From: a virus | Strand: one strand, 5' to 3' | Length of the DNA stretch: 32,487 bases | IMG/VR virus record: IMGVR_UViG_3300021197_001013 | Coordinates: 1 to 32,487 of that record | In this document: positions 1 to 32,487 of the stretch, one piece after another | Numbering within the stretch: the first letter of the stretch is position 1 | How the letters are laid out: each line of letters opens with the position of its first letter | Position numbers and translations under genes: made by a program | The notes under the pieces: generated by a model | Told to the model about the DNA's origin: nothing | What the model saw: the letters and a program-made list of their open reading frames with translations, nothing else | Databases searched by the model: none

Positions 1-20
1 CCCTTAGTCAGACGCGCATA

Positions 21-37
21 GGGGGTGGGGGGTGGGG
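21..37 (+). other. G-tract cluster (possible G-quadruplex)
   Basis: Three runs of G (5, 6 and 4) are separated by single T residues. A shorter version, GGGGTGGGGG, lies at 3442-3451 just before the sigma-70-like promoter of the AAA+ ATPase gene. Only three runs are visible, so four-stranded folding would need one run to be split. No function can be assigned. Confidence 0.3.
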
Positions 38-166
38 TCTAGTTTACGGGGTATGTAGACAAAAAGCCCCCCATGCAAAACACCCTACACAAACACGTTT
101 ATATATAGTCTAATAGCACCATGTTTCGGCAACGGGTCGATTCATAGTGCAATGTCGCACAAAAAC

Positions 167-182
167 GCCATCACGTGATGGC
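167..182. promoter_or_regulatory. 16-bp perfect palindrome, putative operator copy 1
   Basis: GCCATCACGTGATGGC is a perfect inverted repeat centred on CACGTG. It ends 15 bp before the chosen start of the first gene, next to its ribosome binding site. Two further copies with one changed base occur at 1116-1131 and 1627-1642, the last one also just upstream of a gene. Position and symmetry suggest a binding site for a dimeric phage regulator; an RNA hairpin in the leader is the alternative. The cognate protein cannot be identified. Confidence 0.6.
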
Positions 183-197
183 AAAATGGAGCTATAT

Positions 198-935
198 ATG
201 TCAAAGCTAAAAGCAGTAAAAGCAGTAATATCATTTACTAAACAGATGATCACTAAAGGCGTTACCGCTATTGAACATGGCGAAATGGCAGAGGTATCGA
301 AGAAGGCCTTCTTTAAAAGCATAGAGGGTCGCGTTCCCGCTAGCAACATATCGGAAGCAAAAGGCGCTTTTGAGAATGTTGCAATCGCTTATCTCGATAA
401 AGAATGGGAACTAAACGGGGAGCTAGTTACTGAATGGTCGAAGCCTAAAGCAGAGCGCCCAAAGGGAGCGGTAAAGATTGGCAAGAAAACATTCAGGTTT
501 TATACGAATCGAGCCAGCACAATCAAAGGGCGGTGGATGGCGGCATATAGGCGCTTTCTAAAAACGGGTGAATCTGATGGTAGAAAGGTATCCAAAGCTA
601 AATCGAAACGTGCTACGGGCGGTGCAACAAAACCAAGCAATCCCTCTACAGATTCGGTCTCGTTAAATGATGCGAACGTAGAGCGTAGTGTTCTATCCCA
701 TCTAATGAGTAAAGAATTGATTGATGGTTTGGAAACACAGTTCCAAAGGGACGTAGCATTTACGTTCCATAGACTGGCATTCTATAGGAGTAAAGCTGGT
801 ACAGTAACAGAGAACGAGAGGATAATGAAATCAGCATTTCTCAAAGTAATTGATAATGCTTCAGCATCTTGTCTTAAAGCGGCAGACCTTAAAAACAAAC
901 TAGAGGATGCCTATAACAAGCTTAACAAAGGGTAG
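198..935 (+). CDS. Hypothetical phage protein, 245 aa
   Basis: I do not recognise this protein. The frame stays open upstream to 147, but the ATG at 198 is preferred because GGAG at 188-191 lies six bases before it. The product starts MSKLKAVKAV and is rich in Lys, Arg and Ala. A basic Ser/Thr-rich linker lies around residues 120-150 and separates an N-terminal half from a helical C-terminal half. No membrane segment, signal peptide or catalytic motif is evident. A strong terminator follows directly and a palindromic putative operator lies just upstream, so this looks like a single-gene unit under its own control. A DNA-binding or regulatory role would fit the basic linker, but that is inference only. 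Confidence 0.75.
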   Translation: MSKLKAVKAVISFTKQMITKGVTAIEHGEMAEVSKKAFFKSIEGRVPASNISEAKGAFENVAIAYLDKEWELNGELVTEWSKPKAERPKGAVKIGKKTFRFYTNRASTIKGRWMAAYRRFLKTGESDGRKVSKAKSKRATGGATKPSNPSTDSVSLNDANVERSVLSHLMSKELIDGLETQFQRDVAFTFHRLAFYRSKAGTVTENERIMKSAFLKVIDNASASCLKAADLKNKLEDAYNKLNKG

Positions 936-942
936 TACATCA

Positions 943-971
943 GGGGGAGCCGAAAGGTTCCCCCTTTTTTT
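943..971 (+). terminator. Rho-independent terminator
   Basis: A 9-bp stem (GGGGGAGCC with GGTTCCCCC, one G-U pair) closes a GAAA tetraloop and is followed by seven T residues. It begins eight bases after the stop codon of the 245-aa gene and should end that transcript before the long non-coding region. Confidence 0.92.
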
Positions 972-986
972 GTCTCAAAAAAACTT

Positions 987-1100
987 GACACCAGTTCCCG
1001 AATGGCTAACTGCCACCTCCTGCTCCGCCCTTCTTGATACCAGTTTCCGAACAGCTAACTGCCTTGAGTGGACACCAGTTCCTGTATAGCTAACTGCCAC
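987..1100. repeat. Three 30-bp direct repeats with internal dyad
   Basis: Copies lie at 987-1016, 1036-1065 and 1071-1100. They share the frame GA(C/T)ACCAGTT, a variable centre, then GCTAACTGCC. Within each copy CAGTT and AACTG form a 5-bp dyad around an 11-bp centre. Start-to-start spacings are 49 and 35 bp, so this is not a simple tandem repeat. Copy 1 is preceded by TTGACA in place of TGACA, giving a -35-like element, but no good -10 follows. They could be initiator-binding sites (iterons) or operators. The short frames crossing them look like chance. Confidence 0.7.
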
Positions 1101-1115
1101 TACAGGAACAAATTT

Positions 1116-1131
1116 GCCATCACGTGGTGGC
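1116..1131. promoter_or_regulatory. 16-bp palindrome, putative operator copy 2
   Basis: GCCATCACGTGGTGGC differs from copy 1 by one base, which breaks symmetry at one pair. It follows the third direct repeat and precedes the inverted-repeat region. With copy 3 it shares the flanking sequence AATTTGCC on the left, so the conserved block is longer than the palindrome. No gene starts directly downstream. Confidence 0.55.
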
Positions 1132-1141
1132 ATTTTTCTAC

Positions 1142-1505
1142 TAACTAAACCAATTAAACTTTTTGCTATTTTCAAAAAAGTTTAGTTACCCTTCGTTTTT
1201 TCCCATTTACGTTTTTAGTTTTGTTTAGTTTTGTTTATTATTACTTACTTATATATATATATTATTATTATTATTTCTTTCTCTACCAATTAAACCAACT
1301 AAACCAACCAAATCACCCATCTGTGTAAACAGCTAGGAAAAGAGATTATCTCTTCGGGTAAGCTACCCCCTTTTCCCTAAAACCACGGAGTACCCAAATT
1401 CGTGGTTTAGTTGGTTTAATTGGTTTATTTACGCTACAGCCCACGTATTTACTGGATTGATTCTAAACTTTTTCCGAATATCGAAAAGTTTAATTGGTTT
1501 AGTTA
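1142..1505. other. Nested inverted repeats, AT-rich; origin candidate
   Basis: This gene-free stretch carries two nested perfect inverted repeats. The outer arms are 1142-1163 and 1484-1505 (22 bp). The inner arms are 1285-1306 and 1403-1424 (22 bp). Both pairs are built from the same words, AAACCAATT and AACTAAACC. Between the inner arms are smaller hairpins: AAGAGAT/ATCTCTT at 1340-1354, GGGTA/TACCC at 1356-1368, and AAACCACG/CGTGGTTT at 1380-1408. An A/T-only stretch with TATATATATAT and ATT repeats lies near 1249-1276. Such dyads beside AT-rich DNA and direct repeats are typical of replication origins or packaging sites. A structured leader RNA is also possible. The assignment is inference. 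Confidence 0.5.
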
Positions 1506-1535
1506 TACCACTTAGAATAAACACGTTTGTGTAGC

Positions 1536-1564
1536 TTGACCTAAGAAAACGTATTTGAGATAAT
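1536..1564 (+). promoter_or_regulatory. Putative sigma-70 promoter
   Basis: TTGACC at 1536-1541 and GATAAT at 1559-1564 are separated by 17 bp, close to the sigma-70 consensus. Transcription would start near 1571 and cross the palindrome at 1627-1642 before the genes beginning at 1674. That placement makes the palindrome a plausible operator or leader hairpin for this promoter. Confidence 0.45.
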
Positions 1565-1626
1565 AGATCTTGTTGGTGGGGAGGAGCGGTTGTTTGACAG
1601 CAATTTCGACAACATCAACAAAATTT

Positions 1627-1642
1627 GCCATCACGTGGTGGC
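1627..1642. promoter_or_regulatory. 16-bp palindrome, putative operator copy 3
   Basis: This is the same sequence as copy 2, here flanked by TTT on the left and AAA on the right, so the imperfect dyad reaches 22 bp. It lies 31 bp before the start of the 69-aa gene, downstream of the putative promoter at 1536-1564. Confidence 0.6.
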
Positions 1643-1673
1643 AAAAAAACGCTAACTTACAGGAGCACACATT

Positions 1674-1883
1674 ATGAGGGTATCAATTACAGACGATGGC
1701 ACGATGGACACAGTGGTTGTGATCTACACCAAACACGGTGAGGTCATTGAGCGGTTCGACACAGAGTATCGGTATTCATTCGATGATGATCCTGATGTCT
1801 CTACCGATTACTTTTTGGAGGCTGTTCGAGACGATATGCAAGATAGCTTATCGTGGAACGAGCACGTGGGAGATTTCGTATGA
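1674..1883 (+). CDS. Small acidic hypothetical protein, 69 aa
   Basis: I do not recognise this protein. The ATG at 1674 has AGGAG at 1661-1665 as ribosome binding site. The product is acidic (many Asp and Glu), starts MRVSITDDGTMDTVVV and looks like one small soluble domain with beta strands followed by an acidic helix. It overlaps the next gene by four bases (ATGA), which suggests translational coupling. It is the first gene of a series of small frames, as in early regions of many phages. Confidence 0.7.
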   Translation: MRVSITDDGTMDTVVVIYTKHGEVIERFDTEYRYSFDDDPDVSTDYFLEAVRDDMQDSLSWNEHVGDFV

Positions 1884-2044
1884 AGGACTTTAAAGACAGA
1901 TACAACACGCACGACCCCGATGACATGTACCGATGGGCACATACACCTTGGTGGGTGAAACCGCTATTCGCTGTTGGAGTAGCTGTTGCCGGTGTCGCTG
2001 TAGTTGTGTTCGTGTGGATGTTGACTGTAATTGTATTTCTATAG
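1880..2044 (+). CDS. Small single-span membrane protein, 54 aa
   Basis: The frame is open from 1853, but the ATG at 1880 overlaps the previous stop and has GGGAG about eight bases upstream, so it is taken as start. The first 27 residues are charged and polar (MKDFKDRYNTHDPDD, then a Trp-rich stretch). Residues 30-54 are a continuous hydrophobic segment rich in Val and Ala that ends at the stop codon. This predicts a tail-anchored inner-membrane protein with its N-terminus in the cytoplasm. It might act against host membrane functions or exclude other phages. A holin is less likely so far from any lysis gene. Function unknown. Confidence 0.65.
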   Translation: MKDFKDRYNTHDPDDMYRWAHTPWWVKPLFAVGVAVAGVAVVVFVWMLTVIVFL

Positions 2045-2051
2045 GAGAACG

Positions 2052-2357
2052 ATGATGACTGAAGAACAAAAACTCCGACGCTACCAAATATCGGTCTGGC
2101 TCGATCGTTTTGTCGATGTTGTAGCTGATAACGAGGAAGAAGCCAAAAGGATTGCCCAATCGAGAATTGATGAGCTGGTGCGAGACTTGCTAGCAACAGA
2201 CGTTAAAAAATGGAATATGGCAGTCGGAGATATGTTTTACGAACCCCTAGCCTCAGTCGAAGAAACTGAAACTGACGATGACGAAGCGGCGTGGGATTGG
2301 GCTTTGCGGTCTGAAGATTATCCAAAGAAAGATGACAAGGAGAACGATGATGGCTAA
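2052..2357 (+). CDS. Acidic hypothetical protein, about 101 aa
   Basis: The start is one of two adjacent ATGs at 2052 and 2055, preceded by AGGAG at 2043-2047; the second has the better spacing. The N-terminal half (residues 8-45) reads like a small alpha-beta module, with YQISVWLDRFVDVVADNEE followed by an amphipathic helix. A similar layout occurs in the 61-aa protein at 8007-8192, where residues such as VTAPNLESAERMAEDI follow a beta strand. The C-terminus is strongly acidic. No family assigned. Confidence 0.7.
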   Translation: MMTEEQKLRRYQISVWLDRFVDVVADNEEEAKRIAQSRIDELVRDLLATDVKKWNMAVGDMFYEPLASVEETETDDDEAAWDWALRSEDYPKKDDKENDDG

Positions 2358-2514
2358 CTTTATCGACGATATGGTAGAGCTACGTATCAAACGTAACGAC
2401 AAGCTAGCGGAGGAGGCTAACCGCAAGAGAGAACTACGTGACGAATTAGCAAAGCACGACCCTAAACATCTTAAGCAATGGCTTGAGATTCAACTAAACG
2501 ACAAGGAGCAATAA
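2347..2514 (+). CDS. Small charged helical protein, about 55 aa
   Basis: The frame is open from 2278, but the ATG pair at 2347/2350 follows AGGAG at 2339-2343 and is the likely start, overlapping the previous gene by 11 bases. The product is almost entirely predicted helix with alternating acidic and basic residues (ELRIKRNDKLAEEANRK) and may form a coiled coil. I do not recognise it. Confidence 0.6.
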   Translation: MMANFIDDMVELRIKRNDKLAEEANRKRELRDELAKHDPKHLKQWLEIQLNDKEQ

Positions 2515-2516
2515 CG

Positions 2517-3440
2517 ATGGACTATATTAACCAATCAATGGAATCACCTGTAACTCAACCTGAGTTACCCAAAGTAGTTTCACCTACTATCTCAAGCAGT
2601 GCAGTGCTCGTAACACTGAGCCGATCCGTACCGGCATTGAAGAAGATAGACAAAGAAGTGACCGACGAGGTGACTACTGCCAAACGTGCCAGTAAAAACG
2701 CAGGTTCTTTTCACAAGAATCTTATCGAGTGTCAGGCTCACGATCAGCTATCGACGCACAGTAACGACATCTATCAGTACCACGCTCGCCAAACTATTGT
2801 GTGGATGGACAAGGGACCACGCTTGTTACCCAACGAGAAACTCATTGACTACAGAAACACGATGGACGAGTACATTACCGAGTTCGACCGACTCAAGGAA
2901 GCGTTCTTAGCCGAATACCCTAGGGCAGTAGCTAACGCACAGTTTCATACAGGTGATATGTTCAAGGAGGAGGAGTACCCATCTGTTGACGAGTTGCGTC
3001 GCAAGATACGTATTCGAGTGTCTTACGAGCCGATCCCTGATGCCGGTGACTTTCGTATCGACATTGGTAACCAAGCCGCTACCGAGATGCAGGATACGTA
3101 CAACAAGTTGTTGGACGATAGGATGAACAAAGCGATGGGTAGTGTGGTCGAGAGACTAATCAAACCCCTGACCAATATGTCCGCAATGCTCGACTATGGC
3201 GAGGGTGACAAGAAAACAGGATTCAGAGACACGTTGGTGGATAATGTGACCGACATAGTGAGTCTATTGAAGACGTGCAACATAGCGAACGATCCAAAGA
3301 TTACCGCTATACAAACACAGTTACGCCAGACCCTTAGTGGAGTAACTCCCGACGGCTTACGTCACAGTCCAAGCCTACGTGCCAAGACACGACAAGAAGT
3401 CGATGCCATTATCAACAACCTTCCCTCACTAGGCTTCTAG
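2517..3440 (+). CDS. Probable DUF3150 family protein, 307 aa
   Basis: The ATG at 2517 follows AAGGAG at 2502-2507 and lies two bases after the previous stop. The protein is helical and soluble. The central part has the order I associate with DUF3150: a helical region with YHARQTIVWMDKGPRLLP, a segment ending AFLAEYPRAVANAQ, then EYPSVDELRRKIRIRV and PIPDAGDFRIDIG. In phages and some bacteria this family is found next to MoxR/CobS-like ATPases and VWA proteins, exactly as here, so all three probably act in one complex. The role of that complex in phages is not established. Family assignment is from memory of motif order and gene neighbourhood. Confidence 0.6.
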   Translation: MDYINQSMESPVTQPELPKVVSPTISSSAVLVTLSRSVPALKKIDKEVTDEVTTAKRASKNAGSFHKNLIECQAHDQLSTHSNDIYQYHARQTIVWMDKGPRLLPNEKLIDYRNTMDEYITEFDRLKEAFLAEYPRAVANAQFHTGDMFKEEEYPSVDELRRKIRIRVSYEPIPDAGDFRIDIGNQAATEMQDTYNKLLDDRMNKAMGSVVERLIKPLTNMSAMLDYGEGDKKTGFRDTLVDNVTDIVSLLKTCNIANDPKITAIQTQLRQTLSGVTPDGLRHSPSLRAKTRQEVDAIINNLPSLGF

Positions 3441-3458
3441 TGGGGTGGGGGTAAAACG

Positions 3459-3486
3459 TTGACTTAAAGCAACAAAACCTTATAAT
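3459..3486 (+). promoter_or_regulatory. Sigma-70 promoter
   Basis: TTGACT at 3459-3464 and a perfect TATAAT at 3481-3486 are 16 bp apart. The gene for the AAA+ ATPase starts 44 bases after the -10 box. A GGGGTGGGGG run lies just upstream. This is the clearest promoter in the window and implies use of host RNA polymerase for the ATPase/VWA genes. Confidence 0.75.
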
Positions 3487-3530
3487 ACTAACCGTAACAC
3501 CAATAAACTTAACTTAATGGAGCAACAATC

Positions 3531-4631
3531 GTGACTACAACAAACACAGCACAAGCAATGTATGCACTCAGTTTTGACCAGACAGCGAACCTTATCAATG
3601 CGGTAGGGTCGCGTAACACCGTACTCGCACAAGGTAACATGGGCATTGGTAAAACTTCTTTGTTGAAGCTACTGACCAAGATGAACCCTGACCATGTACC
3701 AATCTACCTAGACGGTACGACTATTATTGATTCGGCTGATCTATTCATGGTCAAGTATTCCGAAGATGGTGAGACGTTCAAGACAGTACCCCTTGAGGAT
3801 CTTGGTCTACATCTACCCGATCAACCTGTCATTCTAATGATTGATGAACTAGGTAAGATGAACAGGTCCGCACAACTAGCGTGTCTACGTCTGATGTTGG
3901 AGCGAACGCACGGCAAGCTACATATGCACTCCGACAGTATTGTATTCGCTACGACCAACAAGGGCACAGAAGCAGTGGGTGACTTACTCCCTGCCCATGC
4001 ACGTAATCGACTGACCATCGTAGAGATGCGTAAGCCTGACAACATGGAGTGGATCGAGTGGGGTGTTAACAACGACATCGACGCTACGCTACTAGGTTTC
4101 TGTAAAGAGAAGCCAGAGATATTCCATAGCTTCGAGGGGTATGAGAACCCTGACGAGAACGAGTACATATTCCACCCACGAAGTGCACGTACGGCTTTCG
4201 TTACACCGCGCTCACTTGAGAAGGCAAGTGACATACTCAAACAACGTGCGGTACTCGATGACACCTCACTCAGTGCGGCTCTCGTTGGTACGATCGGTGA
4301 CCGAGCGGCATTGGACTTGGCGGCGTTCATCGCACTAGCTGACAAGCTACCTACACTTGACCAGATCAAGGGTGACCCGATGACTGCACCTGTACCCGAT
4401 AGCCCTGCGGCTATATGTATGGTGGTGTACAGAGCACTGGCAACCATCGAGCGTGAGTGGGTAGATCCTTGGCTGACTTACATGAACAGGTTGCCCAAGG
4501 AGGCTCAAGGTTTGTTCGTCAATGGGGTACGTAGACCCAAGTACAGCCGACGTGATTATGTAGTGCAGTCTGGTACTAAGTATCAGGAATGGTGCACAGC
4601 TAACAACTACATGTTCAGCATCGATAAGTAG
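3531..4631 (+). CDS. MoxR/CobS-like AAA+ ATPase, 366 aa
   Basis: The start is GTG, with TGGAG at 3518-3522. Visible motifs are Walker A GNMGIGKTS (residues 35-43), Walker B ILMIDELGKM (101-110) and a sensor-1 stretch VFATTNKG (138-145), with candidate arginine residues around GDLLPAHARNR. Spacing and the short Walker A to Walker B distance fit the MoxR/CobS/RavA group of AAA+ proteins. Known members remodel or load partner proteins, usually with a VWA protein encoded next door, as happens here. In cyanophages and marine phages cobS-like genes of this kind are common; a true cobaltochelatase role is unproven and unlikely without other cobalamin genes. A strong promoter lies 44 bases upstream. 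Confidence 0.85.
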   Translation: MTTTNTAQAMYALSFDQTANLINAVGSRNTVLAQGNMGIGKTSLLKLLTKMNPDHVPIYLDGTTIIDSADLFMVKYSEDGETFKTVPLEDLGLHLPDQPVILMIDELGKMNRSAQLACLRLMLERTHGKLHMHSDSIVFATTNKGTEAVGDLLPAHARNRLTIVEMRKPDNMEWIEWGVNNDIDATLLGFCKEKPEIFHSFEGYENPDENEYIFHPRSARTAFVTPRSLEKASDILKQRAVLDDTSLSAALVGTIGDRAALDLAAFIALADKLPTLDQIKGDPMTAPVPDSPAAICMVVYRALATIEREWVDPWLTYMNRLPKEAQGLFVNGVRRPKYSRRDYVVQSGTKYQEWCTANNYMFSIDK

Positions 4632-4641
4632 GGGGTGAGAT

Positions 4642-5853
4642 ATGTTAGCAATCAATACACAACTATCAGCCGAGCAACGGCTCACTAAAAACATCACAAC
4701 CATTATGGGACACCAAAGATATGTAGCCCTTGCAGGGGTGTTGATGCTTGGTAAGAGCGGTATCGAAGATGGCTGTCCTACTGCCTACACCAATGGACGT
4801 GACGCATACTACGGACGAGAGTTTGTTAGTTGGCAGAGCGACTCAGGGTTTAGATTCCTGATTCTGCATGAGAACTATCACAAGCTGTTCAAGCACCTGA
4901 TTACATGGGAGTGGATGTTCAGAGAAGATGCGGTCCTAGCTGGTCAAGCTTGTGACCATGCAATCAATCTGATGATTACGGATGAGAATCGTGATGGGTT
5001 TGCAACCATGCCTGTAGATGCCCAAGGCAATCCTATCGGACTGCTTGACGAGCGGTTCCGTGGTATGGATGCAGCTCAAATATACAAGATACTCAAACAA
5101 GAAAAGGAGGATAACCCAGAGCAACAACAGGGTCAGGGTGCAGGTCAGGGTGCAGAGTTAGATGAACACGATTGGGAAGGTGCTCAAGAGATGACTGCCG
5201 AAGAGCAACGTGATCTAACACAAGAGATCGACCAAGCAGTCCGACAGGGTGCACTACTTGCCGGTAAGGTAGGCAGTGGGGGCAACCGAGCCATCGACCA
5301 ATTACTACGATCCGAGGTGGACTGGCGTGAAGCACTGCGTGAGTTCGTTACAGAAACCTGTCGTGGTAACGACGATAGCACATGGCGTAGACCAAGCCGA
5401 CGGCACATGGCAATGAACATCTTACGACCCAGTGGTATCACTGAACGAGTGGGTGAACTAGTCATTGCTATCGACACGTCAGGTAGTATCGGACAACAAG
5501 AGCTAACCCGATGTCTCAGTGAGATCAAGGGTGTATGCGATACGGTCAAGCCCGAATCTGTTCGGGTACTGTATTGGGATACCAAGGTGTGTGGTGACGA
5601 GCAGTATGGTGGGACAGGTACACCGCTCGAACAACTTACACAAACAACTAAGCCCAAGGGTGGTGGTGGCACTGACGTGCAGTGTGTACCTGACTACATA
5701 CGCGACAAGAACATCAATGCCCAAGCAGTGATCGTGTTGACTGATGGATACCTACGCGATTGGGGTACGTGGAGTATGCCCCTGCTGTGGACGATCCTAG
5801 ACAACAAACAAGTAACACCCATCAACGGTAAGACAATTCACGTTAACCTTTAA
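4642..5853 (+). CDS. VWA protein with DUF2201-like metallopeptidase motif, 403 aa
   Basis: The ATG at 4642 follows GGGGGTGAG closely and lies ten bases after the ATPase stop. The N-terminal part has an HExxH-like motif HENYH (76-80) followed by AGQACDHAINLMI around 100-112, which matches the putative metallopeptidase domain of the DUF2201 family. A Gln/Gly-rich linker spans about 158-172. The C-terminal part is a VWA-like domain with a metal-ion-dependent adhesion site, IAIDTSGSIG (275-284), a GGGGTDV loop (340-346) and VIVLTDG. The protein is the expected partner of the upstream AAA+ ATPase. In bacterial MoxR-VWA pairs the ATPase acts on a target recruited by VWA. Whether the HENYH site is active cannot be told from sequence. 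Confidence 0.82.
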   Translation: MLAINTQLSAEQRLTKNITTIMGHQRYVALAGVLMLGKSGIEDGCPTAYTNGRDAYYGREFVSWQSDSGFRFLILHENYHKLFKHLITWEWMFREDAVLAGQACDHAINLMITDENRDGFATMPVDAQGNPIGLLDERFRGMDAAQIYKILKQEKEDNPEQQQGQGAGQGAELDEHDWEGAQEMTAEEQRDLTQEIDQAVRQGALLAGKVGSGGNRAIDQLLRSEVDWREALREFVTETCRGNDDSTWRRPSRRHMAMNILRPSGITERVGELVIAIDTSGSIGQQELTRCLSEIKGVCDTVKPESVRVLYWDTKVCGDEQYGGTGTPLEQLTQTTKPKGGGGTDVQCVPDYIRDKNINAQAVIVLTDGYLRDWGTWSMPLLWTILDNKQVTPINGKTIHVNL

Positions 5854-5864
5854 GGAGAAACAAT

Positions 5865-6875
5865 ATGAGCAGTAAACATATAGTACAAACGTTTGGGTTT
5901 GATGAGGTAAATAAGTACGATGAGGCAAAATGCAATGGGAGTGCATACACATCACATGACATTAACAGTAACCCACAGTTTGCCCCTGAGTTAAAAGATA
6001 TACAGAAACGTATTAAGCGTAGGCACAAGCAAGCGTCTTTTCTTTGGGTATCAATCAGTGAGTTTGCTGTGAGGCTAAGCCCAAAAAGCTTGTGTTACGA
6101 CGCTAGGGTTACCTATCTTGAAAATGCAGGGTACTTGGTACTCAATGTCAGTACTTATAGAGAGAAAGCACTACCCTACGAACAAGACAGACACTTCTGC
6201 CTATCTTGGAACAAAAAATCGTTTGCGAGTGTTACTGTTAATCCGGCACGAGTGGCTAAGATCGTTAATTCAACGGTGAGTGTCACTCAAGATACTGTAC
6301 TCCATAATACGCTGAACAGGACTCTCAGTAGGTTTGAAGGAGGACTAGTCAACGCACAAGAAAAGATGAAGAAGCTAACCCGAAGAGTCTTTGGAGGTAT
6401 GTCTGATAGCGAGAGGGATGGTGCGTTATTGGAGTATTGCCTAGCTAGTATGGATGACAGGGCAGTAGCGAGTGGTGTGGTAGCAAATGCCAAAGAAAGA
6501 GTTACCAAGTACTTAACTACCAAGAAAGACTTGGGGTACTCCATCGAGGCCTGCAATGGACAAGCAGTGTTAGCGTTGTACAAGTTCAAGGACAGTGACC
6601 GAATACACTATGCCTACGAAGACCGTAAACTAGGCTCTGTGTCTGATGTCAACGAGTTACCTAAAGAAGTTCTGAGTAAGCTAGCTGTACTACAAACAAC
6701 AGGTACAGCAGGTATGGATGACCTTGAAAGTTACTATGGAACCAAAGTCCTAGATAGTATCGGTTGTATTTACGATACAGACAGAGACAAAGATGACATG
6801 TCCTTCATAGAGGATGCTATGTGCGTGTTCGTATCACCATCAACACTTCAAGAGGTAGCTACCCTTGCCAACTAA
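5865..6875 (+). CDS. Hypothetical protein, 336 aa
   Basis: The ATG at 5865 follows AAGGAG, 11 bases after the VWA gene stop, so it is probably co-transcribed with the ATPase and VWA genes. I do not recognise it. The N-terminal 150 residues look like a mixed alpha-beta fold with aromatic residues. The middle, around 155-235, is strongly charged and helical (NAQEKMKKLTRRVFGG, AKERVTKYLTTKKDLG). No Walker, metal-binding or membrane motif is visible. Placement suggests it acts with the AAA+/VWA set, possibly as its substrate or adaptor; this is inference. Confidence 0.7.
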   Translation: MSSKHIVQTFGFDEVNKYDEAKCNGSAYTSHDINSNPQFAPELKDIQKRIKRRHKQASFLWVSISEFAVRLSPKSLCYDARVTYLENAGYLVLNVSTYREKALPYEQDRHFCLSWNKKSFASVTVNPARVAKIVNSTVSVTQDTVLHNTLNRTLSRFEGGLVNAQEKMKKLTRRVFGGMSDSERDGALLEYCLASMDDRAVASGVVANAKERVTKYLTTKKDLGYSIEACNGQAVLALYKFKDSDRIHYAYEDRKLGSVSDVNELPKEVLSKLAVLQTTGTAGMDDLESYYGTKVLDSIGCIYDTDRDKDDMSFIEDAMCVFVSPSTLQEVATLAN

Positions 6876-7146
6876 CATTCAAGACTTGACTACATACAGA
6901 GTCGAATTCATTGGGGATACAGCTAAGATAATCTGTTTAGGTATCCCTATAGCACCCTGTGAGTTTGGCAGTGAAGAAACAAGTATACCTATCGTTGATA
7001 TGCCTGACTGGATGACGCGTCGCGTAGCCGTGCTGTCTACTATGGCTTACGAGCCACCGACAGAGTTTGTCACTAACATTGGTAGACGCATAGAGAAGTA
7101 TGTCTATTGGGTATTTTATGAGGGAGATGGTGATGAAGCAGATTAG
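6865..7146 (+). CDS. Small hypothetical protein, 93 aa (TTG start)
   Basis: The reading frame begins with TTG at 6865, overlapping the previous gene by 11 bases, with AGAGG at 6851-6855 as a possible ribosome binding site. No ATG lies near the front of the frame. The protein is acidic at its C-terminus and contains a short beta-rich first half (YRVEFIGDTAKIICLGIPI). It overlaps the next gene by 14 bases. Function unknown. Confidence 0.55.
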   Translation: MPTNIQDLTTYRVEFIGDTAKIICLGIPIAPCEFGSEETSIPIVDMPDWMTRRVAVLSTMAYEPPTEFVTNIGRRIEKYVYWVFYEGDGDEAD

Positions 7147-7450
7147 AAAGCCATATGCAAGAGTTAGCATGAGGGAATGTGCCAGAAAACGGTTACGAGT
7201 TAAGACGCTATATAAACGCGGTGTCCTTGATTGTGATTTTGTAAACCCCCACCACTATATGTGGCCCGAATACGCAAGTAAGTTTTGGTGGTTTATATGG
7301 TGTAGACGAAATCCTTGTCGTTCAGTGGCAGGGTACGTTCGTATGAGCGACTTCCAAGAAGTTAATGAAAGACGAATTATGAGTTTTGTCTACACCAAAG
7401 ATGACAAACAGAACGATAATTCTTATCGGTTATATAATCCTTTAGAGTAG
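7133..7450 (+). CDS. Basic Trp-rich hypothetical protein, 105 aa
   Basis: The frame is open from 7100, but the ATG at 7133 follows GGGAG at 7122-7126 and gives a sensible start, MKQIRKPYARV. The product is strongly basic in its first 35 residues and contains a Trp-rich patch (ASKFWWFIWCRRNPCRS, about residues 59-75) with two cysteines. No family recognised. A role in nucleic acid binding would fit the charge but is not shown. Confidence 0.6.
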   Translation: MKQIRKPYARVSMRECARKRLRVKTLYKRGVLDCDFVNPHHYMWPEYASKFWWFIWCRRNPCRSVAGYVRMSDFQEVNERRIMSFVYTKDDKQNDNSYRLYNPLE

Positions 7451-7471
7451 AGGGTTTTTTAGAGGGGGACG

Positions 7472-7762
7472 ATGATGGCGATGACACCTGAAAAGAAAGT
7501 AAAGGATAAGGTAGCTAAGGTACTCAAACAACTTGGTGCTTACTACTTCTTCCCCGCAACAGGTGGGTATGGACGTAGCGGTGTACCGGATATAGTCGGG
7601 TGCTACAACGGTAAGTTCTTCGGTATCGAGTGCAAGGCAGGGAAGAATACCACAACAGCTTTACAGGAGTTTGAGTTGGAGAAGATACGCAAGGCAGGAG
7701 GTATCGCCCTTGTGGTTAATGAAAATAATGTGGGAGATGTAGAAAGATTAGTACGGGGGTAG
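7472..7762 (+). CDS. VRR-NUC domain nuclease, 96 aa
   Basis: Almost the whole protein is a VRR-NUC domain, a small member of the PD-(D/E)XK nuclease group. Visible are a G-rich stretch GGYGRSGVPDIVGCYNG (residues 31-47, Asp40), the catalytic IECKAG (Glu53, Lys55) and a conserved Gln65 in ALQEFELEKI. The start could be any of three nearby ATGs at 7472, 7475 and 7481; AGGGGGA lies upstream. Phage VRR-NUC proteins of this size are thought to cleave branched DNA such as Holliday junctions. It stands about 420 bp upstream of the Tas-like gene, so action together with it is possible but not shown. Confidence 0.9.
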   Translation: MMAMTPEKKVKDKVAKVLKQLGAYYFFPATGGYGRSGVPDIVGCYNGKFFGIECKAGKNTTTALQEFELEKIRKAGGIALVVNENNVGDVERLVRG

Positions 7763-7786
7763 GTTTTTGTTGTTTTGTCCTACCCC
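7756..7786 (+). terminator. GC-rich hairpin over the VRR-NUC stop codon
   Basis: GGGGTAGG at 7756-7763 pairs perfectly with CCTACCCC at 7779-7786 around a T-rich 15-nt loop. The stop codon of the nuclease gene is inside the left arm. No T run follows the stem, so termination is not assured; it may protect or attenuate the transcript instead. Confidence 0.4.
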
Positions 7787-7787
7787 A

Positions 7788-7961
7788 GACCCCAGTAGCC
7801 GGTGGGTCGGGATCATATGCCCTAAAACAGCTACAGCGTACGCTTGGGTCACACTGCGAGAGGGTATCCCTTACAGCTCCGCCTAGGTGAGTACGTCGGT
7901 TAAGCCCCGATACGGTTAGTCGTGCGAGTAACGTAAAGTTCTCTGAATAGGTGGAGATACC
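7788..7961 (+). ncRNA. Candidate structured RNA or leader, unknown class
   Basis: No convincing reading frame exists between 7763 and 8006, and the sequence holds several complementary segments. CTCCGCCTA (7877-7885) pairs with TAGGTGGAG (7948-7956) with one G-U pair. Directly outside, GGTAT (7863-7867) pairs with ATACC (7957-7961). Inside, TCGG/CCGA near 7896-7910 and ACGGTTA/TAACGT near 7912-7934 form hairpins. Upstream, GACCC (7788-7792) pairs with GGGTC (7804-7808), and AGCGTACGCT (7835-7844) is palindromic. It does not fit tRNA or any riboswitch I can recall. It might regulate the downstream small gene and Tas gene or be an independent RNA. Confidence 0.4.
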
Positions 7962-8006
7962 TTATGTTACAGACCACGCACTTTAACTTAACTAAGGAGA
8001 ACAACG

Positions 8007-8192
8007 ATGCCTAAATACAAAGTAACGCGTATATACAGTTACCCCGCGTCGACAGTAGTCACTGCACCTAACTTAGAATCAGCAGAGCGCATGGCTGAGG
8101 ACATAGATGGATCAGAGTTTGGTCTACCGTACGGTGCCCTATGCGATACATGGGTTCATTCAATAACACAACAGGAGAGCGATGATGAGTAA
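8007..8192 (+). CDS. Small acidic protein upstream of Tas, 61 aa
   Basis: AAGGAG at 7995-8000 precedes the ATG at 8007. The product reads as a short beta strand (MPKYKVTRIYSYPASTVV) followed by an acidic helix (APNLESAERMAEDID), a layout similar to the 101-aa protein at 2052-2357. It ends in an acidic tail and overlaps the Tas-like gene by 11 bases, so the two are probably translated together. Whether it belongs to the RNA-guided system is unknown. Confidence 0.65.
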   Translation: MPKYKVTRIYSYPASTVVTAPNLESAERMAEDIDGSEFGLPYGALCDTWVHSITQQESDDE

Positions 8193-9051
8193 CTTAAAAA
8201 CAATAGTAAGAGGCGCGTACGATATACAGAAGAATAGAATCCAGACAGGTAATCGTTTGGTAGGAAACTTCAAAGCTAAACTTGGACAAGCACCGAGTGA
8301 GAAGGAAGATACAATCGACAAGGATGGGCAACAGATACTTGTTAACCTACGTAGGGCACACAAACTGCTTACCGAAGGAGTGGCTAGCTTTCCAAGGCAA
8401 GCTACGTTCAAGGGTGATGAGGTCATCAGTGACTACACCGAGTTGTGTCTGGTGGATAACTACCTAGAATTGGAGACGCAAGAGAAGAATCACTTCAGAC
8501 GTTTAGGTAATATCCTCAAGGGTTACCCTATCTACTCTCAATTTCTTGAAAATGTAACAGGCGTTGGTCCTGCTATGGCAGGGGTAATACTTAGTGAAAT
8601 AGATATTAGTAAAGCTGAGTATCCATCTAGCCTACACAAGTATGCAGGGTTAGATGTTGCAAGTGATGGGCAGGGGCGTAGCCGTAAGAAGGAACACTTA
8701 GAGGAGAGTGAATACGTAGACAGAGACGGTAACACTCAAACCAAGAAAGGTATTACTTTTAACCCATTCCTTAAGACCAAGTTAGTAGGTGTACTAGGTA
8801 GTAGTTTCATCAAACAATCGCCAGACAAATGTAAGTATCGTAAGGTGTATGATGATTACAAGCACCGACTAGAGCATATGGATGCCCATAAAGAGAAGCC
8901 CAAGGGACACCGACATAACATGGCAGTGCGGTATATGATTAAGATTTTCTTAATTGATCTGTACAACGAGTGGCGTAGCATCGAGGGGCTACCTGTTGCT
9001 CCCACATACAGCGAAGCTAAACTAGGTAAAGTACATAAGGTAGCCGCCTAG
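8182..9051 (+). CDS. tas: Tas-like protein (Nop/IS110 C-terminal fold), no nuclease
   Basis: Two adjacent ATGs at 8182 and 8185 follow GGAG at 8174-8177; the second has better spacing. Residues 1-120 are predicted helical and charged. Residues 125-160 carry the helix-hairpin-helix-like signature of the Transposase_20 domain of IS110 transposases: VTGVGPAMAGVILSEID, then SSLHKYAGLD. The basic stretch GQGRSRKK follows. The C-terminal part (248-265) has RHNMAVRYMIKIFLIDLY, as in that domain. The DEDD catalytic domain of IS110 enzymes is absent, and no RuvC or HNH motif is visible. Tas proteins of TIGR systems are, as I recall, related to Nop5 and IS110 proteins and come with or without nuclease domains. 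The guide-like array begins three bases after the stop, which is the strongest reason for this call. A degenerate IS110 relic is the alternative, but the frame is intact and 289 aa long. Confidence 0.8.
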   Translation: MMSNLKTIVRGAYDIQKNRIQTGNRLVGNFKAKLGQAPSEKEDTIDKDGQQILVNLRRAHKLLTEGVASFPRQATFKGDEVISDYTELCLVDNYLELETQEKNHFRRLGNILKGYPIYSQFLENVTGVGPAMAGVILSEIDISKAEYPSSLHKYAGLDVASDGQGRSRKKEHLEESEYVDRDGNTQTKKGITFNPFLKTKLVGVLGSSFIKQSPDKCKYRKVYDDYKHRLEHMDAHKEKPKGHRHNMAVRYMIKIFLIDLYNEWRSIEGLPVAPTYSEAKLGKVHKVAA

Positions 9052-9054
9052 CTA

Positions 9055-9765
9055 AACGAGTCAAATGGGTAAAGACAACCAACACACTCGAACGAGTCAT
9101 TCGAGAAAAGACAACCACGGCCCGCGAACGAGTCAAATGGGTAAAGACAACCATAGAGGTGGAACGAGTCATGGAGGGATAGACAACCAGACGAATGAAA
9201 CGAGTCACTGTGGAACAAACATTAGACACCCAAAGAAAGAGAGCGAGTCACTGTGGAACAAACATTAGACACCCAAAGAAAGATAGCGAGTCAGTAATGA
9301 GAAGACAACCACTGCGAAAGAACGAGTCCGAGGCGGGAAGGCAACCAGACCGGTTTAGCGAGTCATGGGGCACTAGACAACCAGTGAAATGAAACGAGTC
9401 AATGTTAGTGAGGCAACCATAGTTATTTAACGAGTCATAGCCAACTAGACAACCAGATGACGGAAACGAGTCATACGACGCGAGACAACCATGTCCCACG
9501 AACGAGTCAATCATGGAAAAAGACAGCCAAAAGAATGTAACGAGCCATATGAACGAAGACGACCAATACGATGTAGCGAGTCATCGAGTCTGAGACAACC
9601 AAAGTACATGAACGAGTCAAAGAGCGTCATAGACAACCAAAAAATTTGAACGAGTCTGAAGTATTTAGACAACCAAGATCGCAAAGCGAGTCACATGAAG
9701 ATAGGCAACCAGTAGTTCCAAACGAGTCAAATGCAATTAGAAACCCATATAAAGTAAGCGAGTCA
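9055..9765 (+). repeat. TIGR-like dual-spacer guide array, 19 units of 36 nt
   Basis: Motif A (consensus ARCGAGTCA, 20 copies) alternates with motif B (consensus AGRCAACCA, 19 copies). Each is followed by a variable segment, usually 9 nt, so the period is 36. B-to-A segments are 9 nt in all 19 units. A-to-B segments are 9 nt in 15 units, 16 nt in units 5 and 6, and 11 nt in units 13 and 16. Spacer pairs in order: aatgggtaa/acacactcg; ttcgagaaa/cggcccgcg; aatgggtaa/tagaggtgg; tggagggat/gacgaatga; ctgtggaacaaacatt/aagaaagag; ctgtggaacaaacatt/aagaaagat; gtaatgaga/ctgcgaaag; gaggcggga/gaccggttt; tggggcact/gtgaaatga; atgttagtg/tagttattt; tagccaact/gatgacgga; tacgacgcg/tgtcccacg; atcatggaaaa/aaagaatgt; tatgaacga/atacgatgt; tcgagtctg/aagtacatg; aagagcgtcat/aaaaatttg; gaagtattt/agatcgcaa; catgaagat/gtagttcca; aatgcaatt/tataaagta. 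Strand is assumed from the flanking genes. The array abuts the Tas-like gene and ends 16 bases before the next ATG. Confidence 0.9.
9199..9284 (+). repeat. Tandem duplication of one array unit (2 x 43 nt)
   Basis: Units 5 (9199-9241) and 6 (9242-9284) are 43 nt long and differ only at the second base of motif A (A or G) and the last base of the second spacer (g or t). Both carry the 16-nt A-to-B segment and the variant motif AGACACCCA. This is a recent duplication of one unit inside the array, so arrays can grow by copying. Confidence 0.85.
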
Positions 9766-9781
9766 TTAAGGAGGAAGAACT

Positions 9782-9928
9782 ATGAACCGAGATAGAGACC
9801 CAGTAATGGTAGACCTTAATCGTTACCTTATGACACAGGAAGATGATTACGTAGACCCCCTCGAAGCTGAGATACAATACCAAGAGTATCTTGCAGATCA
9901 GGATGAGGGTTGGAGGGACGACGAATGA
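9782..9928 (+). CDS. Small acidic protein after the array, 48 aa
   Basis: ATG at 9782 is preceded by AAGGAGG at 9768-9774, one of the best ribosome binding sites here, placed right after the last array motif. The product is very acidic (13 Asp/Glu in the last 25 residues) with tyrosines. It overlaps the next gene by four bases (ATGA). The strong site suggests translation from an mRNA whose leader is the array or its processed end. No family recognised. Confidence 0.65.
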   Translation: MNRDRDPVMVDLNRYLMTQEDDYVDPLEAEIQYQEYLADQDEGWRDDE

Positions 9929-10107
9929 AAAGACTAACCAAAGCAAGGCTTAGGAGAGAGCTGTCTATACTTAAGCAGGACATACAAGACTTACGACAAG
10001 CTGAGAAGATATGGGAAGGACTTCTTGCTAGTTGGCCTGATGACACCGACTACATTTATGTAGATGAAGAAGGTGCAGTTGAAGAAACTACTGGAGCATT
10101 ACACTAA
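9925..10107 (+). CDS. Small coiled-coil-like protein, 60 aa
   Basis: The frame is open from 9910, but the ATG at 9925 overlaps the previous stop (ATGA) and is preferred. The first 35 residues are a charged helix (KARLRRELSILKQDIQDLRQAEK) with heptad-like leucines, and the last 20 are acidic. It overlaps the following start by one base (TAATG). Function unknown. Confidence 0.6.
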   Translation: MKRLTKARLRRELSILKQDIQDLRQAEKIWEGLLASWPDDTDYIYVDEEGAVEETTGALH

Positions 10108-10340
10108 TGACACTAATGAAAAACGCTTTAGAGAAACAAACTGGTGGCACTCACTACAAGGATATGGCTATCCAACCGGCAGAATACGCCGAGAAGAACG
10201 GCTTGTCGTTGCTTGAGGGTAACATCGTTAAGTACATTTCACGTTGGAAGAAGAAAGGTCAACCGCTATCTGATCTCAACAAGATCATACACTGCGCGGA
10301 ACTGATAAAAGAAATCCACAACGTAAGCGAAGACAAATGA
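10107..10340 (+). CDS. DUF3310 protein, 77 aa
   Basis: The protein matches the pattern of DUF3310: THYKDMAIQPAEYAEKNG, then LLEGNIVKYISRWKKKG and DLNKIIHCAELIKEI. This small domain is very common in phages and is also found in the T7 gp1.7 nucleotide kinase; whether the isolated domain has that activity is not settled. The start ATG at 10107 shares a base with the previous stop codon; a second in-frame ATG at 10116 is possible. It lies in a chain of small overlapping genes before the nuclease and polymerase. Confidence 0.85.
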   Translation: MTLMKNALEKQTGGTHYKDMAIQPAEYAEKNGLSLLEGNIVKYISRWKKKGQPLSDLNKIIHCAELIKEIHNVSEDK

Positions 10341-10468
10341 AATTAACTATAGAGTTAGACGAAGAAGATGTGGAAGAAGTTATACAGCTTATGCACAGAG
10401 TTATCGAGGCTGTAGATAAGCTGGAAAACTATCAAGAAACTGGTATCAAGGAGATTGAGGATGAGTGA
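10337..10468 (+). CDS. Very small acidic protein, 43 aa
   Basis: ATG at 10337 overlaps the DUF3310 stop (ATGA), and its own stop overlaps the next gene by eight bases. The product is a single acidic helix with one histidine (MKLTIELDEEDVEEVIQ). Overlaps on both sides and continuous coding density support translation, though nothing in the sequence shows a function. Confidence 0.6.
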   Translation: MKLTIELDEEDVEEVIQLMHRVIEAVDKLENYQETGIKEIEDE

Positions 10469-10880
10469 TCCATATGTGTTTAACTGTACGATAGTGCGTG
10501 TAATTGATGGAGATACTGTAGATGTCGATGTTGATTTGGGTTTTGGTTGTTGGGTACGTGGGAACAATGGTCGGATTCGTTTGTTTGGCATTGACGCTCC
10601 CGAATCTCGCGGAGGAACTGTGGAAACAAAAGCACATGGGCTTCTCGCAAAGAAGTTTGTACAAGACTTCCTCAAAGTCGGAACGACGGCCACCTTAAGA
10701 ACTAAACAAAAAGGTAAGTTTGGCCGGTACTTAGGCGACTTCCAAGTAGGCAACAAGTGGTTATGTGCTTCGCTAGTCAAGAACTTCTTAGCCGTGCCGT
10801 ACACGGGGCAGAACAAAACGGAGATCGCAGTAGAGCATGAAGCTAACCGACAACAATTAATCAAACGAGGTTTACTATGA
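10461..10880 (+). CDS. Staphylococcal-nuclease-like enzyme, 139 aa
   Basis: The frame is open from 10455, but the ATG at 10461 has GGAG at 10450-10453 upstream. Motifs follow the SNase fold: TIVRVIDGDTVDVDVD (residues 10-25), GRIRLFGIDAPES (37-49) and KGKFGRYLGDF (84-94). Calcium-ligand and catalytic positions are present: Asp in IDGDT, Arg40 in RIRLFGID, Glu48 in APE, Arg89 in FGRY. There is no signal peptide, so it should act inside the cell, on host DNA or in phage DNA processing. Length is typical for phage thermonuclease-like proteins. Confidence 0.88.
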   Translation: MSDPYVFNCTIVRVIDGDTVDVDVDLGFGCWVRGNNGRIRLFGIDAPESRGGTVETKAHGLLAKKFVQDFLKVGTTATLRTKQKGKFGRYLGDFQVGNKWLCASLVKNFLAVPYTGQNKTEIAVEHEANRQQLIKRGLL

Positions 10881-11170
10881 AGCTATTGATTGCAGTTATA
10901 TTGTATTTGTTCCCACACGTAAGTATGGCCGAGTGTCAGTCTTTATGGGTAGACCACGACTACAATCCTAATACCCCTGCAATACAGAAACAAGTTTGTG
11001 ATTCACCCATAGACTTACCCGGCCTACCTAACATTTCTACCCCACCAATACAGACACCAACAATTCCACCAATCTCTTCACCTTACTTACCACCGATTGG
11101 GAATACTATCTGTCGAGAGGAATTAGTGTATCGAAACGGGGATTGGATAACTGAGATGGTTTGTTACTAA
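10877..11170 (+). CDS. Secreted proline-rich protein, 97 aa
   Basis: The start ATG overlaps the nuclease stop (ATGA). The first 18 residues form a classical signal peptide, MKLLIAVILYLFPHVSMA, with cleavage expected before Glu19. The mature part holds four cysteines (positions 20, 41, 82, 96) that could form two disulfides, and a central Pro/Ile/Thr-rich stretch (PPIQTPTIPPISSPYLPP). A periplasmic location is likely. It is unusual in the middle of a DNA replication block and may serve superinfection exclusion or lysis timing. I do not recognise a family. Confidence 0.75.
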   Translation: MKLLIAVILYLFPHVSMAECQSLWVDHDYNPNTPAIQKQVCDSPIDLPGLPNISTPPIQTPTIPPISSPYLPPIGNTICREELVYRNGDWITEMVCY

Positions 11171-11178
11171 GGACGCAT

Positions 11179-13077
11179 ATGAACATAATAACCGTAGACT
11201 TTGAGACCTATTACGACAAGAAGTTTTCCCTAAGTAAGTTAACGACTGAGCAGTACATACGTAGACCTGACTTTGAAGTGATTGGTCTGGGTGTAAAACT
11301 AAATAACGAAGAAACAGTTTGGTTAAGTGGAGAACACGATGACATCAAACGGTACCTACACGAAAACTATGACTGGGAAAACAGTGCTTTACTGGCTCAC
11401 AACACCATGTTTGATGGGGCTATTCTTAGTTGGATCTTTGATATTCACCCTAAGTTACTGCTTGATACACTCTGTATGGCGCGTGGTATACATGGGGTGG
11501 AAGTGGGCGGCTCACTAAAACACCTGTCCGAAATGTATGGGATCGGGGAGAAGGGCGACGAAGTTGTTAACGCACTTGGCATACGACGTAAGGATTTTAC
11601 GGAAGAAGGTTTGTCTAAGTATGGGGACTACTGCATACAAGACGTTGAACTTACCTATAAACTGTTTGGGATACTTATGAAAGTGTTCCCAAAGAAAGAA
11701 CTTAAAGTTATCGACATGACGCTACGCATGTTTGTGGAACCTAAGCTAAAGTTAAATGTTGCTAAGTTAGAAGATCATTTAGACACATTACAAGAGCAGA
11801 AAGAAAAGTTGCTAGAGGACTGTGGGATCGGGAAAGCAGAACTTATGTCTAACCCTAAGTTTGCGTTAGCACTTGAGGAGCTAGGTGTTAAGCCCCCTAA
11901 GAAAACTAGTTTACGTACAGGCGAGAAAACTTTTGCTTTTGCTAAGAATGATGAAGCGTTTAAGGCATTGCAAGAACATGACGACCCACGAGTGCAAGCC
12001 TTAGTAGCCGCACGTATAGGACTAAAAAGCACACTAGAAGAAACGCGTACTGAGAGGTTCATAGACATTGGGTTAGGCGGTACATTGCCCGTTCCTATTC
12101 GGTACTACGCCGCGCATACAGGACGGTGGGGCGGTTTGGATAAGGTAAACCTACAAAACCTACCATCACGAGGACCAAATGCCAAGGTATTGAAATCATG
12201 TATTTGCGCCCCTACTGGGTACACGTTGATTGAAGCGGACTCTGCACAAATAGAAGCCCGCGTACTGGCTTGGTTAGCAGAACAAAAGGACTTAGTTGAA
12301 GCCTTTGAGAAAGATGAAGATGTCTACAAAAAGATGGCGGCCAGTATATACAACAAGAAAGTAGAGGACGTTGATGCGGCTGAACGTTTTATTGGCAAGA
12401 CTACGATCCTAGGTGCAGGGTACGGAATGGGTTCAGTCCGGTTCCGAGAACAGCTTTTAGGTATGGGGGTAGAGGTTGAAGCGGAAGAGTGTGAACGTAT
12501 TATCAACGTGTACAGGAATACTAACAACAAGATTACGAAGTTGTGGAGGGCGGCTCAAACTGTTTTAGTGGGTATGCTACAGAAACATAAATATGCACTA
12601 GGGCTTAAAGGAGTGCTATCAGTACTGCCAGAAGTAAATGGTATACAGCTTCCGTCTAAACTAATCATGCGCTATGAAGACCTTAAGACCGATAAACCAA
12701 AATCAAAAGCAGACGCAAAAGCAGACCCAGAAGTACAGGTGAGGCCAAGTTATTCATATAAGACTCGACGAGGCCGAGTCAATATCTATGGGGGTAAGGT
12801 GATAGAGAATGTCTGTCAAGCGATCGCTAGATGCGTTATGTCAGACCAAATGTTAATGATTTCAAAAAGGTATCCTATCTTGCTTACTGTACACGACTCT
12901 GTGATATGCTGTGTTCCAGACGATGAAGTTGACGAAGCAGCGGCTTACGTTGATTCATGTATGCGTTATACACCGGACTGGGCGAGGGGACTTCCAGTGC
13001 GTGGTGACGTGGACGTAGGGAAAAATTACGGGGAGTGTAAAACATGGGTAAACCCGCATGGTCCTTTAGCAGCATAA
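11179..13077 (+). CDS. Family A DNA polymerase with 3'-5' exonuclease, 632 aa
   Basis: The ATG at 11179 follows AAGGA at 11169-11173; the frame is open 18 bases further up. The N-terminal 3'-5' exonuclease domain shows DFETYYD (residues 7-13) and a later ISVLAHNT-type region (ALLAHNTMFDG) and YCIQDVELTYKL. The polymerase domain shows motif A DSAQIEARVLAWL (about 353-365), motif B RFIGKTTILGAGYGMG (about 403-418) and motif C LTVHDSVI (about 569-576). Motif C has Ser in place of the usual Glu after the catalytic Asp. There is no 5' nuclease domain, as usual in phages. The gene overlaps the next by 34 bases. Confidence 0.95.
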   Translation: MNIITVDFETYYDKKFSLSKLTTEQYIRRPDFEVIGLGVKLNNEETVWLSGEHDDIKRYLHENYDWENSALLAHNTMFDGAILSWIFDIHPKLLLDTLCMARGIHGVEVGGSLKHLSEMYGIGEKGDEVVNALGIRRKDFTEEGLSKYGDYCIQDVELTYKLFGILMKVFPKKELKVIDMTLRMFVEPKLKLNVAKLEDHLDTLQEQKEKLLEDCGIGKAELMSNPKFALALEELGVKPPKKTSLRTGEKTFAFAKNDEAFKALQEHDDPRVQALVAARIGLKSTLEETRTERFIDIGLGGTLPVPIRYYAAHTGRWGGLDKVNLQNLPSRGPNAKVLKSCICAPTGYTLIEADSAQIEARVLAWLAEQKDLVEAFEKDEDVYKKMAASIYNKKVEDVDAAERFIGKTTILGAGYGMGSVRFREQLLGMGVEVEAEECERIINVYRNTNNKITKLWRAAQTVLVGMLQKHKYALGLKGVLSVLPEVNGIQLPSKLIMRYEDLKTDKPKSKADAKADPEVQVRPSYSYKTRRGRVNIYGGKVIENVCQAIARCVMSDQMLMISKRYPILLTVHDSVICCVPDDEVDEAAAYVDSCMRYTPDWARGLPVRGDVDVGKNYGECKTWVNPHGPLAA

Positions 13078-13721
13078 AGACGTTCGATCAATGCCCTAAA
13101 AAGTATTATCACACTAAAGTAACCAAAGACTATGAAGAGGATTTTAATACAGAAGCAATACTATACGGCAACGAGTTTCACGAAGCGGCAGAACAGTACG
13201 TACGTGGAGATGTCGAAGAGCTAGACCCAAGGTTTGCTTACGCAGAACCTACGTTAGACAAGCTTAAAGATATGGAAGGTGAGAAGCTTTGCGAATACAA
13301 AATGGGACTGACTGAGAACCTCGAACCTTGCGGTTTCTTTGACAAAGACGTGTGGTTTAGAGGGGTATCAGACCTTACTATAATCAATAGAGAAACAGGT
13401 GTAGCTAAAGTTATCGATTACAAAACAGGTAAGTCAGCTAAGTATGCAGATAAAGGACAGCTAGAACTAATGGCGTTAGCTACGTTTAAACATTTTCCAG
13501 AAATAAAAGTAGTGAAAGGTGGGTTGCTTTTTGTCGTTTGCAACGCATTTATTAAAGAAACATACACGATAGAGAATGAACCGAAACTCTGGGAAAAATG
13601 GCTTACCGAGTATGGCAAGCTAGAGAAAGCGTTTGAGGTAGATACTTGGAACGCCCATCCAACAGGACTTTGCCGTGCATGGTGCGTGGTGATTGAATGT
13701 CCGCATAACGGAAAGAGGTAA
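13044..13721 (+). CDS. Cas4/RecB-like PD-(D/E)XK nuclease, 225 aa
   Basis: Motifs in order are SFSSIKTFDQCPKKYY (Cys17), LYGNEFHEAAE (His46), FRGVSDLTII (Asp110), KVIDYKTGK (Asp125, Lys127) and GQLELMALA (Gln139), which define the RecB/Cas4 nuclease fold. Three C-terminal cysteines (210, 214, 219) together with Cys17 resemble the arrangement that holds a 4Fe-4S cluster in Cas4 and AddB. The C-terminal pattern LCRAWCVVIECPHNGKR is typical of phage members. It may process DNA ends with the polymerase and helicase encoded next to it. The start is supported by GGGGAG upstream, inside the polymerase gene. No CRISPR genes are nearby. Confidence 0.9.
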   Translation: MGKPAWSFSSIKTFDQCPKKYYHTKVTKDYEEDFNTEAILYGNEFHEAAEQYVRGDVEELDPRFAYAEPTLDKLKDMEGEKLCEYKMGLTENLEPCGFFDKDVWFRGVSDLTIINRETGVAKVIDYKTGKSAKYADKGQLELMALATFKHFPEIKVVKGGLLFVVCNAFIKETYTIENEPKLWEKWLTEYGKLEKAFEVDTWNAHPTGLCRAWCVVIECPHNGKR

Positions 13722-13723
13722 CT

Positions 13724-13993
13724 ATGCCGTACAAAAATCCGAAAGATAGAAAGAAACAAGTTAACAAACCGAAAGGGAGTAAAGAATTTGAAGCGCGAAT
13801 GGAGCGACAACGTGCTAGAAGAAAGCTAGATAAAGAAGGAGTAGATAAGAATAAAAACGGGAAGGCTGACAAGAGAGAAGGTAAAGATGTTAGTCATAAG
13901 AAAGCTTTAAGCAAAGGCGGTAGCAATAAAGACGGTATAAAGATAGAAAGCCGTAGTAAAAACCGTTCCAGAAACTATAAGAAAAAGAAGTAG
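13724..13993 (+). CDS. Small basic HNH-like protein, 89 aa
   Basis: About two thirds of residues are charged, mostly Lys and Arg. The C-terminal part GKDVSHKKALSKGGSN followed by SRSKNRSRNYKKKK resembles small marine-phage proteins of the pattern DVDHKKPLSKGGSN...SRSKNRS, which look like minimal HNH nucleases. Here the first position is Ser rather than Asp before His, and few other catalytic residues can be placed, so it may be only DNA or RNA binding. A calcium-loop-like DKNKNGKAD is present around residues 46-54. It sits between two nucleic acid enzymes with two-base gaps on each side. Confidence 0.6.
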   Translation: MPYKNPKDRKKQVNKPKGSKEFEARMERQRARRKLDKEGVDKNKNGKADKREGKDVSHKKALSKGGSNKDGIKIESRSKNRSRNYKKKK

Positions 13994-13995
13994 AT

Positions 13996-15537
13996 ATGCA
14001 AATAGTAGATAACAGAGGCTTGCTTCTGCGGGTTCGTAATCCCGGCAAAATAACAACCGCTATCCCATCCAGTAAACAAGTTAGCAACACTGATGTGCTT
14101 GTTAAGTGGGGTGTAGATGAAGCGAGAGTACTAAAGAACTTAAACGTAAAAGACGTACCCTCCCCTATTTTGGGGCAGTACAAGTGGTCTGGACGGTACA
14201 AACCGTTTGAGCATCAAAAGACTACAGCTTCTTTTCTTACAATGAACCGCAAAGCGTTTTGTTTTAACGAACAAGGGACTGGCAAGACGGCGAGTGCTAT
14301 CTGGGCTTCTGACTTCTTGATGCAACGAAAGTTAATCAAACGTGTTTTGATAATATGCCCACTCTCTATTATGGACTCCGCTTGGAGAGCAGACCTATTT
14401 AACTTTGCTATGCACCGTACAGTAGACATAGCGCATGGGGCTAAGAAAAAACGCCAAGAGATTATTAATGGCGATGCAGAGTACATGATTATTAATTACG
14501 ATGGGGTAGAGATAGTAAAAGACGACATAGCTAACGGTGGATTTGACCTAATCATCGTAGACGAAGCTACCCATTATAAAAATGCACAATCTAAGCGGTG
14601 GAAAGTACTAGCTAGTATTCTAAAGCCTGACACTTGGCTATGGTTAATGACAGGCACACCTGCTGCACAATCACCCGTTGATGCTTATGGATTAGCTAAA
14701 CTTGTTAATCCTAAGTCAGTCCCTAGATTTTTCGGGGCTTTCCGTGAAATGGTAATGCACAAGATTACCCAGTTTAAATGGGTTCCTAAACCACACGCTA
14801 CAGAAACCGTATTCAATGCGCTCCAACCTGCAATACGTTTCACTAAAGAGCAATGTCTTGATTTACCTGAGATGACTTACGTTAAACGTGAGGTAGAACT
14901 GACCGCACAACAGAAGAAATACTATGACATCTTACGTAAACAGATGATGGCTACTGCGGACGGAGAGCAGATTACAGCGGCTAATGCGGCAGTAAACATG
15001 AACAAACTCTTACAGATTTCATGTGGCGCGGTCTATACGGATAGTGGAGAGACCATTGAGTTTGATATAAAGAACCGATACAAGGTACTCAAAGAAGTTA
15101 TTAACGAGTCTAGTCAGAAAGTCCTGATCTTTGTTCCGTTTAAACATGTCATTGAACTTCTCAAAGATAAGTTGTCTAAAGATGGGATCACTAACGACGT
15201 AATTTCAGGAGGGGTGAGCGCAAACAAAAGGACACAGATATTCAAAGCGTTTCAGACCACCGACTCCCCTCGTGTACTTATTATCCAACCACAAGCGGCA
15301 GCACATGGAGTTACACTAACGGCGGCTAACACTATTGTTTGGTGGGGACCAACGGCTTCTTTAGAAACCTACGCCCAAGCCAACGCACGAGTCCACCGTT
15401 CTGGACAGAAACACCCCTGTACCGTGGTACAACTTCAAGGCCCACCTGTCGAGAAACGAATATATAGCATGTTAGACGAGCGAATCAACGTACATACGAA
15501 AATGATAGATTTATACGAAGATGTACTTGAATTATAG
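13996..15537 (+). CDS. SNF2-type superfamily 2 helicase/translocase, 513 aa
   Basis: Motifs seen: Q-like region FEHQKTTASF, Walker A NEQGTGKTASAIW (about 91-103), DEAT box IIVDEATHYKN (about 186-196), motif III LMTGTPAAQ (about 216-224), and in the second half VLIIQPQAAAHGVTLTAAN, VWWGPTASLETY and ANARVHRSGQ, the typical SNF2 motifs V and VI. Length is that of a bare two-lobe motor without extra domains. Phage members are thought to move on double-stranded DNA during replication or recombination. The start has a modest ribosome binding site (AAGAAG). The gene follows two bases after the basic protein. Confidence 0.93.
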   Translation: MQIVDNRGLLLRVRNPGKITTAIPSSKQVSNTDVLVKWGVDEARVLKNLNVKDVPSPILGQYKWSGRYKPFEHQKTTASFLTMNRKAFCFNEQGTGKTASAIWASDFLMQRKLIKRVLIICPLSIMDSAWRADLFNFAMHRTVDIAHGAKKKRQEIINGDAEYMIINYDGVEIVKDDIANGGFDLIIVDEATHYKNAQSKRWKVLASILKPDTWLWLMTGTPAAQSPVDAYGLAKLVNPKSVPRFFGAFREMVMHKITQFKWVPKPHATETVFNALQPAIRFTKEQCLDLPEMTYVKREVELTAQQKKYYDILRKQMMATADGEQITAANAAVNMNKLLQISCGAVYTDSGETIEFDIKNRYKVLKEVINESSQKVLIFVPFKHVIELLKDKLSKDGITNDVISGGVSANKRTQIFKAFQTTDSPRVLIIQPQAAAHGVTLTAANTIVWWGPTASLETYAQANARVHRSGQKHPCTVVQLQGPPVEKRIYSMLDERINVHTKMIDLYEDVLEL

Positions 15538-15555
15538 ATAAAACTACACTATATT
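15527..15555 (+). promoter_or_regulatory. Putative sigma-70 promoter
   Basis: TTGAAT at 15527-15532 and TATATT at 15550-15555 have a 17-bp spacer. The -35 box overlaps the last codons of the helicase gene, and the next gene begins 36 bp after the -10 box. It would start the unit carrying the ssDNA-binding candidate. Confidence 0.4.
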
Positions 15556-15590
15556 ATAAGAAACTTAATAAAAGTAGGGGATACTTAACC

Positions 15591-15995
15591 ATGACAGCTA
15601 CTGTTGTGAGCACACTTGACGATTACGTTACGGCTTATATCAAGCTCCGCGATAAGAAATCTGAATTGGCTGCGGCCTTTGCAGAGAAAGAACAAGAGAT
15701 AAACCGACGACTCGACATCATAAAGGGTCAATTTCTGGAGCATTGTAAGGATAATGGAGTGGAGTCAGTAAAGACTTCTTCTGGAACTTTCTGGCGCTCT
15801 CAGAAAACAAGATTCTGGACAGGTGATTGGGAAGCGTTTAACAACTTCGTGATTAAGCATGAAGCAGTAGACTTGCTTGAGAAACGAATACACCAAGGGA
15901 ACATGAAGCAGTTTCTTGAAGAAAACCCGGAAGCTTTACCGCCCGGACTCAACGCAGATAGTGAATATACCATCACAGTACGGAGGAAGAAATGA
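15591..15995 (+). CDS. Conserved phage protein, coiled-coil start, 134 aa
   Basis: AGGGG lies upstream of the ATG at 15591. Residues 15-55 form a charged helix (KLRDKKSELAAAFAEKEQEINRR) probably coiled-coil; residues 60-100 contain GVESVKTSSGTFWRSQKTRFWTGDW, and the C-terminus reads LLEKRIHQGNMKQF, PPGLNADSEYTITVRRKK. I have seen this C-terminal pattern in many phage genomes near single-stranded-DNA-binding genes, but no function is known to me. It resembles Gp157-type proteins only in layout. The gene overlaps the next by four bases. Confidence 0.75.
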   Translation: MTATVVSTLDDYVTAYIKLRDKKSELAAAFAEKEQEINRRLDIIKGQFLEHCKDNGVESVKTSSGTFWRSQKTRFWTGDWEAFNNFVIKHEAVDLLEKRIHQGNMKQFLEENPEALPPGLNADSEYTITVRRKK

Positions 15996-16240
15996 GTGAT
16001 TTTGATAGTTATGTCCCTGTTGAAGAGGTTGCAGAACACCTTTCTGTAAAGGTAAGCACCATCCGACAATGGGTTAACAAAGGGTTCATACCTAAAACTA
16101 CTTACATAAAAGTAGGGTACACCTACCGATTTAATGTCCCTGCTGTGGTCGAGGCGCTCAAACAAGACAGCCCCGATATGGAGACCGATCAAATAACAGA
16201 GCAGTTAGACCTACCCTTTGAAGAAGGTAAGGATGTATGA
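15992..16240 (+). CDS. Excisionase-like helix-turn-helix protein, 82 aa
   Basis: Residues 8-53 fit a winged helix-turn-helix of the excisionase/MerR-like type (HTH_17): VEEVAEHLSVKVSTIRQWVN, then GFIPKTTYIKVGYTYRFN, VPAVVEAL. The C-terminal 25 residues are acidic. It probably binds DNA as a small regulator. Since no integrase is visible, excision is unproven; controlling the phage operators or the origin are alternatives. Start and stop overlap its neighbours by four bases each, which suggests translational coupling. Confidence 0.8.
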   Translation: MSDFDSYVPVEEVAEHLSVKVSTIRQWVNKGFIPKTTYIKVGYTYRFNVPAVVEALKQDSPDMETDQITEQLDLPFEEGKDV

Positions 16241-17040
16241 CCGATCCTTTTGACAGTTTGCTAGATGAGTTGCAACCTAAAGTTGTTAAACCTGTGGTAG
16301 ATACAAACTTTGTTGAAGAGGTAGAAGAGACAGAAGAAGCTACAAGATTACGTTTGAGTATACGCGACGGCGTATTTCGTGTAGTAGGTGAGGTAGTAGA
16401 AGAGCTAGGTAGCGGACCACTCAAAGTAGTTATAGTAAAAGCCGCTCCGGTATCGCGCATCTATTACGAACAAGAGTATGTAGAAGGTGAAACTAAAACA
16501 CCTACTTGCTGGTCTTCAGATGCGAACTCAGGTGTTTCATCTACAGCAGTTTTAGAAAAACATCGTCAGTCTAATACGTGTTTTAACTGCCCTCAAAACA
16601 TTAAGGGTTCGGGACAGAACGGGAGTAGGGCGTGTAGATTCCAGCAACGCATTGCCGTAATGCTAGCGGACGAAGAAGGGGTTTTACAACCTGACCATGC
16701 GTACCACTTACCGTTACCCGCAACGAGTGTGTTTGGTAAAGATCAGAAGAAGATGGGGCTTCAAACTTATGCGCGTTTGATTGATTCTCAAAGCGCACTG
16801 CTGTCTTCAATTATGACTGAGTTAAGTTTTGATGAAGATAGCTTAACTCCAAAACTATGTTTCAAACCTTTTCGAGTGTTAGAAGAAGCTGAGTTTAAAT
16901 TAGTTAAGCAAATGCAGCATAACCCTCACACTAAAAGTTTAGTAAGTTTTATTCCTAAAGTGTACGAAAACAACGGCCCTAGCGTGGACAGCATGTTCGA
17001 TGTTGTCGAAGGGGAAGGAGTGTATGTGAGAGATTCGTAG
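16237..17040 (+). CDS. Four-cysteine protein, putative zinc ribbon, 267 aa
   Basis: The protein has an acidic N-terminus, then a beta-rich region with SRIYYEQEYVEG, then four cysteines in the pattern TCWSS...NTCFNCPQN...RACRFQQR (about residues 90-133), which could bind zinc. The C-terminal part contains KKMGLQTYARLID. A similar four-Cys layout is known to me from phage proteins adjacent to single-stranded-DNA-binding proteins, so a replication accessory role is plausible. Both this protein and the next contain the phrase FDVVEG near their C-terminal halves (here SMFDVVEGEG; next protein NVFDVVEGF), which may be a shared binding motif. Confidence 0.65.
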   Translation: MTDPFDSLLDELQPKVVKPVVDTNFVEEVEETEEATRLRLSIRDGVFRVVGEVVEELGSGPLKVVIVKAAPVSRIYYEQEYVEGETKTPTCWSSDANSGVSSTAVLEKHRQSNTCFNCPQNIKGSGQNGSRACRFQQRIAVMLADEEGVLQPDHAYHLPLPATSVFGKDQKKMGLQTYARLIDSQSALLSSIMTELSFDEDSLTPKLCFKPFRVLEEAEFKLVKQMQHNPHTKSLVSFIPKVYENNGPSVDSMFDVVEGEGVYVRDS

Positions 17041-17050
17041 TACCAAAACC

Positions 17051-17066
17051 TTAGCTTTTAAGCTAA
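17051..17066 (+). other. Short hairpin between genes
   Basis: TTAGCTT and AAGCTAA form a 7-bp stem with a TT loop. It lies 11 bases after a stop codon. The T tract that follows (ATTTTAATT) is weak, so this may be a weak terminator or mRNA-stabilising hairpin before the ssDNA-binding gene. Confidence 0.35.
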
Positions 17067-17102
17067 TGCAATTTTAATTAACCTTAATGAGAGTGCGATA
17101 AA

Positions 17103-17813
17103 ATGAAGAAAGAAAAAATAGTACATAGGATAGATAACGTAGAAGCCCTTTACCCCAAGATGGATCAGCCCTACGTATTTAACAAAAAAGGTGGTCCGAA
17201 TGGTAAAGGGGGGAGTGATCCTTGTGATGCCCATACTTCAGGTGCAGACTATTCCACTAGTTTTAAGATGACTGGAGCGCAAGCCAAAGAACTTTTAACA
17301 GCTATGCACAAAGCTTATAAGGTTCGGCAAGAAGATGATTGGCCTGAATTTAAAAACCCATTCACTCCAGATACAGAAAACCCTAAACTTTTTGTTGGCA
17401 AGGCGAGGATAGATGCTTCTTGGGAAAGACCTCCAGTGCATATCGATGCTAAAAAGAACGACTTAGGTAAAGGGTTTAAGGTAACAAAAGGTAGCACAAT
17501 CAGTCTGCAAGTAGAGATGCACCCGTGGTACAACGAACGAACTGGGAATGGTGTGGCTTTACGCTTGGAAGCCGTTCAGGTTGTTAAGTTAGCAGAACGT
17601 GCAGTATCGAACGTGTTCGACGTTGTTGAAGGATTTGCTAAAGAAGATGACGATTCTAGTGAAGACGATCTTGAAAGTGTATTCGATGTAGTGACTGAAG
17701 AAGAGGAAGAGGAAGTTGTTGTAGAACCAAAGGTCAAAGTGTCTAAGAAAAAGAAAGACGCGCCTAAAGACGATGTTGATTTAGCATCATTACTAGATGG
17801 GTTCGACGACTAA
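17103..17813 (+). CDS. Probable DUF2815 ssDNA-binding protein, 236 aa
   Basis: The core (residues 5-165) resembles DUF2815: YPKMDQPYVFNKKGGP, FKMTGAQAKELLTAM, KLFVGKARIDASWER, then GFKVTKGSTISLQVEMHPW and GVALRLEAVQVVKLAE. That family is thought to adopt the OB fold of T7 gp2.5. The last 70 residues are very acidic, interrupted by a Lys run (KVKVSKKKKDAPK), and end in LASLLDGFDD, an acidic tail with an aromatic residue like those by which SSB proteins recruit replication partners. The position between helicase and primase-helicase genes fits. It is the likely phage SSB. Confidence 0.7.
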   Translation: MKKEKIVHRIDNVEALYPKMDQPYVFNKKGGPNGKGGSDPCDAHTSGADYSTSFKMTGAQAKELLTAMHKAYKVRQEDDWPEFKNPFTPDTENPKLFVGKARIDASWERPPVHIDAKKNDLGKGFKVTKGSTISLQVEMHPWYNERTGNGVALRLEAVQVVKLAERAVSNVFDVVEGFAKEDDDSSEDDLESVFDVVTEEEEEEVVVEPKVKVSKKKKDAPKDDVDLASLLDGFDD

Positions 17814-17824
17814 AATAAAAACAA

Positions 17825-17842
17825 GGGCATCTTCGGATGCCC
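17825..17842. terminator. Hairpin with TTCG loop; terminator-like
   Basis: GGGCATC and GATGCCC form a 7-bp stem closed by a TTCG tetraloop. On the plus strand no T run follows, but on the minus strand the stem is followed by TTGTTTTTATTTT, so termination is likelier for transcripts coming from the right. It separates the ssDNA-binding gene from the primase-helicase gene. Confidence 0.6.
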
Positions 17843-17868
17843 AAACCTCTTTCAAGTATGGATAGCTT

Positions 17869-20766
17869 ATGGATACCAAACAGTTTCTTGGCGCTGTGTT
17901 GGGTGGTGAAGGGTACTATTGTGTAGCAGGAAAAAAGAACGAAGGGTCAATGAAACAACAGTTTCATGATTCTTTAGACGCTGTTACAGAAGCCGCGAAC
18001 AACTTTGACGGACAAGGGCATGATGTTTATTTTGCATTGTCTTCTTTTGCTGATAAAAATCGTAAGTCTGATAATGCGCGGGACTTAAAGTCTTTGTTTC
18101 TCGATATAGATTGCGGGACGGACAAACCTTACCAAACCCAAAGTGATGCGCTAAAAGCATTAAGAACATTTCGTAAAACATACACTCTACCTAAACCTTT
18201 TATAGTAAATTCAGGGCGCGGTCTGCACGTATACTGGACGCTAGATAGATCTTACTCGCGTGAAGAATGGAAACCTGTGGCATCACAGCTTAAGGCGACA
18301 TGTTTACAGGACGGGTTGGACATTGATCCCGTTGTAACTGATGACGCGGCGCGACTACTACGTATCCCTAACACACGTAATTTTAAAGGCGAACAGCCAT
18401 TACCTGTGGTTGTGGTTCTTGAAGGTGATTTAGAGGTAGAGCTTGCTGCTTTCGCAGGTAAGTTACCTGCTGAGTTGATACCAGTCCCTTCTATCAATAG
18501 CTCTTCTCAAGAAGATCTTGAAGATATGGAACGGGCCAAAGGACTTTCAAAATACAGATACAATTTTAAAAACATTATTACTAGCACACGTAGCGGTACG
18601 GGTTGTGCTCACATAGAACGAGCCATACTTAAACCCGATGAACTAACTTACCCAGAATGGCTACACACACTGTCTATAGCTAAACGGTGCGATACAGATG
18701 GAGTGGAGGAAGGCACAACTCCTGCGGTACATTTAATTTCTAAACGTGCGACGAACTACGATCCAGAAGAAACTAGAAAGATTTCTGAGTCGATTGAGTA
18801 CCCACATACATGCGTCAAGTTTGACGAGGACTATCCCGGTTTATGTAAAGACTGTGGTCATAAGGGTAAGATTAAAAGCCCTATAGCTTTATGTAGCGAA
18901 ATAAAAATAGCGCAAGATAATACAGAAACAATTCAAGTTCCTGTTGTGCCAGAAAACCCAGAAGAAAAAGAAACAGGTGTGGTTGTAGAAAGCCCCACAC
19001 TAAGAGTAAAGACTACAAAAGTAACTGTCCCTGATTACCCTAAACCTTATGAAAGACCTAATGGTGGAGGTGTAGTGCATGTAACTAGTGACGCAGAAGG
19101 TAACAGAGAAGAAGCCTCAGTTTTAGATAACACTTTGTATGTATCTAAACGAATGATTGAAGACGGAAAAGGCCCATCTTATGAGATAAGGCATCTTTCT
19201 CCTCACGAGGGGGAACGTTCTTTTTTAGCAACTCAGACTGACTTAACTAGTGTAGAAAGCTTTCGTAACGTAATGAACAAAAATGATGTATTAATTGGCT
19301 CTGAAGAGGTAAAAAAAGCTATGTCGTATGTAAAAGCTTGGATGAAAAAACTTATAAACGCTGGCCCTGCAACTTATGTTAAGCCTCAGTTTGGGTGGAC
19401 GGAGCACTGTAAATCTTTTGTATTAGGAAATAAAGAAATATTTGCAGACACTGTTAAAGACAATCCCGCAGGAACACGGACTGCTCAGTATATACCCATG
19501 TTTCAGCAGAAAGGATCGTTAGATGAATGGAAAGAGCTGGCTAAATTTTATGGGCAAAAGGGGTTTGAACAGCATCAATACATGTTTGGTTTGAGTTTTG
19601 GCTCTCCACTCATGGAGTTTATATCAGGCATATCTGGTGCTATCTATAACCTTACAAGTACCGAAACGGGAATAGGTAAGACAACAGGTATGTGGGGTGG
19701 TGCTTCTGTATGGGGTGACCATAAACAGATAGTGCTTATTGGAAAAGATACAGACAATTCAGCTTGGAATCGTGCAGAGATAATGAAAAATTTGCCGCTT
19801 TATATAGATGAGGTATCTAACTTTAAAGCAGAACAAGCAAGCAACTTTTGCTACTCAATCAGTGACGGAATGCAGAGAAACCGTATGAGTAATGAAGGTC
19901 AAAATATGGAACGGTTTAGAGGAGAAGTATGGGCTTTAAGTTGTGGTACTACAGGTAATAGTAGTCTGACACAGGTAGCTTCTACATTTAGAGATAATCC
20001 AAAAGGAGAGGCGGGGCGAGTAGTTAGTGTTACAGCAAAAAAACTACTTAAAGGGGATGAAGATACACTAAGAGCAAACGAGCTTAATGACAAACTAGCA
20101 GCTAACTACGGCTGGGCAGGACCGATATTTATACAGCACGTAATAAAAAATAAAGCTGAAGTAGAACAAGAAGTAAAAGATATACGTACGAAAATGATAA
20201 AAGAATTGAAAAGCGAAGCGCAAGATAGGTTTTGGGTGGCTCAAGGCGTGACGACGTACGTTGGGTGTAAGATCGCTAAGGAAATTGGGCTTATAGATTG
20301 GGATTTAGATAACTTATGGAGGTGGACCATACATACTATATTGGCACAGAAACATGATTTACAGGAGATGGACATGGATATTAATGACGTAGTAGCGCAG
20401 TTCTATATGGATAATGTACGTTCGATATTACGTATTAGTAGTACGACAGATGGGAGAGATCCGGTAATATTAGCTACGTTAGAACCTCAAGACATCCCAA
20501 CCCATAAGTTTATAGGTAGGCACGAGACAGATATAAACAAATTTTATATACGCGTCGGACCTTTTAAGAGATGGTGTAGTGACCATAAATACGATTGGAG
20601 TACTATAAAAAGTCTTATGGTTATACATATGAACGCTAAGAATGTTAAGAAAAACATGGGTAAAGGCACTAAGGCAGCAATAGGTATGACGCATGTATTA
20701 GAATGTACGTTCGCTATTGATTATATTCCTAACCCAGAAGGTTCAGATGAGGCTAAGTCGGAGTGA
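17869..20766 (+). CDS. Primase-helicase (AEP-like plus DUF927-like), 965 aa
   Basis: The N-terminal part looks like an archaeo-eukaryotic primase domain: SLFLDIDCG (residues 75-83) supplies the acidic pair, NSGRGLHVYW (114-123) the His motif, and RLLRIPNTRNFK (162-173) the basic motif common in phage PrimPol-like proteins. A Cys-rich segment follows near 315-345 (CVKFDEDYPGLCKDCGHKG), possibly a zinc finger. The C-terminal half is a P-loop ATPase of DUF927 type with TETGIGKTTG (about 599-608), a Walker B LPLYIDEVSNF (about 643-653) and a sensor region LSCGTTGNSSL. It should prime and unwind DNA at the replication fork. The ribosome binding site is weak. This is the largest plus-strand gene. 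Confidence 0.88.
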   Translation: MDTKQFLGAVLGGEGYYCVAGKKNEGSMKQQFHDSLDAVTEAANNFDGQGHDVYFALSSFADKNRKSDNARDLKSLFLDIDCGTDKPYQTQSDALKALRTFRKTYTLPKPFIVNSGRGLHVYWTLDRSYSREEWKPVASQLKATCLQDGLDIDPVVTDDAARLLRIPNTRNFKGEQPLPVVVVLEGDLEVELAAFAGKLPAELIPVPSINSSSQEDLEDMERAKGLSKYRYNFKNIITSTRSGTGCAHIERAILKPDELTYPEWLHTLSIAKRCDTDGVEEGTTPAVHLISKRATNYDPEETRKISESIEYPHTCVKFDEDYPGLCKDCGHKGKIKSPIALCSEIKIAQDNTETIQVPVVPENPEEKETGVVVESPTLRVKTTKVTVPDYPKPYERPNGGGVVHVTSDAEGNREEASVLDNTLYVSKRMIEDGKGPSYEIRHLSPHEGERSFLATQTDLTSVESFRNVMNKNDVLIGSEEVKKAMSYVKAWMKKLINAGPATYVKPQFGWTEHCKSFVLGNKEIFADTVKDNPAGTRTAQYIPMFQQKGSLDEWKELAKFYGQKGFEQHQYMFGLSFGSPLMEFISGISGAIYNLTSTETGIGKTTGMWGGASVWGDHKQIVLIGKDTDNSAWNRAEIMKNLPLYIDEVSNFKAEQASNFCYSISDGMQRNRMSNEGQNMERFRGEVWALSCGTTGNSSLTQVASTFRDNPKGEAGRVVSVTAKKLLKGDEDTLRANELNDKLAANYGWAGPIFIQHVIKNKAEVEQEVKDIRTKMIKELKSEAQDRFWVAQGVTTYVGCKIAKEIGLIDWDLDNLWRWTIHTILAQKHDLQEMDMDINDVVAQFYMDNVRSILRISSTTDGRDPVILATLEPQDIPTHKFIGRHETDINKFYIRVGPFKRWCSDHKYDWSTIKSLMVIHMNAKNVKKNMGKGTKAAIGMTHVLECTFAIDYIPNPEGSDEAKSE

Positions 20767-20965
20767 TATATCCCCTGATGGGGTAAGAATAATTATAGAT
20801 TGGAGTGGGTTTGTAGTTGGCACTTCTCTATTCATACCATGCGTTAACGCAAAACAAGCTGTAAACGATATAGTCTCGGCTAGCGGTATAGAGAGACGAC
20901 ACTTAACAAAACGAGTTTGTATAGAAAAGGGTAAGTACGGAGTACGTGTTTGGCGAGTTAGTTAA
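20747..20965 (+). CDS. Small basic hypothetical protein, 72 aa
   Basis: The frame is open from 20717, but the ATG at 20747 with AGAAGG about six bases upstream is preferred; it overlaps the primase-helicase gene by 20 bases. The product looks like a small alpha-beta domain (RIIIDWSGFVVGTSLFIP then a basic helix and VCIEKGKYGVRVWRVS). Its stop codon overlaps the stop of the giant gene on the other strand by three bases. Function unknown. Confidence 0.6.
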   Translation: MRLSRSDISPDGVRIIIDWSGFVVGTSLFIPCVNAKQAVNDIVSASGIERRHLTKRVCIEKGKYGVRVWRVS

Positions 20966-23900
20966 AAGTCCTCGTACTCCGCTCGTGAATCTAATAGCAT
21001 TTGAATGAAACGTTTATCAGCTACGTTACCACCTAATAATCTTGCAATAGCGGACCCTCTAGCGCGAGTAGTTAGGGACTGCTTTAGACTATCTCCATCT
21101 ATACCCGCTTCAGGGTGTTTTTGATTGAACTCTCTGATAGCTTTTATTGTTTCTTGTTTTCCTGCCTCGTCTCCATTTTTATGGGAGAAGGCATACAGGT
21201 CTAGTAAGGCAGACCGCATATCTACTATTCCGCTTACTACGCGGCGATCTCTTGATAGCCTGTCTTGCGCTGAACGAAGTGCAGCCGGTCGGAATCCCAT
21301 TGCTTCTTTGATTGCAGCTCCTACAGTAACGTCAGCAAGGATGGGGTCGCCTCGTGTTGTTTCGTACGCCCCTGTTGTAAAGTTCCTACTAGATTTTTTA
21401 ATGTTAGAGAAAGCAGTTGGTAGTATTCCCTCTATGGCTCGCTGATTGTTTTGAGGATCGTCGTCAAATAGTTTTGTAATGTTATCCCCTAAACGGAACC
21501 CTATACCTATTGTTGGACCTCCATAAGTCTCTAAGGCTGAACGGAATTTATCTTCACTCCGATAGTTGCCGGGATCTCTGACTAATAAGTTAGTTAAAGC
21601 GATACGGTCAGTAACATCAACACCAAAGTATTTAGCTAGCATACCGTAGTACCAACCGTCTCCTACCGTCTTAGCGACTATAGTATTAGTGTCGTCCTCG
21701 TCTTCATCTAAGAACATGTCAGCAACAGCGGCAACTATACCGTAAAACGGCAGACCTTTAGCCCCAACCAACGCCCCACCAGTAGCCGTCATATACACAA
21801 ACGCGCTCCGTAAAGCACGATCTTCTTCTATTTGTTCTGGTGTACGTGCAACTCCTCTAGCTTGTCGAGTCATCGCTTTAAGCATTCGCATTTGAATGTA
21901 CAGTACTTGAGCTGGGAATCGCTTGAACTGGTAAAGAATAGCCCCCGGTCCAGTCTGTGCCCAACGAGGGGCAGTAGCGAGAAGCGCAGAACTGTTCGCG
22001 TATTCCATAAATTCAGTAGCGACTTTTGCAGCTTCTGGTCCAAACTGTGCTATATCTGCTTCCGACATATCAGCTATCTTTATGGCGGGTTTCCCTTTGT
22101 TTGCTTCTGCGTAAGCCTTCTCTACTTCCAAGATGTAAGAACTAGCCGCAGTAACTTGACGGATCGCACGTTCCGAATGATTAAATATAAAGCTAGATAC
22201 GTAAGCCAACTTGTTAAGAAATGGAGCTGCTGGGTTTTCATAGTCGGCGTTTTCTGAAGCTATAGTGCGAGTGTCTAATCCTATTTCCTGTAGTCGTTCG
22301 ATAAGAAACTTTAATGGCCCGCCTTCTTTGTTAGTGTAACTAAATCCACCAAACTCAGACACATCTCCTATTTCTCCATCTTCAGTAATTCCTTCCCGTG
22401 TAACGTTCCCGAAAGACTGAGTGTACATCCTCATGGCACGGCTCATCGCTGAGGTTGCTTTGACCCCACCAAACTTACCGGATAGCAACGGGCCTACTAT
22501 CATAGGTAGCGTAGACATGTTGACCGCAGCAGAAGAGATATTAAAACCTAACGTATAAATAAAAGAACTTGAACGTAACTTACGCGCCCAGTTAGGAAGG
22601 TTAGGGTTTTTAACAAATTCTAAATAACTTGGTAGCTTACCTACTTGCCGGTTTGTGTCACCTCTAGTGCCTACTAACGCTAGTGAAATATCTTCCACCC
22701 AAGCACGGTCTCTATTAGATATATTTTCTGATAGTGCAGCCCCTTCTCTCACTTTGTTAGCAGCGTTAGTAAGTTTTACTTCGTACGACAGGTTAGTAAA
22801 ACTATTAATTAATCTAGGAAAAGAATCTTCAAATGTTTTAAGAGCATTTGTTTCGTATCCTGCTAATCCTTTACGCTGTTTATGTCCTTGTACCAAGCCC
22901 TGTTCAGGAAGAGACTTTAATAAGACATCGTTTACAAGGTCTATAGCTTGTTGTGGTATCTTAACTTCTCGCTCAGTTTTATTACCCGCAGCGTCTATGT
23001 CTGTAATGGTGACGGGTTGTTTAAGTGAATCAAGTAACTGCACTAAGAATCCAGTAGGAACATTAACGCTCTCTGCCGTTATATCGGGACGGGGTTTTTC
23101 CCTAATAGAGCCTTCGATCACGTTTGGGTTGTCTTCAAGGTTTCTTCTAGCGATCTTTCTTGCGCCCGGAGTGACGTGTGCGCTTACACCATAATCAGTA
23201 CGCCCGTCAGGAGTTTTGTATTCAAATTCAATCCAGTAGTCACCTGTGCGGTCTAGTTTAAAATAAGGATCAATTACCCCTGAATTTAGAATTTTCCTAA
23301 ACGCTTTTTCTTTAACTGTTTCTTTGACTGCGGACTCTAAATTTAGATCGTCTAACTTAGCGTCTATCGACTCTAGTATTTCCTCATTCATTTTCTTGTA
23401 CATATCTCTTATTTCACGATATGTAGTTTGTTGTTTTGGTGTTAGGCTTTCGTACAACTTCTTTACTTTTTTATATTCGGCAACACGTTCTGGAGTCGAG
23501 TTAAGTTTTCTAACTCCTGCGCGGACTACTGTCCTATCTAAAGCATCTACCGCTTCGTCACGTTCTGTTGCTGTGTTGTATATAACTTTCTCTACAGCCT
23601 TACCGTTTTTATCTGTGTAGCTGTAGCCAAACTTTTCGTAGCGATTGCTAGGTTTTGTAGGGTCTACTTCTTCTATCGTACTGCGGCCAACTAACTCATT
23701 GAATATTTCAATCGCCTTACTGTCACCTTTAAACGCCGCTTTAAAATCGTTTAATTTGTTACCAAAACCTTTCATGCGTTCGTTACGATCGCCGTCCTGC
23801 TGTTTGATAACTTCTTGAAAATCTCTAGTAGCTTCATAAAAAGGTTTAAGTTCAGGATTTGCTTTTACAAGATCCACGAGATTATCTAAAGTCATCGCGT

Positions 23901-26900
23901 TAATTAGAGTCATACGACTAGTGTCACTGTACTGTTCTGCCCTACCCCATATATGATCTCGTGCGTCTTTTAGCGTTTTAACTGGAGCAAGAGCCGTACC
24001 ACCCGCTATCAATTTATAAACAGCACGAGCTGCATCGTTATTAGCAAGAGCTTGAGGAACAGTTGTAGCGTCACGCGTGTCTATAGCTTCTGCGACAAGC
24101 ATGTTTATATACTCTACCGTTTCTTCCTCCATGTTCTGGACTGGGGTTGTTGGTAGACCAAACAAACTTTTAACTGCATTAGTAAAACGTTGCCATGCAG
24201 TTAACTTACTACCGGCAGGTTTATAGGAAGCTAGCGTCGCTCTAAATTCGGGATTGGTATAGGCTTCTGCAACGAAGTCTTGTAAAGACTCTTTACCATA
24301 ACTACCTTCTGGTAGCTTACCTTTAACTTCATTAAACAATCTGAGTAACTGTTTAGTGACTGGGTGGGATTGGTTGTACAACGTTGTAGAAGTAACTGCG
24401 TGTGCGACTTCATGTAATAACGTGTGCGAGTTTAAAGGTTGAGTCAGGTCTATCTGAATTAAATTCTGAGACGCAATATAAGTACCCGCAGATTTAACCC
24501 CACTAGGGCTAGCTAATCCGTCTACGAATTCAACATTTATATCTTTAATAGCTAAAGAGAGTGCGATAGCTGTATTACGTACTTTAGCGTTAGGGGCATC
24601 GGCTGCAAGTTGTTCAAGCGCACCTTTTAAATCGTTATCCAGTACCTTATTATTAACCGACTCCGAAACTAAAGGCATAGTAGCAGCCACAGCATCAGAG
24701 CGCAGGTATTCTATAACTCCCGCAAAGTCGTCTAAGTCAGCCCCATAGACAATATCTTGCAGTACTTCTTCCGTTAGCGCGTCATCCTGTTTGTTATCTT
24801 TTTCTATATACTCATCGTCAAGCTTATCTCTTGCATCTTGTTCCGCAGTAAGCTTTTCTAGGAAAGCGTCGCCTCGACGTTCTTGAGATTCATAAAATGT
24901 TTTGTACTCCGTTAGTTTAGCATTAGCTTCAGTACTAAGATTATCTTGTACCCATTTAGTAGCAGCGTCAGCGCGACGTATTTCTTTGTTTGCTACATCT
25001 TTTGGTGAAACTTTATCTAACGAAAGTGGGAACGTCCCTTCAAAAGCAATCGCACGGAGGGCTTGGTCCTCATCAACAGTATTTTGCATATAGTAGGACA
25101 CAGAGGCTCGCGGAGTGTACTTACCACGACTTGGTAGAGCTTTTCCCTTAAGATTAAGTAGCTTCTCTGAATCCGTAGTAGGTAAAGCAACAGTTGACAT
25201 TGGTGGCTGTGGTGCGTCAGTAAGACCTGTACGTGTATCAGTGGCTGCGGGAGGGGGCTTAACAGAAGGAGAAACTACTCTACCTAACGCACGGTAATTT
25301 AGTAGGTTAGCCCTAACCTGTCTAGCAGCTTTTGGATTACTACCACGATCTTCAGCTTTTTTAATTTGCCCACTGTACGACGTAATTAGTGTTTGCAGTG
25401 CTTCTTGTACTTCTGGACTACTCACGTCTTTACCCTGTAGAGCTTTTCTTTTACGTATAGGCGCACTTTTAGGAATACCAAGAGTGTCAAAAAACTCTGG
25501 GGTAATAAGGGTTTCAACGGTTTCGCTTGTTTCTGTTTGTGCTTGTTCTTGATTTACATTCGGTGTCTTTACTTCAGGGATTAAACTCTCTATACCACCC
25601 CCATCTGGATCAATGCCGGGACGCGACTCCGCTAGAGTGTAAGTTCTTTCTGTAATGATTTGTTTTTCTACGTCAGTAGGGGCTGTGTTAGTTATACCTG
25701 CTTCTGCTAAAGCGTTAGAAAACGCTCTTTCAGTGTTAACCTGACTTGTTGTATCAGTTTCGGCTAAAACTTTTGTTAGTATTGGCCCCCGTTTAGCTTG
25801 CGTTTCTTCAGCTCGTCGAGTGTCTATACGCCCCTGTACATCTGCTAGCGCAAGATTTTGTGCTGCTCTTTCTTCTGCATTCTGTTCTGCTTGTTGGTTC
25901 GCCCGTAAAGCTGCTTCTTCATCAAGTAGTTCTTGTAGTTCTTCTGACTCCGCTCGTTCTACTAAGTCAGTTTCTGGAGTAACCTCTACCGGAGCTTCTG
26001 CCGTTACACCTGCAAGGTCTTCTACATCCATTAATTGTTCAGGTTCTGGACCTTGAAAAGCCTGTTCTGCCGCAGCGCGTTCTTCTGGGAACATGTCACG
26101 GGTTTCATTGTCAGGCGTAAAAACTTGCATTGCTTCTTTATTGGCAACGGCTTCTTCTTCAGCTTCAGCTCTCTGTTCAGCTTCTATTCTTTTAATAGCG
26201 CGACGTTGTTGACCCGGAATAATTGCTTCGGCAATACCTTGTAAGAGGCCGCCCACTCCTGCACCCATACCGAAGGATTCGCCAGTGTCCGTAAACACAC
26301 CGCGTTCTGGATCGTATATACCACGTTGGATAAGGTTCTGACCTACTTCACTGATGGCTTCTTGGATACCTTCGTCTAGTGCCGCTTTACCTACGCGTCC
26401 TAAAGGAGCTTTTTCTGCGGCCCGTGAAATTTTGCTAATTAACCTACCACTAAGTTCTTCTGCTACTTCGTCCGCATTGTTACCTAGAACCTTTCTAAAC
26501 CTATTAACGATCCTAGCAGGACCGAACATTTCCATTGCGCCCGGAATAGTACCTAACCCAGCAGCCTTACTTATTTCTTCTTCAGTAGCTCCCGATGCTA
26601 TTGCGCGTTGAGCAGCTTCGCCCGATCCTGCGGTAATACCTGTAAGTGCTCCTACACCAAGACCAACCGCACCAAAGGGAGCAGCCGCAAGAAACGGTAG
26701 GGTAGAGCCTACACCACCTACAAAGTCCAGATATTTGCTGTCTTCGTAGGCTTCACCGGGCGCAAGCGTTTCCTGTACATCGCCACCAATTTCAGCAATG
26801 CGAGCACGAGCAGCTTGTTCAGCTTCTTCAGGTAAAAGAAAGGATGCACCTGTAGCGGCAGATTCAACAAGACCCGCAGCCCCACTAAGTAGAGCTTTAC

Positions 26901-27126
26901 CTGTCTCAAGTCCATACCCTAATAATGAAGTTTCTTCTTCAGGTTCAGGTTTAATAGGAGGAGGAGTAGAAGGGATGATTTTGTCTACAATCCAATTATC
27001 ATTTGCTAAATAAGCTCGTGCGCCTGTATCAGGATTTGTAGCTGTTTGGGATACAGGAACCCATGCCCCGTCTACTAATATAACTTGCTCATTAGTTTCA
27101 GGATTAGTTGCGGTTTCAACTGCCAT
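20962..27126 (-). CDS. Giant polyvalent virion/ejection protein, 2054 aa
   Basis: This is the longest gene. Features in order: short repeats around residues 5-45 (ATNPETNEQVILVDGAWVPV and a second similar copy), Gly/Ala-rich hydrophobic helices near 110-170 that could cross or disturb membranes, a long Ala/Glu coiled region (about 300-480), an HEVAHAVT zinc-protease-like motif (His905-His909), long charged helical segments, and a C-terminal region with QFKRFPAQVLYIQMRML and LPFYGIVAAVADMFLDEDEDD. Large polyvalent proteins of this kind, with a protease-like zincin and many helical domains, are known in phages and are thought to enter the host with the DNA. I cannot name each domain. It is transcribed with the upstream structural genes and ends tail-to-tail with the replication block. 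Confidence 0.8.
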   Translation of the reverse strand: MAVETATNPETNEQVILVDGAWVPVSQTATNPDTGARAYLANDNWIVDKIIPSTPPPIKPEPEEETSLLGYGLETGKALLSGAAGLVESAATGASFLLPEEAEQAARARIAEIGGDVQETLAPGEAYEDSKYLDFVGGVGSTLPFLAAAPFGAVGLGVGALTGITAGSGEAAQRAIASGATEEEISKAAGLGTIPGAMEMFGPARIVNRFRKVLGNNADEVAEELSGRLISKISRAAEKAPLGRVGKAALDEGIQEAISEVGQNLIQRGIYDPERGVFTDTGESFGMGAGVGGLLQGIAEAIIPGQQRRAIKRIEAEQRAEAEEEAVANKEAMQVFTPDNETRDMFPEERAAAEQAFQGPEPEQLMDVEDLAGVTAEAPVEVTPETDLVERAESEELQELLDEEAALRANQQAEQNAEERAAQNLALADVQGRIDTRRAEETQAKRGPILTKVLAETDTTSQVNTERAFSNALAEAGITNTAPTDVEKQIITERTYTLAESRPGIDPDGGGIESLIPEVKTPNVNQEQAQTETSETVETLITPEFFDTLGIPKSAPIRKRKALQGKDVSSPEVQEALQTLITSYSGQIKKAEDRGSNPKAARQVRANLLNYRALGRVVSPSVKPPPAATDTRTGLTDAPQPPMSTVALPTTDSEKLLNLKGKALPSRGKYTPRASVSYYMQNTVDEDQALRAIAFEGTFPLSLDKVSPKDVANKEIRRADAATKWVQDNLSTEANAKLTEYKTFYESQERRGDAFLEKLTAEQDARDKLDDEYIEKDNKQDDALTEEVLQDIVYGADLDDFAGVIEYLRSDAVAATMPLVSESVNNKVLDNDLKGALEQLAADAPNAKVRNTAIALSLAIKDINVEFVDGLASPSGVKSAGTYIASQNLIQIDLTQPLNSHTLLHEVAHAVTSTTLYNQSHPVTKQLLRLFNEVKGKLPEGSYGKESLQDFVAEAYTNPEFRATLASYKPAGSKLTAWQRFTNAVKSLFGLPTTPVQNMEEETVEYINMLVAEAIDTRDATTVPQALANNDAARAVYKLIAGGTALAPVKTLKDARDHIWGRAEQYSDTSRMTLINAMTLDNLVDLVKANPELKPFYEATRDFQEVIKQQDGDRNERMKGFGNKLNDFKAAFKGDSKAIEIFNELVGRSTIEEVDPTKPSNRYEKFGYSYTDKNGKAVEKVIYNTATERDEAVDALDRTVVRAGVRKLNSTPERVAEYKKVKKLYESLTPKQQTTYREIRDMYKKMNEEILESIDAKLDDLNLESAVKETVKEKAFRKILNSGVIDPYFKLDRTGDYWIEFEYKTPDGRTDYGVSAHVTPGARKIARRNLEDNPNVIEGSIREKPRPDITAESVNVPTGFLVQLLDSLKQPVTITDIDAAGNKTEREVKIPQQAIDLVNDVLLKSLPEQGLVQGHKQRKGLAGYETNALKTFEDSFPRLINSFTNLSYEVKLTNAANKVREGAALSENISNRDRAWVEDISLALVGTRGDTNRQVGKLPSYLEFVKNPNLPNWARKLRSSSFIYTLGFNISSAAVNMSTLPMIVGPLLSGKFGGVKATSAMSRAMRMYTQSFGNVTREGITEDGEIGDVSEFGGFSYTNKEGGPLKFLIERLQEIGLDTRTIASENADYENPAAPFLNKLAYVSSFIFNHSERAIRQVTAASSYILEVEKAYAEANKGKPAIKIADMSEADIAQFGPEAAKVATEFMEYANSSALLATAPRWAQTGPGAILYQFKRFPAQVLYIQMRMLKAMTRQARGVARTPEQIEEDRALRSAFVYMTATGGALVGAKGLPFYGIVAAVADMFLDEDEDDTNTIVAKTVGDGWYYGMLAKYFGVDVTDRIALTNLLVRDPGNYRSEDKFRSALETYGGPTIGIGFRLGDNITKLFDDDPQNNQRAIEGILPTAFSNIKKSSRNFTTGAYETTRGDPILADVTVGAAIKEAMGFRPAALRSAQDRLSRDRRVVSGIVDMRSALLDLYAFSHKNGDEAGKQETIKAIREFNQKHPEAGIDGDSLKQSLTTRARGSAIARLLGGNVADKRFIQMLLDSRAEYEDF

Positions 27127-27147
27127 ACATCGTGCCTATTTAAACTA

Positions 27148-29217
27148 TTAATCTGGTACAAACCCCGGTGGTAGGGTCGCTCCACCACCTCCACTTCCGC
27201 CACCCATTATTTGGTTTCTCGCAACATTGTAAGCAGCGCGAAGGTCTCGTATTGAACTTTGTTTTGTAACGTCATCCATTGTTATATCTGCGTTTACTTC
27301 CGATACAGCTTTTGCAATGTCCACTCCTATTTTTGCAATACTTTCATCTACTCTACGTTTGTACTCTTTGTTATCTCTAATGTTTAGACCCTTCTCTCTT
27401 AGTTTTGCCAACTCGTTAGATGCTTGAGTAGTGAAAGCAGTTATACTAGTCCTTGCATTTTGAATAGCTGCTGAAGTTTTAGCGGACATCTCTACGTTAC
27501 TAAGGTTGGCTAGACTTTGTAGTGCGGTATTCATCTCAGCCGAGAAGGTCTTAGCTAGTTCAGTACCGGCTGCAAACGCTTTCTCTCTGGCGGCTCTATC
27601 CATTCCCAATGTTTCTAATTCAGCAGTAATCGGTGCAAGCTCTCTTTGCCTTTCTAAATCTCTAACTTGTTTATCAAAAGCAGGTCGTGCAGCCGCCCCT
27701 CTTCTACCCGCACCAATGATACCTCCCGGCCCTGAAAGCCGTTCTAAAGCACTTTCTATCTTCTGTTGTCTTAATATTTCTGGGTCTAACTCTGCGGATA
27801 AAGCTTTAGCTTGTGCGTCAGCGGCTTGTTGTCTCAGCAGTCTTTCTCTATCAGACATACCATAAAAATCCAAAGCATCTTGCCGACGTTGCGCTTCTTC
27901 AGTAGCACGATCTCTTCCTAGAGCATCTCCAGCGTACTCGGACACAATATCTGTTAAATCTGATGTGCCGGGTTCAACATTAATTTCGCTTATCCTCTCT
28001 ACAATCTCCTCAACTACGTCCGGTTTTTCTGGGGAGGTAGAAGTAGTAACTACAGGAGGAGGAGTTCCATTACCTGTCAGTTGTGCAGTACCGCCCATTG
28101 GAAGATTCTCTGGATTGCCCGGTAAAAATTCAGTTATAGAAGGCTTTGCATTCATTATTTCCTCTAGCTCAGATATAGGTACACCTTGGCTTCTTAATGC
28201 CCGACGTTGTTGCCGTACTCGCTCTTCGCTTTCAAGCCGTGCAACTCTTTCAGCCTCTCTTGCTTTTAGGTTTTCGCGTCTTTGTTCAGAGGATAGATAA
28301 GTAGGGCGTTCAGGCGGTGGGTTTGCTAAAAGATAAGCGTCTACTTCTGCTTGCATAGAAGGATCAACAACTGAACTGCCATCAAGACCGGCATACCCAA
28401 TAATCCCACCTTCTTTTTTATCAATGACACCACTACCTATCAGAATATCTTTACGGGTAATTTTACCGTCACCGCTTAAGTCAGGAAATCCACCTTCTTT
28501 AAGAGACACAATACCACCACCTACCATGCCTTTTACGTATATACCTAATCTTTCTAGCTGCTTCCCAAACATACCTATTAAGCCGGGGTTTTGTTCTACT
28601 TCTGCCTTAAGTTCCGCACGTTCTTGTGGAGTAATTGCTGGGCCTTTATCGAGCATTTGCTTGATGAACGGAATCTTGCTTCTTATTATTTGGTCACTTT
28701 CCTGCATGTTAGACCCCATGTCCATCATGCCTTGGCCTACCCCCTGTCTGACTTTTTGTAACGCACTAGGTTCTGTATTAAGCCCTCCTTCTGCATACCC
28801 AACAACCCCACCGTCAGCCATACGAGCCATATTAGGAACGGACATACCAGCCATTCCTTGCATTGGTGGACGCATAGGTTGTTGTGCCATCATAGGTGGA
28901 CGTTGTTGTGCCATCATAGGACGGCGTGGAGGAGTACTTTGTTGTGTACGAGCTAATGCGGCTGCAATACCATCTAAGCTTTGTTGTTGTCTTTGTTCTA
29001 CAACTGTAGCAGTAGTGGGGCGACCCGCTTGGGCTAATAGACCATCCGCACTTGCTATTAAATTAGTTGCTTCTTGTAGGTTCAATAAAGCTTCTGTTGC
29101 AGGAGGTAGGAGGTTGCCTAAACCTTCATTAGAAACTACTTCCATAGCTGCTGCTGTGCGAGGGTTATTAGCTTGTGCCATTGGGTTTGTCTGTTGTAAA
29201 GCCGCTAATCCGTTCAT
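27148..29217 (-). CDS. Structural-type protein with Ca-loop motif, 689 aa
   Basis: The start overlaps the previous stop by four bases. The N-terminal part is Gln/Met/Pro-rich with repeats of RPPMMAQQ, then MADGGVVGYAEGG. An EF-hand or dockerin-like loop, DLSGDGKITRKD, lies near residues 245-256, followed by KEGGIIGYAGLDG, a second Gly-Gly element. The C-terminal half is helical (coiled-coil), ending in a Gly-rich tail. The ADGG/YAEGG elements recur in marine phage virion proteins. A tail or internal virion role is likely; the exact place in the particle is unknown. Confidence 0.7.
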   Translation of the reverse strand: MNGLAALQQTNPMAQANNPRTAAAMEVVSNEGLGNLLPPATEALLNLQEATNLIASADGLLAQAGRPTTATVVEQRQQQSLDGIAAALARTQQSTPPRRPMMAQQRPPMMAQQPMRPPMQGMAGMSVPNMARMADGGVVGYAEGGLNTEPSALQKVRQGVGQGMMDMGSNMQESDQIIRSKIPFIKQMLDKGPAITPQERAELKAEVEQNPGLIGMFGKQLERLGIYVKGMVGGGIVSLKEGGFPDLSGDGKITRKDILIGSGVIDKKEGGIIGYAGLDGSSVVDPSMQAEVDAYLLANPPPERPTYLSSEQRRENLKAREAERVARLESEERVRQQRRALRSQGVPISELEEIMNAKPSITEFLPGNPENLPMGGTAQLTGNGTPPPVVTTSTSPEKPDVVEEIVERISEINVEPGTSDLTDIVSEYAGDALGRDRATEEAQRRQDALDFYGMSDRERLLRQQAADAQAKALSAELDPEILRQQKIESALERLSGPGGIIGAGRRGAAARPAFDKQVRDLERQRELAPITAELETLGMDRAAREKAFAAGTELAKTFSAEMNTALQSLANLSNVEMSAKTSAAIQNARTSITAFTTQASNELAKLREKGLNIRDNKEYKRRVDESIAKIGVDIAKAVSEVNADITMDDVTKQSSIRDLRAAYNVARNQIMGGGSGGGGATLPPGFVPD

Positions 29218-30185
29218 GTGTAGATGCTCCCACCGTATACGTTAGTGTTTGGGGGTAAAGTTGTGTTATTTGACGGCGCTGGGGCAGCTGGAGCGGCTGG
29301 GGCGCTTCCTAAACCTGAAATTAAATTAAATATGTCTCTACCGCCGCTAAACGCTCCTGCTATAGCTTCCAAACCTGAAGGTTGGTAGTAAGAGTAACTT
29401 TGAGTTTCAAGAGGTAGTCCCTGTAGCAAAGACTGTTGGTATTGAACTTTCTTAAACGGATCGTCTCGTTCTTCTCTAAACTGAGCGTAGTCTGCACCAA
29501 TACCTTCGCTTGTAATACCTCTTTGTATATCTCCCGCTGCTAACTGTGCGTCAAGTGCTTGTAGGCCGTAGGTTCTATCTCTATTGTAAAGATCAGTAGC
29601 GCGATCAAAAGCTTCTGAATACCCCCGTCCTGTGATCCCCGCTATCCTATCCAACGCTCCACGAGCTAACTCTGCATCAGCAACTGCTTGCCGACCTCCA
29701 CCATATGCTCCTGCTTTTGCATACTGGCTCTGCATGGCTTGTTGTGCTATCTGTGCTTGACGTGTCGCCTCATCATACTGAGGTTGAAGAACCGCTTCCA
29801 AGTAAGGGTTCATGTACTGTTGAACTACGTTATCGGACGCAGGAGTAAAATCAGGCGTTTGACCAGAAGCGATTTGTTCCGCAGTAAGAGGAGTATACGC
29901 TGCACCCGTAAAAGAAGCTGCTGATGCTTGAGGTAGTTGAAGTGCACCTAATCCTTGAAACGCTTGTGTCTGAAGGGCTGATGATCCCGCTGTAAGTGGT
30001 CCTTGATAGGCTTGATAGGGTAACTCTGATAGTGCAGCCCCCTTTCCCAACATATCGGTAACATAAGGTCCAGCCCAACTAGATAAGGAAGATTCTTCTG
30101 CTCTTGCTTGCCCTAAACCGGGATTAAGAGTTGCATTGGCATCGGCGGCAGCTTTTGCTGCGGCTTCTTGAGGAGACATAGCCAT
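29214..30185 (-). CDS. Structural-type protein, 323 aa
   Basis: An Ala/Gln-rich protein with VVQQYMNPYLEAVLQPQYDE (about residues 121-140) followed by the helical AQIAQQAMQSQYAKAGAYGGGRQAVADAELARG pattern in pieces, which I recognise from marine podovirus-like genomes beside the ADGG-type proteins. The C-terminus is an Ala/Pro stretch (APAAPAAPAPSNN) and a short polar end. No catalytic motif. It probably forms part of the internal core or tail. The gene lies 10 bases after the previous one in the minus-strand operon. Confidence 0.7.
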   Translation of the reverse strand: MAMSPQEAAAKAAADANATLNPGLGQARAEESSLSSWAGPYVTDMLGKGAALSELPYQAYQGPLTAGSSALQTQAFQGLGALQLPQASAASFTGAAYTPLTAEQIASGQTPDFTPASDNVVQQYMNPYLEAVLQPQYDEATRQAQIAQQAMQSQYAKAGAYGGGRQAVADAELARGALDRIAGITGRGYSEAFDRATDLYNRDRTYGLQALDAQLAAGDIQRGITSEGIGADYAQFREERDDPFKKVQYQQSLLQGLPLETQSYSYYQPSGLEAIAGAFSGGRDIFNLISGLGSAPAAPAAPAPSNNTTLPPNTNVYGGSIYT

Positions 30186-30195
30186 AGTTATTTCC

Positions 30196-30918
30196 TTACG
30201 CTAAATATTGGTTAGGGTCTATTTGCTTACCCTGTTTAGGATTACCAGTGCGGTCTGTACGCACTCTTTCCATCATACTGTATAGGTTCTGCGCTCCTGC
30301 ATCGGAGTTACCATTACCCAAGTGGCTTACCACATCTGCGGGTATAACAAACTCACCGTCACTTAAAGCAGCGGGTTGAGAGTTACCTATCATAGCAGGG
30401 ACATCATCAGCCATGCCATCTGTAATACCACCCAAGTAGTAACCGTTATGAGGTAGAGATGTTAGACCCCCCGCCGCAAACCCCGCACCGCTAAAAGGAT
30501 TGTTTAAATTCTGTGTGGCTAGCTGCCATTTTTGTGCATCACTTATCGCTTGCTGCTCCGGTACTGACTGCCCTTCTGGGATAAAAGTAGTATCTGAAAA
30601 GTAACGTCGTCCACCACTGCCGGGCCGTCTATCAGGATCAAAAGCATCACCTGTCATCGGTACAGCTTGGCGTTCGGCAGTGTATTCTGGAATACCTCCT
30701 TGATAGCCAGTGATGTTATTAGCTTCAGCGCCTAAACCAAACAAGTCAGATATAGTTTCAGAGTTACCGGCTCGACTAGCAGCAAAAGCTGTTAAAGCAG
30801 GAATAAGAGCTGCATAGTCAACACCACCTTCATCAGTGGTAAAATAATCCATAACATTAGACCCTAAGTTAGTGCCGTAATCTAATATCCCACTACCTAA
30901 ATTCCTTAACCAATCCAC
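30196..30918 (-). CDS. Structural-type protein with SDGEFVIPADVVSHLG motif, 240 aa
   Basis: The N-terminal half is Gly/Asn-rich with an Ala-rich helix near 38-48. The C-terminal part contains GGITDGMADDVPAMIG, SDGEFVIPADVVSHLGNG and GAQNLYSMMERVRTDRTG, a conserved set in marine phage virion genes and absent from enzymes. The start ATG lies one base after the previous gene. The protein is probably a tail-fibre-associated or internal component; I cannot say which. Confidence 0.75.
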   Translation of the reverse strand: MDWLRNLGSGILDYGTNLGSNVMDYFTTDEGGVDYAALIPALTAFAASRAGNSETISDLFGLGAEANNITGYQGGIPEYTAERQAVPMTGDAFDPDRRPGSGGRRYFSDTTFIPEGQSVPEQQAISDAQKWQLATQNLNNPFSGAGFAAGGLTSLPHNGYYLGGITDGMADDVPAMIGNSQPAALSDGEFVIPADVVSHLGNGNSDAGAQNLYSMMERVRTDRTGNPKQGKQIDPNQYLA

Positions 30919-30919
30919 T

Positions 30920-32353
30920 TTAACGCCTCCCTATGATGCGTTCTATTTCGTTAACAAAGTCGTATTGTTTGATTCTACCACCTTTTGCGGCGTTTACCGT
31001 TGGTGCAAATATACTTTCTCCACCAATATCGTATAGGTAGTTTATAAGTGCTAAGTCTCCTGACTCAACATCTACTTGAGTGCCTGTACCAGCAAAAGGT
31101 GTTGCTTGTGTAAGCAGTTGTCCTACAGCATCTTGACCTTTGCCTTTATCATCACCGTCACCATCACCCGGACCTGTACCGGGACCTGTACCCGGACCTG
31201 TACTCGGACCTGTACTCGGACCTGTACCTGTACCTGTACCCGGATCACCCGTAGGATAAGCACAAACACCCATAGCATTTCGAGTCATACCCGGAGGGCA
31301 AGGAGTAGGGCCAGTAGGGCCACCCGGACCTGTACCACCCAAACCACCCGGACCTGTACCACCCAAACCACCCGGCCCACCACCAGCAGGACCAGTAGGG
31401 CCAGTAGGGCCAGTAGGGCCAGTAGAGTCAGCAGGGACCGTTTGAGTTGGTCCCATTACAGGCGTATCAGTGGGTAGATCGAACGCTCCCAACTGCCCAA
31501 TAACATTAATAAGGTTGGGTATTCCCGTATTAGGGTCTGGTTCACCAACTGTAGCAACTTTGTTTCCGCTTACGTCTACTACATGCTCTGCTATAACATC
31601 ACCCGTGCTGTTGAGATCGGGCCTTACTGAGTACTTACCCCCGTCTGCTATAGGTACATCGCTAACATCCCCCGCTGGAAACCTTTCTCCACTAGCAGAT
31701 ACAAAGACATTATCCGAAGCGTCATAAACAAAAACATTCATAGCGTCAGACCCTGTACCCCCAGCAGAAGGAGAAGCATCGCCAATAATATCAGCAGCGG
31801 TGTCAGCGACTGTTTGTGCAGGGTCAGAAGGTAATCCACTAGAAGCACTAGAAGCACTAGAACTTCCTCCACCTCCTGCATCGGCTATAATATTTGGGTT
31901 AACCGGATTATTACTACCTACAGTCATGCCTATTATTTCAGTAGCAAGATCACCACTGCGACTGTTAAGTACATCTAATACTGCCTGTAAATCTTGTTCT
32001 GCTAAGTCAGGATTTGTAGTTGCTCTGTTTATAAGTTCGTCTATTTCACTTTCTAGCCCTGCACCTTCAGCATCTTCCCCTCGACTGCCTAGCACTTGAT
32101 TAGCTTCAAACTGCTCTATAGCTTGGTCAATATCAAACTTTGCTGCTTCTTCAGGAGTCATGGGAGTAGCTTTTAATCCACCCCCATCAAAAATACCCAT
32201 AGCATCTAACACGGACTTGAATATAGAACCTGCTGGTCCTAACGTGCCCATTACGAGATAGTCTAAAGCCTTATCTTTATCCGACCTAGGTTCGCCTCCA
32301 CCTAAGATCGTGTTAACTGCATTGGCGATTGAAACTTCAGTATCTGTAGCCAT
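30920..32353 (-). CDS. Collagen-like virion protein, 477 aa
   Basis: Residues about 1-150 are helical and acidic, about 150-300 are polar beta-rich (Gly/Ser/Asp), and about 307-400 are Gly-Pro-Thr-type triplets (GPTGPTGPTGPAGG, then GTGPGTGPGTGPG), interrupted by a small Cys-containing piece CPPGMTRNAMGVC. The C-terminus reads AAKGGRIKQYDFVNEIERII. Collagen-like triplets usually form trimeric stems in phage fibres or tail parts. The repeat DNA is likely to change length by slippage. This is the first complete gene of the minus-strand operon in the window. Confidence 0.75.
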   Translation of the reverse strand: MATDTEVSIANAVNTILGGGEPRSDKDKALDYLVMGTLGPAGSIFKSVLDAMGIFDGGGLKATPMTPEEAAKFDIDQAIEQFEANQVLGSRGEDAEGAGLESEIDELINRATTNPDLAEQDLQAVLDVLNSRSGDLATEIIGMTVGSNNPVNPNIIADAGGGGSSSASSASSGLPSDPAQTVADTAADIIGDASPSAGGTGSDAMNVFVYDASDNVFVSASGERFPAGDVSDVPIADGGKYSVRPDLNSTGDVIAEHVVDVSGNKVATVGEPDPNTGIPNLINVIGQLGAFDLPTDTPVMGPTQTVPADSTGPTGPTGPTGPAGGGPGGLGGTGPGGLGGTGPGGPTGPTPCPPGMTRNAMGVCAYPTGDPGTGTGTGPSTGPSTGPGTGPGTGPGDGDGDDKGKGQDAVGQLLTQATPFAGTGTQVDVESGDLALINYLYDIGGESIFAPTVNAAKGGRIKQYDFVNEIERIIGRR

Positions 32354-32361
32354 ACCTATCC

Positions 32362-32487
32362 CTACGGTGTTGGTAGCGTTTCTGGCAACGCTGACACAAA
32401 AGTTACGGTTACTAGGGTAGACGGCACGGCAGGGCGGGGACTTGCAGCCGCCTGATAATCAACCGTTATGTTTGTATCGTCTGTTGC
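32362..32487 (-). CDS. Partial CDS, C-terminal 41 residues
   Basis: On the minus strand one frame is open from the window edge to a TAG stop at 32362-32364. The visible residues (for example ATDDTNITVDYQAAAS, ending LPETLPTP) are polar and beta-like, as in a virion protein. The next gene starts 8 bases after this stop, so it belongs to the same operon. The rest lies outside the window. Confidence 0.6.
   Translation of the reverse strand, partial: ATDDTNITVDYQAAASPRPAVPSTLVTVTFVSALPETLPTP

Follow-up and report, generated by a model that had tools for sequence, protein, structure and literature searches.

The stretch analysed here, called the window, is the whole of IMG/VR record IMGVR_UViG_3300021197_001013, a sequence of 32,487 bases classed as linear, in which genes point rightward as far as 20.97 kb and leftward over the remainder. 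The virus is a member of a family of marine viruses that infect bacteria. Searches against 50,697 phage records gave no DNA match, either near (with positions 1-12000) or distant (with 1000-1700), and a host claim was dropped as too weak, the lead being a single contig of 8.9 kb from a Verrucomicrobiales MAG (L169; genome contigs searched). Elsewhere in the window, a protein encoded at 8182-9048 has only a weak match to the IS110-type Transposase_20 (E 2.6e-4; phrog_4285) and stands immediately before a strand-asymmetric array of near-repeats (9051-9700), an odd combination, and a 477-aa protein on the minus strand (30920-32353) carries collagen-like Gly-Pro-Thr repeats and lacks a PHROGs match.

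A non-coding stretch separates gene X (198-935, plus strand), the 245-aa first early gene to its left, from the first early gene to its right, which starts at 1674. In order, it holds an intrinsic terminator behind gene X (942-965, plus strand; a 10-bp stem and a T-run), three direct repeats, a palindrome, the repeat-rich module that is our subject (1142-1505), a promoter-like site, and the palindrome again. The promoter-like site (TTGACC-17-GATAAT, 1536-1564, plus strand) resembles a sigma-70 early promoter by consensus match only (10/12) and, like the terminator, is conserved in the close relative L135. Just upstream of it, at 1508-1527, lies a ACTTARAATAAACAYGTTT-like element that is conserved in the window's subclade (L062, L068, L060, L177, and L180). 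A G-rich tract, GGGGGTGGGGGGTGGGG, is found at 21-37, on the terminase side of gene X; tracts like it precede gene X in L054, L108, L115, and L133, and it is possibly a G-quadruplex or a packaging signal. Gene X has no Pfam or PHROGs match, and its AlphaFold2 model (mean pLDDT 69.5) found no fold match in PDB or BFVD at E<=0.001. Compared with L135, non-synonymous changes are concentrated at its codons 106-108 and 118-119 (numbered from base 189). Gene X was considered as the DNA-binding partner, but neither fold library gave a significant match, and we assign it no such role.

The module had drawn attention as two nested 22-bp inverted repeats, and both pairs are indeed perfect, with 22 of 22 positions complementary: the outer arms lie at 1142-1163 (plus strand) and 1484-1505 (minus strand), the inner arms at 1285-1306 (plus) and 1403-1424 (minus), with a partial third word extending the latter to 1431. 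They are the longest inverted repeats in all 32,487 bases (loop 20-500); the next longest has 14 bp and is built of the same words, and the longest arm in shuffled sequence was 14 bp (500 dinucleotide shuffles of 1100-1550) or 13 bp (15 shuffles of the whole window). The region is gene-free as described, with no ORF of at least 50 aa wholly inside 1176-1511. Between the outer and inner left arms is an AT-rich stretch, a proposed unwinding element (1189-1284; 20% GC, and 7% GC in 1236-1280), which contains the start, at 1205, of the lowest-GC 90-bp stretch of the window (14%). A hairpin at 1152-1187 (plus strand; 13 bp, 92%) consists of a word, a T-run, a loop, an A-run, and the reversed word, and has its counterpart on the right at 1463-1498 (minus strand). 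These outer hairpins could conceivably be primase start sites like the ssi of RSF1010; covariation within them is not independent evidence because their stems contain the words. The central spacer (1307-1402) has two small hairpins (1341-1353 and 1356-1368) and a C-run. A C-run followed by a T-run (CCCCCTTTT) occurs near the middle of many modules (window 1366-1374, L070:3241, L062:1341, L074:4195) and could be a priming site.

The hairpins and direct repeats that the initial annotation had pointed to also held up. The region folds far below its shuffles (RNA z -8.1, DNA z -7.7), with none of 100 shuffles reaching the observed value in either case, and the three direct repeats of 30 nt each (987-1100, plus strand; starts at 987, 1036, and 1071) share the core GATACCAGTTCCCGA-nn-GGCTAACTG and have similar counterparts in relatives. 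A tRNA search gave no match, and no Rfam family reached its gathering score in 900-1800, where two sub-threshold matches were seen. The DnaA box has the consensus TTRTNCACA; it is absent from both strands of 901-1700, which sets the module apart from DnaA-dependent iteron plasmid origins.

The unit that the arms share is a 9-bp word, AAYTAAACC, which is repeated at 9-bp steps, twice per arm, in one direction on the left and in the opposite direction on the right, and the long perfect arms follow from being built of it. The commonest 9-mer of the module has 10 copies (at most one mismatch), compared with a maximum of five in 40 shuffles, and the word is confined to the module, with six of the seven core matches in the whole window (at most one mismatch) inside 1149-1498. 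We marked modules by eye in 41 sequences and tested 29 of them for word excess, leaving 12; the best 9-mer beat all 40 shuffles in 25 and did not do so in four (L063, L070, L091, and L103). The inverted symmetry of the copies varies: it has a p of 0.15 for the window's own 10 copies, it does not exceed chance in L062, L094, and L072, and in L078, L082, and L088 all 12 copies each are split into forward on the left and reverse on the right. A further element, TAAGTCATTGATTTTA, is followed a few bases on by the iteron AATGTTC and often occurs as an inverted pair flanking the module (L078:4163, L088:4574, L101:3643, L123:930, and others; L137:7440 and 7761). It also occurs in Rhizobium phage RHph_TM3_14A; in the subclade of the window itself it is degenerate or missing.

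Relatives were collected by scanning IMG/VR with window proteins, which gave 36 loci for the primase-helicase, two for a 307-aa protein, one for gene X, and 95 for a VWA protein, 80 of which were kept. They have the module at the same place, between a homologue of gene X, for which no function is assigned, and the early genes. Every lineage uses a word of its own, which recurs across its module: in the orientation of the window's AAYTAAACC, these are AATATTACC in L135, AACGTTACC in L070, AATGTTACT in L068, AATGTTCCA in L060 and L180, AATGTTCC in L078, L082, and L088, AATGTTCGT in L077, L081, and L126, AATGTTACC in L108, and CAATGTACC in L133. Conservation of the arms among relatives had been named as a test, and it came out divided: the sequence of the arms is not conserved; their arrangement and the identity of the words within a genome are. 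Across seven genomes of the subclade, identity is 0.85 between different arms within a genome and 0.62 for the same arm in different genomes (four 18-nt arms per genome, chosen by eye; L054, L059, L063, L177, and L179 excluded because they were irregular, truncated, or nearly duplicates), and permutation of the genome labels reached the observed value in 0 of 10,000 trials.

The change of words is clearest between the window and L135, which is about 95% identical to it between the words. The two differ at 37 of 111 word positions, compared with 12 of 253 positions in the rest of the module and 23 of 591 over all positions outside words and palindromes, and nearly all words are altered in the same way; the copy at 1176-1188 has a single changed position. 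Because the sequence between the words is kept, one recombination block cannot explain the change. Either a binding specificity shifted and the sites followed, or the inverted arms were homogenised by template switching. The palindromes are a second site family that has changed along with the words. The window's own palindrome, TGCCATCACGTGGTGGCA (18 bp), has three copies where 0.01 are expected: at 1115-1132 to the left of the module, at 1626-1643 to its right and 5' of the early gene at 1674, and at 166-183. Relative to L135, the two copies that flank the module show parallel changes, which affect 10 of 36 positions. The concerted replacement of both site families between nearly identical phages is the surprise of this locus.

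A palindrome of 15-23 bp, the lineage's own, is repeated through the early region in other genomes as well (e.g., L101, L111, L115, and L133), and 64 of 84 sequences scanned, in a count made with no shuffle control, have a recurrent one. At 32 chosen loci, 126 of 219 copies have a ribosome-site-like word and a start codon within 60 nt, compared with 26% of random positions; a few copies fall inside ORFs. The palindromes look like lineage-specific operators, which we take to be comparable to stoperators or start-associated sequences. Their recurrence upstream of early genes, the adjacent promoter, and the nearby divergence of late and early genes could suggest that the module, too, is a set of sites for a phage regulator of the divergent late and early operons and not an origin. 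We consider this quite unlikely, as the word keeps to the module, where it frames the window's most AT-rich DNA and is placed upstream of the -35 element of the promoter, and the palindromes are the better operator candidates.

The perfect pairing might itself be what matters. The module would then be an extended DNA stem-loop or cruciform origin of the kind found in pRN1, in which the arms need to pair and their sequence is free as long as they match. The strong folding of the region agrees with this, as do the perfect pairing in both the window and L135, with compensating changes on the two sides, and the precedent, in the part of PMC4234260 that treats it, of a stem-loop whose sequence is not conserved and which is recognised by a primase-helicase that ends in a winged helix. 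Pairing that is conserved while sequence is not is, however, perfect in the window and L135 and weak in L070, L180, and L062, where the identity of the outer arms to each other (0.67, 0.72, and 0.78, respectively) is not clearly above that of inner to outer arms. The means over the seven genomes are 0.85 for outer pairs, 0.93 for inner pairs, and 0.83 for cross pairs, and inner arms match outer arms too, which pairing does not need. Because the outer arms are not specially matched in all relatives, selection has more likely acted on the word than on the long hairpin; the hairpin as such is probably not the selected feature, and we regard a stem-loop origin as unlikely. The matching arms would instead arise from iterons that point toward each other, and the lineage-specific words fit iterons read by a lineage-specific initiator.

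The likeliest initiator would be the phage's own primase-helicase (17869-20766, plus strand; 965 aa), with an N-terminal AEP primase fold, a DUF927/SaPI-Rep-like helicase, expected to be self-loading, and a C-terminal winged-helix-like domain predicted at about residues 880-947 (bases 20506-20709, plus strand). The match to DUF927 has an E of 2.4e-21, and DUF927 is present in all 16 records searched. The protein is akin to the SaPIbov1 Rep: a profile of nine homologues matches this Rep (PDB: 8tch) at E 3.6e-14 and the SCCmec Cch (PDB: 5dgk) at E 3.3e-6, and published accounts relate Cch, with its DUF927, to the SaPIbov1 Rep. Taken as a whole, the AlphaFold2 model is of low quality (mean pLDDT 57), with blocks over residues 881-940 averaging 79-88 apart from one at 67 (931-940). 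8tch is also the top Foldseek match of the model (E 7.7e-9), and VIA-align superposes the two with a Z of 13.2 and an rmsd of 13.5 over 351 residues, so the domains are shifted. Residues 1-200 align with the AEP primase 6zp9 (Z 15.0), and residues 834-952 with the oriT-bound winged helix of TcpK (5vfx_D; Z 8.3, middling for this tool; rmsd 2.9 over 85 residues). In SaPI Rep, a C-terminal domain reads the iterons, according to a passage in PMC7581432, and here the winged helix may likewise read the words. Word distance correlates with winged-helix distance when the helicase is allowed for (partial r 0.37, p 0.034; 14 of 16 genomes, related to one another, with words assigned by eye and two genomes of unclear word left out), a weak covariation that is suggestive only of the winged helix as the reader.

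We consider it likely that the module is a phage replication origin of PICI-like design with iterons that change in concert. It would be a theta-type origin in which the 9-bp words serve as iterons: the initiator would bind them on either side of the AT-rich stretch 1189-1284 and melt it, and forks would start there. A shift in the specificity of the primase-helicase may have driven the change of the words. Of the two functions first suggested for the region, replication origin and packaging site, the former is favoured by the iterons on both sides of AT-rich DNA, the conserved genomic position, and the encoded SaPI-Rep-like primase-helicase, and is itself drawn from comparative sequence evidence. 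The module sits between a terminator and a promoter. Counted against an origin are the missing word excess in the four modules named above and in Rhizobium phage RHph_TM3_14A, the weak symmetry, and the distance of about 16.4 kb to rep. GC skew, which had been put forward as a check, has its detrended minimum 1.1-3.2 kb from the module in all eight near-complete relatives (60-66 kb), in many cases near the point upstream of gene X where late and early genes diverge, and 16.8 kb from it in the cultured phage KPP25; it was set aside as proof, since it is confounded by transcription direction and the minimum may only follow the late/early divergence. In the literature searched, no title or abstract opening describes this phage origin.

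As a packaging site (pac or cos) or a recombination site (attP), the module would lie about 1.3 kb from the gene for the terminase small subunit, by comparison with L135. This proximity aside, nothing favours packaging: gene X and its terminator intervene between terminase and module, and because in L135 some 400 bp separate gene X from the start of the leftward terminase genes upstream of it, pac or cos more likely lies there, at those genes. To our knowledge, packaging sites do not usually take the form of iterons around AT-rich DNA. A tyrosine integrase, expected with an attachment site, was detected in none of 16 records (Phage_integrase, PF00589), some of which may be incomplete, and in all 14 controls. 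Packaging or recombination is thus very improbable, and an origin has better support than a packaging site, an attachment site, or an RNA element.

Several known systems share features with the module. PICI origins have two iteron sets flanking an AT-rich region, as part of PMC6092414 describes, and the module shares this layout, an initiator helicase encoded by the same element and akin to the SaPIbov1 Rep in sequence and fold, and, as in some PICIs, a primase fused to Rep. It differs in that a PICI origin lies directly 3' of rep, whereas here the module ends at 1505 and rep starts at 17869; in that these are phages that carry terminase and structural genes of their own, with no tyrosine integrase detected, and not integrated satellites; and in that the iterons change in concert between close relatives. 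As we read it, the module works like a PICI origin yet is not one by membership, rep not being adjacent and no integrated satellite being present. In the PLE satellites of Vibrio cholerae, part of PMC8263062 describes origin and RepA as cognate pairs, a phage nuclease, Odn, that cuts through the iterons, and iteron mutations that escape it; lineage-specific pairs of origin and initiator are thus a shared feature, whereas the PLE initiator is of RepA_N type and the iterons are three of about 30 bp. pRN1 and P4 alpha likewise join primase, helicase, and C-terminal winged helix in one protein (part of PMC4234260); unlike here, pRN1 has a stem-loop without iterons, and P4 alpha has a Toprim primase where ours has an AEP fold.

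Among cultured phages, the Pseudomonas aeruginosa phage KPP25 (Kochitakasuvirus) carries ATCGTAACA/TGTTACGAT 11 times around an AT-rich centre (shuffle maximum, five) in a comparable non-coding gap at 26.2-26.9 kb, and differs in that its candidate primase-helicase has DUF5906 and not DUF927. KPP25 also has 49-nt repeats bearing an iteron-like word (L211:2619-2834), and its gap sequence matches five to six places in each KPP25-like record. Two other cultured models were set aside: RHph_TM3_14A has no clear word, its best word not exceeding shuffles, and for Rollin, part of one gap was looked at.

The window and L135 form a natural experiment, in which the intervening sequence is kept and nearly every word copy is altered alike, and therefore the joint change of an initiator and its many binding sites can be tested directly; KPP25, with its similar layout, offers a bench model. 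The presence in one phage family of both this layout and a SaPI-Rep-like initiator is relevant to the ancestry of satellite replicons. More speculatively, and in our view more probably wrong than right, the iterons and the early-region palindromes could be a paired lineage password, both parts being rewritten among nearly identical phages under selection from competing phages, nucleases, or parasites that bind the origin, in a way similar to PLE satellites, which change their origin to escape Odn. If so, these phages would form incompatibility groups for replication and regulation that could be read from sequence alone.
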